Below, piece after piece: positions 1 through 64,000 of a DNA stretch of 64,000 nt. Source of the DNA: Lachnospiraceae bacterium MD335. Lineage in GTDB: Bacteria > Bacillota > Clostridia > Lachnospirales > Lachnospiraceae. A program made the position numbers and the translations under genes. Every line of letters begins with the position of its first letter. Positions within the stretch are counted from its first letter, which is position 1. Below the pieces are notes generated by a model. It saw only the letters and a program-made list of their open reading frames with translations, made no database searches and was not told the DNA's origin. Location of the stretch: positions 363,714 to 427,713 of the forward strand of contig KE159630.1 in the NCBI GenBank assembly GCA_000403335.2, written 5' to 3'.

Positions 1-2
1 AG

Positions 3-80
3 AATGCCATAAGTGATGTCAGCAGTAAATTTCTTATTTGGTTTGGAAAGATGTTTGGAGATTTTATTTGTAAAAGTTAA
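3..80 (+). CDS. C-terminal tail of an unidentified gene entering from the left edge
   Basis: A frame open from the window edge runs 25 codons and ends with TAA at 78-80; the tail reads NAISDVSSKFLIWFGKM onward. It stops 30 nt before a set of inverted repeats (109-201) that look like an insertion-sequence end, so the tail of a transposase is possible. Only 25 residues are visible and I do not recognise the family; chance openness is not excluded. Confidence 0.3.
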   Translation, partial: NAISDVSSKFLIWFGKMFGDFICKS

Positions 81-108
81 AATTTTTCGTTTCAATTGGT
101 AAGTATTT

Positions 109-201
109 GATGTAAAATTAACCACAGGGAATCCTCCTCTTTTTGTTTAGTATGATTTTATTGTGGTGATTAAATTTTACATCAAAAAGGAGAAGGATTC
201 C
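109..201. repeat. Interleaved inverted repeats, possible insertion-sequence end
   Basis: Two inverted pairs interleave. The arm at 109-125 (GATGTAAAATTAACCAC) is matched imperfectly by 163-183. The arm at 128-144 (GGAATCCTCCTCTTTTT) is matched by 184-201 (AAAAAGGAGAAGGATTCC). Such paired arms next to the end of an open frame are typical of an IS terminus or a MITE remnant. No transposase is visible inside the window. Confidence 0.4.
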
Positions 202-296
202 TTATCTTTTGGCTTATTTTTTTAAGTTGTACATAATTAGTACATACGATTGATGGTTCTGTGGATAGAACTGCGGAAACTCAAGTCCGGATAATA

Positions 297-325
297 TTGT
301 CATAGAATGTCAGATGTGATATAGT
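297..325 (+). promoter_or_regulatory. Promoter of holin-like toxin 1
   Basis: TTGTCA (297-302) and TATAGT (320-325) are separated by exactly 17 nt, a good sigma-A-type promoter. Transcription would start near 332 and give a leader of about 75 nt before the toxin ATG at 408. Confidence 0.55.
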
Positions 326-407
326 AGTATTCGGCAATATCATAACGGTGGACGGTTGCCTTCTCGCTGGAATATAATTCCAAGAACTCCCGGAAAGGAG
401 GTCTTAC

Positions 408-518
408 ATGGGAAATATACGAAAGGGAAAAGGCTTTGTGTACATAACCCTGTCTGATTTAATTCAGATCGGAATCTTTTTAGTCGGCTTTGCAGCCTTG
501 CTAAAAAGTAAAAAATGA
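408..518 (+). CDS. Candidate type I toxin, holin-like membrane peptide (36 aa)
   Basis: A 36-residue peptide starts with an AAAGGAGG ribosome site 6 nt upstream. It has a basic N-terminus, one predicted membrane helix (about residues 13-32, ITLSDLIQIGIFLVGF) and a basic tail KSKK. This is the architecture of the small holin-like (TxpA/Hol_Tox-type) toxins of Firmicutes, which depolarise the membrane when not silenced by an antisense RNA. It is followed by a 12-bp terminator hairpin, with a convincing antisense promoter on the other strand (622-650). A second module of the same design lies at 1176-1386. The family assignment rests on architecture and gene arrangement, not on a search. Confidence 0.65.
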   Translation: MGNIRKGKGFVYITLSDLIQIGIFLVGFAALLKSKK

Positions 519-522
519 GCAT

Positions 523-565
523 AAAAATAACCGCTCCAAGCCTAACAAACTTTGCGGTTATTTTT
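523..565. terminator. Bidirectional terminator of toxin-antitoxin module 1
   Basis: AAAAATAACCGC (523-534) and GCGGTTATTTTT (554-565) form a perfect 12-bp stem. With A-rich and T-rich ends it can stop transcription on both strands, so the toxin mRNA and the convergent antisense RNA would overlap at their 3' ends. Confidence 0.75.
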
Positions 566-615
566 ATAAGTAACTCATAAACTGTAGGCAGCCGTTCACT
601 GGTATTGCCTTTTTC
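523..615 (-). ncRNA. Candidate antisense RNA (antitoxin) of module 1
   Basis: The promoter at 622-650 on the minus strand predicts an RNA of roughly 90 nt starting near 615 and ending in the shared terminator at 523-565. It would pair with the 3' end of the toxin 1 transcript, as RatA pairs with txpA mRNA. The ends are inferred from promoter and hairpin positions. Confidence 0.5.
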
Positions 616-621
616 ATGTCT

Positions 622-650
622 AATATAACACATAACCACTTTGATATCAA
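622..650 (-). promoter_or_regulatory. Promoter of antisense RNA 1
   Basis: On the minus strand TTGATA (650-645) and TATATT (627-622) are separated by 17 nt. It points at the 3' end of toxin gene 1 and has no coding sequence of its own, which fits an antisense RNA promoter. Confidence 0.6.
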
Positions 651-983
651 TATATTTTGGCGCATTTATCATTATATTTTATCATGTTTCATTGTGTTTC
701 AATTCATTTGATATTATTCTCCTGTACTTATGCAAACCGCAACATGCAGTAAACTATAAAAAAGTGACGGTTAAAACATTGTAGTCATTTAACGAAATTA
801 AGCCGTAAGGCAAGATATGAAAACATGAGGGTAGAATTCACAGCCTGTAATTTGATAAAATTTTAAGCGTAATGGAGAACATGCCACTTGATGATAAAAA
901 AGACGGTACGAGCCACCACATGAGCGCACAGGAGCATTGAAACGGGGCAGGCAGTACAAAAGAACAGGAAAGGAATGTTAAGC
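651..983. other. Stretch without a clear gene
   Basis: No convincing gene. It contains the first copy of a 42-nt direct repeat (902-943). A 22-codon frame at 872-940 (MENMPLDDKKDG...) overlaps that copy but has no ribosome site, so I do not call it. Confidence 0.4.
902..943 (+). repeat. 42-nt direct repeat, copy 1 (diverged)
   Basis: Shares the core CACCACATGAGCGCACAG and a following GCATTGAA with copies at 4749-4790 and 5026-5067. The left third is diverged. All copies have the same orientation and lie within the integrated element. Confidence 0.6.
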
Positions 984-1100
984 ATGAAACGCAGAAGACA
1001 GATAATCAGTATGATTAATCAGATTACAGACAACCGGTATTTGGAATATTTGTATATGCTCATAAAAGAGCTGATGCAGTCCGGACAGAATAGAGAATAA
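984..1100 (+). CDS. Microprotein, 38 aa, member of an element-specific family
   Basis: Starts at ATG 984 behind a clear AGGAAAGGAATG ribosome site and ends TAA at 1098-1100. The sequence begins MKRRRQIISMINQITDNRYL and continues with an amphipathic stretch YLYMLIKELM. It has the same pattern (basic start, hydrophobic pairs, D/N at the middle, then a hydrophobic YhY helix) as the peptides at 2266-2385 and 2366-2563. Short helical proteins of this kind are common beside XRE regulators in Firmicute mobile elements; their function is unknown. Confidence 0.6.
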   Translation: MKRRRQIISMINQITDNRYLEYLYMLIKELMQSGQNRE

Positions 1101-1104
1101 TAAA

Positions 1105-1134
1105 CCTGCTGCCATAATAGCCACTGGCAGCAGG
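1105..1134. repeat. GGCAGCAG/CTGCTGCC hairpin, copy 1
   Basis: CCTGCTGCCA (1105-1114) and TGGCAGCAGG (1125-1134) make a perfect 10-bp stem with a 10-nt loop, directly after the stop of the 38-aa gene. The same arms recur at 2195-2234, 3621-3657 and 5088-5160. Confidence 0.7.
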
Positions 1135-1175
1135 GAATAAACAAAGTATTCAAATCGGGGAACCCCAAACAAGGG

Positions 1176-1204
1176 TTTACAAATCTGCACGTATGGAATA
1201 TAAT
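1176..1204 (+). promoter_or_regulatory. Promoter of antisense RNA 2
   Basis: TTTACA (1176-1181) and a consensus TATAAT (1199-1204) are separated by 17 nt. It drives transcription toward the 3' end of the minus-strand toxin gene at 1303-1386 and precedes no convincing coding sequence. Confidence 0.65.
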
Positions 1205-1210
1205 ATACTT

Positions 1211-1311
1211 AACAAGGAAGCCGACACGATAGCGCACACCTATCCGTTTCCGGCGAAAATATTGGTAAAAAATAGCACCTTTACTTTGTCAGAGCGGGGG
1301 TGCTATTTTTT
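1211..1311 (+). ncRNA. Candidate antisense RNA (antitoxin) of module 2
   Basis: From the promoter at 1176-1204 an RNA of about 100 nt would start near 1211 and end in the 13-bp hairpin at 1267-1311, which is shared with the convergent toxin mRNA. The overlap at the 3' ends matches RatA/TxpA-type regulation. The ends are inferred. Confidence 0.55.
1267..1311. terminator. Bidirectional terminator of toxin-antitoxin module 2
   Basis: AAAAAATAGCACC (1267-1279) and GGTGCTATTTTTT (1299-1311) form a perfect 13-bp stem with A and T runs on the two sides, so it can serve both convergent transcripts. The toxin stop codon (1305-1303) lies inside the right arm. Confidence 0.8.
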
Positions 1312-1386
1312 ATGTGTGTATGTCAAAATTGCAACGATTAGTAAAGCAATAGATGTAATAAGCTGTAATTCTTCATATGTACTCAT
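1303..1386 (-). CDS. Candidate type I toxin, holin-like membrane peptide (27 aa)
   Basis: Minus-strand ATG at 1386 has a near-perfect AAGGAGG ribosome site 8 nt upstream and ends TAG at 1303. The peptide begins MSTYEELQLITSIALLIVA and ends YTHKK: a polar MSTYE start, one membrane helix and a lysine tail, which is the hallmark of the holin-like toxins of Firmicutes. A convergent promoter with 17-nt spacing and a shared terminator complete a type I toxin-antitoxin layout. A TATAAT (minus strand, near 1460) could serve as its -10; its -35 is poor. Confidence 0.75.
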   Translation of the reverse strand: MSTYEELQLITSIALLIVAILTYTHKK

Positions 1387-1483
1387 AAAAAACGCCTCCT
1401 TCCTTCAAGGCTCGGAACGGAGGTATTCACACCCTGTCAGCTTCCCGGTTAAGCATATTATATTTTCATGGTGCAAAAGTGTA

Positions 1484-1864
1484 TTATCCTGCCTTTTCAG
1501 GGGAAACGCTACACAGCTCCAGGGCGCATTTCTCTAAAAATTCCCATTCATCAGAATTTAATCTTGCAAGCATTGAGATAAAGCGGTTTTTGAAACTGTC
1601 GCTTTCCTCGTTCAAAAGCTGGGAAGTCAGACGTGCAATATCGGAATACCGGTCATTGCTTCTGAACATGTCCCCTGAACCCTCACGAAGCCACTCTTCA
1701 TTTACATTAAATTCGCGGCAGATTAAAGATATAATAGCACTGCTGGGAATATTGGCAGATACTTCATATTTGCCTATATTAGCTCTCGAAGTGCCTATTC
1801 TATCAGCAAATTGTTGTTGTGTTAATCCTAATTCTTTTCTAAGTTGTTTCATTCTTTCATTCAT
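1484..1864 (-). CDS. Cro/CI-type XRE transcriptional repressor (126 aa)
   Basis: The N-terminal helix-turn-helix reads MKQLRKELGLTQQQFADRIG and continues with TSRANIGKYE, a standard XRE (HTH_3) domain of about residues 4-60. The C-terminal part is helical and likely mediates oligomerisation. I chose ATG 1864, preceded by GGGGTGA, rather than an upstream ATG without a ribosome site. The gene faces away from 2022 and its divergent promoter contains an inverted repeat, so it probably represses itself and the element's rightward genes, as a lysogeny-type control. Confidence 0.85.
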   Translation of the reverse strand: MNERMKQLRKELGLTQQQFADRIGTSRANIGKYEVSANIPSSAIISLICREFNVNEEWLREGSGDMFRSNDRYSDIARLTSQLLNEESDSFKNRFISMLARLNSDEWEFLEKCALELCSVSPEKAG

Positions 1865-1888
1865 TAAATCACCCCATTTCTTAAAGAT

Positions 1889-1918
1889 ATTATACCGCAT
1901 ATATAATGCAGTAGTCAA
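1889..1918 (-). promoter_or_regulatory. Promoter of the XRE repressor gene
   Basis: On the minus strand TTGACT (1918-1913) and TATAAT (1894-1889) have an 18-nt spacer. The start point would lie about 20 nt upstream of the repressor ATG. Confidence 0.65.
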
Positions 1919-1948
1919 TTAAAAATGTGATTAAAGAACAAAAAAAGA

Positions 1949-1991
1949 TTGACAAATGTTCTATATGTGCATATAATTGTGCGTATAGAAC
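1949..1991 (+). promoter_or_regulatory. Rightward promoter with overlapping operator
   Basis: Perfect consensus TTGACA (1949-1954), 17-nt spacer and TATAAT (1972-1977). A palindrome GTTCTATA (1958-1965) ... TATAGAAC (1984-1991) encloses the -10 box, with inner TGTGCA and TGTGCG half-sites. A bound dimer would block RNA polymerase; the neighbouring XRE repressor is the obvious candidate. Confidence 0.75.
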
Positions 1992-2021
1992 AAAAATAAA
2001 CGAAAGAGAGGTAACCAGTAT

Positions 2022-2225
2022 ATGACAGAAACGGCAGTTAAGGAAGTAATGACAGACAAAGAACGGAAAATCATGCGGACATTCGGGGAAGTAATACCGA
2101 AGCTTACAGAAGGCGAAAAAGATTATCTTTTGGGGCTTGGTGAGGGGATGAGGGTATCAATATCAAAAACAGCAACGGGACAGAACACCGCACCGGCAGC
2201 AGGACAGCCAAGCAGGACAGAATAA
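2022..2225 (+). CDS. Small acidic protein next to the repressor (67 aa)
   Basis: ATG 2022 follows GAGAGG and is the first gene of the rightward transcript. The core TFGEVIPKLTEGEKDYLLGL and the following GEGM motif resemble the short proteins often encoded opposite XRE regulators in clostridial elements. No catalytic motif is visible. The last 30 nt of the gene lie in the left arm and loop of a GGCAGCAG/CTGCTGCC hairpin, so the C-terminal tail (ATGQNTAPAAGQPSRTE) may be a by-product of that repeat. Confidence 0.6.
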   Translation: MTETAVKEVMTDKERKIMRTFGEVIPKLTEGEKDYLLGLGEGMRVSISKTATGQNTAPAAGQPSRTE

Positions 2226-2234
2226 CCTGCTGCC
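2195..2234. repeat. GGCAGCAG/CTGCTGCC hairpin, copy 2
   Basis: GGCAGCAGG (2195-2203) and CCTGCTGCC (2226-2234) form a 9-bp stem with a 22-nt loop that contains the stop codon of the preceding gene. Confidence 0.65.
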
Positions 2235-2265
2235 ATGCGCCAAGAAAGGAAGGATAGTTCAGGAT

Positions 2266-2385
2266 ATGAAAGATAAAATTGGATTTTATAGAAAGCAGAT
2301 AAGAAGATTAGTAATGCAGATAGACAATGAAAAATTCCTGCGGCGTGTTTATATATCTTTGAGGGATTTTTTATGGGAAACATGA
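2266..2385 (+). CDS. Microprotein, 39 aa, same family as 984-1100
   Basis: ATG 2266 is preceded by AAGGAAGG about 13 nt upstream, and the frame ends TGA at 2383-2385. It begins MKDKIGFYRKQIRRLVMQID and continues NEKFLRRVYISLRDFLWET. The pattern of a basic start, hydrophobic pairs, an acidic D/N centre and a YhS helix matches the 38-aa peptide upstream. Function unknown. Confidence 0.5.
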   Translation: MKDKIGFYRKQIRRLVMQIDNEKFLRRVYISLRDFLWET

Positions 2386-2563
2386 AATCAAGACCGAAAA
2401 CGGAGAAAACACGAAAAACCTTGAGGGCGGAGCAGCAGCCTATAAAAAACGAATAATAGAATTGCTGGATATGGTGCCCGATGATGACATAGTCTGTTTT
2501 CGTTTTATATATACCCTGTTAAACCGCCATGTCAAAAGTGGCAGAAAATGGATTATAGGATAA
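2366..2563 (+). CDS. Possible third microprotein of the family, start codon unclear
   Basis: An open frame after a TGA at 2360-2362 runs to TAA 2561-2563 with no ATG before an internal one at 2471. Its C-terminal half, YKKRIIELLDMVPDDDIVCF then RFIYTLLNRHVKSG, fits the family of the 38- and 39-aa peptides well enough to suggest real coding. It overlaps the preceding gene by 20 nt. Either an unusual ATT or other start is used, a frameshift joins it to the upstream ATG frame at 2373, or it is decayed. Confidence 0.35.
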   Translation: MFYGKHEIKTENGENTKNLEGGAAAYKKRIIELLDMVPDDDIVCFRFIYTLLNRHVKSGRKWIIG

Positions 2564-2636
2564 TAAATATAATCCAATCAAAACAGGAGTTCGGAATACC
2601 AGTTCGCACACAAAACGCAAAAAAAGAATAAAAAAA

Positions 2637-2672
2637 TTACCGTCGGCAACCCTTCCACAAGCCCGACGGTAA
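2637..2672. repeat. Perfect 10-bp inverted repeat before rep
   Basis: TTACCGTCGG (2637-2646) and CCGACGGTAA (2663-2672) enclose a 16-nt loop. It lies in the 311-nt gap (2564-2874) before the HUH rep gene and has no T run, so it may be part of a replication origin or nick site rather than a terminator. The rest of the gap shows no gene. Confidence 0.5.
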
Positions 2673-2874
2673 AGAACCTGCCTCAACAGACACCCTGTAA
2701 TACAAGCGCTGTATTAAAAGCTGTCTTTATTATAACGGTCATAGCGGAAAAAGTCAAGAAAAATGAGGGTTTTCGAACCCCTGCGACGGTCCATAAGTTT
2801 ATTATCCTATGGACATCAGACAGAAAAATTTTAAGGAAATAACCAAACATAAAAACGAAAGAGTGGTTGCATAT

Positions 2875-3606
2875 ATGCCGTACATCAAAAAGACCTGTAA
2901 GGCAGGAAAAACGAAACACGTAAAAATGTATTATTCCATACGCTGGCACAGCAGGAAAGAGGGCAGGAGGGAGCCAAAGCGCAACCTTACCAGCGAAGCA
3001 CAGAAAAAAGTAAACCTCCGGCAGGCAGAAGAGAAGCTGGAAAAGAAGCTTGATGCGAATTTCTGCGGTGACGATTACTACCTGACACTGGATTACAGAC
3101 CGGAGGAACGCCCGAACGGAAAGAAGGGAATAAGCGAACACATGAAGCGTTACCTGCGCACAATGCGGAACCTGTATAAAAAAGCAAAAAAGGTATTCAA
3201 ATATGTTTGGGTTGCGGAAGTCGGCAGCAGGGGAGCCGTACATATACATATCGTCATCAGCGGGACGGATGACATGAGGGCGGTAATTAATGCATGGACG
3301 CATGGCGGGACCACAATCAAGCCAATGTACGCAGACGGGAACTACAGGAAGTTGGCGCACTATTTTATCAAGTACAGCGAAAAAACGCTTAAAACGACGG
3401 GAGAGCTTCAGGGTAAGCGCTGGAACGCAAGCAAGAATTTAGTTACGCCTGTCGAGAGAAAGAAAGTTATCATGCGGGACGCGTTCCGTTATGATATAAA
3501 ACCGCCTGAAGGCTACTATTTGGATAAAGACAGCGTAAGAATGGGCATTCATGAGGAAACAGGTTATTCGTTCCTGAAATATACGCTAGTACGGCTGACC
3601 TGCTGA
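2875..3606 (+). CDS. HUH-family rolling-circle replication initiator (Rep, 243 aa)
   Basis: Motif 1 is DDYYLTLDY, the metal-binding HUH motif is VHIHIVIS, and the tyrosine region is HYFIKYSEK, with two tyrosines four apart as candidate nucleophiles. Together they identify a Rep that nicks one strand at an origin and starts rolling-circle replication. The start MPYIKKTCKAGKTKHV at 2875 is typical of the family and has a purine-rich ribosome site; an upstream ATG at 2809 has none. With an integrase on the same element, Rep probably acts on the excised circle. No relaxase-type mobilisation domain or capsid gene is visible nearby. Confidence 0.8.
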   Translation: MPYIKKTCKAGKTKHVKMYYSIRWHSRKEGRREPKRNLTSEAQKKVNLRQAEEKLEKKLDANFCGDDYYLTLDYRPEERPNGKKGISEHMKRYLRTMRNLYKKAKKVFKYVWVAEVGSRGAVHIHIVISGTDDMRAVINAWTHGGTTIKPMYADGNYRKLAHYFIKYSEKTLKTTGELQGKRWNASKNLVTPVERKKVIMRDAFRYDIKPPEGYYLDKDSVRMGIHEETGYSFLKYTLVRLTC

Positions 3607-3620
3607 AGCGTGGCAGGGCG

Positions 3621-3657
3621 GGCAGCAGTTCCGGACGTGACGCAGAATACTGCTGCC
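3621..3657. repeat. GGCAGCAG/CTGCTGCC hairpin, copy 3
   Basis: GGCAGCAGT (3621-3629) and ACTGCTGCC (3649-3657) form a 9-bp stem immediately downstream of the rep stop codon. Confidence 0.65.
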
Positions 3658-3699
3658 AATGCGCAATAATGTGACGGACTATGAAAGAAGGTGAGGAAA

Positions 3700-3855
3700 A
3701 TGGACGGTATGCGGGAAAAGGAGAAAACAGATGTTGAGAAAACAGCGGCGCAGGAGTGGCGCGAAATGACCGTAGAGCAATTGAAGAGGATTGCCAACCA
3801 AACGGATTTGAAATGTGTTTACTATTTTACAAAAAGAATGGCAGAACTTCAGTAA
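3700..3855 (+). CDS. Small hypothetical protein (51 aa)
   Basis: ATG 3700 is preceded by GAAGGTGAGGA, a good ribosome site, and the frame ends TAA 3853-3855. It reads MDGMREKEKTDVEKTAAQEW and continues with the helical segment REMTVEQLKRIANQTDL. Highly charged, no cysteine pair or membrane segment. It is the first of three small genes between rep and the excisionase-like gene. Function not recognised. Confidence 0.5.
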   Translation: MDGMREKEKTDVEKTAAQEWREMTVEQLKRIANQTDLKCVYYFTKRMAELQ

Positions 3856-3919
3856 AAGCGTTTCAAGCAAAAAGGTCAAATATGACAGATAGAACAGTTA
3901 TTCGGAAAGGAGAAAAAGG

Positions 3920-4135
3920 ATGTACACATGCGAAAGATGCGGATGTAACTATGACGCGGGCGAGATGAAAGGCAGGATATGCGTTGACTGCATGGAGAGG
4001 CAGCAGGAACGCGACAAACACACAAAAGAGTATATGCGGATGATACAAAGACAGTCGCACCAGCTAATGTTTGACATGCAGGGATGCAGTAATGTGCGGG
4101 GAATGAAGCACGGAAAGGAGGCGGTGACAGGTTGA
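3920..4135 (+). CDS. Small zinc-ribbon-like protein (71 aa)
   Basis: Two CxxC pairs near the N-terminus (CERC at residues 4-7 and CVDC at 21-24) can bind one zinc ion. The rest is a charged helical tail (MERQQERDKHTKEYMRMIQR). ATG 3920 has GGAAAGGAGA upstream. The stop overlaps the TTG start of the next gene, so the two are translationally coupled. A DNA-binding or adaptor role in the element is plausible but not shown. Confidence 0.55.
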   Translation: MYTCERCGCNYDAGEMKGRICVDCMERQQERDKHTKEYMRMIQRQSHQLMFDMQGCSNVRGMKHGKEAVTG

Positions 4136-4350
4136 CGCCGACAGAAAATAACAACAATATCGTACCAATGAGGAAAGCGCCGGAGGCGCAAAGCAGATGG
4201 ATGCGTGCAAAGGCAGCAACGGAGTATTTCCACATATGCAGGAATACGCTTGACAAGATAGCGCATGAATGTGACGCGGTGGGCAGGATTGGTGACAAAA
4301 TCAAGATATATGACATACAGAAGATAGAACGGTATATCAGGATACGTTAA
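4132..4350 (+). CDS. Excisionase-like helix-turn-helix protein (DUF6462-like, 72 aa)
   Basis: The core from about residue 22 (SRWMRAKAATEYFHICRNTL, then DKIAHECDAVGRIGDKIKIY) looks like a MerR/excisionase winged helix: HTH followed by a short hairpin that reads the groove. The start is TTG at 4132 with AAAGGAGG upstream, overlapping the preceding stop (TTGA). Position and fold suggest a recombination directionality factor for the integrase at 5595, although other small genes and 1.2 kb lie between. Confidence 0.65.
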   Translation: MTPTENNNNIVPMRKAPEAQSRWMRAKAATEYFHICRNTLDKIAHECDAVGRIGDKIKIYDIQKIERYIRIR

Positions 4351-4422
4351 ACTGCTGCCAAAGGCATAACACGGACACATGAGGGACCGGAACGCGCGGG
4401 GCATCGGCAGACACATACAAAA

Positions 4423-4453
4423 CGCGCCCTGACAAGCGGATTATCAAGGCGCG
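4423..4453. repeat. GC-rich inverted repeat
   Basis: CGCGCC (4423-4428) and GGCGCG (4448-4453), extended by TGA/TCA inside after one mismatch, can form a hairpin after the excisionase-like gene. There is no T run, so terminator function is uncertain. Confidence 0.4.
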
Positions 4454-4538
4454 GCGTATGGTTAAAGAAAAGAAAGTTTAAACGCAGCATTATTATATCA
4501 TAATATGCCCATAAATGGAAAGGAAAAGGATAAAAATC

Positions 4539-4727
4539 ATGAAAAAGGCAAACAAACGCTTCAGACGTGAACTACTGGCAGCAGAACGGGAGGGAAAGAA
4601 TAGTATAAAAAGGTATCCGCTGAATAACAGCGTCCACACGGACGACGAAGACGAAGAATGCGTTACGCTTTATGCCGGCGGCGGAGTAATGGTATCATGT
4701 TCGGCGAACTTATTCAGCCCGGAGTAA
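4539..4727 (+). CDS. Small hypothetical protein (62 aa)
   Basis: ATG 4539 is chosen because GGAAAAGGAT lies 7 nt upstream; an ATG at 4515 has no ribosome site. The N-terminus is strongly basic (MKKANKRFRRELLAAEREGK) and is followed by an acidic run DDEDEE and a short hydrophobic C-terminus. It could be a nucleic-acid-binding accessory protein. No family recognised. Confidence 0.5.
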   Translation: MKKANKRFRRELLAAEREGKNSIKRYPLNNSVHTDDEDEECVTLYAGGGVMVSCSANLFSPE

Positions 4728-4748
4728 TTGAAAGCATTGAGGCAAAAA

Positions 4749-4790
4749 GGCAGCAGGGGGCATCATATGAGCTTACAGGGGCATTGGATG
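4749..4790 (+). repeat. 42-nt direct repeat, copy 2
   Basis: Matches copy 3 (5026-5067) at 35 of 42 positions by eye. It begins GGCAGCAGGGGGCATCATAT and ends GGCATTGGATG. It overlaps a GGCAGCAG arm of the hairpin family. Confidence 0.65.
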
Positions 4791-4900
4791 ACCGACACAC
4801 GCAGCAACAACTGCTGCTGATATGCCAAAAATCCGGAGAATAAGGTAAAACCGGAGTTTTCGGACATCGTTACGCGTGCGCATGGAACTCACAGCAGGAG

Positions 4901-4936
4901 AGGACAGGGACGAGGTAAGATTGCCCTGTCCTTTTT
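4901..4936 (+). terminator. Rho-independent terminator of the small-gene operon
   Basis: AGGACAGGG (4901-4909) and CCCTGTCCT (4924-4932) form a perfect 9-bp stem followed by a T run. It closes the rightward transcript of the element's small genes. Confidence 0.8.
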
Positions 4937-5025
4937 CTATAATATGCCTTCCATTGCCACAAACGTCACCGCAAGGCAAAAGAAAGCATGACAGGCAATT
5001 AAATTCTAAGCATCAGGGTAAAAAA

Positions 5026-5067
5026 GGCAGCAGAGGGCACCACATGAGCGCACAGAGGCATTGAATG
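5026..5067 (+). repeat. 42-nt direct repeat, copy 3
   Basis: Begins GGCAGCAGAGGGCACCACAT and ends GGCATTGAATG. Same orientation as copies at 902 and 4749. Confidence 0.65.
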
Positions 5068-5087
5068 ATTGTCATGGCCATAAGCCT

Positions 5088-5160
5088 GCTGCCATCATGA
5101 CGGCAGGGCAGCGGTATATATAGTAATATGCCGTTGCCAATCGGCGGCGCCGGCAGCAGG
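5088..5160. repeat. GGCAGCAG/CTGCTGCC inverted pair, copy 4
   Basis: CCTGCTGCC (5088-5096) and GGCAGCAGG (5152-5160) are inverted 9-mers about 55 nt apart, a looser version of the compact hairpins at 1105, 2195 and 3621. Confidence 0.55.
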
Positions 5161-5421
5161 GTGACGGCGAATAAAAGCCACCGCATCAGCAGGCGGATAG
5201 TTCCCTTACTCCGAACAGAGAACATATGTTAGATAAAAAAGCAAACGTGTGTTAGGACAAGAAAAGCACGTATTGATGCATAAATATACGGATATACACA
5301 AAATAACGCATAAATATGCATAATGACACTGTATAAAACACAATGAAACAAAAACGGCATGACAAGGAAAAAGTAAAAAACCCTGAAACCCGCATAAACA
5401 GGGCATTTTTGCATTCTCACG

Positions 5422-5461
5422 TTTAAGTATTCACGAAAGTTTAGTTTTGCGAATACTTAAA
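5422..5461. repeat. Inverted repeat upstream of integrase, possible regulatory or arm site
   Basis: TTTAAGTATTC (5422-5432) and GAATACTTAAA (5451-5461) are perfect 11-bp inverted arms. A second inverted pair, TTCACGAA (5430-5437) and TTCGTGAA (5463-5470), overlaps it. The site is 130 nt upstream of the integrase gene and could bind a regulator, the integrase arm-binding domain or the excisionase-like protein. Confidence 0.5.
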
Positions 5462-5594
5462 ATTCGTGAAAGGCAGAAACGACGACCTCCAACAGGTAAC
5501 GGTAACCGTAATAATAAGCAAATTTACAAGAACAAAAGAATAATGTACAATAATAAGTACCTTTTGTCATGCTTATACAGAAGGAGAATGAAAT

Positions 5595-6824
5595 ATGGTT
5601 AAAGAAAGACAGAGAACAACACGAAAGGACAAACGCGGAAGAATTTTAAAGAAAGGAGAGGGACAGGACAGGAACGGACGCTATTATTTTAATTATACGG
5701 ATGCATATGGAAAGCGGAGGCGTATATATAACAATGATCTAATAGAGTTACGGCAGGAAGAAGCAAACCTTTTAAAATACATAGAAGACGGAATAGACAT
5801 TACTGCGCTGGATCGAACTTTAAACGAGCAGTTCGAAATATATATCAGAACCAAAAACATTAAAGCAGCTACCCGAACAGATTATCAAGACAAGTGGAAG
5901 AAACACGTTTTTGACGGATTGGGCAGAAAAAAGCTTGTAGATATAAAAAAATCGGATATACAGCTTTTCTATAAATCTTTATCGGAAAAAGGGTTAAAAG
6001 ATGGAAGTATACGGGCATATGCAAATTTATTGTATCCAACGTTCGAAAGCGCGTTTAATGATGATATTATCCGAAAAAATCCTGCAAAAAACTGCACAAA
6101 AGAATACAACAGAAAATCAGAGAAGAAAGCAGTTTTAACTGTAGAGCAGCAAGAGCAGCTGTTAGATTTTATACGTAATTCTGCAAGGTATAATTTATAT
6201 GCTCCGTTCATAACCTTTGCACTTGCTACGGCGTGCAGATTAGGGGAAATAATAGGGCTTACATGGGAAGATGTAGATATGAAAAATAGAACAATATCAA
6301 TAAATCATCAGCTAAGATATGTAAAGACCGGTGAAGGCAAAGGGCATGGATTTATTAACACTACACATAAATCAGAAGCAGGATTTAGGGTAATACCAAT
6401 GACAATAAAATGCTATAGAGCATTAGTGCGTCAGAAAGAATTACAACTGATGCTAGGCATTAACCATGATTTGGAAGTCGCAGGACTTAAAAATTTTGTA
6501 TTTACCACAACGACAAGTAAGCCTTACGATCCGACAAATGTAAGCAACTTTATATATAATATGGTCAACGCATACAACAGGGAAGAGCAGAAAAAGGCAG
6601 CAGCGGAGAAACGGGAAGCGTGCCTATTGCCTCATATTAGCTGTCATACATTAAGACATACGGCATGTACAAGATTAGCGGAAACAAATATTAATATAAA
6701 GGTATTGCAAAAATTTATGGGGCATTCCGATATTAATACGACCATGAATATATACAATCATGTAGATGATACCATGATGCAGTCAGAGATAGAGAAGGCA
6801 GAGAGAATGCATGAAGCGATCTAA
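5595..6824 (+). CDS. int: Tn916-type tyrosine integrase (409 aa)
   Basis: Full-length site-specific recombinase. The N-terminal segment (about 10-60, with RNGRYYFNYTDAYGKRRR) is an arm-site-binding domain of the Tn916 Int type. A SAM-like core-binding domain follows (about 75-165), then the catalytic domain with R215, H351-x-x-R354, H377 and nucleophile Y387. ATG 5595 has AGAAGGAGAATG upstream. It is the last gene of the element, so one attachment site should lie in 6825-7021, just before the chromosomal gene at 7022. I could not find a matching direct repeat on the left, so the element's left end may be outside the window. Confidence 0.9.
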   Translation: MVKERQRTTRKDKRGRILKKGEGQDRNGRYYFNYTDAYGKRRRIYNNDLIELRQEEANLLKYIEDGIDITALDRTLNEQFEIYIRTKNIKAATRTDYQDKWKKHVFDGLGRKKLVDIKKSDIQLFYKSLSEKGLKDGSIRAYANLLYPTFESAFNDDIIRKNPAKNCTKEYNRKSEKKAVLTVEQQEQLLDFIRNSARYNLYAPFITFALATACRLGEIIGLTWEDVDMKNRTISINHQLRYVKTGEGKGHGFINTTHKSEAGFRVIPMTIKCYRALVRQKELQLMLGINHDLEVAGLKNFVFTTTTSKPYDPTNVSNFIYNMVNAYNREEQKKAAAEKREACLLPHISCHTLRHTACTRLAETNINIKVLQKFMGHSDINTTMNIYNHVDDTMMQSEIEKAERMHEAI

Positions 6825-7021
6825 AAAATATAACATTTTTATAACATAAGCAGTGTTACATAACACTACGTATTGAAATGTGCTGTTAAAATAACACATG
6901 AAACAATAGCGTAAAATCAAGGCAAATGGCATGTTTTGAAAAATAATGAAATATATACTTTTCTTATGTCAACAAATATTGTATACTATCAATATATGAC
7001 TTTTTTTAAGGAAGTGAACGA

Positions 7022-10000
7022 ATGGGGGAAAACGGCAGACACCGGCGTTATCTTGAATTTTCCTGTGAGTGTATTGAACAGAGTGTGCGGGTAGGGGAGC
7101 TGCTTGAGGGAAGCTTTTCCATTTATGCGGATTTTATCCATGCGGAAGGACAAATCTATTCCTCCGATACGAGAATGCGTCTTTCCAACACGGTGTTTAG
7201 GGGAATGGAATCCGAGATCGGGTATTGCTTTGACGCGTCGTCGGCAGAGGCGGGAAGCACAATTAAGGGTGTGTTTGACATAATAAGCAACTGTAAGGAA
7301 TATACCATTCCCTACAAAATCAACGTGCAGAAGCCACAGCTTACATGCTCAATCGGAACAGTGAAAAATATGTTCCATTTTACCAATCTTGCGCAGTCAA
7401 ATTGGGAGGAAGCAGTAGAGCTGTTTTATGGACCTGATTTTTCCTCGCTTTTTCACAGAAGCGACAAAAACGCATGGCTTTCTTATGTGGGACTTTCCAA
7501 AAATGAAGGAAACGAGCAGAATGTGGAGGAATTCCTCATTGAAATCAGCAAGAAAACGCCGATTTTGTACCATTTTGATATTGAGGGTTTTTTGCTGGAG
7601 GATGTACAGGACAGCACGCAGAGGCAGGTTGTGATTACAAGAAGCGGCTGGGGCTACAGTCATTTGCAAATCAGCGTGGAAGGCGAGTTTTTAAAAACGG
7701 ACAGGGACGTGCTGGAAAGTCATGATTTTAACAATAACAAGTGTAATTTAATAATATATATTGATGCCGCAAAGCTTCACAAGGGTGTCAACAGCGGAAG
7801 TATTCTGCTGCGAGACGCCTGTAACGATTATACAATTCCGTTTGATATTATTATGGAGGACGAACCGGAAAAGCGTGACAGAGACAGAAAAGAAAAACAG
7901 GTGTTTTGTAATATTGTAAAAGCATATGTGGACATGCTGTTTGAGAAAACGACGAAGTTCGAGTGGACCCAAAGGCTTGAGGAAAACGTAGAGATTCTCA
8001 ATGAAATGGATGAGGATAATCTTATATTTATGCTGTATCACACGCAGCTGCTTTTGGAGAAGGAGCGGACAAACGAGGCGAAATGGTATCTTGATAATTT
8101 GGAAAAGCGTCTTGTGGAGGAACATGCGTGTGCCGAGGCGAAGGGATATTATCTGTATCTTACAACCGTTTTCAACCGTGACGAGGAGTATATAGAGCGC
8201 GTTTGCGCGCAGCTGGAGGGAGCATATGAGGAAAATCCCGCAAAATGGCAGCTTGCATGGTTTCTTTTGCAGTTAAAGGAAGCGCTTTTAACGGATGTAA
8301 ACCTGCGGTGGAAGCTGCTTGAGGAAATGTATGAAAACGGGTGTACCAGTCCGCTGATGTTTGCCGAGGCAGTGCTTCTTTTACAGAAAAATCCCACGTT
8401 TTTGATTAAGCTCGGTGATTTTGAGGAAAAAGTGCTGTGGTTTGGGGCAAAGCACCAGCAGCTTCTGCCGGAGCTGATTGAGCAGCTTCAATATCTTGAG
8501 ACAAGAAAGGACACATATTCGAACCTGCTGCTGCGGACATTGTACGAGGTGTATTATACCTACAAGTCGCCGCAGACGATTGCGTCAATCTGTCATATGC
8601 TGATTTTGGGCGATAAAAAGAGCGGGGACTATTACTGCTGGTATGCGCTTGGCGTTGAGTACGCGGTAAGGGTGACAAAGCTCTATGAGTATTATATGAT
8701 GTCCCTTGAGCTTGACAAGTATGGCGGTATCAAGGAGAAGACCTTGGAAATACCGAAGATGGTGCTGATGTACTTTGCATATCAGAGCACGCTGGATTAT
8801 GAATTAAATGCGTTTTTGTATGCTTACATTATTAAAAACAGGGAGAAATATCCCGATTTGGAGCCTAGCTACCGTATTGCAATTGAGCGGTTCGTGTTGG
8901 AGCAGGTGCGGCTGGGGCACATCAATGAAAATCTTGCCTATCTCTACAAAAAGGTTTTGACACGGCAGATGATTACGGAGGAGACTGCCTATGCGTTTGC
9001 GCCGCTTCTTTTTATGCACCGCATCTATGTTGACAATCCGAAGGTAAAAAATGTTGTCGTCATTCATGAGAAGGTAAACGGTGAGAGCAGTTATCCTGTG
9101 GTAAATAACATTTGCATGATACCGATATACGGAAACGAATACAAGCTCTTTTTGCAGGATGAAAACGGCTGCCGCTTTACAAAGAGCATCCATTATGAGA
9201 ATAAGCAGCTGATGGAGCCCGCAAAGCAGCTTTCCTATGTCAGCGGCTATATGCAGGGGCGGCTGAGTTTTGACGTTTATATGTGTGAGGTTGACAAAAA
9301 TTACGTCACAATCACGCCGGAGAATATGAAGCGGTTCAAAAATATAGCGGAGTCCACGCAGGTGGTGGAGAGCTTCAAGCGCGAAATCCGCACAAAGCTG
9401 CTGCAGTTTTATTACGACAGTGATATGATCGGTGAACTGGATGTCTTTCTCGAGGAAACCCCGGCGGACGGAATGGAAGCGGGGGAGAGAGCCGAATTCA
9501 TCCGTTATATGGTTTCGCGAGGCATGTTTGAGAAGGCATATTACTGGGTAAAGATTTACGGAGTGGCAGGTGTTGAGCCAAAAGCGGTGGCAAGACTTGT
9601 CAGCAAACGCATTGTCAGCCGTGAGTATGAATATGAACAGTTTTTGGTGAACGTCGCGTACTACATATACAAAAACATGAAATATGACGAGAATATTCTG
9701 CGTTATCTTGTGCGCAACTATGAAGGAAGAGTGGTTTCTTTAAAGAAGCTGTGGAAATCGGCGCGCGAGCTGGAGCTTGACACAGGCGGCATTATGCACC
9801 GGATTTTAAAGCAGATTCAGTATACGGGCGTGTCGCTTGCGGAGCGGGACGAGATTCTTTTGGCGTATTCCGTATATCCTAATCACGATGTCCGCCTGGT
9901 AAACGAAGTTTTAACGGATACGGCGTATGAATATTTCGTAAATGAGGCAATTGTCGAGCCGGCGGTTTTTGACCTGCTTTACAGGCAGTTCGATGAGGGA

Positions 10001-10642
10001 CTTGCCGCTGCAAAGGTATGTAAGCTGGCACTGTTGAAATTTTGGACGGAAAATCCCGCAGTGCTTGGCTTGATACAGCCTGAAGTGATTGGGGAGATGC
10101 TTCAGGAATTTTTGCGTGACGAGCTGTATTTTCCGTTTTACAAAAAGCTGGTCGCATATGCACCGAAGCTGCATTACTTGAAAGACTGCGTATTTGTGGA
10201 GTACCGCACGCTTCCGGACACCCCGGTTTACATCCATTATGTGTACGGTGTCGATTACGGAAACGATTACGGCGACGCATTCCAAAAGAAGCCGGACGAA
10301 GGGAACGGTACGGCGGATGAGGAGCGTTATGAGACGGAAGAAATGCGTGAGATGTTCGAGGGCATTCACGTCAGCATGTTTCAGATTTTTCACGGTGAGG
10401 CAGTGCAGTATTATATTACCGAGATGTACGCCGGGGATGGAGGGCAGGTTACGGAGCACATCACGCAGAGCGATACGCTTTCCAATGAAGGAAAAGTCGA
10501 CGGCGGGTCGGCAGACCGCTTCGGCATCTTAAACGATATGCTTGTGAGCATCGGCATACAGGATGAAGTGACGGCTTCGGGACTTTTGGAAGAGTACATG
10601 TATCAGGATTTCTGTTCGCGGGAGCTTTTCAGAGTGTTATAA
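7022..10642 (+). CDS. Giant DUF5717-like protein (1206 aa)
   Basis: A very large, probably cytosolic protein with no signal peptide. The first 280 residues look beta-rich. After about residue 290 it becomes helical and repeat-like (many WYLDNLEKRL, AWFLLQLKEALL style segments), suggesting a solenoid. A second beta-rich part around 680-760 is followed by more helices and an acidic C-terminus. I assign it to the Lachnospiraceae DUF5717 type from size, texture and its partner gene. ATG 7022 follows AAGGAAGTG; a TATACT at 6982-6987 may be its -10. It is the first of four genes with gaps of -1 to 19 nt. Function unknown; a scaffold for the Hsp70-like neighbour is an inference. Confidence 0.7.
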   Translation: MGENGRHRRYLEFSCECIEQSVRVGELLEGSFSIYADFIHAEGQIYSSDTRMRLSNTVFRGMESEIGYCFDASSAEAGSTIKGVFDIISNCKEYTIPYKINVQKPQLTCSIGTVKNMFHFTNLAQSNWEEAVELFYGPDFSSLFHRSDKNAWLSYVGLSKNEGNEQNVEEFLIEISKKTPILYHFDIEGFLLEDVQDSTQRQVVITRSGWGYSHLQISVEGEFLKTDRDVLESHDFNNNKCNLIIYIDAAKLHKGVNSGSILLRDACNDYTIPFDIIMEDEPEKRDRDRKEKQVFCNIVKAYVDMLFEKTTKFEWTQRLEENVEILNEMDEDNLIFMLYHTQLLLEKERTNEAKWYLDNLEKRLVEEHACAEAKGYYLYLTTVFNRDEEYIERVCAQLEGAYEENPAKWQLAWFLLQLKEALLTDVNLRWKLLEEMYENGCTSPLMFAEAVLLLQKNPTFLIKLGDFEEKVLWFGAKHQQLLPELIEQLQYLETRKDTYSNLLLRTLYEVYYTYKSPQTIASICHMLILGDKKSGDYYCWYALGVEYAVRVTKLYEYYMMSLELDKYGGIKEKTLEIPKMVLMYFAYQSTLDYELNAFLYAYIIKNREKYPDLEPSYRIAIERFVLEQVRLGHINENLAYLYKKVLTRQMITEETAYAFAPLLFMHRIYVDNPKVKNVVVIHEKVNGESSYPVVNNICMIPIYGNEYKLFLQDENGCRFTKSIHYENKQLMEPAKQLSYVSGYMQGRLSFDVYMCEVDKNYVTITPENMKRFKNIAESTQVVESFKREIRTKLLQFYYDSDMIGELDVFLEETPADGMEAGERAEFIRYMVSRGMFEKAYYWVKIYGVAGVEPKAVARLVSKRIVSREYEYEQFLVNVAYYIYKNMKYDENILRYLVRNYEGRVVSLKKLWKSARELELDTGGIMHRILKQIQYTGVSLAERDEILLAYSVYPNHDVRLVNEVLTDTAYEYFVNEAIVEPAVFDLLYRQFDEGLAAAKVCKLALLKFWTENPAVLGLIQPEVIGEMLQEFLRDELYFPFYKKLVAYAPKLHYLKDCVFVEYRTLPDTPVYIHYVYGVDYGNDYGDAFQKKPDEGNGTADEERYETEEMREMFEGIHVSMFQIFHGEAVQYYITEMYAGDGGQVTEHITQSDTLSNEGKVDGGSADRFGILNDMLVSIGIQDEVTASGLLEEYMYQDFCSRELFRVL

Positions 10643-10661
10643 TTAAGGGAGTAAGGGGAAA

Positions 10662-11981
10662 ATGTTTACAGACATGTTGAAGAGGAATAAGGCAGTGGTG
10701 GGCTTTGATTTGGGGAACGATTATGCGCAAATCAGCTATTGCAGAGCGGATCAGAGTATGCCGGACACAATGAGCCTTGTGATGGGGGAGGAGCAGTACA
10801 ATATTCCCACGGTCTTGTGCAGACGGCGCGGGAACGATACGGCAGATATGTGGAGCGTTGGAAAGGAAGCGCTGAAGGATGCGTCCGAAAAAGCAGGAGT
10901 CCTTGTGGAGGATTTGGTGCTTTTGGCGAAAAACAATGTGTCGGTGAAGCTGGAGGACGAGGATTTTGCGGCGGATGCGCTGCTTGCGGTTTTTATTAGA
11001 AAAACACTTGCTATTTTATCGATATATGTCAAATCAGAAGATATAGAGGCGATTGCATTTACCATGCGGGACATGAATGCACAGCTTATGGAGGCTGTCG
11101 AAAAAGCGGTGGAGACGGCAGGCTTAAAAAATACCCGGCTGTACTTTCTCAGCCATGAGGACTGCTTTTTCCAGTATATGATACACCAGCCGCAGGAGAT
11201 GTGGATTCATGATGTGCTTTTATATGATTACCGCAGCGACGGCATAAAAAGCTATCTGCTGCAGATGAACCGCAAGACCAATCCGGTTGCGTGCTTTATT
11301 GAAACCAGTATGTTTCCGGAAATGAAGCCGGCGGACTTGACACAGAAGCCGGAGGCGGCAAAGAGCGCGTTTTACAGACAGCTTGACGCGGAGCTTTTGG
11401 AAATTGCAAAGGAGCAGTGCGGAGCAAATAACATAACATCTGTATTTTTATTGGGCGATTATTTCTCACGGGAATGGTGCAAAGAAGCTTTGCGGTATCT
11501 TTGCAGGGAACGGCGTGTCTTTCAGGGAAACAATCTGTTTAGTAAAGGCGCCTGTTACGGCGCGCGGGAAAAGGTATATGCTTCCACACTTTCCTCATCT
11601 TATGTATACCTGTCGGACGAGAAGCTGCGCGCAAACATTGGCATAACCTGCGACAGGGGACAGGAAGAAATATATTTTCCGATTCTCGATGCAGGTACAA
11701 ACTGGTACGATGCAAAGCGTGAGTTTGACGTGATGCTTACAAAAAACAACACCTTTATTTTAAACATTGCCCCTGTTGACGGAAGCAAGACGCGGCTTGC
11801 GAAAATATCGCTGGAGGGTCTAAAGGTGCGTGGAAACAAGACAAACAGGGTGGGGCTTCGCTTCTTTATGGAAGACCCGCAGGCTGTTCAGATAGAAATA
11901 ACAGACAAGGGCTTTGGAGAGTTCTTCCCGTCTACGGGCAGAATATGGAAGGAATGTCTGCCGCTGGAGGTTATAAGCTGA
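10662..11981 (+). CDS. Hsp70/actin-fold-like protein, DUF5716 type (439 aa)
   Basis: The N-terminus AVVGFDLGNDYAQISYC is a phosphate-1 loop like those of Hsp70, FtsA and MreB. A middle strand IHDVLLYDYRSDGIKSYLLQ sits where the second phosphate loop is expected, and SVFLLGDYFSREW resembles the adenosine motif, although the usual double glycine is degenerate. The C-terminal ~130 residues look beta-rich and separate. ATG 10662 follows GGGAGTAAGGGG. The stop overlaps the next start (TGATG), so they are coupled. It is an ATP-binding chaperone-like or cytoskeleton-like protein of unknown role, encoded with the giant protein upstream. Confidence 0.65.
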   Translation: MFTDMLKRNKAVVGFDLGNDYAQISYCRADQSMPDTMSLVMGEEQYNIPTVLCRRRGNDTADMWSVGKEALKDASEKAGVLVEDLVLLAKNNVSVKLEDEDFAADALLAVFIRKTLAILSIYVKSEDIEAIAFTMRDMNAQLMEAVEKAVETAGLKNTRLYFLSHEDCFFQYMIHQPQEMWIHDVLLYDYRSDGIKSYLLQMNRKTNPVACFIETSMFPEMKPADLTQKPEAAKSAFYRQLDAELLEIAKEQCGANNITSVFLLGDYFSREWCKEALRYLCRERRVFQGNNLFSKGACYGAREKVYASTLSSSYVYLSDEKLRANIGITCDRGQEEIYFPILDAGTNWYDAKREFDVMLTKNNTFILNIAPVDGSKTRLAKISLEGLKVRGNKTNRVGLRFFMEDPQAVQIEITDKGFGEFFPSTGRIWKECLPLEVIS

Positions 11982-12814
11982 TGAATAACGTGTGCTTGTG
12001 CGTTGGAACATATGCCCAACATCCGTTTTATGTAAAGTTTTTGGATATATCCCTTTATTCGATAGAGGAATTGTGCTATTATTTTTTGGAGCGCGTGCAT
12101 CTGCTTGACGATTCGGTTGTGTCGGCGGAGCTTGCGGCATGGATTCGCAAGGAATGCGGACTTGACAAGCTTGCGGACGAGTTGGACGTCTATGTCAGGA
12201 AGCACGTTTCCGTGTCGGCGTTCGTGACGACGATTCTTGAGTGGACCGGCATGTACGATATGGGTACGGTGAAGCGCGTCGAGCGCATATTGAAGGACCA
12301 GTCCTCGCTTACCACGACGCAGCGGTATAAAAAACGTGCGGAATATCTCTACCAGCAGGGTCGGTTCCGGCAGGCGCTTGCCATTTATTCCGAGCTTGCG
12401 GATTATCTTCCCTCAACTGACGATACGGGAAGGGCATTGATGTACTACAATATGGCTTCCATTTACGCGATGGATTTTGCGTATGAAGAGGCGGCGGGGC
12501 TATACTACCGTTCTTATATGCTTAATCCTGACGGACAGACACGTCTGGCATATATCCTTGCAAAGAAAATGTCGCTTTCCGATTACGCTTTTGGCAATTT
12601 CCGGCGGGCAAATCCGGATTGGGAGCAGGATTTTTTACAGGCGGAGACGCTTCTTATGTCTGCACAGGACAAGTGGGCGTGTTCAAGGGAGCGGCAGCTT
12701 GTCACTGAGATTGCGGATTTGAGGGCATCGGTGGACAGAGAGAGTTACCATAAGCGCATGGGAGAGCTGATTGAACAGCTCAAAAAGGATTACAGGCGTC
12801 AGACAAAGGAGTAG
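11981..12814 (+). CDS. TPR-like helical protein (277 aa)
   Basis: Starts at ATG 11981, overlapping the preceding TGA, with GGAGG 9 nt upstream. Two or more TPR-like helix pairs lie at about 110-200 (RAEYLYQQGRFRQALAIYSE and MASIYAMDFAYEEAAGLYYR). The C-terminal 60 residues are charged and likely coiled-coil. The N-terminal 100 residues are helical and unfamiliar. Position between the Hsp70-like gene and a membrane coiled-coil gene suggests an adaptor in the same complex. Confidence 0.6.
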   Translation: MNNVCLCVGTYAQHPFYVKFLDISLYSIEELCYYFLERVHLLDDSVVSAELAAWIRKECGLDKLADELDVYVRKHVSVSAFVTTILEWTGMYDMGTVKRVERILKDQSSLTTTQRYKKRAEYLYQQGRFRQALAIYSELADYLPSTDDTGRALMYYNMASIYAMDFAYEEAAGLYYRSYMLNPDGQTRLAYILAKKMSLSDYAFGNFRRANPDWEQDFLQAETLLMSAQDKWACSRERQLVTEIADLRASVDRESYHKRMGELIEQLKKDYRRQTKE

Positions 12815-12829
12815 GAGGAGAAATTTTTA

Positions 12830-14011
12830 ATGGGATTATTGGGGAAAATAAAGCGTTTCTTTTTGAAGGACAATGAGGAGTATGAATATGACGGGGAATG
12901 GAGCGACGCGGGGTTAAGCCGTGACAATGTTGATATGCATGACAGCTTACAGCGCGAGGAATATATTAAGGCGTGTTTGGCACAGATGTCGGAAGCGTCC
13001 GAGGAGCTTGACACGCTTGGCGGTGAATATAATTTGGTTACTTCATATCTTACGGATATTGAGGAGGTCGAGGCGCTTTCTCCTGAGCTGAAGGAGCAGC
13101 TGAAAGGATACGCGAAAAAAATCGTGGAGCTTGAGGGGAATAAGGAACGGCTTGAAGAGCGAAAGGGGCTTATGCCGGAATCTGAATTTATTCATATGGA
13201 GCGTATTGAACAGTATATGCCTGACGGGTACAAAAAGCTCAAAGAAGCGGAGGAATATCAGGTCATTGTTAAGAAGGATTTGGGCAGACTGGATGGAGAA
13301 CGCCATGCTTACTATTTCCGGCGCAACGAGCTGATAAATGCCCAAAAGAATATGAAGGGCATTACGTTAATCTGCGTAAGCTCCATGCTGTTTTTGGTAC
13401 TTCTTCTTTCGTTTATCGGCATGATTTATAAGCTGGATGTGACAATCGGATACGCAATCGCAATCGTGATTGCGGCGGCGGCGCTGACGTTTGTATATGT
13501 CAAATTTCATGATTCGCAAAGAGAGCTTGTCAAGGTGGAAAAGTCGATTAATAAGCTTGTATTGCTGCAAAATACGGTTAAGATACGTTATGTAAACAAT
13601 ACAAATCTGTTAGAGTATTTGTACGTAAAATACGAGGTAGACAGTTCGGTGCAGCTTAAAAAGCTTTGGGATAACTATATTGAAGAAACGAACCGGCGTG
13701 AGGAAGAAAAGAAGATGCAGGAGGATATGGACGAAAATCAGACGGCAATGATTAATCTGCTGCAGCGCTGCCGGATACAGGACCCGGGAAGGTGGCTGCA
13801 TCAGGCGCAGGCGCTGATTGACAGTAAGGAAATGGTTGAAATCCGCCACAACCTGATTATCCGGCGCCAAAAGCTCAGAAAGCAGATGGAGTACAATGCC
13901 AAAGCGGCGCAGGAGGCGCAGGGCGAGGTGAAGGACATTGTCGAACAGTATCCGGAGTATGCGGAAAAAATATTGGATTTGGTATCGGATTACGAAAAAG
14001 CACTTGCATAA
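12830..14011 (+). CDS. Membrane-anchored coiled-coil protein (393 aa)
   Basis: Begins MGLLGKIKRFFLKDNEEYEY. Residues about 40-165 and 240-390 are long charged helices typical of coiled coils. Between them two membrane helices (about 175-197 and 204-224, LICVSSMLFLVLLLSFIG and IGYAIAIVIAAAALTFVYV) form a hairpin, so both coiled coils face the same side, probably the cytoplasm. ATG 12830 has AGGAGG upstream. Last gene of the four-gene unit, followed by a strong hairpin. Confidence 0.6.
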   Translation: MGLLGKIKRFFLKDNEEYEYDGEWSDAGLSRDNVDMHDSLQREEYIKACLAQMSEASEELDTLGGEYNLVTSYLTDIEEVEALSPELKEQLKGYAKKIVELEGNKERLEERKGLMPESEFIHMERIEQYMPDGYKKLKEAEEYQVIVKKDLGRLDGERHAYYFRRNELINAQKNMKGITLICVSSMLFLVLLLSFIGMIYKLDVTIGYAIAIVIAAAALTFVYVKFHDSQRELVKVEKSINKLVLLQNTVKIRYVNNTNLLEYLYVKYEVDSSVQLKKLWDNYIEETNRREEEKKMQEDMDENQTAMINLLQRCRIQDPGRWLHQAQALIDSKEMVEIRHNLIIRRQKLRKQMEYNAKAAQEAQGEVKDIVEQYPEYAEKILDLVSDYEKALA

Positions 14012-14040
14012 AAAGAAAAGACTCGGTATGATACAGTTGT

Positions 14041-14080
14041 GGTCATTTTGCAGTTGTGCGCTTACGCGCATAAAATGACC
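14041..14080 (+). terminator. Hairpin after the four-gene unit
   Basis: GGTCATTTT (14041-14049) pairs with AAAATGACC (14072-14080), and an inner TGCGC/GCGCA stem sits between them. T-rich sequence follows (GATTTTATTTTAGG). It separates the DUF5717 unit from purC. Confidence 0.65.
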
Positions 14081-14156
14081 GCAGCTGATTTTATTTTAGG
14101 AAAAAGTTTGAGTTTGCGGCAAACAAAAGTTCGCATTCAACGGAATGGAGGAAAAA

Positions 14157-15029
14157 ATGCAGGAATTTACACCAATCAAAGAGGGTAAGGTACGTGAGGT
14201 TTATGACAATGGAGACAGTCTGATTATCGTGGCGACCGACAGAATATCGGCATTTGATGTGATTTTAAAGAACAAAATTGCCAAAAAGGGCGCAATCCTG
14301 ACGCAGATGTCTAAGTTTTGGTTTGACTTTACAAAGGACGTTGTGCCAAATCATATGCTTTCCGTGGACGTAAAGGACATGCCTGAGTTTTTTCAGAATG
14401 ATAGATTTGACGGGAACAGCATGATGTGCAGGAAACTTGAGATGCTGCCGATTGAGTGCATTGTGCGTGGGTTTATTACGGGCAGCGGATGGGCAAGCTA
14501 TCAGAAAGACGGTACGGTTTGCGGCATCAGGCTTCCTGAGGGCTTAAAAGAATCCGAAAAGCTTCCTGAGCCGATTTATACGCCAAGCACAAAGGCGGAA
14601 CTTGGGCTGCATGACGAAAATATTTCTTTTGAGAAAAGCATTGAAGTGCTGGAAGCAAAATTCCCCGGACATGGCGCTGAGTACGCCGCAAAGATTAAGG
14701 ACGCGACGCTTGCGCTTTATAAAAAGTGTGCGGATTATGCATACAGCAAGGGCATTATCATTGCAGATACCAAGTTTGAGTTTGGTTTGGATGAGAACGG
14801 CAATGTCGTGCTCGGCGACGAGATGCTGACGCCTGACAGTTCCCGCTTTTGGCCTTTGGAAGGCTATGAGGCAGGAAAGGGACAGCCGTCGTTTGACAAG
14901 CAGTTTGTAAGAGACTGGCTCAAGGCAAATCCGGACAGTGATTATTTACTGCCGGAGGAGGTTGTGACTAAGACGGTGGATAAATATAAGGAAGCGTTTG
15001 CGCTTCTTACCGGGAGGGAGTTTGCGTAA
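14157..15029 (+). CDS. purC: Phosphoribosylaminoimidazole-succinocarboxamide synthase (SAICAR synthetase)
   Basis: Condenses CAIR with aspartate using ATP in de novo purine synthesis. Clear family motifs: KEGKVREVYDNGDSLIIVAT, DRISAFDVIL, CIVRGFITGSGW and DTKFEFGLDENG. ATG 14157 is preferred because GGAGG lies 5 nt upstream; an ATG at 14145 overlaps that ribosome site. 290 aa, matching the longer bacterial type. First gene of a purC-purF-purB cluster with gaps of 12-33 nt. Confidence 0.95.
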   Translation: MQEFTPIKEGKVREVYDNGDSLIIVATDRISAFDVILKNKIAKKGAILTQMSKFWFDFTKDVVPNHMLSVDVKDMPEFFQNDRFDGNSMMCRKLEMLPIECIVRGFITGSGWASYQKDGTVCGIRLPEGLKESEKLPEPIYTPSTKAELGLHDENISFEKSIEVLEAKFPGHGAEYAAKIKDATLALYKKCADYAYSKGIIIADTKFEFGLDENGNVVLGDEMLTPDSSRFWPLEGYEAGKGQPSFDKQFVRDWLKANPDSDYLLPEEVVTKTVDKYKEAFALLTGREFA

Positions 15030-15041
15030 GCGGGAGCATAT

Positions 15042-16502
15042 ATGTACAGGACAATGTATGATGAAACGATAGATACACGGTTGGAAGAAACGGGACTCAA
15101 GGAGGAGTGCGGCGTTTTCGGCATTTATGATTTTGACGGAAACGATGTTGCCTCCACGGTTTACTACGGTCTGTTTGCCCTGCAGCACAGAGGGCAGGAA
15201 AGCTGCGGCATTGCTGTGAGTGAAACAAACGGTCCCAAGGGAAAGGTCACGTCCCACAAGGGAATGGGGCTTGTAAATGAAGTGTTTGAGCCGGAGCACT
15301 TAGAGCAGATGAAAGGCGACATCGGCGTAGGACACGTACGGTATTCGACGGCGGGGGCATCCACGCGCGAGAATGCGCAGCCGTTGGTGCTGAATTATGT
15401 GAAAGGCACGCTTGCGCTTGCGCATAATGGGAATTTGATTAACGCGGTAAAGCTGCGCCATGATTTGGAGTATACGGGGGCAATTTTTCAGACGACCATC
15501 GATTCGGAAGTGATTGCATATCACATTGCAAGGGAGCGGCTGAACACAAAGACCGTGGAGGACGCGGTCAACAGGGCGTGTCAGAAGATTGAGGGCGCGT
15601 ATTCGCTTGTGGTGATGAGTCCGCGCAAGCTAATCGGCGCGCGCGACCCGTTTGGATTCAAACCGCTTTGTATTGGAAAGCGGGAAAACAGCTATATTAT
15701 CACGTCGGAAACGTGCGCCCTTGACACGATTGGCGCGGAATTTGTACGCGATGTGCTGCCTGGAGAGACGGTGACGATAACGCCCGACGGCGGTATTGTA
15801 TCGGATTTGTCACGGGCGCTGCCAAATGAGCAGGAGGCGCGGTGTATTTTTGAGTACATCTATTTTGCAAGACCGGACAGTCACATTGACGGTGTGAGCG
15901 TGTACGCGTCGCGGATACAGGCAGGGCGGTTTCTTGCGATGGATTCGTCGGTAGAGGCGGATTTGGTGGTGGGTGTGCCCGAGTCTGGAAACGCGGCGGC
16001 GCTTGGTTATTCGCTGCAGTCCGGTATTCCTTACGGGACGGCATTTGTCAAAAACGGATATGTCGGCAGGACATTTATTAAACCAAAACAGAGCAGCCGG
16101 GAATCAAGCGTAAAGGTCAAACTCAATGTCTTAAAAGAAGCGGTGGACGGAAAGCGCGTGATTATGATAGATGATTCGATTGTGCGCGGAACGACGTCTG
16201 ACCGGATTGTAAGAATGCTGCGGGAGGCGGGTGCAAGCCAGGTGCATGTGCGCATCAGCTCGCCGCCGTTTTTGTGGCCGTGCTATTTTGGAACCGATGT
16301 TCCGGCACGGGAGCAGCTGATCGCTTACAACCGCTCGGTTGAGGAAATCCGGGAACTGATTGGTGCAGATTCGCTTGGATATTTGGATATAGGCCGGCTG
16401 CGGGGAATGGCAAACGGTCTGCCAATCTGTACGGGCTGCTTTAACGGAAACTATCCGATTGCGCCGCCGACAGAGGATATCCGCGGTCAGTATGAGAAAT
16501 GA
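15042..16502 (+). CDS. purF: Amidophosphoribosyltransferase
   Basis: First committed step of purine synthesis: PRPP plus glutamine gives phosphoribosylamine. The N-terminal nucleophile is C23 (KEECGVFG), exposed by removal of a 22-residue propeptide. The glutaminase part contains LQHRGQESCGIA and VRYSTAG. The PRPP-binding loop is VIMIDDSIVRGTTSDRI. Cysteines in the C-terminal region (WPCYFG, CTGCFNGN) suggest the Fe-S containing Bacillus-type enzyme. 486 aa, full length. Confidence 0.95.
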   Translation: MYRTMYDETIDTRLEETGLKEECGVFGIYDFDGNDVASTVYYGLFALQHRGQESCGIAVSETNGPKGKVTSHKGMGLVNEVFEPEHLEQMKGDIGVGHVRYSTAGASTRENAQPLVLNYVKGTLALAHNGNLINAVKLRHDLEYTGAIFQTTIDSEVIAYHIARERLNTKTVEDAVNRACQKIEGAYSLVVMSPRKLIGARDPFGFKPLCIGKRENSYIITSETCALDTIGAEFVRDVLPGETVTITPDGGIVSDLSRALPNEQEARCIFEYIYFARPDSHIDGVSVYASRIQAGRFLAMDSSVEADLVVGVPESGNAAALGYSLQSGIPYGTAFVKNGYVGRTFIKPKQSSRESSVKVKLNVLKEAVDGKRVIMIDDSIVRGTTSDRIVRMLREAGASQVHVRISSPPFLWPCYFGTDVPAREQLIAYNRSVEEIRELIGADSLGYLDIGRLRGMANGLPICTGCFNGNYPIAPPTEDIRGQYEK

Positions 16503-16535
16503 TAACATATGTTATAAAATAGTGGAGGTTTTAAA

Positions 16536-17987
16536 ATGAGCACAGACAGATACACGAGCCCTCTTTCGGAGCGGTATGCAAGCAAGGAGATGCAGTATAT
16601 TTTTTCGCAGGACATGAAGTTTCGGACATGGCGTAAGCTTTGGATTGCGCTTGCGGAAACGGAAATGGAGCTTGGGCTTTCGGAGAACGGAAAGCCCGTG
16701 ATTACGCAGGAGCAGATTGACGAGCTTAAAGCACACGCTGAGGATATTAATTATGACGTGGCAAGAGAGCGCGAAAAACTGGTGCGCCATGATGTGATGA
16801 GCCATGTGTACGCGTACGGACAGCAGTGTCCGAAGGCGGCGGGCATTATTCATTTGGGCGCGACTTCGTGTTATGTCGGCGACAACACGGACATTATCGT
16901 GATGAATGAGGCGCTTAAACTGGTGCATAAAAAGCTTGTGAACGTGATTGACGAGCTTGCGAAGTTTGCGGACAAATACAAAAACCTGCCGACGCTTGCG
17001 TTTACGCATTTTCAGCCGGCGCAGCCTACGACGGTGGGAAAGCGCGCGACGCTTTGGATGCAGGATTTTTTGATGGATTTGGAGGATTTGGAGTACGTTT
17101 CGGGCAGTTTAAAGCTGCTTGGTTCAAAGGGAACGACGGGCACGCAGGCAAGCTTTTTGGAGCTGTTTGACGGCGACAACGAAACGATTGACAAGATAGA
17201 TCCCATGATTGCGAAAAAAATGGGCTTTGCGGAGTGTTATGCGGTATCAGGGCAGACGTATTCCAGAAAGGTTGATACGAGGGTGGCAAATATTCTTGCC
17301 GGAATTGCGGCAAGCGCCCACAAGATGTCGAACGACATCCGTCTGCTGCAGCATTTAAAGGAAGTCGAGGAGCCGTTTGAGAAAAATCAGATCGGTTCAT
17401 CGGCAATGGCATATAAGCGCAATCCGATGCGTTCCGAACGCATTGCCTCGCTTTCAAGGTATGTGATGATTGACGCGCTCAATCCGGCAATTACATCGGC
17501 GACACAGTGGTTTGAGCGTACGCTTGATGATTCTGCAAACAAACGTTTGTCCATTCCGGAAGGATTTCTTGCGGTGGACGGCATTTTGGATTTGTGCCTG
17601 AACGTCGTGGACGGGCTTGTCGTGTACGATAAGGTGATTACAAAGCATATGCTTGCGGAGCTGCCGTTTATGGCGACGGAAAACATTATGATGGACGCGG
17701 TGAAAAACGGCGGAAACCGTCAGGAGCTGCATGAGAAAATCCGTACGCTCTCTATGGAGGCAGGAAAGAATGTCAAGGTGGAAGGTAAGGAGAACAATCT
17801 TTTGGAGCTGATTGCGGCGGATAAAGAGTTTAACCTGACGTTAGAACAGCTTCAGGCGACAATGGAGCCGTCAAAGTATGTGGGACGCGCTCCGGTTCAG
17901 GTGGACAAGTTCCTTGCAAAAGTGGTAAAGCCTGTGCTTGAGGCAAATAAGGCAGAGCTTGGAGTGAAGGCGGAGATAAATGTGTGA
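16536..17987 (+). CDS. purB: Adenylosuccinate lyase
   Basis: Cleaves SAICAR to AICAR and adenylosuccinate to AMP. Fumarase/aspartase superfamily signature: GSSAMAYKRNPMRSERI in the flexible catalytic loop. Substrate-contacting HLGATSCYVGDN and FTHFQPAQPTTVGKRA are also present. 483 aa, full length, with GGAGG before ATG 16536. Followed by a strong terminator, so purCFB ends here and purA is separately transcribed. Confidence 0.95.
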   Translation: MSTDRYTSPLSERYASKEMQYIFSQDMKFRTWRKLWIALAETEMELGLSENGKPVITQEQIDELKAHAEDINYDVAREREKLVRHDVMSHVYAYGQQCPKAAGIIHLGATSCYVGDNTDIIVMNEALKLVHKKLVNVIDELAKFADKYKNLPTLAFTHFQPAQPTTVGKRATLWMQDFLMDLEDLEYVSGSLKLLGSKGTTGTQASFLELFDGDNETIDKIDPMIAKKMGFAECYAVSGQTYSRKVDTRVANILAGIAASAHKMSNDIRLLQHLKEVEEPFEKNQIGSSAMAYKRNPMRSERIASLSRYVMIDALNPAITSATQWFERTLDDSANKRLSIPEGFLAVDGILDLCLNVVDGLVVYDKVITKHMLAELPFMATENIMMDAVKNGGNRQELHEKIRTLSMEAGKNVKVEGKENNLLELIAADKEFNLTLEQLQATMEPSKYVGRAPVQVDKFLAKVVKPVLEANKAELGVKAEINV

Positions 17988-17995
17988 GACGTGGT

Positions 17996-18024
17996 GAAGA
18001 ATGCCCGAATTTTGGGCATTCTTC
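17996..18024 (+). terminator. Terminator after purB
   Basis: GAAGAATGCCC (17996-18006) and GGGCATTCTTC (18014-18024) form a perfect 11-bp stem. A second, longer inverted pair (CGTGAGA.. with ..TCTCACG, about 18027-18090) follows in the 188-nt gap before purA. Confidence 0.7.
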
Positions 18025-18175
18025 TGCGTGAGATTTAGAAATTCTTTGCGAAACAGCTATTGCTGTGAGCATTAGAATTTCTTCTCACGCTCTTTACGAA
18101 AGTGAAAAAACGGTGTATGATTATAGACGGCGTGGAAACGCGGATTAACGATGGTTAAGAACTGGAGGGTTTTGA

Positions 18176-19465
18176 ATGGTAAAGGCAGTAGTAGGAGCAA
18201 ACTGGGGCGATGAGGGAAAAGGCAAGATTACGGATATGCTTGCACAGGAAGCAGACATTATCATCCGTTTTCAGGGCGGTGCAAATGCAGGTCACACAAT
18301 CGTAAACAACTACGGAAAATTTGCACTCCACACACTTCCGTCCGGCGTATTTTACAATCACACAACCAGTATTATCGGAAACGGTGTTGCATTGAACATT
18401 CCTATTTTAATGGAAGAAATCAAATCCATTACGGACAGGGATGTGCCTATGCCCAAAATTTTGGTTTCGGACAGGGCGCAGATTGTGATGCCTTACCATA
18501 TTCTGTTTGACCAGTATGAGGAGGAGCGTCTTGGCGGAAAGTCGTTTGGTTCGACAAAGTCGGGCATTGCACCTTTTTATTCGGATAAATATGCAAAAAT
18601 CGGATTTCAGGTCAGTGAACTGTTTGACGAGACGCTTTTAAAGGAAAAAATTGAGCGGGTTGCGGAGCAGAAGAATGTCATTTTGGAACATCTGTATCAC
18701 AAGCCGGCAATTGACGCGAAGGAGCTGTTTGAAACGCTGATTGGATACAGGGATTTGATTGCCCCGTTTGTATGTGATGTTTCGGCATATCTTGACGAGG
18801 CGATTAAGGCAGGAAAGAATATTCTTTTGGAGGGGCAGCTTGGCACGTTAAAGGACCCTGACCACGGCATTTACCCGATGGTAACGTCGTCCTCAACGCT
18901 TGCGGCATACGGCGCAATCGGCGCGGGCATTCCGCCCTATGAAATCAAGAAAATTTACACGGTCTGCAAGGCATATTCGTCGGCAGTCGGTGCGGGCGCG
19001 TTTGTTTCGGAAATTTTCGGAGAAGAGGCGGATGAGCTTAGAAGACGCGGAGGCGACGGCGGAGAGTACGGCGCAACGACCGGACGTCCAAGACGTATGG
19101 GCTGGTTTGACTGCGTGGCGTCAAAATACGGCTGCCGCCTGCAGGGAACAACGGACGTGTGCTTTACGGTGCTTGACGTGTTAGGGTATCTTGACGAAAT
19201 TCCCGTATGTACGGGATATGAGATTGACGGCGAGGTGACGACGCAGTTCCCTGTTACGGCAAAGCTTTCCAAGGCAAAGCCTGTGCTGACAACGCTTCCG
19301 GGCTGGAAATGCGACATCAGGGGAATTAAAAAGTACGATGAGCTGCCGGAAAACTGCCGCAAGTATGTGGAGTTTATCGAGGAGCAGATAGGGTATCCGA
19401 TTACGCTTGTGAGCAACGGTCCCGCGCGCGAGGACATTATCTATCGGGAAAGTCCATATACGTAA
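18176..19465 (+). CDS. purA: Adenylosuccinate synthetase
   Basis: Converts IMP and aspartate to adenylosuccinate with GTP. The GTP-binding start VVGANWGDEGKGKITDML is diagnostic, as are FQGGANAGHTIV, the IMP-site DHGIYPMVTSSST and the GATTGRPRRMGW loop. 429 aa, full length. ATG 18176 has GGAGG 8 nt upstream. It sits directly downstream of purCFB and upstream of a nucleoside importer, so purine making and salvage genes are grouped. Confidence 0.95.
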   Translation: MVKAVVGANWGDEGKGKITDMLAQEADIIIRFQGGANAGHTIVNNYGKFALHTLPSGVFYNHTTSIIGNGVALNIPILMEEIKSITDRDVPMPKILVSDRAQIVMPYHILFDQYEEERLGGKSFGSTKSGIAPFYSDKYAKIGFQVSELFDETLLKEKIERVAEQKNVILEHLYHKPAIDAKELFETLIGYRDLIAPFVCDVSAYLDEAIKAGKNILLEGQLGTLKDPDHGIYPMVTSSSTLAAYGAIGAGIPPYEIKKIYTVCKAYSSAVGAGAFVSEIFGEEADELRRRGGDGGEYGATTGRPRRMGWFDCVASKYGCRLQGTTDVCFTVLDVLGYLDEIPVCTGYEIDGEVTTQFPVTAKLSKAKPVLTTLPGWKCDIRGIKKYDELPENCRKYVEFIEEQIGYPITLVSNGPAREDIIYRESPYT

Positions 19466-19640
19466 TGGTTCAGCCATTCCCATTCATAAGTTGTCGGTTT
19501 GTACAATTTGACCAGTTATTCAGGCTGTTTCCGGCAACTTATTTCATGTCGGGCGTCCGCCCTATAAAATTGAATATCCAAACTGCCTTATGTGAGCAAG
19601 CTCCCAACGTCATTTTGTATATTCGATTTTGCATGGCTGA
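19466..19640. other. Non-coding start of the purA-to-importer gap
   Basis: Together with the next features, this is a 505-nt gap without a convincing gene. It begins ATGGTTCAGCCAT, whose TTCAGCCAT is the inverse of ATGGCTGAA at 19633-19641, at the edge of the branched element. No other signal seen. Confidence 0.4.
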
Positions 19641-19797
19641 ACTGTGTACGTAACAGTTTAGCCACGGACTATGCACTGGCTGCAAAGTCCGTGAAATAGC
19701 GTAGTGGCAGAGATGCATCAAGCCACCGCGAAGTGGTTTTGCATGGCTTGATGCCTGTAACAGGAAGCCGAAGGCTGAACTGTTACCTGTGTACACG
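19641..19797. repeat. Branched palindromic element (three-way stem) upstream of the importer
   Basis: An outer stem pairs GTAACAGTTTAGCC (19650-19663) with GGCTGAACTGTTAC (19773-19786), one G-T mismatch. Inside are two hairpins: CACGGACT (19663-19670) with AGTCCGTG (19686-19693), and GCATCAAGCCA (19715-19725) with TGGCTTGATGC (19744-19754). The latter carries a small CCAC/GTGG helix. The whole folds as a cloverleaf-like RNA or DNA. It lies upstream of the importer promoter, so it is more likely a REP/MITE-like repeat or terminator region than a leader riboswitch. Confidence 0.6.
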
Positions 19798-19815
19798 TTA
19801 AAAAAATAACGGTTA

Positions 19816-19844
19816 TTGCTATTTTTTGTCGAATATGATATAGT
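19816..19844 (+). promoter_or_regulatory. Promoter of the nucleoside importer operon
   Basis: TTGCTA (19816-19821) and TATAGT (19839-19844) with a 17-nt spacer. It gives a leader of about 120 nt. Confidence 0.55.
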
Positions 19845-19916
19845 GAGGTGGTAATTGGTCTTTTGCCGTGCACTATGCCGGTAAAAAGTCATGATGTTAC
19901 AATGAGGAGAACGGTA

Positions 19917-19938
19917 AATTTGTGTCAAGGCACAAATT
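19917..19938 (+). other. Leader hairpin before the lipoprotein gene
   Basis: AATTTGTG (19917-19924) and CACAAATT (19931-19938) form a perfect 8-bp stem 32 nt upstream of the ATG, inside the predicted leader. It may influence translation or mRNA stability. I see no conserved purine-riboswitch core. Confidence 0.4.
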
Positions 19939-19970
19939 TGCAGACCTTGTTAAGAATGGAGGATTTATTT

Positions 19971-21158
19971 ATGAAGAAGAAAGTATTGTCACTTGTATTG
20001 GCATCTGCTATGGTTGTTTCTTTAGCAGGATGCGGCAATTCATCAAATGATGCGCCTGCAAACGACGCACCGGCAGCAGCGCCTGCAGAAACACAGGCAG
20101 CGCCTGCGGAAACAGCAGCGCCCGCAGAGACACAGGCACCTGCGGATACGACAGTAGCAGACGGAAAAATCGCGCTTGTTACGGATGTCGGAACGATTGA
20201 CGACGAGTCATTCAACCAGGCAACATGGGAAGGCGTAGTGCAGTTTGGCGATGCAAACGGTGTTGAGTATACTTATTATCAGCCGACAGAGGACAGCACG
20301 GAAGAGCGTATCAATCAGATTGACCTTGCAGTTGCAGAGGGCGCAACGGTTGTTGTACTTCCCGGCTACTTATTCGGTGAAACACTTTCAGAGGTTCAGA
20401 CAACATATCCTGACGTAAACTTTATCGCAGTTGACGTTTCCGAGGGCGATATGACGGCTCCGATTGAGTCAAACGCTTATGCTTGTACCTTCAGCGAGGA
20501 GCAGGCAGGTTATCTTGCAGGTTATGCGGCAGTAAAGGACGGCTACACAAAGCTTGGCTTCCTTGGCGGTATGGCAGTGCCCGCCGTTATCCGTTACGGC
20601 TACGGTTATGTTCAGGGTATTGACGCGGCGGCACAGGAGCTTGGCGTTGATGTAGAAGTGAAGTATACATACGGCGGACAGTTCTACGGTGATGCAAACA
20701 TCACGGCAAAGATGGAGAGCTGGTACTCAGAGGGTACGGAAATCGTATTTGCATGCGGCGGCGGTATCTACACATCTGCACTTGAGGCAGCATTGAACTA
20801 TGACGGCATGATTATCGGCGTTGACGTTGACCAGCGTTCCGTAGGCGAGGGCAATGATTACAACCCTGTACTTACTTCTGCAATGAAGGGTCTTACGGCA
20901 ACGGTTGTAGACAAGCTGGAAGGCTGCTTTGCAGGAAACTGGGACAGCTTTGGCGGACAGGTAGAGAACCTTGGTCTTGCAGACGGCGATTATCTTGGTC
21001 TTCCGACAGACGGCGATTCATGGGCATTTGAGACCTTTACACAGGATGAGTATGCAGAGCTTCTTGCAGGAATTAAGGACGGTTCTATCGCGATTTCAAA
21101 CGATACAGAGACACAGCCGGAAGTTAGCGAGGGCGTTACAGTTTCTTATATTGACTAA
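19971..21158 (+). CDS. BMP/PnrA-family nucleoside-binding lipoprotein
   Basis: Substrate-binding subunit of an ABC importer, anchored outside the membrane. Signal peptide MKKKVLSLVLASAMVVSLAG is followed by lipid-modified C21 (lipobox LAGC). A low-complexity Ala/Pro/Glu linker (about 22-62) precedes the BMP domain (IALVTDVGTIDDESFNQATW, VVLPGYLFGETL, FACGGGIYTSALEAA). BMP proteins such as PnrA bind purine nucleosides. ATG 19971 follows GGAGG; the frame is open further upstream but the signal peptide fixes the start. Followed by a terminator, then ATPase and two permeases. Confidence 0.9.
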   Translation: MKKKVLSLVLASAMVVSLAGCGNSSNDAPANDAPAAAPAETQAAPAETAAPAETQAPADTTVADGKIALVTDVGTIDDESFNQATWEGVVQFGDANGVEYTYYQPTEDSTEERINQIDLAVAEGATVVVLPGYLFGETLSEVQTTYPDVNFIAVDVSEGDMTAPIESNAYACTFSEEQAGYLAGYAAVKDGYTKLGFLGGMAVPAVIRYGYGYVQGIDAAAQELGVDVEVKYTYGGQFYGDANITAKMESWYSEGTEIVFACGGGIYTSALEAALNYDGMIIGVDVDQRSVGEGNDYNPVLTSAMKGLTATVVDKLEGCFAGNWDSFGGQVENLGLADGDYLGLPTDGDSWAFETFTQDEYAELLAGIKDGSIAISNDTETQPEVSEGVTVSYID

Positions 21159-21214
21159 TCAAGATTGACGAGTCAAGATTGACTTATTCTTAAAAAAATA
21201 TTAAAATAGTGATA

Positions 21215-21249
21215 GAGGGGAAAGGCATTTTACCTTTCCCCTCTTTTTC
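21215..21249 (+). terminator. Terminator between binding protein and ATPase genes
   Basis: GAGGGGAAAGG (21215-21225) and CCTTTCCCCTC (21233-21243) form a perfect 11-bp stem followed by TTTTT. Partial read-through would give much more binding protein than transporter. Confidence 0.85.
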
Positions 21250-21320
21250 TACAAATTTTCTACAAATTGAAAAGCAACAGCGGAAACCGGTTGTACTTAA
21301 TTGAGAAAGGTTTGGTCGAT

Positions 21321-22868
21321 ATGGGAAAGAATGATTACATTATCGAGATGTTGAACATCACAAAGGAATTTCCCGGCATCAAGGCAAATGACAATGTTAC
21401 CCTCCAATTAAAAAAGGGTGAGATTCATGCGCTTTTGGGTGAGAATGGTGCGGGAAAGTCGACCCTGATGAGTATTCTCTTCGGGTTGTATCAGCCTACA
21501 AGCGGCGTGATTAAGAAAAATGGCAAGGAAGTAAAAATCAATAACCCGAATGATGCAAATGCCCTGAATATCGGCATGGTGCATCAGCATTTTAAATTGG
21601 TGGAGTGTTTTTCCGTGCTGGACAATATTATCCTTGGCGTTGAGCCGACAAAAGGGCTGTTCCTCAGCAAAAAGGGCGCACGGGAAAAGGTGGTGGCTCT
21701 AAGTGACAAATACGGGCTGAAGGTTGACCCCGATGCCTTGATTTCCGATATTACGGTCGGAATGCAGCAGCGTACGGAAATCTTAAAGATGCTCTACCGC
21801 GATAATGAAATCCTGATTTTCGACGAGCCGACGGCGGTGCTGACGCCGCAGGAGATTGAGGAACTGATGAAGATTATGAAAAACCTTGCAAAAGAGGGAA
21901 AATCCATTCTCTTTATCACGCATAAGCTCAACGAGATTATGGAGACTGCTGACCGCTGTACCATTTTACGAAAAGGCAAATATATCGGGACGGTTGACAT
22001 TAAAGACACCACAAAGGAAGAGCTTTCCAAAATGATGGTGGGCAGAAACGTCAATTTTAAGGTGGACAAGCAGCCTGCAAAGCCCACGGAAACCGTCTTG
22101 AAAATTGAACATATGACGGTGCCGAGCAAGATGCATAAAAACAACGCGGTGAAAAACGTTTCTTTTAATGTCAGACGCGGTGAGATTGTCTGCATTGCGG
22201 GGATTGACGGCAACGGACAGACGGAGTTTGTACACGCATTGACCGGATTGGAGAAAATGACGGAGGGCAAAATCCTCTTTGACGGAAAAGACATCACAAA
22301 CGCAAGCATCAGGGAGCGTTCAAAAGACGGCATCAGCCATATTCCGGAGGACCGCCATAAGCATGGTCTTGTTTTGGACTATACATTAGAGCAGAACATG
22401 GTGCTTCAGCGGTACTGGGATACGGAATTTCAAAAGGGCGGTTTTATCAGGCAGGGCGCCGTGCGGGCGTTTGCCGAGCGGTTAATCAATCAGTATGACG
22501 TGCGCAGCGGACAGGGACCGGTTACGGTCGCGCGCAGCATGTCGGGCGGCAATCAGCAGAAGGCGATTATTGCCCGTGAGATTGATAAAAATCCGGATTT
22601 GCTTGTGGCGGTGCAGCCGACAAGAGGATTGGATGTTGGCGCGATTGAGTATATCCACAGCCAGCTTGTGGCGCAGCGTGACAAGGGGAAAGCGGTGCTT
22701 TTGGTATCCTTGGAGCTTGACGAGGTGATGAATGTTTCCGACCGCATTCTTGTCATGTACGAGGGCGAAATCGTGGGACAATTGTATCCGGACAAGACGA
22801 CGGTCGAGGAGCTTGGACTTTATATGGCAGGCGCGAAAAAAGACGATGTGCCGGCTGAGTTAAACTAA
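21321..22868 (+). CDS. Nucleoside ABC importer, duplicated ATPase subunit
   Basis: Two ABC domains in one chain. The first has Walker A GENGAGKSTL and Walker B ILIFDEPTAVLTP. The second has a degenerate Walker A (GIDGNGQTEF), the signature MSGGNQQKAI and the region LLVAVQPTRGLDVGAIE. This is the arrangement of sugar/nucleoside importers of the RbsA/NupA type. About 515 aa from ATG 21321; an upstream in-frame ATG at 21267 lies close to the terminator and has no ribosome site. It powers the two following permeases. Confidence 0.9.
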   Translation: MGKNDYIIEMLNITKEFPGIKANDNVTLQLKKGEIHALLGENGAGKSTLMSILFGLYQPTSGVIKKNGKEVKINNPNDANALNIGMVHQHFKLVECFSVLDNIILGVEPTKGLFLSKKGAREKVVALSDKYGLKVDPDALISDITVGMQQRTEILKMLYRDNEILIFDEPTAVLTPQEIEELMKIMKNLAKEGKSILFITHKLNEIMETADRCTILRKGKYIGTVDIKDTTKEELSKMMVGRNVNFKVDKQPAKPTETVLKIEHMTVPSKMHKNNAVKNVSFNVRRGEIVCIAGIDGNGQTEFVHALTGLEKMTEGKILFDGKDITNASIRERSKDGISHIPEDRHKHGLVLDYTLEQNMVLQRYWDTEFQKGGFIRQGAVRAFAERLINQYDVRSGQGPVTVARSMSGGNQQKAIIAREIDKNPDLLVAVQPTRGLDVGAIEYIHSQLVAQRDKGKAVLLVSLELDEVMNVSDRILVMYEGEIVGQLYPDKTTVEELGLYMAGAKKDDVPAELN

Positions 22869-22886
22869 GGAAAAGAGGTGATGCGT

Positions 22887-24089
22887 GTGAATAAGAAAAA
22901 AGTAAATTTTTCCTCGAAAAAAGTAGATTCTTCCTCGAAAAACGTGAATTTCTCATCAGGCTTGATGTCCGTTTTGGCATCGCTGATTTGTATTGCGGTC
23001 GGTCTTCTTGTCGGACTGCTGATTCTGTATTGTATTAACGCGGAACAGGCAATTGACGGTTTTACGCGAATTGTAAAAGGCGGATTTTTCATGATGCCCA
23101 AGGGGCTTGGAAGCGTGCTTGCACAGACTGCGCCGCTGATTATGACGGGGCTTTCGGTGGCGTTTGCCTTTAAGACGGGACTGTTTAACATCGGTGCGGC
23201 AGGGCAGTATACGCTCGGCGCGCTTGGTGCGCTGTATTTTGCGCTTGTGCTGCATGCGCCCTGGTGGGTGTGTCTTCTTGCGGCAATGCTTTTTGGTGCG
23301 GTGTGGGGCGCGATACCGGGACTGTTTAAGGCATATTTTAACGTGAACGAAGTTATCACGGCGATTATGTTTAACTGGATCGGGCTTTATGCGGTCAACG
23401 AGATTATTTACAAGGGCGTTATCGGCAGCATGTATGACTTAAAGACCACGAAAACCTTCACGGTACGAGGCGTATCGCCGCAGTCCGTAATACCGGATTT
23501 GGGGTTAAACGGGATTTTTAAGACAAAATCGACGACGATTGCGATATTTATTGCAATTATTATCGCGATTATCATGTATATCGTGATTAACAAGACGACC
23601 TTCGGCTATGAGCTCAAGGCCTGCGGACACAATAAGGACGCGGCAAAGTATGCAGGCATTAATGATAAGAAAAACATCGTGCTTTCCATGACGATTGCAG
23701 GTGCGCTTTCGGGGATTGGCGCGGGGCTGTATTATCTTTCCGGTGTGGCGGAGTGGAACCCGCAGGTCAGTACGGCGCTTCCTACAATGGGCTTTAATGG
23801 TATTCCCGTAGCGCTCCTTGCGCTCAGCAACCCGATCGGCGTGATTTTTGCGGCGCTGTTTGTATCCCACATTACCGTGGGCGGCGGGTATTTGCCGACA
23901 AAGTATTTCCAGCCGGAAATCGCAGATGTGATTATTGCGGTCATTATTTACCTTTGCGCGTTTGTCATGCTGTTTAAGGGATTTGTGATGAATTTGATTG
24001 CGTCGAAGAAGAAAGACGCGTCGGATGCAAATGCCGGGACGGTATCGAAAACAGATGCGAACGGAAAAGGAAAGGGGGCGGATGCATAA
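22887..24089 (+). CDS. Nucleoside ABC importer permease 1
   Basis: BPD_transp_2-type permease with about 9-10 membrane helices and the typical GLSVAFAFKTGLFNIGAAGQ motif near residue 90. The N-terminus is lysine/serine-rich (NKKKVNFSSKKVDSSSKNVN), which is unusual. GTG 22887 is chosen because AGAGGTG sits 6-7 nt upstream; ATG 22881 directly abuts that site. The C-terminus is a charged tail. Stop and next start overlap by one base (TAATG). Confidence 0.85.
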   Translation: MNKKKVNFSSKKVDSSSKNVNFSSGLMSVLASLICIAVGLLVGLLILYCINAEQAIDGFTRIVKGGFFMMPKGLGSVLAQTAPLIMTGLSVAFAFKTGLFNIGAAGQYTLGALGALYFALVLHAPWWVCLLAAMLFGAVWGAIPGLFKAYFNVNEVITAIMFNWIGLYAVNEIIYKGVIGSMYDLKTTKTFTVRGVSPQSVIPDLGLNGIFKTKSTTIAIFIAIIIAIIMYIVINKTTFGYELKACGHNKDAAKYAGINDKKNIVLSMTIAGALSGIGAGLYYLSGVAEWNPQVSTALPTMGFNGIPVALLALSNPIGVIFAALFVSHITVGGGYLPTKYFQPEIADVIIAVIIYLCAFVMLFKGFVMNLIASKKKDASDANAGTVSKTDANGKGKGADA

Positions 24090-25027
24090 TGTTCCTGCTT
24101 TTAAAATATACGTTACTTTATGCAGTGGTATTGATGCTTGTGGCGCTCGGCGGCATGTTCTCGGAGCGCAGCGGCGTTATCAACATTGCGCTTGAGGGAA
24201 TTATGGTAATCGGCAGTCTTGCCGGAATTTTGGTGCTTACCATTTTTGGCGGAACGCTTTCTCCGGCGATGCTCGTGGCGCTTTCCATTTTGGTCAGTGC
24301 GCTTGCGGGTATGGTTTATTCGCTTTTGCTCGGGTTTTCTGCAATCACGCTCAAGGCGGACCAGACGATCGGCGGTACGGCATTAAACATGCTTGCAACA
24401 GCGGCGGCAATGGTAATCGTAAAGGCGTACAACAACGCGGCAAGCGGAGGAAACGGCGCGGCATCGTCCAAGCTCTCCTACGCGAACAATGCATTTATCT
24501 TTACGGCAGGTCCGCTGACCTACAATATTTTCCTGATTATCGGAATCGTGCTTTTGATTGTATCCTATATCTTTTTGTATAAGACCAAATATGGTCTGCG
24601 TCTGCGCTCGTGCGGCGAGCATCCGCAGGCAGCCGATTCGGTCGGCGTTAATGTGTACAAATGGCGTTATGCGGGCGTTATGATTTCAGGATTTTTGGGC
24701 GGTTTGGGCGGCTTTGCATATATCGTGCCTTCCGTTTCAATATGGAATTTCGAGGTTGGCGTGACGGGCTTTGGTTTCCTTGCGCTTGCCGTTATGATTT
24801 TCGGACAGTGGAAACCGTTCCGGATTGCAGGGGCGGCGGTGTTCTTTGCGATTTTTAAGTCACTCGCGAATATCGCGGACGCGACGGCATTGTCCAATCT
24901 GCATTTGTCGCAGAATATTTATAACATGATGCCGTTTATCGCATCCATGATAATTTTGGCGCTGACGTCGAAGAACTCGCATGCGCCGAAGGCGGAAGGA
25001 ATTCCGTACGATAAGGGTGCGCGGTAA
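24089..25027 (+). CDS. Nucleoside ABC importer permease 2
   Basis: Second BPD_transp_2 permease, 312 aa with about 8 helices. Typical start region LYAVVLMLVALGGMFSERSG followed by VINIALEGIMVIGSL, the motif that pairs with the ATPase coupling helix. Forms the heterodimeric channel with the preceding permease. Last gene of the importer operon. Confidence 0.9.
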   Translation: MFLLLKYTLLYAVVLMLVALGGMFSERSGVINIALEGIMVIGSLAGILVLTIFGGTLSPAMLVALSILVSALAGMVYSLLLGFSAITLKADQTIGGTALNMLATAAAMVIVKAYNNAASGGNGAASSKLSYANNAFIFTAGPLTYNIFLIIGIVLLIVSYIFLYKTKYGLRLRSCGEHPQAADSVGVNVYKWRYAGVMISGFLGGLGGFAYIVPSVSIWNFEVGVTGFGFLALAVMIFGQWKPFRIAGAAVFFAIFKSLANIADATALSNLHLSQNIYNMMPFIASMIILALTSKNSHAPKAEGIPYDKGAR

Positions 25028-25048
25028 TTACGTTTTGTAATATAGTAT

Positions 25049-25100
25049 AAAAAACAGGTTTTTGGCTGCCAAAGTCGGCGGCTCAAAAGCCTGTTTTTTT
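25049..25100 (+). terminator. Terminator after the importer operon
   Basis: AAAAAACAGG (25049-25058) pairs with CCTGTTTTTT (25090-25099), and an inner helix (GCTGCC/GGCGGC) helps. It ends the operon. Confidence 0.75.
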
Positions 25101-25367
25101 ATTGTATAAAAAATTGTGACAGTGTAAATTCGTGAAAGCAAAAGCGTTACAATTTTAGAGTTTTGAAAGTGTTTTGCTTTTATTCTGTATTTTCTGCTGA
25201 ATCGATTCTGTAAAATCTGCAAGATACTAAGAATTAAAAGGATCTGCCTTAATCGGTAAATATAGTTTATAGATAATTATCCATAATTTTATTGAAGTAT
25301 ACCGGCATTTTAAAAATGTATGAATCCGTAAAACCAAGCATGAATGAAGATTAGATGTTTCGTAGAT
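25101..25367. other. Non-coding AT-rich stretch before the left inverted repeat
   Basis: No gene seen in this stretch, part of a ~400-nt gap. GC content drops sharply relative to the importer genes. It contains CATAATTTTAT (25282-25292), which recurs inverted near 26766-26776 beside the right inverted repeat. Confidence 0.4.
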
Positions 25368-25384
25368 TTCTCTAATCTGCGATA
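25368..25384. repeat. Left 17-bp inverted repeat (candidate recombination site)
   Basis: TTCTCTAATCTGCGATA, the exact reverse complement of 26801-26817. The two copies enclose the tyrosine recombinase gene. Confidence 0.75.
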
Positions 25385-25426
25385 AGCAGGCACAAATAAC
25401 GGAAATTTGGTTTCCTGCTAATCCGT

Positions 25427-26542
25427 TTAACCATAAATTTGACCATAAAATATTGAAAGCTTGTCAATGCATTGGCGTTTGGTATCCATAGACGGATGCA
25501 CATAACGGTTTAATGTAATCTGCACGTTAGAATGTCCCAACATCTCACTGAGACTTTTTACATCTGTTCCGCCTTCAATACAATTTGTGGCAAATGTATG
25601 ACGCAGAATATGAAAATTTGTATCAGGCAGTTTTGCATCCTGCAGTATTTTCTTAAAATGGTATTGCAATTTTCTTGGTTCCAGCGGACTGTCACCGCCA
25701 AATATATATTCATGGCTGCTTTTGAAGCTGCAAAGCAATTCAATTACTGTAGCTGACAATGGGATTTCTCGGCAAGAATACACACTTTTAGGCGTTGTTT
25801 CCATTAGTACAGTCTTCGTTGCGTACCCTTCAGCATAGAGACGCTGTACCGTTCTGTTAATTGTAAGTATTTTGCTTTCAAAATCAATATCAATCCATTT
25901 TAACGCACATAATTCACCTATTCTAAGTCCTGTAAACAGGCACAACAGCACTGCCATTTTAAAAAGGTTCATTTCCCGGTAAAGTGTCGCAACCAATTTC
26001 TTTTGTTCCATTTTGGCAAGCGCCTTCACATCGTTTTTCTGCGTATGGAAAACAGGCTTATTCAGACATGGAATCGTTATAAAATTCTGTTGGGAAGCAT
26101 ATTTTATGACTTGGTTTAATATACAGTAAATACTTTTGATGGTATTATCCGATATATGTTCTGAAATCTTTTCGCTTACAAGAATATTGGTAATTTCTGA
26201 CAACATAATATCTGAAAACTCTTTTTCAATGTGATTATGAAAAATCAAGCTGTATTTTACATATGTTGAAAGCTTTCTTTTCTCTTTAACCGCTATAAGC
26301 CATTCCCGCGCTACATATGTAAACAGAACATCGTTTTGGCTCCCCGTGCTTTGTACCCCTGTTTGGGAAATGTTAATTTTTAATGTATTTTTATGTATCA
26401 ACAATTTTTCACGCACTTCTTCATAGGTCTTTCCATAAACAGAGCAGTAAACCTGTTTTTTCTTGTTGGCATTATATACAGGATAACGCCCTTCCCATCT
26501 TCCGTCTTTTCTTTTTCTTATGTTTTCTCCATGTCTTGCCAT
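25427..26542 (-). CDS. Tyrosine recombinase (371 aa) inside inverted repeats
   Basis: Full-length phage-integrase-family enzyme: AP2-like N-terminus (about 1-50), SAM-like core-binding domain (about 75-150) and catalytic domain with R207, H311-x-x-R314, H337 and Y347. ATG 26542 follows AAAGGAAC. No other phage or conjugation gene is nearby, and perfect 17-bp inverted repeats flank the gene 43 nt beyond its stop and 259 nt upstream of its start. That arrangement fits an invertase that flips its own segment rather than a prophage integrase, but an orphan integrase left by a decayed element is also possible. Confidence 0.85.
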   Translation of the reverse strand: MARHGENIRKRKDGRWEGRYPVYNANKKKQVYCSVYGKTYEEVREKLLIHKNTLKINISQTGVQSTGSQNDVLFTYVAREWLIAVKEKRKLSTYVKYSLIFHNHIEKEFSDIMLSEITNILVSEKISEHISDNTIKSIYCILNQVIKYASQQNFITIPCLNKPVFHTQKNDVKALAKMEQKKLVATLYREMNLFKMAVLLCLFTGLRIGELCALKWIDIDFESKILTINRTVQRLYAEGYATKTVLMETTPKSVYSCREIPLSATVIELLCSFKSSHEYIFGGDSPLEPRKLQYHFKKILQDAKLPDTNFHILRHTFATNCIEGGTDVKSLSEMLGHSNVQITLNRYVHPSMDTKRQCIDKLSIFYGQIYG

Positions 26543-26727
26543 AACAATTGTTCCTTTCTGTTTATGCGATTTTGAATAATCGTATACCTTAAATTGACCG
26601 TTACATTTATCGGGAATTTTTGACCCCGAATCTGACCATAAAATGACATTAATATCTTTTTTGTTTTAAAATGCTACTTCTTCCATATTTTTTCTTCAAT
26701 TTTAATAGCTGTTTTTTCTAAAAATAT

Positions 26728-26756
26728 TTGCCATTTGGATTGAATCGTGGTAAACT
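26728..26756 (+). promoter_or_regulatory. Candidate outward promoter just inside the right inverted repeat
   Basis: TTGCCA (26728-26733), 17-nt spacer and TAAACT (26751-26756), the -10 preceded by TGG. It points out of the bracketed segment toward the TnpB-like gene. Inversion of the segment would move it to the other end. Confidence 0.45.
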
Positions 26757-26763
26757 AATACCG

Positions 26764-26836
26764 ATATAAAATTATGTAAGCATAGATTCAAAAATTTTCA
26801 TATCGCAGATTAGAGAATTCCACGATAATTTTATAT
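26764..26836. repeat. 12-bp inverted arms enclosing the right 17-mer
   Basis: ATATAAAATTAT (26764-26775) and ATAATTTTATAT (26825-26836) are exact inverted copies on either side of the 17-bp repeat. They may be recombinase arm sites or a cruciform. Confidence 0.55.
26801..26817. repeat. Right 17-bp inverted repeat (candidate recombination site)
   Basis: TATCGCAGATTAGAGAA, exact reverse complement of 25368-25384; 1.43 kb apart. Confidence 0.75.
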
Positions 26837-26904
26837 AACTGATATGTCGGCATTGTCAAACAGTGCTGATATATGTATCAAAATAGATTTAACAGCTGCT
26901 ATAA

Positions 26905-28272
26905 ATGGTGAAAGAGATGTCTGCAAGCAATACAATAACAAAAACCGTGTGGCAGTACAGTAAGACACTGCCGGAAGACACGATGGAGTTCCTAAAGGGA
27001 ATTGCCTTAGATTACAGCAAGGTAAAGAATTATACATACAACAGATATTCTGGTATTAAAAGTCTTGGCAGACTTACACCGGTATTTGACATTATGAGCG
27101 AGGTGCGTCACAGCGGAATCAGAACTCGGCTTGGACTGCCGTCAGCATATTTTGATCCGGCAATTATTGAAGCGGTAGCAGACATAAAAGGTATGTGGGG
27201 CATGCTGAAAAACAAGATCGGAACACTCATTACAGCAAACGAAAATCTAAGTGATGAGGACAGAGTTTATCTAAGGACGGTCTTAAAGCTTGATAAAATC
27301 TATGCCGCAGTGTTATGCCGCGAAAACTATGAAATGCCCAAGAAAGCAGAAGGTCTTGACCTTGATGTAGAGCGCCTGAATAACCTTTTGCGAAGATTAA
27401 CGCGGAAGCATTTGGCAAAACCGGAAACAGGCAGTATGGACTGTTTCAGTATCGCGCCGTCCGGTTATGCATACAGGAATGGTGCAATCTGCATTGCATC
27501 AAGGACAGCAGGGCAGAGAATACCGCTTCCATTAAAGGATGACCGCATCTGTGACCGGCAGATACGAATCTGTATCAAAAAGGACTATGCCGCTCTTGCG
27601 ATTCCGGTGGAAACAAAAATAAGAAAACACAAGGATTACGGCAGTACAGTTTATATCCATATAGGCTATCAGGACATGTTTACGCTTTCAAACGGAAATA
27701 TTTACGGACAATCGCTTGACGGCATGACCTCGCAGGAAACGCAGCGCCTGACAGATAAAAACAAGGGACGCGCAAAAATGCGTGCAGCATACAAACACAG
27801 CATGGAATCCGGTGATAGGGAAAAGGCAGGCAGCATCGAATCTAACAATCTTGGAACGGAGAAATATGACAGACGCAAGGAAAAAGAACGTGCGAAAACA
27901 CAGACGTTTATCAATACGGAAATTAACAGGATGTTTGCAGAAGAAAAGCCGGAGCGGATTGTAATAACGAAACCGGTGACAGTGGGCAAGACGAAACTTC
28001 AGTCAAAGTCGGCAAACAGAAAAATAACAAGAAATTTTAACGGATATGTCAGGGAGCGATTGTCCTTTAAATGCCAACTCCATTCCATTGAACTTGTGGA
28101 GATTAACTCTAAGGGAACAGGAGGCATTTGCTCCTGCTGCGGAGCAGAAGGAAAAAGACAGCCGGATGGTTTTTGGTGTCCGGATTGCGGATATAAAGCT
28201 ACAATTTCCCTAAACGGAGCAAAAAATATCGAAAAAAAATATAACACCAAAAAAGTAAGAGCGAAAAAATAA
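26905..28272 (+). CDS. TnpB-like protein with all RuvC catalytic residues replaced (455 aa)
   Basis: The C-terminal half aligns without gaps to TnpB. RuvC-I, normally (I)DLG, reads IHIGYQDMFTLSNG, with H252 for Asp. RuvC-II, normally VIED, reads IVITKPV, with T355 for Glu. The zinc ribbon is intact (C409-x-x-C412, C425-x-x-C428). RuvC-III, normally DRDVNAA, reads TISLNGA, with S435 for Asp. The helical N-terminal half (about 20-220) would be the RNA/DNA-binding lobe. So the protein should bind guide RNA and DNA but not cut, like the TldR repressors derived from TnpB. No TnpA is present. ATG 26905 is used; ATG 26917 is an alternative. Structured non-coding DNA follows. I infer the loss of activity from residues only. 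Confidence 0.8.
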   Translation: MVKEMSASNTITKTVWQYSKTLPEDTMEFLKGIALDYSKVKNYTYNRYSGIKSLGRLTPVFDIMSEVRHSGIRTRLGLPSAYFDPAIIEAVADIKGMWGMLKNKIGTLITANENLSDEDRVYLRTVLKLDKIYAAVLCRENYEMPKKAEGLDLDVERLNNLLRRLTRKHLAKPETGSMDCFSIAPSGYAYRNGAICIASRTAGQRIPLPLKDDRICDRQIRICIKKDYAALAIPVETKIRKHKDYGSTVYIHIGYQDMFTLSNGNIYGQSLDGMTSQETQRLTDKNKGRAKMRAAYKHSMESGDREKAGSIESNNLGTEKYDRRKEKERAKTQTFINTEINRMFAEEKPERIVITKPVTVGKTKLQSKSANRKITRNFNGYVRERLSFKCQLHSIELVEINSKGTGGICSCCGAEGKRQPDGFWCPDCGYKATISLNGAKNIEKKYNTKKVRAKK

Positions 28273-28695
28273 TATAAAAAATTGGTTAAACCATACAGAC
28301 CTGAGAATAAATCCCTTGTGACAGAGCTTGATACCAAATTTGTTGTGAGTGATTTTACCCGGTGTATTGTATCAACGGCATTCATTTCAATGCCGCTGAT
28401 ACAATACACCAATCAGGATCACAGGAAAGTATGTTAACAATATCGTAAACAGCGCAACAGCTGTTTACAAAGGCAAAAAACGGCATTATCTAAACCGCTT
28501 TTGACGGTTTTCCGGTATGCCAAGACCGCAGCCTTATGCGGAGCGAAGCAAAATCCAACAATGTTGGATTTGCAGGCGGAGACGCCCGGCTAATCCTTAT
28601 GATAAAAAATAAAGAAGTGTCCTGAGAAGCATTGGATAAAAAAATGTCAAGAGGGCGGCATTTTTTGATAATTTACGTATAACTGGGAGCAAGAG
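28273..28695. other. Hairpin-rich non-coding stretch after the TnpB-like gene
   Basis: No protein gene in 423 nt. It holds five hairpins (28361-28410, 28445-28468, 28526-28541, 28551-28571, 28575-28586) and the start region of the glycan locus. In TnpB/TldR systems the guide RNA is encoded exactly here. Confidence 0.6.
28361..28590 (+). ncRNA. Candidate guide (omega-like) RNA region
   Basis: The main hairpin joins GGTGTATTGTATCA (28361-28374) to TGATACAATACACC (28397-28410), continued by CGGCATT/AATGCCG after one mismatch: about 22 pairs with a 6-nt loop. Then come GTAAACAGC/GCTGTTTAC (28445-28453, 28460-28468), CCGCA/TGCGG, AAATCCAACA/TGTTGGATTT (28551-28560, 28562-28571) and GGCG/CGCC. Location on the coding strand just after the TnpB-like gene suggests its guide RNA; the guide itself would follow the last scaffold hairpin. 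The boundaries are guesses, and the first hairpin could simply be a terminator. Confidence 0.4.
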
Positions 28696-31116
28696 ATGAG
28701 AAAAGCGCAGAAGCAACAGGCAGAAGAACTGGTCAAACAGATAGAGGAAGCGCATGACCAAATAAGAATATATATGCAACAGGGCAGCATACAGTCTGCA
28801 ATGGAGCTCTTGGAGGATTGTCAAAATGGCGGAATTACCATAGGTACCTTGATTGAAGAAATAGAAGGTGAAGGTCATCCGACTGTACTGTTACTGGAAG
28901 AATACTGTGAGCTGATTTATCAGATTCATACAGATTTGGCAGAACATAAGGAAATCAGTGCAAATAAAGTGTACAAGCTGTTAAGGCAGAAGCTGATTAA
29001 GGCAGGAAACAGTTTAAGAAATGATATTCCAATCAGGAAAGAGATCGTTTTTCTTCCTTATAAAGCGAGCATGTGGGACAGCTTAGAAAGCGTGTGGAAG
29101 GCAGCAGATGCAGATCCAAACTGTGATGCGTATGTTATTCCAATACCATATTATGATAAAAATCCGGACGGGAGCTTTCGTAAGATGTATTATGAAGGGG
29201 ATCAGTATCCAGATTATATACCTGTTACAAAGTATGATGAATTTGACTTTGAGGTGCATCGTCCGGATGTGATTTATATTCATAACCCGTATGACGATTT
29301 CAATTTGGTAACAAGTGTGCCGCCGTTTTTCTTTTCGAAAAATTTGAAAAAGTATACGGATGAACTGGTATATATACCATATTTTATTTTAAGTGAAATC
29401 AAGCCGGACGAAGACGAAAAAATAGAAGGAATGAAACACTTTTGCACAACGCCGGGCGTATTTCATGCGGACAAGGTGATTGTGCAGTCAGAAGATATGA
29501 AGCAGGTATACATAAAAGTCCTTTTGGATGCTACGAATAACCACAGTGAGGCGGCTAGAAAGTATTGGAATGACAAGATTTTAGGGCTTGGCTCGCCGAA
29601 GCTTGATAAGGTTGTCAATACAAAAAAAGAAGATTTAGAAGTGCCGGAAGATTGGATGAATATTATACAAAAAACGGACGGAAGCTGGAAAAAGATTGTT
29701 TTTTATAATACAAGTGTAGGAGCGCTGTTACAGCATAATGAGAAGATGCTGGAAAAGATGCAGTATGTATTTGATGTTTTTAAAGAAAATCGTGAAGAGG
29801 TGGCTCTTTTGTGGCGTCCGCATCCGCTGATAAAAGCGACAGTAGAGAGTATGCGCCCGCAGCTTTTGTTCGAATATGACAGGCTTGTCAGAAAGTACCG
29901 GGAAGAAGGCTGGGGGATTTATGATGACAGCAGTGATATTGACAGGGCGATAGTGCTGAGTGATGCGTATTATGGGGATGGCAGCAGTGTGGTGCAGATG
30001 TATCAGAAGACGGGAAAACCGATTATGATTCAGAATCACCAAATTATCGTAAGCCAATGGAATGAAATTATTTTTGGTAAAGGAATGGTTATGGAAGGAA
30101 ATAATATATGGATTCCAATGGCAATGCTGAACGTATTGGTAAAGGTAAACCGAATAAATGGTCAGGTTGAAAAGTGTATTAAATGGAATAGAGAATATTT
30201 GGGAGAAAATAGAAAAAAATATTTGTTTACGGATATTGTACGTGTACGGGAATGCTTGTACTTATCACCGACTAATGCAGATACAATCATTGTCTATAAT
30301 ATAAAAAGCGATCTAATGTCACATATCAAAGTAGAAATTTCATCAAAATGTAGTAGGATTTTAGCTGTACATTCTCATTCAATTATGTGCGGGGAAGATA
30401 TTCTGTTTGTGGGAATGTGTAATACAAATATGATTGGAAAACTAAATTTAGATACTCAAAAAATCCAATATTTTGGGAAAACACAGAATGATAAATGTGA
30501 ACCTGTATATGGAAGAAATTCTATTGCAGTGGAAAATGAAGTGTATATTCCTTTATTATATGGTGGAAATGTTTTAATTTTGGATATAAAAAACAATTCG
30601 GAAAGAATTGAAAATATTGATAAAAAGAGAAGAAAACTTATTACAATTAGTGAATATAATCATTTTTTTTATTTTACGACAGAAGATGGACAGCTCATTG
30701 AAGTAAGCAGTGACTTAAAGGAAGTAAAGGAAATAAAATTGCCAGGCAATAAAATGTTTTTTACTTGTTTGTGTGAAGATGGTATCTTATGGCTTTTTCC
30801 TTATGATCCAAAAGGTTATGGTCTAAAAATAGAGTTGGATACATATTCCATTTCTAAATTTCAAGTACCCAAAATAGTATATAATGCACAAAGAGTATAC
30901 GGCAGTCAGAATATATTGCTAAATGCCAGGGGGTGTGCGATGGAGCTGGATGTTACAAATAGAATCAGCACAGTCAAATATCATCTAAATAATAACACAT
31001 GGAAAGAATTCATACAGATGTGTAATGGCAGAATACATGAAACTTATGAAGATGATCCATATGATTTAAGGTTTTATTTGGAAGAAATATTAGATTATCC
31101 ATATTGTGTAAATTAA
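28696..31116 (+). CDS. CDP-glycerol glycerophosphotransferase-like protein with C-terminal propeller-like domain (806 aa)
   Basis: The N-terminal ~110 residues are helical, likely coiled-coil. Residues about 115-460 resemble the TagF/CDP-glycerol transferase fold, with ALLWRPHPLI and the nucleotide-end motif DAYYGDGSSVVQMYQKTGKP. Such enzymes add polyol-phosphate units to wall or capsule polymers. The C-terminal ~330 residues have short beta repeats (about 50 residues each), propeller-like. GC content falls sharply at about 30,060, where the transferase part ends, so the gene looks mosaic. First gene of the glycan locus; no usual family name fits the whole protein. Confidence 0.65.
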   Translation: MRKAQKQQAEELVKQIEEAHDQIRIYMQQGSIQSAMELLEDCQNGGITIGTLIEEIEGEGHPTVLLLEEYCELIYQIHTDLAEHKEISANKVYKLLRQKLIKAGNSLRNDIPIRKEIVFLPYKASMWDSLESVWKAADADPNCDAYVIPIPYYDKNPDGSFRKMYYEGDQYPDYIPVTKYDEFDFEVHRPDVIYIHNPYDDFNLVTSVPPFFFSKNLKKYTDELVYIPYFILSEIKPDEDEKIEGMKHFCTTPGVFHADKVIVQSEDMKQVYIKVLLDATNNHSEAARKYWNDKILGLGSPKLDKVVNTKKEDLEVPEDWMNIIQKTDGSWKKIVFYNTSVGALLQHNEKMLEKMQYVFDVFKENREEVALLWRPHPLIKATVESMRPQLLFEYDRLVRKYREEGWGIYDDSSDIDRAIVLSDAYYGDGSSVVQMYQKTGKPIMIQNHQIIVSQWNEIIFGKGMVMEGNNIWIPMAMLNVLVKVNRINGQVEKCIKWNREYLGENRKKYLFTDIVRVRECLYLSPTNADTIIVYNIKSDLMSHIKVEISSKCSRILAVHSHSIMCGEDILFVGMCNTNMIGKLNLDTQKIQYFGKTQNDKCEPVYGRNSIAVENEVYIPLLYGGNVLILDIKNNSERIENIDKKRRKLITISEYNHFFYFTTEDGQLIEVSSDLKEVKEIKLPGNKMFFTCLCEDGILWLFPYDPKGYGLKIELDTYSISKFQVPKIVYNAQRVYGSQNILLNARGCAMELDVTNRISTVKYHLNNNTWKEFIQMCNGRIHETYEDDPYDLRFYLEEILDYPYCVN

Positions 31117-31160
31117 ATTATCATATGAAAATGGTTTGTGGTTAAAGAGAGGGTAAAACT

Positions 31161-32279
31161 TTGAAAATCGGATTACTGACATATCATAGAGTAATAAATT
31201 ATGGAGCTTATATGCAGGCATACTCGTTGATGAAAGCTTTAGAAGGTATTACTCATAGTGAGATTGAGATTGAGGTAATAGATTATATATCACCGAATCA
31301 TATAAGGAGATATGGCACGATTCTGACAAAGGCTTTGTGTGAAAGGAATATAGAAAAACTTAAACAATTTTTAGCTTTTTTTAGGGCGCAAAAAAAATTA
31401 AAATTGTCCCGATTTAGAAGTTTTCATCCGAAATTTTTGGAAGATAAAATCGAAAAATCTAAATATGATGTGATTATAGTTGGAAGTGACGAAGTTTGGA
31501 GGGATTTTGAAAACGTATATTGGCTTAGAGTCGTTCACAATAGTAAAAAAATGGCATATGCAGTTTCTTCCCGAAACCTGAATTCAAAATTGAGGAGAGA
31601 ACAAATAAGATTTATAAGAGAAAATTTAAAGGAATTTGATTATATTGGGGTAAGGGATGAAATAACAAGGAATGAATTATATAAAGCTTATCAGACAGAA
31701 ATTAATATTAATTGTGATCCTGCATTTTTGGTAGATATTAAGTTTGATAGAAATAGTTTTAAAAATAAATTATATAAAAAATACCGAATACCTGACAAAA
31801 GCAGACTGGTAGGCATAATGTTGGATGAACGAGCAGATGTATGTAAAAAGATAAAAGAGATATATGGAGATGAGTATAAATTAGTTTCCCTATATTCAGA
31901 GAACAAAAAAGCGGATTATAACTTAATAGATATATCACCGTTTGAGTGGGTAGAAGTAATAGGAATTTTAGATTGTTTGATTACAAGTTATTTCCACGGT
32001 GTTGTTTACGCTATAAAAAGTAATATCAATTTTGTGGCAATTGATTATGCGCCAAAAGAAACAAGCAAAATATATGATTTGCTGTCACGGGAAAATTTAT
32101 TGGACCAATATATAAATGCTTATAAAGTTCAGGAGTGGGCACAATGTAAAAGCCTTCATGGAATTTTAGAGCTTTCGCAAGGAATGAAATACGATTATTC
32201 TTCGGTAGTATGTAATCAAAAAAATGCTTTTTGGTCTTTTAGAAAGAAATTATTAACAATTTTGAATGAGAATAGATAG
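31161..32279 (+). CDS. Polysaccharide pyruvyl transferase family protein (372 aa)
   Basis: CsaB/WcaK-type fold: start KIGLLTYHRVINYGAYMQAY, middle FDYIGVRDEITRNEL and CDPAFLVD, late ITSYFHGVVYAIKSNINFVA. Family members transfer pyruvate from PEP to sugars of surface polymers. TTG 31161 is the start, with AGAGAGGG upstream. The 3' end overlaps the ORF of the next gene, an Fe-S protein that often accompanies this family. Confidence 0.8.
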   Translation: MKIGLLTYHRVINYGAYMQAYSLMKALEGITHSEIEIEVIDYISPNHIRRYGTILTKALCERNIEKLKQFLAFFRAQKKLKLSRFRSFHPKFLEDKIEKSKYDVIIVGSDEVWRDFENVYWLRVVHNSKKMAYAVSSRNLNSKLRREQIRFIRENLKEFDYIGVRDEITRNELYKAYQTEININCDPAFLVDIKFDRNSFKNKLYKKYRIPDKSRLVGIMLDERADVCKKIKEIYGDEYKLVSLYSENKKADYNLIDISPFEWVEVIGILDCLITSYFHGVVYAIKSNINFVAIDYAPKETSKIYDLLSRENLLDQYINAYKVQEWAQCKSLHGILELSQGMKYDYSSVVCNQKNAFWSFRKKLLTILNENR

Positions 32280-32289
32280 GGTGGATAAA

Positions 32290-33378
32290 ATGTTACCTGG
32301 TGAGAATGTTTGTACGGGTTGTGGTGCATGTAAAAATATTTGTCCAGTGAATGCAATTAAGATGTGTACAAATTTTGAGGGTTTTTTATACCCTGGGATA
32401 CAGGATGAAAAGTGTATACACTGTAAGCGGTGTGAGCATGTATGCCCAATTAAAAAAAATATAGAAAATGATGAGTATGAGGAATATTTTGCAGTACAAG
32501 CCAAGACTGATGAAAAAGAAAGTACTTCGGGAGGTATATTTGCAATAATTGCAAAATATGTTCTTTCTCAAGGTGGAATTGTATTTGGTGCAGCATTTGA
32601 TAAAAATTATAAAGTTATTCATAAATATATCGCCAAGGAAGAGCAACTATATCAACTGCAAGGGTCAAAATATGTACAAAGTGAAATCAAATATACATTT
32701 AGGCAGGCAAAGAATTTTTTGGATAAAGGGAAAATGGTTTTGTTTTCCGGAACGCCTTGTCAAATAGCCGGATTAAGAAAGTATTTATCAGTAACCTATG
32801 AAAACTTAATTTGTGTTGACCTAATTTGTCATGGAGTGCCTGCACCTAAAATATGGAAAATGTACTTAAGGACTTTTCATAAAAACAAAAATATTAAAAG
32901 TATCAGATTCAGAGATAATAAATACATGAAAGAAAAGGTTTTCAGTATTCAGTATGGTGATTCAAAACGGTACGTAAAAGAGTATCCCAATGATCCATAT
33001 ATATGGGGATTTTGTTATGACTTGTTTTTAAGAAAGTCTTGTTATAATTGCATGTTTAAAGGTGTGGTAAGCTATTCGGATCTTACGTTGGGCGATGCGT
33101 GGGGAGCTGAAAATTATGCAAAATCTCTATATCGCAGAAAAAAAAGAACTTCTGTTGTTATATTACGTGGGGAAAAAGGAGTACAGATTTTTGATCAAAT
33201 TTCAAATAATATAGAATATCAGAAGGTTGATAAAAGTCAAGTGATAAAATATAATCCTTGCATCGTAAGTTCGGTTTCTTGCAATAAGGAACGGGAAAAT
33301 TTTTTTGAGGAGTTAAAAAAGCATTGTTTTCGATATGTTTTAAAAAAATACTATTATAAAGGAGTTATAAATAAATAG
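32290..33378 (+). CDS. Ferredoxin / F420 hydrogenase beta-subunit-like protein (362 aa)
   Basis: Two 4Fe-4S motifs at the N-terminus (CTGCGACKNICP and CIHCKRCEHVCP) are followed by the FrhB/FdhB-type domain with ESTSGGIFAIIAKYVL, FSGTPCQIAGLRKY and LICHGVPAPKIWKMY. In polysaccharide loci such proteins sit next to pyruvyl transferases; their reaction there is not established. ATG 32290 has GGGTGG upstream; ATG 32266 overlaps the previous gene. Confidence 0.8.
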   Translation: MLPGENVCTGCGACKNICPVNAIKMCTNFEGFLYPGIQDEKCIHCKRCEHVCPIKKNIENDEYEEYFAVQAKTDEKESTSGGIFAIIAKYVLSQGGIVFGAAFDKNYKVIHKYIAKEEQLYQLQGSKYVQSEIKYTFRQAKNFLDKGKMVLFSGTPCQIAGLRKYLSVTYENLICVDLICHGVPAPKIWKMYLRTFHKNKNIKSIRFRDNKYMKEKVFSIQYGDSKRYVKEYPNDPYIWGFCYDLFLRKSCYNCMFKGVVSYSDLTLGDAWGAENYAKSLYRRKKRTSVVILRGEKGVQIFDQISNNIEYQKVDKSQVIKYNPCIVSSVSCNKERENFFEELKKHCFRYVLKKYYYKGVINK

Positions 33379-33383
33379 TTAGA

Positions 33384-34910
33384 ATGAGAAGTTTAAATAA
33401 ATTTTTACAACTTAATAAAGAAGGGATTAATACATTTGAAACGGATGCACAGGGGTGCATATATATTCCGGAGGAAATAACTGTAGAGAATATCTTTTCA
33501 GATATTGTGAGATATATTACCGCAAAAGCAATTTCTGATAAAGCAAAAATTAGAGTTGTGAGATTAGTCAATGGAGATGACAGTAAAGAAAAACGGAAAA
33601 TATCAGATTCATTCGGATTTAATACAATAAATGTAAGAATAAAAGGTATAAGGGGAATACTTAATCAAATAAAAGCCTGTGTTAAAACAACGTTGTTATT
33701 CTTTGGTTGTAAAACTGGAGAAGCGTTATTGCAGTATAGAATCGGAAAAATTCCAATTGGACAATATATTTATGACAAAATAATAAGGGAGCAGGAAAGA
33801 AATACAATTGATACGATAAGTATTTTGCAAGATTTTAAAAATATTTATGAAGGAATATATTTATATTATAATTTAAAAAATATTTATCGGGATCAAGCGC
33901 CCAAATTTATTATAATGAATGAAATGGCGTATTTTTTAAATATTTATAGGGTATTGGGTCAGCAAAAAGGGGCTAAAGTTATTCGGGCATCTGTGCTGCT
34001 AAGGCAGGAAGATAGTAATGACATGTATGGTTTTATACATGAATCTTATAGATATATGGCGACCGGCAAGTTAAATGTAGCTAATCAGATGGATTATAAT
34101 ACCTATGTTTTGGAGTATTTTAAAAGGTACTTGCAAGGGGAAAGTGAATTATCATGGATAAAAAGTATTGTGGCTGATCAAAAGAAAACGGAATTCAATG
34201 AAGCGATTAATAGTATGCAGCTTGATGCGCATAAGAAAACTGTTTTTATTATGGCGCATTCTTTGTCAGATGCTCCGCATTCCAGCTCTAAAATGCTTTT
34301 TAGAGATTACTATACAGCTTTGAGAGAAACAATTAAAATAGCATCACGGATTGATAATGTTAATTGGGTTTTAAAAGTGCATCCGTCATATAAAAGTTAT
34401 TTGGGAACAAATGGAAGAGAGCTTATAGATTGTTATGGCAAAAAAAATATAGTTCTTTTTGATGAACGATATAGTAACGAAATTGTATTCAAATTAGCAG
34501 ATGCTATTATAACGGTTCAAGGTACGATAGGTATAGAGGCTAGTTCATTAGGAATACCAGTTGTTGTGACTGGAAAAGCATGGTATACAGGATTTGGATT
34601 TACAATTAATGCATTTTCTATGGAGCGATATGAAAAGATTTTGAGTGGACTCTATAAAGTGAAAAGGTTATCAAATGAAAAAAGAGATATAGCAAGAAAA
34701 GTCTTTTGTGCTTATTTGTTAGGGTACAGTGAAAGTAAAATTGATAAAGATAAATTGGGGAAAACTATTTTTGATATTATTTCAGATAAAAGTATAAAAA
34801 ATAAAAATGAAACCACTTTGCAAAAGTTGTGTGAATATATGGAGAGCAAAAGTATAGAAAATAGTTACATATATCAAAGAAGTTTGGATTTCGTAAAAAA
34901 GAATAATTAG
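33384..34910 (+). CDS. Capsule-polysaccharide-transferase-like protein (508 aa)
   Basis: The C-terminal part contains NWVLKVHPSYKSYLG and then LADAIITVQGTIGIEASSLG followed by IPVVVTG, the pattern of capsule synthesis (KpsS/LipB-like) and CDP-glycerol transferase folds. The N-terminal ~180 residues are unfamiliar. Very AT-rich. ATG 33384 has no good ribosome site; it lies 5 nt after the previous stop and may be translated by coupling. Probably a cytosolic transferase acting on a lipid-linked glycan. Confidence 0.55.
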   Translation: MRSLNKFLQLNKEGINTFETDAQGCIYIPEEITVENIFSDIVRYITAKAISDKAKIRVVRLVNGDDSKEKRKISDSFGFNTINVRIKGIRGILNQIKACVKTTLLFFGCKTGEALLQYRIGKIPIGQYIYDKIIREQERNTIDTISILQDFKNIYEGIYLYYNLKNIYRDQAPKFIIMNEMAYFLNIYRVLGQQKGAKVIRASVLLRQEDSNDMYGFIHESYRYMATGKLNVANQMDYNTYVLEYFKRYLQGESELSWIKSIVADQKKTEFNEAINSMQLDAHKKTVFIMAHSLSDAPHSSSKMLFRDYYTALRETIKIASRIDNVNWVLKVHPSYKSYLGTNGRELIDCYGKKNIVLFDERYSNEIVFKLADAIITVQGTIGIEASSLGIPVVVTGKAWYTGFGFTINAFSMERYEKILSGLYKVKRLSNEKRDIARKVFCAYLLGYSESKIDKDKLGKTIFDIISDKSIKNKNETTLQKLCEYMESKSIENSYIYQRSLDFVKKNN

Positions 34911-34958
34911 ATTAATAAATAAGGCATCCGTGTGATATGGAAAGGAATAAAGTTAGCA

Positions 34959-36590
34959 ATGAATGTAAGAAATGTAATGTATATTTTTAATGACGTAATA
35001 TTAGGGGGAGCAGGACATTCATTAATTGATACTATTACTAAAATCAAAGATTGTGTGAATCCGATCATTGTAATACGTGATGATGCAGAGGTAGAAGATC
35101 AGTTTATGGCGTTAAATATACAATATTATAAATTACATTTTACTACGGATTTTGTTGAAATAGGAAACAGAAATAAAAACATGGAAAAACAAAATTTTAT
35201 TTCGGACTATGAAGCAGCTGTTCAGTTGCTTCAGATAATAGAAGAGGAAAAAGTGCAGTTAATACATATCAATTCTAGTGTGAGCAACATCGGAGCTATG
35301 GCAGCATTGATGGCACATATACCATATGTTTGGCACATCCGGGAATTGATGGAAGAACAATTTGGATGCGAATTTCTGAATGAAGAGTTAAAATGCAATT
35401 TATATGCGCGTGCATATAAATTGATATCAATATCTGATTACGTTAAACAGAAGTATTTAGAGAGGTATCATATACATACCTTGAGAATATATGATGGCTT
35501 AAGTGTTGAAAAATATAAATTAAAAGTAACTAAGGATACGGATTATCAAAATGTATTTTTAGTTGTGGCAATGATATCTCACGAAAAAGGACAATGGGAT
35601 GCGATTTGTGCTACAGAAATTTTGATAAAAGCGGGGTATTCAGATGTTCAGCTGATAGTTGTCGGCGATGGCAATGACGGTTATATATGGGCATTAAAAA
35701 AATATATATCAATGAAAAAACTTGATAGAAATATTTTTATCCTGCCTTATCAGAATGATTTGTCAAAGCTGAATAAGAAAGCATCTTATGCAATAACTTG
35801 TTCTCAAAACGAAGCGCTTGGAAGGGTAACAATAGAAGCCATGCTTGCAGGTAATGTAGTAATAGGGGCTAGAAGCGGTGGGACAGTTGAAATTATTGGC
35901 GAAAATGAAGAACGAGGATTTTTGTATGAACTGCATAATAGTAAAGACCTTGCAAATACAATGATAAGAGCGATGAACTGCCCTAAAGAAATTAAAAATC
36001 AAATGATAGAAAGCGCTCAGATATATGCAGAAAAAGCTTTTGATGCAATGAGGTATTGTAAGACATTAATAGAGGTATATAATGAGGCAATATCGTCTTT
36101 TGAGGCAGATAATAAGGATGTTTTTTTGAATGAACTGAAAAAATACTATATTGAATTAAAAAATGAAAAATTGTGCGAAAAACAAAGTGCTATTAATACT
36201 CAATATTTAAAATTGGAGACGGCGTTTTCTCTAGCCATAAAATGGTTGGAAATTAAACAGAAAGGTTATAATCTTAGTGAATATTTTAGAAAAAATGATA
36301 TTCAAACGATAGCAATTTATGGCATGTCGTATTTGGGATGTAGATTATATGACGAATTGGAAAATGGGGATATTGAAGTTAGATACCTTTTGGATAGAAA
36401 ACCGAATAAGATGGATTCAATACTTGAGTTTGGTTCTTTGGATGGAGAAAAATTATTGATTGATGCGATTGTGGTTACAGTGGCTTTAACAGAAAAGCAA
36501 GTAATTAATGAAATAAAGCAAAAAGGTTATCAAAAGGTGGTCGGATTAAGTGAAGTCTTAGATAGTTTTATGATACCGCCATATAATTAA
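34959..36590 (+). CDS. GT4 glycosyltransferase fused to Rossmann-like module (543 aa)
   Basis: Residues about 1-370 are a GT-B glycosyltransferase: GGAGHSLIDT at the acceptor side, FLVVAMISHEKGQWDAICA, and the donor-site motif NEALGRVTIEAMLAGNVVIG with RSGGTVEII. The last ~110 residues are a separate module (IQTIAIYGMSYLGCRLYDEL ... DAIVVTVALTEKQV) also found in seven other proteins of the locus. ATG 34959 follows GGAAAGGAA; a GTG at 34932 is possible. Transfers an unknown sugar. Confidence 0.8.
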   Translation: MNVRNVMYIFNDVILGGAGHSLIDTITKIKDCVNPIIVIRDDAEVEDQFMALNIQYYKLHFTTDFVEIGNRNKNMEKQNFISDYEAAVQLLQIIEEEKVQLIHINSSVSNIGAMAALMAHIPYVWHIRELMEEQFGCEFLNEELKCNLYARAYKLISISDYVKQKYLERYHIHTLRIYDGLSVEKYKLKVTKDTDYQNVFLVVAMISHEKGQWDAICATEILIKAGYSDVQLIVVGDGNDGYIWALKKYISMKKLDRNIFILPYQNDLSKLNKKASYAITCSQNEALGRVTIEAMLAGNVVIGARSGGTVEIIGENEERGFLYELHNSKDLANTMIRAMNCPKEIKNQMIESAQIYAEKAFDAMRYCKTLIEVYNEAISSFEADNKDVFLNELKKYYIELKNEKLCEKQSAINTQYLKLETAFSLAIKWLEIKQKGYNLSEYFRKNDIQTIAIYGMSYLGCRLYDELENGDIEVRYLLDRKPNKMDSILEFGSLDGEKLLIDAIVVTVALTEKQVINEIKQKGYQKVVGLSEVLDSFMIPPYN

Positions 36591-36662
36591 TCGGCTGACA
36601 GATTTACATGGTATATTTTGCTTGTGTCTAAATCCACAGGCAGTACAAGAAAGGAAGATCTT

Positions 36663-37139
36663 ATGAAAAAAAGTATTATATCGATATTATCAGCATTTAC
36701 AGGAGCAGCGATTGGAGCAGGTGTAGTTAAAAAGACTATAGGGGAGACTGTTAACGAATCGAAAGCTATGTCGAACAAACACTTAGCGCTTTTTTTGCTG
36801 ATGAACCAGTGGGTAAAAGTAAAGCAGGAACGTAAGAATGTTGCTGATTACCTGAAAAAGGAAGGGTATAATAAAATTGCTGTATATGGGATGAGTTATG
36901 TAGGAGAAACATTATTAAATGAATTGAAAAATACCGAGGTTGATGTGGCTTATGGTATTGATAAAAATGCAGCGAGAATTTATTCGGATGTGGATGTATA
37001 TTCTGTGGAAGATGATCTAAAGCAAGTAGATGCAGTGATTGTGACAGCGATTACTTTTTATGATGAAGTAGTGAAAGTATTGCAGAAAAAACTAGATTGT
37101 CCGATTATGTCTATAGAAGATATTCTATATGAAATTTAG
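36663..37139 (+). CDS. Stand-alone Rossmann-like module with hydrophobic N-terminus (158 aa)
   Basis: Residues about 65-158 (NKIAVYGMSYVGETLLNELK ... VDAVIVTAITFYDEV) equal the C-terminal module of the neighbouring GT4, PIG-L and WbsX-like proteins. The N-terminus SIISILSAFTGAAIGAGVVK is hydrophobic and glycine-rich, perhaps membrane-associated. ATG 36663 has AAGGAAG 5 nt upstream. The fold suggests a nucleotide or cofactor pocket; no catalytic motif is seen. Confidence 0.65.
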   Translation: MKKSIISILSAFTGAAIGAGVVKKTIGETVNESKAMSNKHLALFLLMNQWVKVKQERKNVADYLKKEGYNKIAVYGMSYVGETLLNELKNTEVDVAYGIDKNAARIYSDVDVYSVEDDLKQVDAVIVTAITFYDEVVKVLQKKLDCPIMSIEDILYEI

Positions 37140-37210
37140 CAGTGACACACTAAGTTTGCAAAATGCTTCATTTGGGGAAATCGTTAAATGTAGAAAGCAG
37201 AGTGATTATA

Positions 37211-38056
37211 ATGGTAGTTGTTCGGATATGGGAGGGGCTTGGAAATCAATTATTTCAATATGCATATGCAAGAGCCTTATCTTTAAGAACTAAGGATAGG
37301 GTTTATTTGGATATATCAGAATATGAAATGAGTCCCAAACCTGTTCGGAAATATGAACTATGTCATTTTAAAATTAAGCAACCGGTAATTAATTGTGGAA
37401 GGATATTTCCATTTGTTAATAAAGACAGTTTCTATACAAAAAATAATCAATACTTAAGGTATTTTCCGGCAGGACTGATAAAGGAAGAAGATTGCTATTT
37501 TAAGAGAGATTTTTGTGAACTGAAGGGATTATTGTATTTAAAAGGATGGTTTCAAAGCGAAAAATATTTTAAAGAGTTTGAATCACATATAAGAGAGGAA
37601 ATATATCCTAGAAATAAAATTAAGATAACACGGGGGCTTAGAAAAATTTTAAATAGTGATAATACAGTATCGGTACATATTCGGAGGGGAGACTTTGGAA
37701 AGGATCACAATATTTTGCCAATTGAATATTATGAAAATTCGAAGCGGGTTATTCTTGAACGAGTAGATAACCCATATTTCATAATTTTTTCGGATGATAT
37801 TTTGTGGGTAAAGGAAAACATGAATTTTGGATTAAATTGTTTTTACATGGACAAAGAGTATTCTTATAAAGATTATGAAGAACTAATGATTATGAGTCGA
37901 TGTAAACATAATATTATAGCAAACAGCACTTTTAGCTGGTGGGGAGCATGGCTTAATCCCAGTAAAGACAAGATAGTTATAGCGCCTAAGAAATGGTTTT
38001 TGTACAATCCCAAAAAAGATTTTGATATTGTTCCTAATGACTGGATAAGGGTATAA
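37211..38056 (+). CDS. GT11 alpha-1,2-fucosyltransferase-like (281 aa)
   Basis: The start VVRIWEGLGNQLFQYAYARA and the donor-binding motif VSVHIRRGDFG are diagnostic of GT11. NSTFSWWGAWLN near the end is the third conserved motif. These enzymes transfer fucose from GDP-fucose to galactose-type acceptors. No GDP-fucose synthesis genes are in the window. ATG 37211 is chosen because the GT11 fold begins there; its ribosome site is weak. Confidence 0.88.
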   Translation: MVVVRIWEGLGNQLFQYAYARALSLRTKDRVYLDISEYEMSPKPVRKYELCHFKIKQPVINCGRIFPFVNKDSFYTKNNQYLRYFPAGLIKEEDCYFKRDFCELKGLLYLKGWFQSEKYFKEFESHIREEIYPRNKIKITRGLRKILNSDNTVSVHIRRGDFGKDHNILPIEYYENSKRVILERVDNPYFIIFSDDILWVKENMNFGLNCFYMDKEYSYKDYEELMIMSRCKHNIIANSTFSWWGAWLNPSKDKIVIAPKKWFLYNPKKDFDIVPNDWIRV

Positions 38057-38108
38057 AACTGATACATAGATGAAATGATGATTTAAAAGAGCAACAAAGG
38101 GAAAAGAA

Positions 38109-39107
38109 ATGCAGAATATACCAATAGATTTAATTATTCCTTGGGTTGATGGAAATGATCCGGCATGGCGGATCGAAAAAAGTAAATATGACAAAACCAA
38201 TGCAGTTTCAGATGTTCGTTATGAATCATGGGATAATCTTCAATATGTTTTCCGTGGTATTGAAAAGTATATGCCTTGGGTTCATAAAATATTCTTCATC
38301 ACATGGGGACATTTACCGGACTGGCTCAATACTGATTATGAAAAACTAAGGGTAGTAAAACATAGCGATTATATTCCGAGCCAATACCTGCCTACTTTTA
38401 ATTCTAATGTTATTGAAATGAATTATTTCCGCATCGAAGATTTAAGCGAAAATTATATTCTTTTCAATGATGATTTGTTTCCGATTCAGCCGATTCCCCA
38501 AGAATATTATTTTCGGAATAATCTTCCCTGTGAGGAGGCGGTTGAAACACATTTCGTATTAGAAGGCGATACGGAGCCGGAGCGGCAGATGATTTATGCC
38601 TGCGTCAATAATATGGTTATTATCAACCGGAATTTTGATAAGCAAAGAGTAGTGAATGAAAATAGGGAAAAGTGGTTTTCTCCGGTATATGGAAACCGCC
38701 TGCAGCAAAACATCAATTTGCAGTTTTGGCATCATTTTGAATCCTTTGTGTATCCGCATGAAGCGATGCCGATGAAGAAATCCGTATTAAAAGAGATATG
38801 GGAAAAAGAACCGCAAATGCTGGATATTGCATCTCAAAATAAATTTCGTGCACATTCTGACGTAACGCAGCGGTTGATTACGATGTGGCAGATTTGTTCG
38901 GGAAACTTTATTCCGCATAAGTATGAAGGCAGGATGTTTATAATAGATCAGTATAATTATATGGATGCAGCAGAAGCAATTAGGAATCGTGCATATCCGA
39001 TTATTAGTTTAAACGAAAGAAGCACGGAAAAGTTTGACGAAATTAAAAATGCGATTAGAAAGGCACTAGATGAGGTTTTACCCGATAAATCTTTCTTTGA
39101 GTTATAA
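38109..39107 (+). CDS. Stealth-family sugar-phosphate transferase (332 aa)
   Basis: Conserved regions of Stealth proteins: CR1 IDLIIPWVDGNDPAWRIEKS, CR2 RYESWDNLQYVFRGIEKYMP followed by FNDDLFP, and CR3/CR4 AHSDVTQRLITMWQ. These proteins transfer hexose-1-phosphate (often GlcNAc-1-P) to make phosphodiester-linked capsule chains. ATG 38109 has AAGGGAAAAG upstream. Together with the CDP-polyol genes it points to a phosphate-containing glycan. Confidence 0.9.
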   Translation: MQNIPIDLIIPWVDGNDPAWRIEKSKYDKTNAVSDVRYESWDNLQYVFRGIEKYMPWVHKIFFITWGHLPDWLNTDYEKLRVVKHSDYIPSQYLPTFNSNVIEMNYFRIEDLSENYILFNDDLFPIQPIPQEYYFRNNLPCEEAVETHFVLEGDTEPERQMIYACVNNMVIINRNFDKQRVVNENREKWFSPVYGNRLQQNINLQFWHHFESFVYPHEAMPMKKSVLKEIWEKEPQMLDIASQNKFRAHSDVTQRLITMWQICSGNFIPHKYEGRMFIIDQYNYMDAAEAIRNRAYPIISLNERSTEKFDEIKNAIRKALDEVLPDKSFFEL

Positions 39108-39119
39108 AGGAGTAATATT

Positions 39120-40172
39120 TTGCAGATATTGGAAATTTTCCCGAGAGATAAAATTTTAATAATTGCCCCACATCCTGATGATGAGTGCATCGGTCCAGGG
39201 GGCATACTCTGCCTTTATCCAAGTCAATGTAGTGTTTTGGTGATTTCTGATGGCAGGGAAGGGATAGGGGATATACTTCCTGAAATCGGAAAAGAAATTA
39301 GAAAGGCAGAATTTATTGAAGAAATGCGTCTCCTTGGGATTAGTGACTATCGGATGCTTGAGTATAAAGACGGTACATTATTACAGCATACAGATTGTCT
39401 GCAAGACATTGACTTATCAGTATACACTAAAATTTTTGTGACAGGAAACCATGACAATCATCCTGATCATACAGCAGCGTACATTAGTTTGTGCCAGGCA
39501 TTTCATAAACAGCAAATAAGGAATGTGGAAATTTATCTATATGAAATACATGCTCCGTTGCGTAATGCAACGCATCTGCTTGATATTACAAGTGTCATTG
39601 ATAAAAAACAACAATTGATAAGTTTTCATCAATCTCAAAATAAGAGGATGCCATATGACAGGTATGCGAGATGTATGGCAGAGTACAGAGCATTACAGAA
39701 CAGAATGCCGGAGCAATACATTGAGGTTTATACGCTTGCATCATTAGACGACAAGTCAGTTGGCGATGCAGCAGAATTGGAAAACAGATTACAGAAAAGT
39801 GATTTGTTTTATTTAGTTCTTACACGTTGGGTGGAATTTAAAATCAATGGGCATCATCTTGCTGAAATTCTTGCAGAGAAGGGATATTACAAAATTGCAG
39901 TATATGGCTATGCAGAATTAGGAAAATTGTTTTGCCAGGAACTTTTGTATACTAAGATAAATGTGATATATGTCTTGGATAAGAAGGTAAAGCAGATAAG
40001 GGAAAATAATCTACCGGTATATGTGCCCCAAAAAGGATTGCCTAAGGTAGATGCGGTGATTGTAACAGCTGTTTATTATTTTGATGATATAAAGGATGCA
40101 TTATCAGAAATGGGATTTGAAAATGTTATTTCCCTTAGGACACTCTTTGAAAATAATGATTTAGGAAGTTGA
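39120..40172 (+). CDS. PIG-L family deacetylase fused to Rossmann-like module (350 aa)
   Basis: The N-terminal domain has the zinc motif APHPDDECIGPGG and the second motif NHDNHPDHTA of GlcNAc deacetylases (PIG-L/LmbE). Residues about 235-350 carry the shared module (YKIAVYGYAELGKLFCQELL ... VDAVIVTAVYYFDD). Start is TTG 39120 with AAGGAG 9 nt upstream. Likely removes an acetyl group from an amino sugar of the polymer or its precursor. Confidence 0.85.
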   Translation: MQILEIFPRDKILIIAPHPDDECIGPGGILCLYPSQCSVLVISDGREGIGDILPEIGKEIRKAEFIEEMRLLGISDYRMLEYKDGTLLQHTDCLQDIDLSVYTKIFVTGNHDNHPDHTAAYISLCQAFHKQQIRNVEIYLYEIHAPLRNATHLLDITSVIDKKQQLISFHQSQNKRMPYDRYARCMAEYRALQNRMPEQYIEVYTLASLDDKSVGDAAELENRLQKSDLFYLVLTRWVEFKINGHHLAEILAEKGYYKIAVYGYAELGKLFCQELLYTKINVIYVLDKKVKQIRENNLPVYVPQKGLPKVDAVIVTAVYYFDDIKDALSEMGFENVISLRTLFENNDLGS

Positions 40173-40175
40173 AAA

Positions 40176-41264
40176 ATGAAAGATATTATTATATTTGGAA
40201 CTGGAAAATACTTTGAAAGTAAGAAGGAAACGTTAGAGCGAAAATATCATATTACTGCATTTTTAGATAATAAGATTGGAATCAATGAACATACAGGATA
40301 TCAGGGTACAGAGATACCCATGATGAATCCGGAAGCAGTCAATCAAGGGGATACAACAGAAATTTTTCTGATGTCTATTTCTTTTGTCAGTATGTGGAAG
40401 CAGCTTTGCAGTATTGGCGTGGATCCGCACCGCCTTGTATTTCCATATATGGAGGAGCCCTATTTTGAAAGCGAAGATGCGCTTTGTTGTTGTTTGGAAA
40501 AAATCATATTTTCTGAGGAGTATTTTGAATGCTTTTGCAGAGACGGAAGTATCATACGTATAACAGACGAGAAGGACTGGCGTGCATTCCTAAGGAAAGC
40601 ATACAGACAGAGATATCCGTTAATCCAGGCGGTTGCAGATATGGAAACAGAGCCTGTAAGCACGCGGTTTGGAACAGAAAGAGGAACACCGATAGACCGT
40701 TTTTACATCAATTGTTTTCTTCAAAAAAACGAAAAGTTTATACAAGGTGATGTTTTGGAAATAGAAGATAACATGTATACGAGACGGTTTGGAGGAATGA
40801 AAGTAAACAACTCAATTGTAATGGATGTAAGCAGTACAGGCAATGGCATTACATTCCAAGGCAATTTGGAAACGGGAGAAGGAATTAGAGATGGAATTGC
40901 GGACTGCTTTATTCTGACACAAACGCTCATGTATATTTTTGATTTGAAAAGTGCTGCGCATAATATTTGCCGTCTGCTGAAAAAAGACGGTAAGGCTTTC
41001 ATTACCTGCTCTGGTATTTCACAAAATTCAATGCGCTGTATGGATCATTATGGATGTTATTTTAACTTTAATCAGGATGCACTGATACGGATATTTGAAG
41101 ACGAAGAAGAACTTCGCATAATTGATAGTGGGAGCTATGGGAATGTTAAGACGGTTACGGCACACCTAAATGGGTTATGCTGTGAAGACTTAAAGGAATC
41201 AGATTTTGAAGCGAATGATAAATATTATCCGCTAATTGTATATGTAGTGGTGGAGAGACAATGA
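40176..41264 (+). CDS. Rossmann-like module fused to methyltransferase-like domain (362 aa)
   Basis: N-terminus DIIIFGTGKYFESKKETLER is the shared module. The second half (about 185-362) resembles a class I methyltransferase of Methyltransf_11 type, with a degraded first loop (VLEIEDNMYTRRFGG), ADCFILTQTLMYIFDLKSAA and LLKKDGKAFITCSG. Loss of the usual GxGxG makes SAM binding uncertain. Its stop overlaps the next start (ATGA). Confidence 0.6.
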   Translation: MKDIIIFGTGKYFESKKETLERKYHITAFLDNKIGINEHTGYQGTEIPMMNPEAVNQGDTTEIFLMSISFVSMWKQLCSIGVDPHRLVFPYMEEPYFESEDALCCCLEKIIFSEEYFECFCRDGSIIRITDEKDWRAFLRKAYRQRYPLIQAVADMETEPVSTRFGTERGTPIDRFYINCFLQKNEKFIQGDVLEIEDNMYTRRFGGMKVNNSIVMDVSSTGNGITFQGNLETGEGIRDGIADCFILTQTLMYIFDLKSAAHNICRLLKKDGKAFITCSGISQNSMRCMDHYGCYFNFNQDALIRIFEDEEELRIIDSGSYGNVKTVTAHLNGLCCEDLKESDFEANDKYYPLIVYVVVERQ

Positions 41265-42823
41265 AAAAAGAAGGGATGCCCAAAATTCTGGCAGTTTATC
41301 TGCCGCAGTTTTATGAAAATGAGGACAATAACCGATGGTGGGGGAAGGGATTTACGGATTGGGAGTCTGTAAAGTCGGCAGAGCCATATTTTCCGCAGCA
41401 TGATGAGCCCAAAGTGCCGCTGAATAATGATTATTATGATTTAAGCCAAAAGGAAACAATGGCAAGTCAGGCTGAATTAGCAAAAAAATATGGTGTTGAT
41501 GGATTTTGCTTTTATCATTATTATTTTAAAAATGGTAAAAAAGAATTGGAGCTTCCGGCGGAGAACCTTCTGAAATGGAAAGACATTAATATGCCATTTT
41601 GCTTTAATTGGGCAAGTGAGTCATGGATAAGGTCATGGAGCAGACTGAGTGGAAATGTATGGGCAGAGCGATATGAAAGCGCAGGAGAAAATGTGCAGAA
41701 CGGAATATTGGTAGAGCAGGATTATGGCACATATAATGACTGGGTTCGGCATTTTGAATATCTGCTGCCTTTTTTTCAAGATAAAAGATATATAAAGCTT
41801 GATGGAAAGCCGGTTTTTGTTTTTTATAGTCCAAATGATATACAGCCGTTGAAGGAAATGACAGCATGTTGGCGTAAACAGGCTGTTTTATCGGGACTTC
41901 CGGGACTGCATTTGATAGGGGCGCATATGGACACACCAAATGAATGTTTGGATGCGGCGATGATCTATGAACCTAGAAACAGCATTAATATTTTAAACAA
42001 TAAAGGTGAAATTGTATTAAGGAATGGTGTAAGGTGTTTTGACTATCAAAAAATATGGACAACCATATTGGAATCCGAACCGGTTTTTGGGTATAAGACA
42101 TATTTTTGTGGTGTTTCAGGATATGATGACACTCCGCGGCGAGGGAGAAGCGGGGAGGTTATGATTCATAATTCACCTGAAACGTTTCAGATGAATTTAA
42201 AGAAACTGGTAGAGAAAAGTATCAGATATGGCAATGAATATTTGTTTATTAACGCGTGGAATGAGTGGGGAGAAGGGATGTACCTTGAACCTGATAAGCA
42301 GGAGGGGTATCGATATCTTGAGGCTGTAAAAAATGCGGTTAATAATGCGTCAATGACTTCAAGGATGTGTAATACTGCAGCAGATTATTCGGAAACTGTT
42401 AAAAAAGAAATTTCGCAGTTAAGTTACAACGCGAAAAAATTCAAGTGTTTATTTGAAATTATAGATAAATGGCTGTTTTTGGAACAAGATGGATACATTG
42501 ATTTTTCCGGTTTTTTAAATTCAGAGGGTGTGAATAGAGTTGCTATCTATGGAATGGCATCATTGGGAAGACACTTGTTGCTACAACTGCAAAAGGAGAA
42601 ATTTGCAGTTGCTTTTGGCATAGATCGATATGTGGGGCAGCATGGAGATGACTTTATGATATACAGACCAGAGGACAAGTTCCCCCAAACAGATGCTATT
42701 ATTATAACCTCATATGACACTGTTGCAATAACGGAGGCGCTGCGCGGTAAATATGATGGGAAGATTTATACCTTGGAAGAAATGATTGATAGTATGATTA
42801 AAAGAAATATACAGAATGAATAA
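41261..42823 (+). CDS. WbsX-like (GH99-like) protein fused to Rossmann-like module (520 aa)
   Basis: Typical WbsX start: ILAVYLPQFYENEDNNRWWG followed by KGFTDWESVKSAEPYFPQH, then GVDGFCFYHYYFKNGKKELE and NAWNEWGEGMYLEPD. This GH99-related domain (about 5-365) is found with glycosyltransferases in O-antigen and capsule loci; activity is not established. The C-terminal ~100 residues carry the shared module (NRVAIYGMASLGRHLLLQLQ ... DAIIITSYD). Confidence 0.85.
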   Translation: MKKEGMPKILAVYLPQFYENEDNNRWWGKGFTDWESVKSAEPYFPQHDEPKVPLNNDYYDLSQKETMASQAELAKKYGVDGFCFYHYYFKNGKKELELPAENLLKWKDINMPFCFNWASESWIRSWSRLSGNVWAERYESAGENVQNGILVEQDYGTYNDWVRHFEYLLPFFQDKRYIKLDGKPVFVFYSPNDIQPLKEMTACWRKQAVLSGLPGLHLIGAHMDTPNECLDAAMIYEPRNSINILNNKGEIVLRNGVRCFDYQKIWTTILESEPVFGYKTYFCGVSGYDDTPRRGRSGEVMIHNSPETFQMNLKKLVEKSIRYGNEYLFINAWNEWGEGMYLEPDKQEGYRYLEAVKNAVNNASMTSRMCNTAADYSETVKKEISQLSYNAKKFKCLFEIIDKWLFLEQDGYIDFSGFLNSEGVNRVAIYGMASLGRHLLLQLQKEKFAVAFGIDRYVGQHGDDFMIYRPEDKFPQTDAIIITSYDTVAITEALRGKYDGKIYTLEEMIDSMIKRNIQNE

Positions 42824-42834
42824 AGGAGAAGGAA

Positions 42835-43854
42835 ATGAAGGAATCAATTATTATTTGGGGAATTGGGGATCGAACGAAGATGTATTTGGATAATCAATTT
42901 TTCGCAGATTGTAATATAAAGGGATATGTGGATTCTGTGAAGGCAGGGACTGTTTTTTTGGGAAAAAAAGTGTGTAACCCATCAGAACTGCCTGAGTTAA
43001 TGACAGACACAGATTATTTGATTATATGTAATCGTTTTTTTAGTGAGATTTATGATTCATGCTTGAAGATGGGACTCAAGAGAGAACAGGTTATTTTTAC
43101 GGATTGGATAGATGAACAGTTTGTAAAGTACGATATGGATGTAATTCAATCAATTGAGCCAAAGCTTGTGAGGGAATTGGAGCTTAATCGGTACAAACTC
43201 ATTGAGATGAACGAAAAAGATCCTATTGACGATATAAGGCAGATTGGCCGGGGAACATATGCTGCCCCTACATATATGAGCGATTATTTTAGATATCGTT
43301 CCTTTGAGTATATGGCTGAGATTATAGAGGAGGACCGGATAGATGGCGCAGTTGCCGAACTTGGAGTTTTCAGGGGAGATTTTTCGGCGTTAGTCAATCA
43401 AAAATTTCCTGACAGAAAATTGTATCTTTTTGATACATTTGAAGGATTTGATCAGGAAGAGATTGATAAAGAATCAAAGCTGGGAAGATGTGATGATAAG
43501 TTTGCTCAATATCATACAAATACATCAGTAGAGCGTATGCTTGATAATTTACCGTTTCCAAATCAGAGTATTGTATGCAAAGGTTTGTTTCCCGAATCGG
43601 TTACAGAAGCTGCGGAAAAGGAAGCTTATGCATTTGTCTCAATAGATGTCGATTTTGAAAATTCTATATTGGAAGGTCTGAAGTTTTTCTACCCAAGGTT
43701 GAGTGAAGGCGGTGTTATTTTCCTTCATGACTATAACTCTGCTTTTTTGGGCGGGGTAAAAGCGGCCGTAAGGCGGTATGAAGAATTATTGGGACGGAAA
43801 TTGAAAAAGGTTCCTTTTGCGGACAGAGCAGGGACTTTGGTGATTATAAAATGA
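42835..43854 (+). CDS. TylF/MycF-type O-methyltransferase with N-terminal Rossmann-like module (339 aa)
   Basis: Residues about 1-110 are the shared module (SIIIWGIGDRTKMYLDNQFF). Residues about 160-339 are a macrocin-type methyltransferase: SAM loop VAELGVFRGDFSALV, FDTFEGFD, and the metal/catalytic region VSIDVDFENSILEGLKFFYP with FLHDYNS. Would methylate a sugar hydroxyl. ATG 42835 follows AAAGGAGAAGG; the stop overlaps the next start. Confidence 0.8.
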   Translation: MKESIIIWGIGDRTKMYLDNQFFADCNIKGYVDSVKAGTVFLGKKVCNPSELPELMTDTDYLIICNRFFSEIYDSCLKMGLKREQVIFTDWIDEQFVKYDMDVIQSIEPKLVRELELNRYKLIEMNEKDPIDDIRQIGRGTYAAPTYMSDYFRYRSFEYMAEIIEEDRIDGAVAELGVFRGDFSALVNQKFPDRKLYLFDTFEGFDQEEIDKESKLGRCDDKFAQYHTNTSVERMLDNLPFPNQSIVCKGLFPESVTEAAEKEAYAFVSIDVDFENSILEGLKFFYPRLSEGGVIFLHDYNSAFLGGVKAAVRRYEELLGRKLKKVPFADRAGTLVIIK

Positions 43855-45254
43855 ACTATTTAATTTTTGGAACAGGAGATTATTACAACAGATATAAGAA
43901 GTGGTTTGAGCATCAGGAGATTGTGGCGTTATTGGATAATTCGAAACAAAAACAGTATACCATGATCGATGGAATAAAAGTTTTGCCACCGGAAGAAGGC
44001 GTTAAGCTGCAATACGATTTTATTATAATTTTAAGTTTTTACATAAAACAGATGAAACAGCAGCTTATTTCTTTGGGAGTGTGTGAGAATAAGATTTATC
44101 ATTTTTATGATTTGCATCAATTGTTTCCCCCCAACAAATCATATATACAAGTACAATATTATTTGAATGCAGAAGAAATCATTCAATCGCAGGAACAAAC
44201 GAGTTTTAAAATATTGCTTTTATCAACTGATTTAACATTGGGTGGACCGTCTATCGCGCTTTTTCATGCGGCAATGACTTTAAAAAAACGGGGATATACA
44301 GTAGTTTACGCAGCTATGTGGGATGGGGCGTTGAAAGAAAAGCTTATCAAACACGATATTCCGGTGGTTGTGGATGAAAATTTGCCGATGCTGACAATGA
44401 AACAGGCTGCATGGGTAAACACTTTTTCACTGATAATATGTAATACGCTGAATTTTCATGTGTTTCTTTCAGAAAGAGATACTGTAATTCCTGTTGTGTG
44501 GTGGCTTCATGATGCGGGATTTTTTTATGATGGTGTTAATAGAAAAGTATTTGAGAGGATACATCTTGAAAATCTGAAAGTAGTAACGGTTGGCCCTGTT
44601 CCGGAAATGGCAGTCAAAGAATTTCTGCCGGATTTAAAATGTGAGGAATTGTTATATGGTGTCAGGGAGGTAGAATCCTGCACCGTAAGAAAAAGCGACA
44701 ATAATGTAATACGTTTTATCACGATTGGTTTTTTGGAAGACATTAAAGGGCAGGATATACTGCTTCAGGCAGTTAAAAAGCTGCCAGATCATATCAGACA
44801 CAAGTGTGAATTCTATATAGTCGGACATAATAAAACCTTGTTTGGAGAAAAAATTCAAAATGAGAGCACAAATATATGCGAAATTGTGTTTACGGGTAGT
44901 GTCAGCCATGAAAAAATCCATGAATTACTGGCAGCATCTAATGTACTAATCTGCCCGTCGAGACAGGATACAATGCCGACAGTAGTTGCTGAGGCAATGA
45001 TGCACGCTGTTCCATGCATTGTGTCAGATGCTATAGGGACAACAGCTTATATTTGTGATGGTGTAAACGGATTTATATTTAAAAGCGAAGATGTGACAGC
45101 GTTAGCAGAGAAAATTGAATGGTGTGTGACAAACAGAGAAAAGCTAGGGGAAACAGGCAGAAAAGCAAGAAGTATATATGACAAATATTTTTCCATAACA
45201 GCTTTTGAGACAAAATTTATGAAAATAGTTAAGGATGCATTGGGGAATCAGTGA
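43851..45254 (+). CDS. GT4 glycosyltransferase with N-terminal Rossmann-like module (467 aa)
   Basis: N-terminal ~100 residues are the shared module (NYLIFGTGDYYNRYKKWFEH). The GT-B part begins near 120 (ILLLSTDLTLGGPSIALFHA) and contains RFITIGFLEDIKGQDILLQA and the donor motif SRQDTMPTVVAEAMMHAVPC. Transfers an unknown sugar. Fusion order is the reverse of the GT4 at 34959. Confidence 0.85.
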   Translation: MNYLIFGTGDYYNRYKKWFEHQEIVALLDNSKQKQYTMIDGIKVLPPEEGVKLQYDFIIILSFYIKQMKQQLISLGVCENKIYHFYDLHQLFPPNKSYIQVQYYLNAEEIIQSQEQTSFKILLLSTDLTLGGPSIALFHAAMTLKKRGYTVVYAAMWDGALKEKLIKHDIPVVVDENLPMLTMKQAAWVNTFSLIICNTLNFHVFLSERDTVIPVVWWLHDAGFFYDGVNRKVFERIHLENLKVVTVGPVPEMAVKEFLPDLKCEELLYGVREVESCTVRKSDNNVIRFITIGFLEDIKGQDILLQAVKKLPDHIRHKCEFYIVGHNKTLFGEKIQNESTNICEIVFTGSVSHEKIHELLAASNVLICPSRQDTMPTVVAEAMMHAVPCIVSDAIGTTAYICDGVNGFIFKSEDVTALAEKIEWCVTNREKLGETGRKARSIYDKYFSITAFETKFMKIVKDALGNQ

Positions 45255-45271
45255 TAACGGGGTTGGGATAA

Positions 45272-47362
45272 GTGGACATAGCAAAGTGCTTTGCGGATTA
45301 CAATGGGAAGAAAATAGCGGTATATGGATTAAGTACGGAAACGGAAAAGGCTTTAAAGGATTTGGCGTCCGATTTTGACATTCTGGGCCTTCTTGACGGG
45401 TTCCGAGAGAGTGGAAGCCTGTATGGATATCCAATTATTTCTTTGGATTATGCAGTTAAACGCAGGGCGGAACTGATTTTGGTTGTTGCCCGTCCGGGAT
45501 CGTGCAGGACGATAGCGAGGCGAATTGGAGCAATATGCAGAGAAAATAATATCGCCTTAATTGATATTCGTGGGAAGAACTTACTGGAAGATACGAAAGT
45601 AACTTATGTCTTTTCCGGTATATCAGGTAATACAAAAGCAGAACTTAGAGAAAAAATAGATGCTGCAGACATTGTGAGCTTTGATTTGTTTGATACTCTC
45701 GTTATGCGCCAGACGTTGTTTCCGGAGGATATAGCAGAATACGTGGACAACAGGCTTCGGGAAGATGGGATTTTAATACCGGATTTTGAAAAAAAGAGAA
45801 TAGAGAGTGAAAAGGAGCTATCAAAGGATGCAGCGCCTGCATTGACAGAAATTTATGAGAATATGCTTGCAAAAATAAATGAAGATGATAGAAAAGGTAT
45901 TACAGCGGACCAACTGGCGGACTTAGAGTGGGAAATTGATTATGCCTTGATTATTCCAAGAGAAGATGTATGCGAGATTTTTAAGCAAGCTGTTGCCAGC
46001 GGCAAGAAGGTATACCTTGTTTCAGACACGTATTATAGGAAGGAACAGTTGCATCATATTCTGAGAAAATGTGGCATTATAGAGTATACGGATATTTTAT
46101 CCTCCAGTGATTATGGGATCAGTAAAGTGCAGGGATTATATGAAGTGCTAAAAAACCTGACAGGTGATGCGAGATTTCTGCATATCGGTGATGACATTGT
46201 GGCGGATATAGAGAGTGCACAAAAATATGGATTGGAAACGTACAGACTTTACAGCGGGCAGGATTTATTGGAAATGACAGGGAATATGGGATTTTCCGGG
46301 AACATGGATTCGTTATCTGACCGCTTAAAAATCGGAATGTTTGTCTCGAAAATTTTTAACAGTCCATTTCAATTTGAAAGCGATGGGGGACAGATAGAAG
46401 TAGCTGATGCATATGATGTCGGCTATCTGATTTGTGCGCCGATGATTAGTGATTTTGTACTTTGGTTTTACGAACAGGTTAAACAGCAAAAATTTAGAAA
46501 TATATGGTTCAGTGCCAGAGACGGCTATCTGATCCAAAAAATGTATTCGGAATTATTGAAGACAAAGGCTCAAAATGATGATTCGGTATATTTTATGACC
46601 TCTCGGACCGCTGCTATTCGAGCGGGAATCCGGAATGAAGCAGATATTCGCTATGTGGATGATATGCATTTTAGTGGCAGCTTAAAACAGAATTTAAAGG
46701 ATCGATTTGGAATTGATGCAGATGATGTCAGCAGCAAAGACAGGGCAGATGATGAAGGTGGGCTGTTAAGATATAAAAAAACCATTATGGAAAGGTCAAA
46801 GGTAATATATAGAAATTATCAGACATATATCAATCGTCTTTGTGTTAAAGATGGGGATGTGGCTTTTTTTGACTTTGTGGCAAAAGGTACTAGTCAGATG
46901 TACATACAAAGATTGGTACATAATCAGTTAAAGGGATTCTATTTTTTGCGGCTTGAGGCAGACCATACATTGGATAAAGGATTGGATATTCAATCTTTTT
47001 ATAGAAATGAAGAATCTAATTTGTGTGCAATTTATGATGATTACTATATTTTTGAAACGCTGCTTACGGCTCCGCATCCGTCTGTGCAGGAATTTGATGA
47101 ATATGGGCAGCCTGTTTATGCGCCAGAAACGAGGAGTGAAAGGGACATCTGCTGTTTCAAGAGGGCTCAGGAAGGCATTTTGGATTATTTCAAAACTTAT
47201 ATTAATTTATGTCCTAAAACTGAGAAAATAATTAACCGGAAGCTGGATGAAGTTTTTCTCAAACTGATACATGAAATAAAAATTACGGATTCTGATTTTT
47301 TAAATCTTGTAGTTGAGGATCCGTTTTTTAATAGAATGACGAATATAACAGATGTACTTTAA
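45272..47362 (+). CDS. HAD-superfamily protein with N-terminal Rossmann-like module (696 aa)
   Basis: Residues about 1-110 are the shared module (KKIAVYGLSTETEKALKDLA). The HAD domain follows: motif I VSFDLFDTLVMR, motif II VYLVSDTYY, and motif IV HIGDDIVADIESA. The C-terminal ~320 residues (from about FRNIWFSARDGYLIQKMY) are a conserved companion domain of unknown role in glycan-locus HAD proteins. Start GTG 45272 with GGGTTGGGAT upstream. Possibly a sugar-phosphate phosphatase. Confidence 0.75.
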   Translation: MDIAKCFADYNGKKIAVYGLSTETEKALKDLASDFDILGLLDGFRESGSLYGYPIISLDYAVKRRAELILVVARPGSCRTIARRIGAICRENNIALIDIRGKNLLEDTKVTYVFSGISGNTKAELREKIDAADIVSFDLFDTLVMRQTLFPEDIAEYVDNRLREDGILIPDFEKKRIESEKELSKDAAPALTEIYENMLAKINEDDRKGITADQLADLEWEIDYALIIPREDVCEIFKQAVASGKKVYLVSDTYYRKEQLHHILRKCGIIEYTDILSSSDYGISKVQGLYEVLKNLTGDARFLHIGDDIVADIESAQKYGLETYRLYSGQDLLEMTGNMGFSGNMDSLSDRLKIGMFVSKIFNSPFQFESDGGQIEVADAYDVGYLICAPMISDFVLWFYEQVKQQKFRNIWFSARDGYLIQKMYSELLKTKAQNDDSVYFMTSRTAAIRAGIRNEADIRYVDDMHFSGSLKQNLKDRFGIDADDVSSKDRADDEGGLLRYKKTIMERSKVIYRNYQTYINRLCVKDGDVAFFDFVAKGTSQMYIQRLVHNQLKGFYFLRLEADHTLDKGLDIQSFYRNEESNLCAIYDDYYIFETLLTAPHPSVQEFDEYGQPVYAPETRSERDICCFKRAQEGILDYFKTYINLCPKTEKIINRKLDEVFLKLIHEIKITDSDFLNLVVEDPFFNRMTNITDVL

Positions 47363-47381
47363 AGGGTAGGAGTAGCTATTT

Positions 47382-48050
47382 ATGCGTTTTGAACTTACGG
47401 CATCATTAATGTGTGCCAATTATGGAAATCTTGAAAGGGAAGTCAGGGAACTGGATGAGGGCGGCATTGACTCCTTCCACATCGACATCATGGACGGGCG
47501 TTTTGTCCCGAACTTTGCAATGTCTTTAAATGATATGAAGTACATAGCAGGAGCGACAAAAAAACCGCTTGACGTGCATCTGATGATAGAACATCCAAAT
47601 AACCGCGTGGAGATTTTTCTTCAAAACCTGAGAAAGGGCGACACAGTTTATATCCATCCCGAAGCGGAGTACCATCCGTCAACAACGCTGCAGAAAATTA
47701 TCGACGCGGGCATGATACCGGGAATTGCAATCAATCCGGGGACAAGCATTGAGACGGTATACGAGATGCTTCGGATTGTCAGGAAGGTTCTTGTCATGAC
47801 TGTGAATCCGGGAAATGCGGGACAGATGTACATGCCGTATGTTGGGAAAAAAATTGATAAACTTTTGCTCTTAAAGGAAGAAATGGGGTTTAAGGCATAC
47901 TGGGACGGAGCCTGCAGCGCAGATAAAATTTTAAAATATGCACCAAAAGGAATTGACGGATTTGTACTGGGGACGACACTTTTGTTTGGCAAAAAAAGAT
48001 CGTATAGGGAAATTATACAGGAAATCCATCAATATTGTGATGATGTTTGA
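47382..48050 (+). CDS. Ribulose-phosphate 3-epimerase-like protein (222 aa)
   Basis: TIM-barrel epimerase with conserved SFHIDIMDGRFVPNFAMS, LDVHLMIEHP and the phosphate-site MTVNPGNAGQMY. The C-terminal catalytic region reads YWDGACSADKI in place of the usual VDGG. Interconverts ribulose-5-P and xylulose-5-P or a related ketose phosphate. Followed by a cytidylyltransferase and a polyol-type dehydrogenase, so it probably supplies substrate for a CDP-polyol rather than serving central metabolism. Confidence 0.8.
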   Translation: MRFELTASLMCANYGNLEREVRELDEGGIDSFHIDIMDGRFVPNFAMSLNDMKYIAGATKKPLDVHLMIEHPNNRVEIFLQNLRKGDTVYIHPEAEYHPSTTLQKIIDAGMIPGIAINPGTSIETVYEMLRIVRKVLVMTVNPGNAGQMYMPYVGKKIDKLLLLKEEMGFKAYWDGACSADKILKYAPKGIDGFVLGTTLLFGKKRSYREIIQEIHQYCDDV

Positions 48051-48083
48051 AATGATTTGAAGCAGAACAGGAGTGTGCGGTAA

Positions 48084-48800
48084 TTGGCAGTTGCATTGAT
48101 TTTAGCTGGAGGAAGCGGAACCCGCCTTGGGGCAGACATTCCGAAACAGTATATCGAGGTTTATGGCAGATGTGTCATTTCTTATTGTATTGAACGGCTT
48201 TCCTGTCACGAAAAGATTGACAGGATACAGATTGTCGCGCAAGCGCAGTGGCATGAAAAAATTAAGGAGTGCCTCGAAGCGTACGATAAGAATGGGAAAT
48301 TTAGAGGCTTCTCCGTTCCAGGCAGGAACCGGCAGCTTTCGATTTATAATGGTCTGTCGGATATGAAGGAATATGTCGATAATTTGGACGTGGTGTTGGT
48401 GCATGATGCAGCAAGACCGCTTCTTTCCGAACGGATGATCACAAACTGCCTTGAGGCGATACGGGGATATGACGGTGTGGTGCCGGTTCTGCCGATGAAA
48501 GACACGGTGTATCAGAGTGCGGACGGAAAGAAAATCAGCGCGTTGGTGAAACGGAGCGAAATTTTTTCCGGGCAGGCGCCCGAAGCATTTCGATTTGGGG
48601 TATATTATGAGGCAAACAGAAGGCTGCTTCCTGATACCATATTAACAATAAACGGTTCGACGGAGCCTGCGGTAATGGCAGGATTGGACATGATTATGAT
48701 AGCGGGAGACGAGGATAATTTTAAGATTACCACAAAAGAAGATTTGGAACGGTTTCGGGAACTCATAAAACGGCGGAATAACAATACTGGAGAACGATAA
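48084..48800 (+). CDS. IspD/TarI-family cytidylyltransferase (238 aa)
   Basis: CTP-binding loop LILAGGSGTRLGADIPKQYI, then VLVHDAARPLLSE, VVPVLPMKDTVY and the lysine-containing VKRSEIFSGQAPEAFRF. The family includes MEP cytidylyltransferase and polyol-phosphate cytidylyltransferases. Between an epimerase and a polyol dehydrogenase it is more likely to make a CDP-pentitol (ribitol- or arabinitol-type). Start TTG 48084 with CAGGAG 9-10 nt upstream. Confidence 0.8.
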   Translation: MAVALILAGGSGTRLGADIPKQYIEVYGRCVISYCIERLSCHEKIDRIQIVAQAQWHEKIKECLEAYDKNGKFRGFSVPGRNRQLSIYNGLSDMKEYVDNLDVVLVHDAARPLLSERMITNCLEAIRGYDGVVPVLPMKDTVYQSADGKKISALVKRSEIFSGQAPEAFRFGVYYEANRRLLPDTILTINGSTEPAVMAGLDMIMIAGDEDNFKITTKEDLERFRELIKRRNNNTGER

Positions 48801-48811
48801 AGGAGCAGCAT

Positions 48812-49858
48812 ATGAAAGCATGGGTTTTACATGGAGTAAATGATATCCGCCTTGAAGAGAAGGAGGAACCGCAGCTTAGGGCAGACGAGGCGCTTGTCTG
48901 TGTAAAGGCGGCGGGAATATGCGGATCAGATATTCCGAGGATATACAAAACAGGCGCACATGTGCATCCGCTGATACCAGGACATGAGTTTTCGGGGCAA
49001 GTGGTAAAAGTGGGAAAGAGAGCGGACATAAAGTGGCTTCATAAACGTGTCGGCATTTTTCCGCTTATCCCATGCAGGAAGTGCGCTGCGTGTCAGAGAC
49101 AGCAGTATGAGCTGTGCAGAGATTACGGTTATCTGGGGTCACGCAGAAACGGCGGATTCGCAGAATATACGGCAGTCCCGCAGTGGAATCTGATAGAACT
49201 GCCGGACAGTGTATCGTATGAGGAGGCAGCCATGCTGGAGCCGATGGCGGTTGCGGTTCACGCGATGCGGCGTTTACGGCTGCATCAAAATGACACGGCT
49301 GTCATTTTGGGGCTTGGAACAATCGGTATGCTTCTCCTGATGTTTTTAAAAGACGCAGGTGTTGAAAATATTTTGGCAGTAGGAAATAAAATGTTTCAAA
49401 GGGATACGGTTTTAAGGCTTGGCTTGGATAAAACTCGCTACTGCGACAGCAAAGTCGAAAAGGTTTCCGAGTGGATTATGCAGCATACAGGTCAGACGGG
49501 AGCGGATGTATTTTTTGAATGCGTTGGCAGGAATGAGACTTTTTCTCAGGCAGTTGACCTGACTGCGCCGCAGGGGCAGATTTGTTTGGTTGGCAATCCA
49601 TGTTCGGACATGGCGCTGGAGAAAGCTGTATACTGGAAAATCCTGAGAAACCAGCTCACAGTAACGGGCACATGGAACTCGTCCTTTACGCATCATAACG
49701 GCGACGATTGGCATTATGTGCTTGAAAAACTGACAAAGAAAAGGCTTTCGGTAAAAGAACTGATTTCACATGAACTGATGTTTTGTGATGCGGAGAAAGG
49801 TTTTTTGACAATGCGGGATAAAGAGGAGGATTATATCAAGGTGATGATAAGAAATTAA
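48812..49858 (+). CDS. Zinc-dependent polyol (phosphate) dehydrogenase, TarJ/GatD-like (348 aa)
   Basis: Medium-chain dehydrogenase. Catalytic zinc ligands sit in GICGSDIP and PGHEFSGQV; structural zinc cysteines in CRKCAACQRQQYELC; NAD(P) loop GLGTIGMLLLM. In the cassette it would reduce ribulose-5-P or xylulose-5-P to a pentitol phosphate for the cytidylyltransferase. ATG 48812 follows AAAGGAG. Last gene of the glycan locus. Confidence 0.8.
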   Translation: MKAWVLHGVNDIRLEEKEEPQLRADEALVCVKAAGICGSDIPRIYKTGAHVHPLIPGHEFSGQVVKVGKRADIKWLHKRVGIFPLIPCRKCAACQRQQYELCRDYGYLGSRRNGGFAEYTAVPQWNLIELPDSVSYEEAAMLEPMAVAVHAMRRLRLHQNDTAVILGLGTIGMLLLMFLKDAGVENILAVGNKMFQRDTVLRLGLDKTRYCDSKVEKVSEWIMQHTGQTGADVFFECVGRNETFSQAVDLTAPQGQICLVGNPCSDMALEKAVYWKILRNQLTVTGTWNSSFTHHNGDDWHYVLEKLTKKRLSVKELISHELMFCDAEKGFLTMRDKEEDYIKVMIRN

Positions 49859-49880
49859 ACTGCCATAGCGGTTTTTTAAA
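49858..49880 (+). terminator. Terminator at the end of the glycan locus
   Basis: AAACTGC, a CATA loop and GCGGTTT followed by more T form a short hairpin directly after the stop codon (one G-T pair). Confidence 0.55.
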
Positions 49881-49905
49881 TGTATTCGCCCCGCCAAGAA
49901 AAAAG

Positions 49906-49934
49906 TTGCGGATTTGTCTGCGTGAGAGTATAAT
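49906..49934 (+). promoter_or_regulatory. Promoter of the pilC-like gene
   Basis: TTGCGG (49906-49911) and TATAAT (49929-49934) with a 17-nt spacer, 40 nt before the ATG. Confidence 0.6.
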
Positions 49935-49973
49935 GATAAAGAAAACACATAGGAAAGAAGGTGGGGGCGTCAA

Positions 49974-51188
49974 ATGGCAAAATTCGGATACGAAGCCATA
50001 AACAAGCTCGGCAAGGAAGTAAAGGGCTCAATTGATGCGGCAGACGAGGAAGAGGTAAAAAGCAAACTCAGAAGTCAGGGACTTACGGTGGTGTCAGTTA
50101 AGGGGCAGACGATTTTGACGGCGGACATCAACATTCAGATTGGCGGTTATCCTACGGCGCGGGATTTGAGTGTTATGTGCAGACAGTTTGTCAGTATGAA
50201 TAAAGCGGGTGTCACGATTATGGAAACGCTGCGTATGCTTTATGAGCAGACGGAAAATAAACGATTGAAAGATGCGCTTAACACAGTGCGTATTGATATT
50301 GAAAAGGGTGATACACTTGCACAGGCACTGGCTGAACATCCCAAGGTTTTTCCAGATTTGATGATTAACATGGTTGCGGCAGGCGAGGCGTCGGGTACGC
50401 TGCATATCGCGCTTGAACGTGTGTCACAGCAGCTTGAGAAGTCGAGCAAGACGCAGGCGCTTGTAAAAAAAGCAATGATTTATCCGATTGCGGTCATGAT
50501 TATTGCGGTAATTATCACGATTGTTATGCTTGTGGTCGTTATTCCGAATTATGAGACCATGTTTGTCGATTTGGGAACGGAACTTCCGGCTATCACGAAA
50601 TTCTATGTGGGAATGAGTAACGGTATTATTAATTATTGGTATATTATTATTCCCGTGGTGGCGGCAATTGCATTCGGAATTGTGGCATTCTCAAAGACCA
50701 ATATGGGGAAACACTTTTTTGGAAAGGTTGTGCTGACAATACCAATTTTGAAAAATATGACTGTAAAATCGGCTTCCGCACAGATGGCGAGAACGTTGGG
50801 AACGTTGCTTGGTTCGGGCGTTACGCTCGTGGAGGCGACCTCTATTGTGTCAGGGATTATGGGAAACGTCTATTTTAAAGAGGCATTAAAAGATGCATCG
50901 CTTCAGGTTTCGATTGGCATGCCGCTATCGCGTCCCTTGGAGGAGTGCGGACTGTTTCCGCCGATGGTGTATCACATGCTGCGTATCGGTGAGGAGTCGG
51001 GGAATTCGGAGGAGATGCTTGATAAGCTTGCGGATTATTATGACGAGGAAGTGGAGATGGCAGTGCAGTCTTTGATGGCTGCGATGGAGCCGATGATTAT
51101 CGTTGTTTTGGCAGTTGTTGTAGGCGGACTTGTGGCGGCTTGTATGGCGCCGATGATGTCAATGTACACAGCATTGGATTCGATGTAG
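49974..51188 (+). CDS. GspF/PilC-family inner-membrane assembly protein (404 aa)
   Basis: Two T2SSF domains in tandem (about 65-190 and 270-395) with conserved FVSMNKAGVTIMETLRMLYE and LGTLLGSGVTLVEATSIVSG, plus three membrane segments. The N-terminal cytoplasmic region FGYEAINKLGKEVKGSIDAA is typical. PilC anchors the assembly ATPases of type IV pili or type II secretion. No PilB, PilT, pilin or peptidase gene is adjacent, and a terminator and a different promoter bracket the gene, so it is an orphan here. Confidence 0.9.
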   Translation: MAKFGYEAINKLGKEVKGSIDAADEEEVKSKLRSQGLTVVSVKGQTILTADINIQIGGYPTARDLSVMCRQFVSMNKAGVTIMETLRMLYEQTENKRLKDALNTVRIDIEKGDTLAQALAEHPKVFPDLMINMVAAGEASGTLHIALERVSQQLEKSSKTQALVKKAMIYPIAVMIIAVIITIVMLVVVIPNYETMFVDLGTELPAITKFYVGMSNGIINYWYIIIPVVAAIAFGIVAFSKTNMGKHFFGKVVLTIPILKNMTVKSASAQMARTLGTLLGSGVTLVEATSIVSGIMGNVYFKEALKDASLQVSIGMPLSRPLEECGLFPPMVYHMLRIGEESGNSEEMLDKLADYYDEEVEMAVQSLMAAMEPMIIVVLAVVVGGLVAACMAPMMSMYTALDSM

Positions 51189-51244
51189 TAATATGATTAA
51201 TGGATTACTTCATATTTAAAAATAACTAATATATGGTATCGTTA

Positions 51245-51275
51245 TGCCGGCGGGTGAATCCCGCCGGTAATTTTT
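51245..51275 (+). terminator. Terminator after the pilC-like gene
   Basis: CCGGCGGG (51247-51254) and CCCGCCGG (51260-51267) form a perfect 8-bp GC stem followed by TAATTTTT. A structured repeat starts directly after it. Confidence 0.8.
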
Positions 51276-51358
51276 ATGTACGGTTCCATGTAGAGGAAGT
51301 ATGCCGCTAAGGCGGTGCATGGGGCGTGCGGTGAGTAGTGGAGAAGGTCGTTCCCCTG
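51271..51358 (+). repeat. ~90-bp structured repeat, copy A
   Basis: Starts TTTTTATGTACGGTTCCATG, has an inner GCCGC/GCGG hairpin, then GCATGGGGCGTGCGGTGAG and a tail GTGGAGAAGGTCGTTCCCC. It aligns along its length with 61452-61541 and the reverse complement of 63528-63621. Confidence 0.75.
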
Positions 51359-51469
51359 CCCTGTTTTTATTTGACTGAACTGCAGCGTAGTGATTGAACT
51401 GACAAAAAATATATGGTAAAATCAAAGATAAATAAACGATAGTGTATCAATGTCAGGAAGGAGATAACC

Positions 51470-53398
51470 ATGAACTATATTATCCATTATGATATAGCTG
51501 CAATTATCGTGACTGTGGTAATCGGTATTCATTTTTACATGAAAAAGAACATAAGTACGATACAGAACCGTATCTTTAAACTTTTGCTCATCGTGGAACT
51601 GGCAGCGTCCCTTCTTGACCTCGTGACGGTGTATACCATGAAGCATCCGCCGACTGCCGCGCGGTTTACGCATTATGCCTTAAATATGGTTTATCTTGCG
51701 CTGTTTAACCTGACGCCGGTGGTCTATTTTACATATATCTTAAAAGTTATCAAAAAGACGGCGTCAACGAGCCGCAAAGAGAAATTTCTGATGATTGCGC
51801 CAATCAGCATATGCGAGCTTCTGATTATGACGACGCCGCTTCATGGGCTTGTGTTTCATATGAATCAAAGCGGTGAGTATGTACATGGTGTGCTGTTTTG
51901 GCTTCTATATGCGGCTTCGCTCTACTATGTGGCATTGGCACAGTATTATACCCTGCGGTTTCGGAAATTTTTCTCAAGAGGACAGATTGTGTCCGTGAGC
52001 TGTTATACGGTTTTCTGTTTTTTGCTGATTATCGTGCAGATGGCGGCGCCGAATCTTTTGCTGACGCAGTTTGCGGTGTCAATTGCCGTGCTTTTGATTT
52101 ATTTTTCACTGGAAAATCCGCTGAATTATGAAGAAAAGGAGCTTGGAACCTACAACAAGACCGCGTTTGAGAAGGTGGCGCTTGAATTAATCTACAGCGA
52201 GACACCGTTTCAGGTGCTTGGCATGGAGATTGAAGGGATGCGCTACATTACGGATGCGCTGGGCGTGGAGAATGCGAACAGGCTTTTAAAGCAGTTTTCC
52301 GCGTTGCTTGTGGGGATTGTCGAAAAGGAAAAAGTATTTTTTTTGGGCGGTCACCGTTTCGCCATTCTTTCTGAAAGGAGCGGAAATTGGGGCGAAATTA
52401 TTTCGGAGATACAGAGCCGCTTCAGCGTGCCGTTTTTAACGGATACGGTATCGGTAACGATGTCGGCGCCGATGTGCGTGGTAGCTTTTCCGGAAAATGT
52501 GAAACGTTTGGCGGATATTATGACACTTTTGGATACCGGAATTGCGGAAGCAAACCAGCTTTCGGGAACACCGGTTGTCTATGCGAACGACGAGCTGTTA
52601 AAGAAGGGGCGCAGGGAAGCGGAGATTGTGCAGATAATGAAATATGCGCTGCATGAACATAAGTTCGAAGTATACTATCAGCCGATTTATTCCGTAAAGA
52701 AAAAACGTTTTGTGTCGGCGGAGGCGTTAATCCGTCTGCGGCACGAGGATTTTGGGTTTATCAGTCCAGAGGAGTTTATCCCGATTGCGGAGCGCAACGG
52801 TTTGATTTTGGGAATTGGTGAGTTTGTGTTTTGCGAAGTGTGCCGTTTTATTTCGGAGGAACACCTGTTGGCACGCGGGATTGAATATGTTGATGTCAAT
52901 TTGTCGGTAGTTCAGTGTATGCAGTCCACACTTTACATGCAGCTTTTGGATATTATGAAACGGTTCGAGCTGCCCTATCATTGCATCAGTCTTGAGATTA
53001 CGGAGACAGCGGCTGTTTTGTCGCAGGAGACGCTGATTGAAAATATGGATAAACTTAGGGAGTATGGCATCAATTTTTCACTGGACGATTACGGCACCGG
53101 TTTTGCCAATACGGCGGCGGTTGTCAAATACCCGTTCCATGCCGTAAAGCTTGACAAATCAATGGTTTGGTCGGCAATGGAGGATGCTAAGGCGTTGTCT
53201 GCGCTCAAGTATTCGATTGCAATGCTTAAAGAGATGGGAATGGAGCTGATTGCGGAGGGCGTGGAGGAGCTTGAGCAGGCGCAGCTCTTGGAGGAAATGG
53301 GATGTGACTTTTTCCAAGGCTATTACTATTCAAAGCCGGTGTGCGGTGCGGAATTTTTGGAAAAACTTGCGCAAATGGAACAGCAAAGCGCATTTTAA
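51470..53398 (+). CDS. Membrane c-di-GMP phosphodiesterase: degenerate GGDEF plus EAL (642 aa)
   Basis: The first ~225 residues contain about seven membrane helices, a sensor of 7TM type. A degenerate GGDEF domain follows (GGHRF replaces GG[DE]EF, so no cyclase activity). The EAL domain (about 390-640) keeps its catalytic set: AEALIRL, VNLSVVQC, LEITETA, LDDYGTGFAN, KLDKSMV, EGVEE and FQGYYYSKP. It should hydrolyse c-di-GMP in response to a membrane signal. ATG 51470 follows AAGGAG. Confidence 0.85.
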   Translation: MNYIIHYDIAAIIVTVVIGIHFYMKKNISTIQNRIFKLLLIVELAASLLDLVTVYTMKHPPTAARFTHYALNMVYLALFNLTPVVYFTYILKVIKKTASTSRKEKFLMIAPISICELLIMTTPLHGLVFHMNQSGEYVHGVLFWLLYAASLYYVALAQYYTLRFRKFFSRGQIVSVSCYTVFCFLLIIVQMAAPNLLLTQFAVSIAVLLIYFSLENPLNYEEKELGTYNKTAFEKVALELIYSETPFQVLGMEIEGMRYITDALGVENANRLLKQFSALLVGIVEKEKVFFLGGHRFAILSERSGNWGEIISEIQSRFSVPFLTDTVSVTMSAPMCVVAFPENVKRLADIMTLLDTGIAEANQLSGTPVVYANDELLKKGRREAEIVQIMKYALHEHKFEVYYQPIYSVKKKRFVSAEALIRLRHEDFGFISPEEFIPIAERNGLILGIGEFVFCEVCRFISEEHLLARGIEYVDVNLSVVQCMQSTLYMQLLDIMKRFELPYHCISLEITETAAVLSQETLIENMDKLREYGINFSLDDYGTGFANTAAVVKYPFHAVKLDKSMVWSAMEDAKALSALKYSIAMLKEMGMELIAEGVEELEQAQLLEEMGCDFFQGYYYSKPVCGAEFLEKLAQMEQQSAF

Positions 53399-53425
53399 AA
53401 TATAATTTATGGAGGTTTTAGGAGC

Positions 53426-54922
53426 ATGAAAACAGGAAAGAACTACAAATTTTGGTTTGCAACGGGTTCACAGGATTTGTACGGTGACGAGTGTCTTAGG
53501 AAAGTGGCGGAGCACTCAAAAATCATTGTTGACGGGTTGAACAAGTCGGGACTGCTGCCGTATGAGGTTGTATGGAAGCCGACGCTCATTACCAATGCGG
53601 TAATCCGGCAGACTTTTAACGAGGCAAACGCAGACGCGGAATGTGCGGGCGTGATTACATGGATGCATACGTTTTCGCCTGCAAAGTCATGGATTTTGGG
53701 CTTGCAGGAGTACAGAAAGCCTTTGATGCATTTCCATACGCAGTTTAACGAGGAAATTCCCTATGACACAATTGATATGGACTTTATGAATGAAAACCAG
53801 TCGGCGCACGGCGATCGCGAGTACGGGCATATCGTGAGCCGCATGGGCATTGAGCGCAAGATTGTGGTTGGTCACTGGCAGAATACAGAAGTGGTTAAGA
53901 AGATTGCGCAGTGGATGGTTACGGCGGTCGGCGTGATGGAGTCTTCCCATATCAGAGTGTGCCGTTTCGGCGATAATATGAACAATGTTGCCGTGACGGA
54001 AGGCGATAAGGTAGAGGCTCAGATTAAGTTTGGCTGGGAGATTGACCATTACAATGTAAATGATTTGGTGGAGTACGTTGACGCTGTTTCCGCAGCGGAC
54101 ACAAAGGCGATTACCGATGAATACTATAGTAAGTATAAAATTTTGCTTGAGGGCAGAGATGAGGCGGAATTCAGAAAGCATGTCGAGGTACAGGCGGCAA
54201 TTGAGATTGGTCTTGAGAAGTTCCTTGAAGAGCGGGATTATCATGCGATTGTAACGCATTTTGGTATGCTTGGCGGCTTAAAACAGCTTCCGGGACTTGC
54301 AATTCAGCGGCTGATGGAAAAAGGCTACGGCTTTGGCGCGGAGGGCGACTGGAAGACGGCTGCTATGGTGCGCCTGATGAAGATTATGGCATCGAATGTG
54401 AAGGACGCGAAGGGTACTTCGTTTATGGAGGATTATACTTACAATTTTGTTCCCGGAAAAGAGGGGATTTTGCAGGCGCATATGCTTGAGGTTTGTCCGA
54501 CCATTGCGGACGGCGATATTTCAATTAAGGTATGTCCGCTTTCGATGGGCAACAGGGAGGATCCCGCAAGGCTTGTGTTTACGTCAAAGACAGGTCCGGC
54601 GGTTGCGACATCGCTTGTGGACCTTGGCAATCGGTTCCGTCTGATTATCAATGCGGTGGACTGCAAGAAGGTTGAAAAGCCGATGCCCAAGCTTCCTGTG
54701 GCAACCGCATTTTGGACGCCGCAGCCCAACCTTACGGTCGGCGCAGAGGCGTGGATTTTGGCAGGCGGCGCACACCATACGGCATTTTCGTATGACTTGA
54801 GCGTGGAGCAGATGATTGACTGGGCGGATGCAATGGGCATTGAGGCGGTTGTCATTGATAACAATACGGATATTCGGACTTTCAAGAATGAGCTTCGCTG
54901 GAACGCTATTGCTTATAAATAA
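53426..54922 (+). CDS. araA: L-arabinose isomerase
   Basis: Converts L-arabinose to L-ribulose. Full length at 498 aa with the family sequence KFWFATGSQDLYGDECLRKV at the start, LHFHTQFNEEIP-type metal region (MHFHTQFNEE), and AEGDWKTAAMVRLMKIM. Catalytic glutamates and histidines of the family appear conserved by eye. ATG 53426 has GGAGGTTTTAGGAGC upstream. No araB, araD or transporter is next to it, so the rest of the pathway must lie elsewhere. Confidence 0.95.
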   Translation: MKTGKNYKFWFATGSQDLYGDECLRKVAEHSKIIVDGLNKSGLLPYEVVWKPTLITNAVIRQTFNEANADAECAGVITWMHTFSPAKSWILGLQEYRKPLMHFHTQFNEEIPYDTIDMDFMNENQSAHGDREYGHIVSRMGIERKIVVGHWQNTEVVKKIAQWMVTAVGVMESSHIRVCRFGDNMNNVAVTEGDKVEAQIKFGWEIDHYNVNDLVEYVDAVSAADTKAITDEYYSKYKILLEGRDEAEFRKHVEVQAAIEIGLEKFLEERDYHAIVTHFGMLGGLKQLPGLAIQRLMEKGYGFGAEGDWKTAAMVRLMKIMASNVKDAKGTSFMEDYTYNFVPGKEGILQAHMLEVCPTIADGDISIKVCPLSMGNREDPARLVFTSKTGPAVATSLVDLGNRFRLIINAVDCKKVEKPMPKLPVATAFWTPQPNLTVGAEAWILAGGAHHTAFSYDLSVEQMIDWADAMGIEAVVIDNNTDIRTFKNELRWNAIAYK

Positions 54923-54944
54923 GTGTGCTTATCTATAAGCATGA

Positions 54945-55247
54945 TTACAAATAATTATCAAAATAAAGCCGTTTCGGTTTTTCGATGTATTCAACTTCGT
55001 CAAGGTCTGCGAACGCGTCGATAAAATCGTCGCGCACAATGGCGATACAGTAGCCGTTAATCAGCGGTTCGATGCTGATTACGTCGGACGCAAGCTGTTC
55101 AAGGCTTCCGTGATATTTTACAATCAATTCCCAGCTTCTTGTGGACGGGGTGTATCCCGTCCCAAGGATTTGGGATTTTTCTTTTTCTTCCGTGGTGGCG
55201 GCAAGCGCCAAATTCAGGAGATTTTCCAGTTTTGCATTGTTTGGCAT
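54945..55247 (-). CDS. Stand-alone prodomain-like protein of S8 (Csp-type) protease (100 aa)
   Basis: The sequence WELIVKYHGSLEQLASDVIS and the end DLDEVEYIEKPKRLYF match the N-terminal prodomain of clostridial Csp-type subtilases, which fold the protease and inhibit it. Here it is a separate gene with its own ATG (55247), convergent with araA and divergent from the S8 protease at 55403, which lacks this region. It may act in trans as chaperone or inhibitor. Confidence in the resemblance is fair; no search was run. Confidence 0.65.
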   Translation of the reverse strand: MPNNAKLENLLNLALAATTEEKEKSQILGTGYTPSTRSWELIVKYHGSLEQLASDVISIEPLINGYCIAIVRDDFIDAFADLDEVEYIEKPKRLYFDNYL

Positions 55248-55402
55248 GATGTTTATCCCCTACTTGTTATTTATTATAGTATATGTGCATTTCTAAAATT
55301 GGGGAAAGTCTGCAACAGCCGTGACCGTTTTCCATATGATAAATAGAATGAATAATGGTGCCGTATGAGAAGCGCAGAGTATGGAAAGGAATGGTCGCAT
55401 AT

Positions 55403-56890
55403 ATGAATGAATATGAAAGAACAGCTTCGTGTATTACGCAGGTGACGCAGAGGGAACCGTATCTTACGGGGGAAGGTGTGATTGTAGCGGTGCTTGACAG
55501 CGGTATTGATTATTTTCTTCCCGAATTTCGCAAAGGCAATGAAACGCGCATTTTGGCAATTTGGGACCAAAGCGCATCGCCCGACGAGCAGGCGGGACTG
55601 TTGCCGCCGCAGGGGTATAATATCGGTGTGCTTTATACAAGGGAAATGATTAACGAGGCGCTTGCGTTGGGCAGGGAGGAGGGTGCAAAAAAGGTGCCTG
55701 TTTTTGACTATTCCGGTCATGGGACGGCGGTTACGGCAGTGGCGGCGGGAACGGACAGCGGCGTGGCGGCGGGCGCGGATATTCTTGTCGTAAAGCTTGG
55801 GACATCATCGCCGGAGGGATTTCCACGTACCACACAGCTGATGCGCGGAATTGATTTCTGTGTGAAGCTGGGGGTAGAGCTGAACCGTCCGGTGGCGCTG
55901 AATATCAGCTTTGGAAATACGTATGGGGACCATCAGGGAAATTCCCTTTTGGAGCGGTTTATTGACAATGCATCGGAAATCGGGCGCAGCGTTATCGTGG
56001 TGGGAAGCGGAAATGAGGGGACTTCAAACGGGCATACGGCAGGCGTGGCGCTTTCCCAAAAGCGTGTAGAGTTTTCGATTGCCGCTTATGAGACCGGGAT
56101 GAGCGTTCAGCTTTGGAAATATGCGCAGGATATTATGGACATGACGCTTGTGTCGCCTTCCGGTGAGCGCGTGATTTTTCCGTTATCGGGGGAGAATACG
56201 GCGCGGACGGTGCGGCAGAGGCTTGAAAATACGACGCTTTTATGTTACTTGGGAGAACCGCTTCCATATAATATGACACAGGAGATTTTTATTGACATGA
56301 TACCGCAAGACACGTATGTTGACAGCGGTGTGTGGAGCATCGTGCTCTCACCTGTCAATGTGGTGACGGGCGAGTACCGTTTTTATCTGCCAAGTTACGC
56401 GGTACGAAACAGAGGAACGGGCTTTTTTCTGCCGACGCCGGAAATGACGCTGACCATTCCGTCCACGGCAAGACGGGCGGTGACGGTGGGGGCGTATGAT
56501 GTTTCTCTGCGCAGTTACGCGGATTTTTCAGGACGGGGCTATGTTTACCGCTATGACGGCGGACGCAGTGATACGGTAGGCGAGGGACAGATTGTGGCAG
56601 ATGTAAAACCAGAGCTTTTGGCTCCGGGAGTTAATATTACGGTACCGATGCCAAACGGCGGCTACGAACAGGTGTCGGGTACTTCCTTTGCGGCGCCGTT
56701 TGTGACGGGGGCGGCTGCATTGATGATGGAGTGGGGGATTGTGCGCGGAAACGACCGTTTTTTGTATGGGGAACGGGTTAAGGCGCTGCTGGTAAAAGGA
56801 ACCAAAGTGCTTCCGGGGGCGCCAAACCGTCCGAATTCGCAGGCGGGGTGGGGAACGCTGTGCTTAGAGAGGTCGCTGCCGCGCGGCTGA
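55403..56890 (+). CDS. S8 subtilisin-like protease, Csp type, without prodomain (495 aa)
   Basis: Catalytic triad intact: D32 in VAVLDSGID, H106 in DYSGHGTAV, S428 in SGTSFAAPFV, with oxyanion N204 in GSGNEG. An insertion domain of about 215-350 lies between N204 and S428, as in CspB-type enzymes that process spore-cortex hydrolases at germination. No signal peptide. The protein begins almost directly at the catalytic domain. ATG 55403 follows GGAAAGGAATGG. It is tail to tail with a LysM-GH18 hydrolase of spore type, 4 nt apart. Confidence 0.85.
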   Translation: MNEYERTASCITQVTQREPYLTGEGVIVAVLDSGIDYFLPEFRKGNETRILAIWDQSASPDEQAGLLPPQGYNIGVLYTREMINEALALGREEGAKKVPVFDYSGHGTAVTAVAAGTDSGVAAGADILVVKLGTSSPEGFPRTTQLMRGIDFCVKLGVELNRPVALNISFGNTYGDHQGNSLLERFIDNASEIGRSVIVVGSGNEGTSNGHTAGVALSQKRVEFSIAAYETGMSVQLWKYAQDIMDMTLVSPSGERVIFPLSGENTARTVRQRLENTTLLCYLGEPLPYNMTQEIFIDMIPQDTYVDSGVWSIVLSPVNVVTGEYRFYLPSYAVRNRGTGFFLPTPEMTLTIPSTARRAVTVGAYDVSLRSYADFSGRGYVYRYDGGRSDTVGEGQIVADVKPELLAPGVNITVPMPNGGYEQVSGTSFAAPFVTGAAALMMEWGIVRGNDRFLYGERVKALLVKGTKVLPGAPNRPNSQAGWGTLCLERSLPRG

Positions 56891-56894
56891 TTGC

Positions 56895-58034
56895 TTAGAG
56901 CCGGTGAATGTCAAAGGTATCGGCGAGCAGAAGCCAGTTTGCGCGGAACAGCCGCATGATTTGCCAGTATCCCATTCCGCGCAGACCGTAATCCGTGATG
57001 AGCCGGAATTTTTCCTTCATGCTGCGCACGTCCTCAAACCATACTTCATGCTGCACTCCGTCTTTTTCATAGCGAAAATAGGGAGACATTGCCGTTTGGT
57101 CAAACTGTATTACCGCATCATTTTCGATGGCAAGCTGCACTGCTTCCACATTGCTGATGGTGCGTGCTTTGGAGACACCCTGGACAAAAGGAAGCGTCCA
57201 GTCATACCCATAATTGGGAATGCCAAGGTCAATCTTTTCGGTTGGAATTTCCGTGACTGCATATTCCACCACCTCGCGCACCTTGTTGATGGGCGCCACA
57301 GCCATAGGAGGACCATAGGTATAGCCCCATTCATAGGTCATGAGCAGAACACTGTCCGCCGCGGCGCCAAGCAGTTTGTAATCTTTTCCTTCATATAAAA
57401 GTCCTCTTTGGTTTGCAGAAGTCTTGGGCGCGAGCGCCACGGAGACGGGATACCCTTTGGGCGCTGCCTGCGCCCTGACATTTGCGACAAACTCTGCGTA
57501 GGCGATCCGGTCCTCGGGTAGAATATACTCAAAGTCTAAGTCAATGCCGGCAAATCCTTTTTCCTCCATCAAAAGAAGCATCTCGTCAATTAAGGTTTGC
57601 TGTGCTGTCATGTTGTGGGTGATTTCACTGATGAGATAATTGTTGAACATTCCTGTTTGGTCAAAGGGCGTCAAAACCAATATAGGTGCGGCGCCCTGCG
57701 TCCATGCTTCCTGAATCATACGGCTGTCATCGGTTTTGGGCGGTATCAGATTTCCGTTGGCAGTAAAACCGTATGAAAATACGGACAGTGTAGTCAGATA
57801 GGGCAGCGTTTCGGTAAGTACATCAGTTCGAATATACGGGTAGGCATAGCCATTGACACGCACCTTGCGTTTTGGGGCGATTTCATCTTCTGTCGGTATC
57901 AACAGCGCCTGACCGACAGCCAGCGGATAGGGTGCGGCGATTTGGTTATCATAGGCGATGTCCTCTGCGCTGACCATAAATGCGGCAGCGATCTTGTCGA
58001 GCGTGTCATTTTTTTTCACGACGTAGATTTGCAT
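56895..58034 (-). CDS. LysM-GH18 hydrolase, SleL/YaaH type (379 aa)
   Basis: N-terminal LysM (about 1-45: IYVVKKNDTLDKIAAAFMVS ... VGQALLIP) binds peptidoglycan. The GH18 barrel carries the catalytic DxxDxE-type motif in GIDLDFEYI. SleL/YaaH proteins degrade spore cortex and lack a signal peptide, as here. ATG 58034 is chosen because it starts the LysM directly; an earlier ATG (58088) adds 18 unlikely residues. Convergent with the S8 protease gene. Confidence 0.85.
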   Translation of the reverse strand: MQIYVVKKNDTLDKIAAAFMVSAEDIAYDNQIAAPYPLAVGQALLIPTEDEIAPKRKVRVNGYAYPYIRTDVLTETLPYLTTLSVFSYGFTANGNLIPPKTDDSRMIQEAWTQGAAPILVLTPFDQTGMFNNYLISEITHNMTAQQTLIDEMLLLMEEKGFAGIDLDFEYILPEDRIAYAEFVANVRAQAAPKGYPVSVALAPKTSANQRGLLYEGKDYKLLGAAADSVLLMTYEWGYTYGPPMAVAPINKVREVVEYAVTEIPTEKIDLGIPNYGYDWTLPFVQGVSKARTISNVEAVQLAIENDAVIQFDQTAMSPYFRYEKDGVQHEVWFEDVRSMKEKFRLITDYGLRGMGYWQIMRLFRANWLLLADTFDIHRL

Positions 58035-58102
58035 ATAGGGTTTGGTTCCTCTCAAATAGTATCCGTTACCTAATAGTATGAAGAACAAATCAAAATCATG
58101 TA

Positions 58103-58131
58103 AAAAGAACCCTCATATTTAAGGGTTCTTG
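58103..58131 (-). terminator. Terminator of the lacto-N-biose operon
   Basis: On the minus strand AAGAACCCT and AGGGTTCTT (58131-58123 and 58114-58106) form a 9-bp stem followed by TTT. The kinase stop codon lies in the loop. Confidence 0.75.
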
Positions 58132-59255
58132 TACTTTTTAACAATCGCTGCCATTTTGTCCCATTTGGCTTCCATATCAGCGACGAGCCGAAACTGTGTC
58201 CTGGCACGGTCGAGATTATGGTGTTCTCGGTGGATTTTGAAATAGTGGTCTCCGGTCAGAAAATCAGCCAAAAAGCGGATACCGCACTCATAGGTCATCA
58301 GCTTTGCGCCCATAGGGAGCAGTTCGATTTCCTTTGCCGTAAGACTTCCGGCGCAGCCCTCCAAATAGCCCTTTGTAAACGCTTCAAACAGCGATAAATC
58401 CAGTCCCACTTTTGTCAAATCGGTTTCATCTTCCGCGCCGGTGTTTGCGCCGAACCGGATAGAATCGCCAAAGTCGTACAGGGAAAGTCCGGGCATAACC
58501 GTATCAAGGTCAATGATGCACAGCGCTTTGCGCGTGTCTGCGTCAAAGAGGATATTGTTTAATTTGGTATCGTTGTGCGTGACCCGAAGCGGCAGCGCTC
58601 CCTCGGCGAGCAGGCTGGTCAGGACAAAGGTGTCTTCTTTGCGGTCTAGGGCGAATGCAATCTCTTCCTGTGCGAGCGCGGCCCGGGTCTTGTCTCCCTC
58701 CAAAAGCGCCTTTTGGAAGTCTGCAAAGCGCGAGGCTGTGTTGTGAAAATTGGGAATGGTTTCATGCAGTACTTCAACGGGAAAGTCTGCTAACTGTTTT
58801 TGGAAATTGCCAAAAGTGACAGCGCTGTCATAAAAGTCTTTTTCGCTTTCGACTTTTTCAAGACATACAGAGCGTTCGATAAACGGGAAAATCCGCCAGT
58901 AATTTTTGCTGCTGTCCCAAAAAAAGTCTGCACCGTCTCTTGTCTGCAGGACATTTAACGTCTCTCTGTCCGGATTGCCGCCTTGTGAGAGGATCATTGT
59001 GCGCAGGTACTGTGTGACATGCACTATGTTTTCCATCAGCTGCGGCGGATTTTTGAAAATCGAGTGGTTCATGCGCTGTAATATAAATTTTTTTTCTATT
59101 TTGTCTGTTGTTTCGCAGCGCAGCAGGAAGGTGTCATTGATGTGCCCGTTTCCGTAGGAAATGCATTCCACGAGACTGCCGTTTTGGGCAGTATCTATGG
59201 GAAATGCGGCAATTGCCTCCGCGATTTTGGCACAAGCCGGATATTCTGTATTCAT
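58119..59255 (-). CDS. nahK: N-acetylhexosamine 1-kinase
   Basis: Aminoglycoside-phosphotransferase fold with HRD-like VTHNDTKLNNILFD and metal motif CIIDLDTVMPG. The context right after a GH112 phosphorylase identifies it as the kinase that phosphorylates GlcNAc/GalNAc at C1, as in the Bifidobacterium lnp pathway. The N-terminal SYGNGHINDTFLLRC is the nucleotide loop. 378 aa. Its start overlaps the phosphorylase stop by 4 nt (ATGA). Confidence 0.88.
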   Translation of the reverse strand: MNTEYPACAKIAEAIAAFPIDTAQNGSLVECISYGNGHINDTFLLRCETTDKIEKKFILQRMNHSIFKNPPQLMENIVHVTQYLRTMILSQGGNPDRETLNVLQTRDGADFFWDSSKNYWRIFPFIERSVCLEKVESEKDFYDSAVTFGNFQKQLADFPVEVLHETIPNFHNTASRFADFQKALLEGDKTRAALAQEEIAFALDRKEDTFVLTSLLAEGALPLRVTHNDTKLNNILFDADTRKALCIIDLDTVMPGLSLYDFGDSIRFGANTGAEDETDLTKVGLDLSLFEAFTKGYLEGCAGSLTAKEIELLPMGAKLMTYECGIRFLADFLTGDHYFKIHREHHNLDRARTQFRLVADMEAKWDKMAAIVKKYKNP

Positions 59256-61429
59256 TGTTTCTCCTTATCATTCATCGAAATCCACCGCAGTTCCATCGGC
59301 GCCAATTCCAGTTGTGCAAAGAATGTGCCCTGCACATACAAATCAGTCGTCTGCGGTTCTTTTGAGTTGTTGATGACAGCAATTTTACCAGTCTGTTCAA
59401 AGACAGCAAGCTCTGTGTCCACATTGGAGACATAGTACTTTTTGAGCTCCTCTTCATGGTGTGCGGCAAAATAAATCGCGCGCAGCAATAGACGGCAGTT
59501 TTGCGGGGAGTAAGGAAGTCCCGTGAAGTAGACGCTTCTGCCCTTGCCGTATTCGTTCACGACCAGACGGCTGTAACCCACGTCCATATTCAGGATTTGG
59601 TAATGCTCACCCTGTGCGTAAATACGGCTCTTTCCCTCGCCGAAATCAATCTCATCGGGAATGTCCTCCAAAATAAAGTGTTCCTTGTTTAACGTATTAT
59701 ATTTGTCCGTACTCATGGAGAAGCCAAGCTCCCTGTCTACACCCAGCACGTCGCTGAGTTGGAAATAACGTCCCTGATACTGGTATGCACTCGGCTCGCC
59801 TACGCCGATAAAGCCGCCGCCCTCATCGACAAAACGGCGGATTGCGCAGACGACTTGTTCGTCTTTCCAGTTCTCGGCGCCGCTCCATGAGGTGTAGGCA
59901 TCTCCGGCATTGATAATGACGCGGATTTTTGGATCAATGCCATTTTTTATCTGCTCAAAGTCTATGAACTCCACGTCAATCGGCATACCGCTCAGGCACT
60001 CGATGACGCCGACATACGAATAAATTTCCCGATACCACAGTGCATGGTGCACCTGATTCGACATCCAGCGCCGAATGCTGCCCCAGCAGTTTAGGATAGC
60101 TACTTTAAAGGGGGCGGTGTACGCAGGGGTTTTCTGCATATTTTGGTGTATCTGCCGAAATTCGTCCACTACCTTTTGAATCTGGTCGATAAAGCCCGGC
60201 CACTGTGCAGCCAGCTTGAGATACCCGCCGTATCCGATACGGTCAAGAGGAGAGCGCAAAATCGCCCTTCGCGCTTTTAACCAGTTGTCCTGCGCCTCGC
60301 CAATCGGGTCGCCGCCTTCGGTGAATACATCGGGGAAAAAGTAAGGCAGCAGGCGTCCTTCGGTATAGTTTACGCCCCTGATATCCGAAATCATGCGAAG
60401 CGTAACGCCGTCTCCCACAGAGCCGACAACTGCGTCAAGTCCAATGTTTTGAAAATATTTTCCGAACGGTTCGGTTCCAATCCAGTGGTCGCCCAAAAAC
60501 ATCATGGCTTCTTTGCCGTAGCTGTGCACGATGTCCACAAGCTCCTTTGCAAGCTTCGAGACCTCAATCTGCTGAAATTCGATAAAGTCACGAAATTCCT
60601 TCGACGGCACGCGGAAGGTTGAGTTGTGGTAGCCCTGGTCAACAATATATTCCGGGCGGAAAGGATAGCCTGCCCACTTTTCGAATTGTTCCAAAATATA
60701 GGGACTGACGCTGGCGCTGTAGCCGAACCACTCCACAAATTTTTCGCGTTTCTGGTCGTCAAAGGTCAGGGTAAACTGGTGGAAAAAGGTCGTAAAACGC
60801 ACAACATTAACATGGGGATTGTCCTCGCACCATTTCTTCAGTTTTTCTTTGACGTAGGCTTGTGTTTTGGGCTGCCGGACGTCGTAGGTGAGCTGATGCG
60901 GCGCCTTTTTCCAGTCATTTGTGATAAAATTGTACATATGTACGGGGTCCCAAATCAGAAAAGCGAGGAAGCTCACGGTGTATTGATGATAGGGAATGGT
61001 TTCAATGACAACCTCCCCTGTTTCCTCATCATACTCCCAGCGGTCGGTCGGGACAATCTCGCCAGTCGTCCGGTCGATGACTTCCCACCAGCGTTTCGGG
61101 GAATCGATGGTGTTGACCTTGAGCTGTTCTGTATGAAAGCCTTTCATCAGTGCAATGCGAAGACATTCGCCTTTTGCCGTGACGCGGTCGCTAATCAGAT
61201 ATTCCTGCTGGATTTCCTGGGGATTTCTCATTGCCCAGTTATTATCCTTGCGGGTGGTGTAGTACGTGGCGTAAATTTTGGCGTCCTGACTGAGTAATTC
61301 CCTGGGCATGGTTGTTCCATCGCAGTCCCTGAGGGCATCTGCGCCCAGCAGATTTTTCAGCCGTATGGTTTCGTCAACCATATCCACATCTGTAGGCAGG
61401 GTGAGCCTGCCTGTATTTTCTGTATTCAT
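59252..61429 (-). CDS. lnpA: 1,3-beta-galactosyl-N-acetylhexosamine phosphorylase (GH112)
   Basis: Cytosolic enzyme that splits galacto-N-biose or lacto-N-biose with phosphate into Gal-1-P and the free N-acetylhexosamine. Family regions seen: VVRFTTFFHQFTLTFDDQKR, WFGYSASVSPYILEQFEKWA, MFLGDHWIGTEPFGKYF and the C-terminal glutamine-amidotransferase-like GGGFIGVGEPSAYQ. From ATG 61429 (AAGGAGG 9 nt upstream) it is 725 aa, the usual length. The frame is open further upstream only through a structured repeat. Confidence 0.93.
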   Translation of the reverse strand: MNTENTGRLTLPTDVDMVDETIRLKNLLGADALRDCDGTTMPRELLSQDAKIYATYYTTRKDNNWAMRNPQEIQQEYLISDRVTAKGECLRIALMKGFHTEQLKVNTIDSPKRWWEVIDRTTGEIVPTDRWEYDEETGEVVIETIPYHQYTVSFLAFLIWDPVHMYNFITNDWKKAPHQLTYDVRQPKTQAYVKEKLKKWCEDNPHVNVVRFTTFFHQFTLTFDDQKREKFVEWFGYSASVSPYILEQFEKWAGYPFRPEYIVDQGYHNSTFRVPSKEFRDFIEFQQIEVSKLAKELVDIVHSYGKEAMMFLGDHWIGTEPFGKYFQNIGLDAVVGSVGDGVTLRMISDIRGVNYTEGRLLPYFFPDVFTEGGDPIGEAQDNWLKARRAILRSPLDRIGYGGYLKLAAQWPGFIDQIQKVVDEFRQIHQNMQKTPAYTAPFKVAILNCWGSIRRWMSNQVHHALWYREIYSYVGVIECLSGMPIDVEFIDFEQIKNGIDPKIRVIINAGDAYTSWSGAENWKDEQVVCAIRRFVDEGGGFIGVGEPSAYQYQGRYFQLSDVLGVDRELGFSMSTDKYNTLNKEHFILEDIPDEIDFGEGKSRIYAQGEHYQILNMDVGYSRLVVNEYGKGRSVYFTGLPYSPQNCRLLLRAIYFAAHHEEELKKYYVSNVDTELAVFEQTGKIAVINNSKEPQTTDLYVQGTFFAQLELAPMELRWISMNDKEKQ

Positions 61430-61451
61430 TGCAAAACACCTCCTTAGAGCA

Positions 61452-61541
61452 TTTTTATGCACAGCCCCGTGCAGATGAAATACGCCACTGAAGTGGCGCA
61501 CGGGGCGCGCGGCGAGTAGGGAAGATAAATCTTCTCTACTC
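61452..61541 (+). repeat. ~90-bp structured repeat, copy B
   Basis: Lies between the lnpA start and the microprotein gene, inside the operon. GCCCCGTGC pairs with GCACGGGGC around a GCCACTGAAGTGGC hairpin; the end GAGTAGGGAAGA pairs with TCTTCTCTACTC. Same unit as 51271-51358 and 63528-63621. Confidence 0.75.
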
Positions 61542-61553
61542 GGTTGAAATTTT

Positions 61554-61718
61554 TTATTGGAACTTTTTATTGTAAAGATAGAGCAGCGCCAAAATCCCCA
61601 AAAGCCCGACAAGCATTGCGGCAAGTCCGCCGGGACCGATATGGCGCTGTCCTGTGACAATCAATGCCATGCTGGCGATAAAAACCAGCACATAAAGTAA
61701 CCGAATGACATATTTCAT
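61554..61718 (-). CDS. Two-helix membrane microprotein, DUF6903-like (54 aa)
   Basis: ATG 61718 has GGAGGG 6 nt upstream; TAA at 61554. Sequence begins MKYVIRLLYVLVFIASMALI and contains a second hydrophobic helix (AAMLVGLLGILALLYLY) after a short loop GQRHIGPGG. Small proteins like this sit between the permease and phosphorylase genes of lacto-N-biose operons in Lachnospiraceae. It probably associates with the transporter; its role is unknown. Confidence 0.7.
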   Translation of the reverse strand: MKYVIRLLYVLVFIASMALIVTGQRHIGPGGLAAMLVGLLGILALLYLYNKKFQ

Positions 61719-61733
61719 ACATATCCCTCCTGA

Positions 61734-62597
61734 TTAACCTTTTAATCCGCCAAGGCTCATGCCCTGTGTCAGCTTCTTTTGCACCAGGATGTATAAAATC
61801 AGTGTCGGAAGCATGACAATTACAAGTCCTGCATAGAGCTGTCCGTAATTTGCGGCTGCTTTCTGAGCCTGCATCAACTGCATCAGACCGACTGGCAGTG
61901 TCTTGGAATCCTTGGTGAGCAGTGTCATGGAAATAATGTATTCGTTCCAAAATGACAGGAAATTGAACAAAATGACCGTGATAATGCTCGGCAGCGCCAT
62001 CGGCATCATAATCTGAACCATTGTCCGAAAGTACCCGCAGCCGTCCATGTACGCAGCCTCTTCATAATCGCGCGGTATCGTGACAAAGAAACCGGAGAGC
62101 AGGTAGATGGTAAACGGCAGCGCCGTGGAAGCATAGACGAGCGCCACGACAAAGAGATTGTTGAGGAAAAAACCGTCGGTTCCCAATTGCCGCAAAAATT
62201 TATCCGCGTCCACAAACATCAGGAAAATAGGCACAACAATGTAGTTGACATTGATAAACAGTCCGCCCATGAACAGGATATTGATGAGCTTGCTGCCAAA
62301 GAAGCGGTAGCGCGCGAGTACATAGGCAGCGGGCAGAGCGACCACCAAAAGGATTAGGAGCGCCAATCCTGTCACTAAGATGGAATTGATAAAATATTCT
62401 CCCATTTTTGCTTTCTCAAAGGCATCGATAAAATTTTGGAAATAAACGCCTTTTGGCAGTGTCCAAGGGTTTCCGTAAAATTCGGAATTTTCCTTAATGG
62501 ATGCCAAAAACACCCAGCCCACAGGGATCACAATACTGATGGCAAGCGACAGCAGGGCGACATAGATAAAAATTTTATATAATTTATTCAGACTCAT
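61734..62597 (-). CDS. Carbohydrate ABC transporter permease (MalG type)
   Basis: Six membrane helices with the EAA coupling motif EEAAYMDGCGYFRTMVQIMM near residue 190. Second permease of the importer that brings in galacto-N-biose/lacto-N-biose, judging by the operon. 287 aa, full length, 12 nt after the first permease. Confidence 0.9.
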   Translation of the reverse strand: MSLNKLYKIFIYVALLSLAISIVIPVGWVFLASIKENSEFYGNPWTLPKGVYFQNFIDAFEKAKMGEYFINSILVTGLALLILLVVALPAAYVLARYRFFGSKLINILFMGGLFINVNYIVVPIFLMFVDADKFLRQLGTDGFFLNNLFVVALVYASTALPFTIYLLSGFFVTIPRDYEEAAYMDGCGYFRTMVQIMMPMALPSIITVILFNFLSFWNEYIISMTLLTKDSKTLPVGLMQLMQAQKAAANYGQLYAGLVIVMLPTLILYILVQKKLTQGMSLGGLKG

Positions 62598-62609
62598 ATC
62601 ATATCCCTC

Positions 62610-63503
62610 CTAAAATTCCAAAGGTTCTCTCTTGGTGACGAAGTTAATGAGCGCCGACAGTCCAAAGGAGAATAAGAATACAACGACACCGATTGCCATA
62701 CCGTATCCATAAGAGGAATTGGTGTACGCCTGTTTGTACATGTAGCTCAAGAATACTTCGGTTGCACCGTCAGGACCGCCGTTTGTCAACGCTTTAACAA
62801 TCAGGAAGCTGATGTTGATGGAGCTGATGACAAAGAAGGTAAGCGTTGTTCTGATATTCGTCCAAATCAGCGGAAGCGTGATGGAGAAGAACTGGCGGAT
62901 TTTGCTCGCGCCCTCAAGGTTCGCGGATTCATACAGACTCTCAGGAACGCTTGCCATACTTGCCATGTACATGACCATATAGTAGCCGATTGCCTGCCAA
63001 ATCATTGCGATTACCAAACTGTAGATGACAAGCTTCTGATCGCCCAGCCAAAGAATCGGCGTCTTGTCAGTACCTCTGAAAATTCCGATAATGCTGTTTA
63101 AAAGTCCGCTGTTTGGGTCATAAATTGCTGAAAATATAGCCGAAATGACAACGACGGACAGGATATTGGGAATGTAAAATATCACGCGGAAGATATTTTG
63201 CCCCTTGATTTTTTCACGGGAGAGAATCGCCGCAAAAATCAGGGAAAGCACTATCGTGACGATGGTCACGCAGACGATTAGCAGAACCGTATTTTGGAAG
63301 GAACGGAAAAAGTTTGTGTCCTCCATCAGAATCTTAAAATTATTCAGTCCGACAAACTCTTTGTTGTTGGAGTAGCCGCCCCATTTGTACAGTGACATTT
63401 TAAAGACGTTAAAGGTGGGAAACAGCATAAAAATAACAAACAGTATGACTGCCGGGGCTACACACAGGGTAATAAAAACCGATTTTTCTCTGACTTTTTT
63501 CAC
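62610..63503 (-). CDS. Carbohydrate ABC transporter permease (MalF type)
   Basis: Six membrane helices and the coupling motif ESANLEGASKIRQFFSITLP. The GTG at 63503 is preferred since GGAGGT lies 6 nt upstream; the ATG at 63509 directly follows that site. About 297 aa. Partner of the MalG-type permease downstream. Confidence 0.88.
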   Translation of the reverse strand: MKKVREKSVFITLCVAPAVILFVIFMLFPTFNVFKMSLYKWGGYSNNKEFVGLNNFKILMEDTNFFRSFQNTVLLIVCVTIVTIVLSLIFAAILSREKIKGQNIFRVIFYIPNILSVVVISAIFSAIYDPNSGLLNSIIGIFRGTDKTPILWLGDQKLVIYSLVIAMIWQAIGYYMVMYMASMASVPESLYESANLEGASKIRQFFSITLPLIWTNIRTTLTFFVISSINISFLIVKALTNGGPDGATEVFLSYMYKQAYTNSSYGYGMAIGVVVFLFSFGLSALINFVTKREPLEF

Positions 63504-63527
63504 ATGCATACCTCCATTTTATAAATC

Positions 63528-63621
63528 GAGTAGGGGAACGTCCTTCTCCGCTACCCGCCGCGCGCCCCATGCGCCGCTTTGCGGCATTTTTCCTCTGCAT
63601 GGGGCTGCGCCTAAACAAAAA
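63528..63621 (-). repeat. ~90-bp structured repeat, copy C
   Basis: Read on the minus strand it begins TTTTTGTTTAGGCGCAGCCC, has a GCCGCAAAGCGGC hairpin inside CATGC/GCATG arms, and ends in a GGAGAAGGACGTTCCCC-type hairpin. It follows the binding-protein terminator. Confidence 0.75.
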
Positions 63622-63649
63622 CGCTCCAAAGGCAGAAACCTTTGGAGCG
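63617..63649 (-). terminator. Terminator between binding-protein and permease genes
   Basis: CGCTCCAAAGG (63649-63639 on the minus strand) pairs with CCTTTGGAGCG (63632-63622), a perfect 11-bp stem followed by TTTTTG. As in the nucleoside importer, it would keep permease expression below that of the binding protein. Confidence 0.85.
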
Positions 63650-63660
63650 CTCCTAAAACC

Positions 63661-64000
63661 TTATTCCATTGCCGCTCTCAATTTATCGCTTGCTTCCTCA
63701 ACGGCAGCCTGCCACTCTGCAACGGTCTTATCGCCGCTTACAATACTGTTGACTGTGCCGCAAAGGGTATCGAGCATGTTTACGCCCTCAACCGGTGCAG
63801 TGGAAGCAAATCCGCCCATAACTGCGGTTGCGCCGCTGTCATAGATGCTGTAGAACATCTTGTTGTCGCCTTCAAGAGAGTCGCTGACACCTGTAATCGG
63901 TTGGATTGCCGTAGATTTTGCAAAAATCTGTGCTGCCTCGTCAGAGTACATGTATGCCACAAATTCCTTTGCCATATCCTGATTTTGCGCCGCTGCCGGA
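63661..64000 (-). CDS. Sugar ABC transporter substrate-binding protein, C-terminal part (cut by window edge)
   Basis: The last 112 residues are visible: QDMAKEFVAYMYSDEAAQIF then AKSTAIQPITGV, the typical closing part of MalE-type binding proteins, ending WQAAVEEASDKLRAAME. The gene continues beyond 64000. As first gene of the operon it probably binds galacto-N-biose/lacto-N-biose. Confidence 0.85.
   Translation of the reverse strand, partial: PAAAQNQDMAKEFVAYMYSDEAAQIFAKSTAIQPITGVSDSLEGDNKMFYSIYDSGATAVMGGFASTAPVEGVNMLDTLCGTVNSIVSGDKTVAEWQAAVEEASDKLRAAME

Follow-up and report, generated by a model that had tools for sequence, protein, structure and literature searches.

In the flagellin-associated clade of TldR proteins, a nuclease-dead TnpB is encoded with a guide RNA 3' of its gene and an alternative isoform alongside, and the resident host flagellin is silenced while the locus's own isoform is made; guides down to 6 nt, with a 6-nt seed, are reported to reduce motility (PMC13418256). 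According to the same 2026 paper, csrA-tldR flagellin loci in the gut bacteria Oscillibacter and Flavonifractor have hin serine invertases and promoter inversions of ~120 bp on their upstream side, with several loci per genome and predicted cross-targeting guides (PMC13418256). Dead Cas12m (type V-M) lowers transcription by binding without cutting, in promoters and also in coding regions (PMC11013384).

The locus described here lies in a window of 64,000 nt (the whole stretch of DNA that was analyzed) from Lachnospiraceae bacterium MD335 (GCA_000403335.2, KE159630.1:363,714–427,713, forward strand). As in the flagellin clade, a dead TnpB-like protein is accompanied by a 3'-encoded guide RNA and an adjoining alternative version of a gene whose resident counterpart would be silenced. 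Here, however, the cargo is a surface-glycan operon, the operon's own gene is predicted to be exempt through synonymous and flanking changes, the target lies ~590 nt inside the rival gene at motif codons rather than in a promoter, and a promoter cassette with a tyrosine recombinase would switch the unit. The csrA-TldR loci also have a recombinase gene and a promoter inversion upstream, but theirs is a hin serine invertase with a short inversion and flagellin targets (PMC13418256), whereas here a tyrosine recombinase is carried inside a 1.4-kb inverting cassette and the targets are glycan genes. The first-pass annotation had held this pairing to differ from the described TldR settings. The recombinase is more than an unusual partner here, as it sits in a promoter cassette that would invert and switch the entire unit. 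Nor is the company of a recombinase wholly new for a TldR: the hin invertases beside csrA-tldR loci are a parallel. Cas12m is a CRISPR effector with a guide array, whereas each locus here has one guide. IS200/IS605 TnpB with its omegaRNA (ISDra2, 8h1j) differs in that the present protein has no RuvC acids and its RNA has no Rfam match at the gathering cut-off.

Capsule phase variation in Bacteroides offers a further comparison, in which UpxZ is a protein acting on UpxY antiterminators. By description, both systems have invertible promoters at several loci for surface polysaccharides and encode a factor that turns rivals off, but here the rival gene would be addressed by way of a guide RNA. Literature searches, covering at most the first 20 titles and abstracts, with most subscription papers and bioRxiv outside their reach, showed no description of a dead TnpB paired with a recombinase and a glycan locus. 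As far as these searches go, the glycan cargo, the protein-motif codon target, the own-gene exemption, and the recombinase within the switch are new.

We consider it very likely that surface-glycan loci exclude one another through this unit, a phase-variable switch guided by RNA. In our best reading, with TldRs compared by description, the TnpB-like protein would be a TldR-like, guide-RNA-dependent repressor that silences a rival glycan locus and exempts its own. It appears that gut bacteria possess a relative of CRISPR enzymes with a dead nuclease which, once a flippable switch in the DNA has activated one surface-sugar gene cluster, would use a short guide RNA to silence a rival cluster and spare its own.

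Results

A TnpB-like protein without RuvC acids precedes a surface-glycan operon

The features of the locus are as follows.

25360..25384, unstranded: recombination site at the left of the cassette, a 25-nt inverted repeat with 92% complementarity to 26801–26825
25427..26542, minus strand: tyrosine recombinase, 371 aa, inside the cassette (Pfam Phage_integrase, E 6e-28)
26728..26756, plus strand: predicted outward promoter of the cassette, toward the TnpB-like gene (TTGCCA-N17-TAAACT; script scan)
26801..26825, unstranded: right inverted repeat of the invertible cassette, pairing with 25360–25384
26905..28272, plus strand: nuclease-dead TnpB-like protein, 455 aa (full-length open reading frame)
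28479..28590, plus strand: predicted guide-RNA scaffold with helices P1, P2, P3, P4, and P6 and pseudoknot helix P7 (covariance model, pair counts)
28591..28606, plus strand: predicted guide TAATCCTTATGATAAA, directly 3' of the P7 strand in alignment A2
28696..31116, plus strand: first glycan gene of the own operon, the putatively exempt "self" family member (weak match to PF04464 Glyphos_transf)
29283..29298, plus strand: own-gene site homologous to the target, TAACCCGTATGACGAT, at the HNPYD motif
31161..49858, plus strand: rest of the putatively switched surface-glycan operon (open reading frames; Pfam for six genes)

The match of the first glycan gene to PF04464 scored 22.6 bits, barely over the cut-off of 22.1. 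The genes that follow encode a pyruvyl transferase, Capsule_synth, GT11, a Stealth phosphotransferase, an IspD/TarI-like cytidylyltransferase, an alcohol dehydrogenase, and others; their spacing and strand suggest that they form one transcript.

The TnpB-like gene had been annotated as carrying H252, T355, and S435 in place of the RuvC residues D, E, and D, with an intact zinc ribbon, in a full-length frame without nuclease chemistry, and each of these points was borne out. The frame is open throughout, none of 103 TnpB-like loci carries a catalytic acid at any of the three columns, and the zinc ribbon is retained in 102 of the 102 loci with data. The D-E-D triad of the active IS605 TnpB nuclease is absent from the window's protein and from the relatives examined, making acid loss a property of the clade and not of one copy. 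The 103 loci include at least two duplicates, and L097 and L128 were left out of later counts as such. Two structural comparisons, Foldseek and VIA-align, matched the model to TnpB over nearly its entire length, and the C-terminal part matches the TnpB profile; comparison with one active TnpB (L394) was weak (0.3 bits, hhalign probability 1%). No TnpA-like gene was recognized by eye among the listed open reading frames.

A pattern scan of one-per-species genomes found 293 relatives, mostly in Lachnospiraceae, of which 80 were fetched and examined. In the first locus set, 19 of 20 loci had full-length open frames, with 31–55% identity and invariant columns. L049 (G196:C3), in which a TGA interrupts the gene ahead of the zinc ribbon and the RNA is still there, was left out of alignment A1 (20 of 21 sequences used); it could supply guides in trans or be decaying. 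The protein also occurs in metagenome bins named outside Lachnospiraceae (L094, Chitinispirillia; L095, Oscillospiraceae), where the RNA is reduced and its pseudoknot is ACCCG/CGGGT.

The promoter cassette occurs in both orientations among relatives

Upstream of the TnpB-like gene, 25-nt inverted repeats at 25360 and 26801 flank the recombinase gene and an outward promoter, and relatives have sites of the type TTCGCAGA...TCTGCGAA at the same place. A recombinase homologue lies upstream in 32 of the 103 loci, codirectional with the TnpB-like gene in 27 and divergent in five, the window included; where the sequence extends more than 1.7 kb upstream (75 loci), it is present in 26. Promoters were called by a script scan as the best sigma70-like match in the last 230 nt at each cassette end. 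In cassettes with repeats found, and with L067, L126, and two duplicates omitted from the table, the promoter points toward the TnpB-like gene in five of five divergent cassettes and away from it in 22 of 22 codirectional ones. The recombinase is divergent in the window, with its promoter at 26728, which corresponds to the ON orientation. Judged from its sequence, the cassette is a phase switch that is ON in the window and has two orientations among relatives; inversion in living cells is deduced from the orientations seen in different species.

Other loci have cassettes of 300–400 bp with the same sites and no recombinase, or cassettes of 100–140 bp with CCAAAAAGTATAC-type sites, and in both kinds the promoter points either way. 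Short CCAAAAAGTATAC-like cassettes without an upstream recombinase homologue were seen at L033, L037, L042, L071, L074, and L090 and further at L100, L109, L110, L125, and L132; these would need an enzyme acting in trans. Some TnpB-like loci have no recognizable switch. At L126, a 159-nt inverted repeat between −322 and −68 of the TnpB start holds a second copy of the 5' end of the TnpB-like gene, and inversion there might exchange gene starts.

A covarying, pseudoknotted RNA lies 3' of the gene

Between the TnpB-like gene and the glycan operon sits a structured RNA of omegaRNA-like topology, preceded by a less well delimited conserved stretch between the TnpB-like stop codon and 28478. A sequence profile (E < 0.01) found the RNA in 85 of 103 loci, always 3' of the gene and on the same strand, with no match elsewhere within the loci. 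By eye it was present in most of the other 18; none was seen in L044 or L075, and the sequence of L099 ends too soon.

Pairing was assessed in alignment A2, which holds 28 of the 43 group A RNAs located and omits 15. Standard pairs made up 94.1% of cells, compared with 34–42% when the structure was slid along the alignment; two-sided changes numbered 114 versus 36.8 after shuffling; and the covariation score was 0.457 versus 0.203 shuffled and at most 0.121 slid. Pseudoknot helix P7, which crosses P1, was 90% paired, with two-sided changes in four of its five pairs (variants include CCGG/CCGG, CGGG/CCCG, CGCG/CGCG, and GCTTG/CAAGC). The 3' end of the RNA comes directly after P7, and in omegaRNAs the guide likewise directly follows the pseudoknot.

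The covariance model scored 132.1 bits over 28479–28606, the window being one of its 28 sequences. A scan of the window's own genome (G000, ~5 Mb) gave this one copy of note (132 bits). The place ranked second, at 15.3 bits (E 1.4), was not significant, and it ends exactly at the unlinked target site described below. In Rfam, neither the window's RNA nor those of five relatives had a match at the gathering cut-off.

The guide matches motif codons in a paralogue elsewhere in the genome

The guide TAATCCTTATGATAAA (28591–28606) reads (ca)T-AAT-CCT-TAT-GAT-AA, the codons for H-N-P-Y-D-N/K, and HNPYD is the motif of the glycan gene that adjoins many TnpB-like loci. Two genes of this genome belong to the family at E < 0.001. 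In the unlinked paralogue, the site at G000:C1:833529–833544 (TAATCCTTATGATAAT) is identical to the guide at 15 of 16 positions, the last base alone differing. The site in the own operon (TAACCCGTATGACGAT) is identical at only 11 of 16 and is preceded by TTCA instead of TACA. The unlinked target is found 587 nt into the gene that opens another glycan operon, at G000:C1:832.9 kb onward, which continues with cytidylyltransferase and LicD genes. With at most one mismatch, the guide occurs at four places in the 5 Mb besides itself, and the target is one of them. With at most three mismatches, the 16-mer has 179 places in its own genome against 100 for a reversed control, so such loose matches mean nothing. 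The guide has mRNA sense and can therefore pair with the template DNA strand, not with the transcript of the target gene.

The covarying RNA and a guide with a genomic target support the earlier claim of a TldR-like regulator. The companion claim, that the downstream surface-glycan locus is the natural target, found no support: with five mismatches in 16 and TTCA in place of TACA, that site would be exempt, and the best target is instead the distant paralogue that stands first in a different glycan operon.

Another candidate, a 20-nt guide that begins with GATAAAAAATAAAG at 28601, within the present guide but ten bases downstream of its start, had also been considered, and no target was found for it. 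Local matches averaged 6.69 over 80 loci versus 6.28 over 474 controls with guides from other loci, no clear excess, with one further own-genome match at up to three mismatches; it was dropped because the conserved tail further 5' matched coding sequence.

The promoter of the default target gene (L345:9614–9942, G000:C1), read by eye as TTGTCA-N17-TAGAAT followed by CGATATA, is of the same type as the invertible ones. At L079, L081–L088, and L091, the HNPYD gene is located not downstream of the TnpB-like gene but ~2 kb before it, and at L046 and L048 no glycan gene was evident by eye just downstream.

Synonymous sites match the guide in unlinked genes

In 22 further genomes, 72 members of the targeted family were listed and 70 were read, to which the window's own two were added; in the within-genome guide comparison, five of 48 TnpB-like loci were without a recognized guide. 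Over the inner 14 nt in 23 genomes, the best non-self match beat the self match for 29 of 32 group A guides, with one worse and two tied. This count takes the minimum of several genes and so favors non-self, and codons were tested instead.

All 72 genes entered the codon test without selection, four linked genes dropping out for lack of the motif. In the 26 unlinked genes, 97 of 104 target codons for H, N, Y, and D are NNT, versus 1058/1488 elsewhere in these genes (p = 8.1e-8). The 42 linked genes with the motif gave 117/167 at the target versus 1832/2601 elsewhere (p = 0.93). Genomes lacking the protein gave 38/47 versus 1072/1371 (p = 0.86), four of their 16 genes having no motif. The remaining two-fold columns that are conserved in the 26 unlinked genes gave 373/519 (p = 6.6e-7). 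A narrower set of one default gene per genome (22 genes, picked partly after the sites had been seen) gave 88/88 versus 914/1280 (p = 7.6e-13), and its sole further column at 100% was the target's next codon. That set omits four unlinked genes, and its linked counterpart omits 14 linked genes. Of the omitted unlinked genes, G402:C2, G414:C135, and G412:C33 break the lock and G415:C422 fits it; some of the four are on short contigs, where a TnpB-like neighbor could be missing from the assembly.

The flank follows the same division: TACA stands 5' of the match in 20 of 22 default genes, 21 of 26 unlinked genes, 14 of 42 linked genes, and three of 12 genes in genomes without the protein. ATA makes up 126 of the 480 other Ile codons in the unlinked genes. 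Guides also differed less from the default gene of their own genome than under permutation (1.43 versus 1.64 mismatches, p = 0.0155, G412 left out), and in G406 and G413, where the targets encode HNAYD, the guides carry GC, matching the genes. As far as codon counts can tell, the synonymous sites of the unlinked gene are locked to the guide, and the linked genes drift, as in the genomes without the protein.

Several observations do not fit. Three of the 26 unlinked genes break the codon lock. Among 35 group A guides, 10 disagree with the default gene at position 5, which would fall within a 6-nt seed, and 22 at position 7. In G399, G402, and G416, and in one of the two G403 guides, GC stands in the guide but CC in the default gene.

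Discussion

The mechanism that we propose begins with the tyrosine recombinase, which would invert the 1.4-kb cassette holding its own gene and the outward promoter. The ON transcript would encode the dead TnpB-like protein, the 3' structured RNA, and the glycan operon together, and the protein would associate with the RNA scaffold in the manner of TnpB with omegaRNA. The guide, matching the non-template strand at the HNPYDN codons, would pair with the template DNA strand, and the complex would bind the rival ("default") operon ~590 nt into its first gene, block RNA polymerase, and silence that operon. The own operon's copy would escape because the match is disrupted by synonymous changes and by a 5' motif altered from TACA to TTCA or TCCA. 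What we infer is that the unit is transcribed, that the complex forms and binds DNA, and that the rival operon is repressed; the cassette, the lost acids, the RNA structure, and the guide-target match with its codon pattern are read directly from the genomes.

Long glycan operons often rely on antitermination, and RfaH, UpxY, and EAR RNA are models for regulation of the leader type. The protein might likewise bind RNA in the nascent leader of its own operon, as an antiterminator or a translation regulator, with no DNA guide. The position of the RNA would suit this, directly 3' of the TnpB-like gene and in several loci 20–60 nt ahead of the next start codon, as would its occurrence nowhere else in the loci at E < 0.01 and once in the window's genome. 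A leader would leave unexplained, however, why the 3' end of the RNA equals the coding motif of a gene family, and why the synonymous sites and TACA are locked in the unlinked gene while the linked gene drifts; the scaffold, a pseudoknot followed by a variable 3' end, is also that of an omegaRNA. We regard a leader function as unlikely.

The guide could instead be aimed at the HNPYD gene of its own operon and limit the operon's own expression. The neighboring operon does open with a gene of the targeted family in the window and in many loci, and one guide, at L063, matches its own gene at 14 of 14 inner positions (G400:C1). Over the inner 14 nt, however, mismatches to self average 3.28 (n = 32), more than the 2.49 to non-self (n = 84), and the linked genes have neither a synonymous lock nor, in 28 of 42, the TACA flank. 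Own guides match own genes no better than they match the genes of other loci: the values were 4.44 of 16 (n = 39) versus 4.02 (n = 3129) in group A and 3.79 of 12 (n = 28) versus 3.84 (n = 3440) in group B, where the test counts L096, a group A member, under group B. Targeting in cis was rejected as the main reading, and autorepression seems highly improbable.

Dead Cas12m can protect its host by binding (PMC11013384), and a dead RNA-guided effector might act against phages or plasmids. That the present protein does so is very hard to credit: the guides show conservation, and what they match is a glycan gene on the chromosome; scans of viral contigs found no locus with the single protein as query and two with the family alignment, and no CRISPR repeat or guide array, such as would stand beside a CRISPR-Cas12f gene, occurs in the window between 25000 and 29000. 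A decayed transposon gene without function, which the lost RuvC acids and the interrupted copy at L049 might suggest, can practically be dismissed given the open frames and invariant columns at 31–55% identity and the covarying RNA.

Exclusion between glycan loci, our preferred reading, can be taken one step further. We think it reasonably probable that each phase-variable glycan cassette has a dead TnpB and a guide at motif codons, and that genomes with several cassettes form a cross-silencing network in which one glycan is displayed. With guides aimed at the codons of a conserved motif, rival loci would escape only by synonymous change, and changes of just this kind are found in the cassette's own copy. 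This is a candidate mechanism, with its parts located to the base, by which Gram-positive gut commensals might keep one of several surface glycans displayed. If true, the reach of RNA-guided gene regulation would grow beyond flagellin to include surface glycans that vary by phase, chiefly in Lachnospiraceae, and the system would be a natural case of self/non-self discrimination by synonymous codons, in which the guide reads a protein motif and silent changes spare the own gene. With predictions made for guide, target, and switch alike, the idea lends itself to direct testing.

In most relatives of group B the tail of the RNA reads ATRCCTTATTT or GTRCCTTATTT, resembling I-P-Y-F codons, which occur ~30 residues beyond HNPYD in the same gene family. 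In a within-genome comparison that covered 21 of 22 genomes, group B showed no mean difference between self and default: mismatches of 12 averaged 3.31 for self (n = 16), 3.11 for genes linked to another cassette (n = 9), and 3.41 for default genes (n = 34). In a single group B case, the guide of L117 matches G423:C55 at 15 of 16 positions. Elsewhere in the window, at 2809–6824, a replication-initiator-like open reading frame and a second tyrosine integrase (5595–6824), both named by eye, look like an integrated mobile element.
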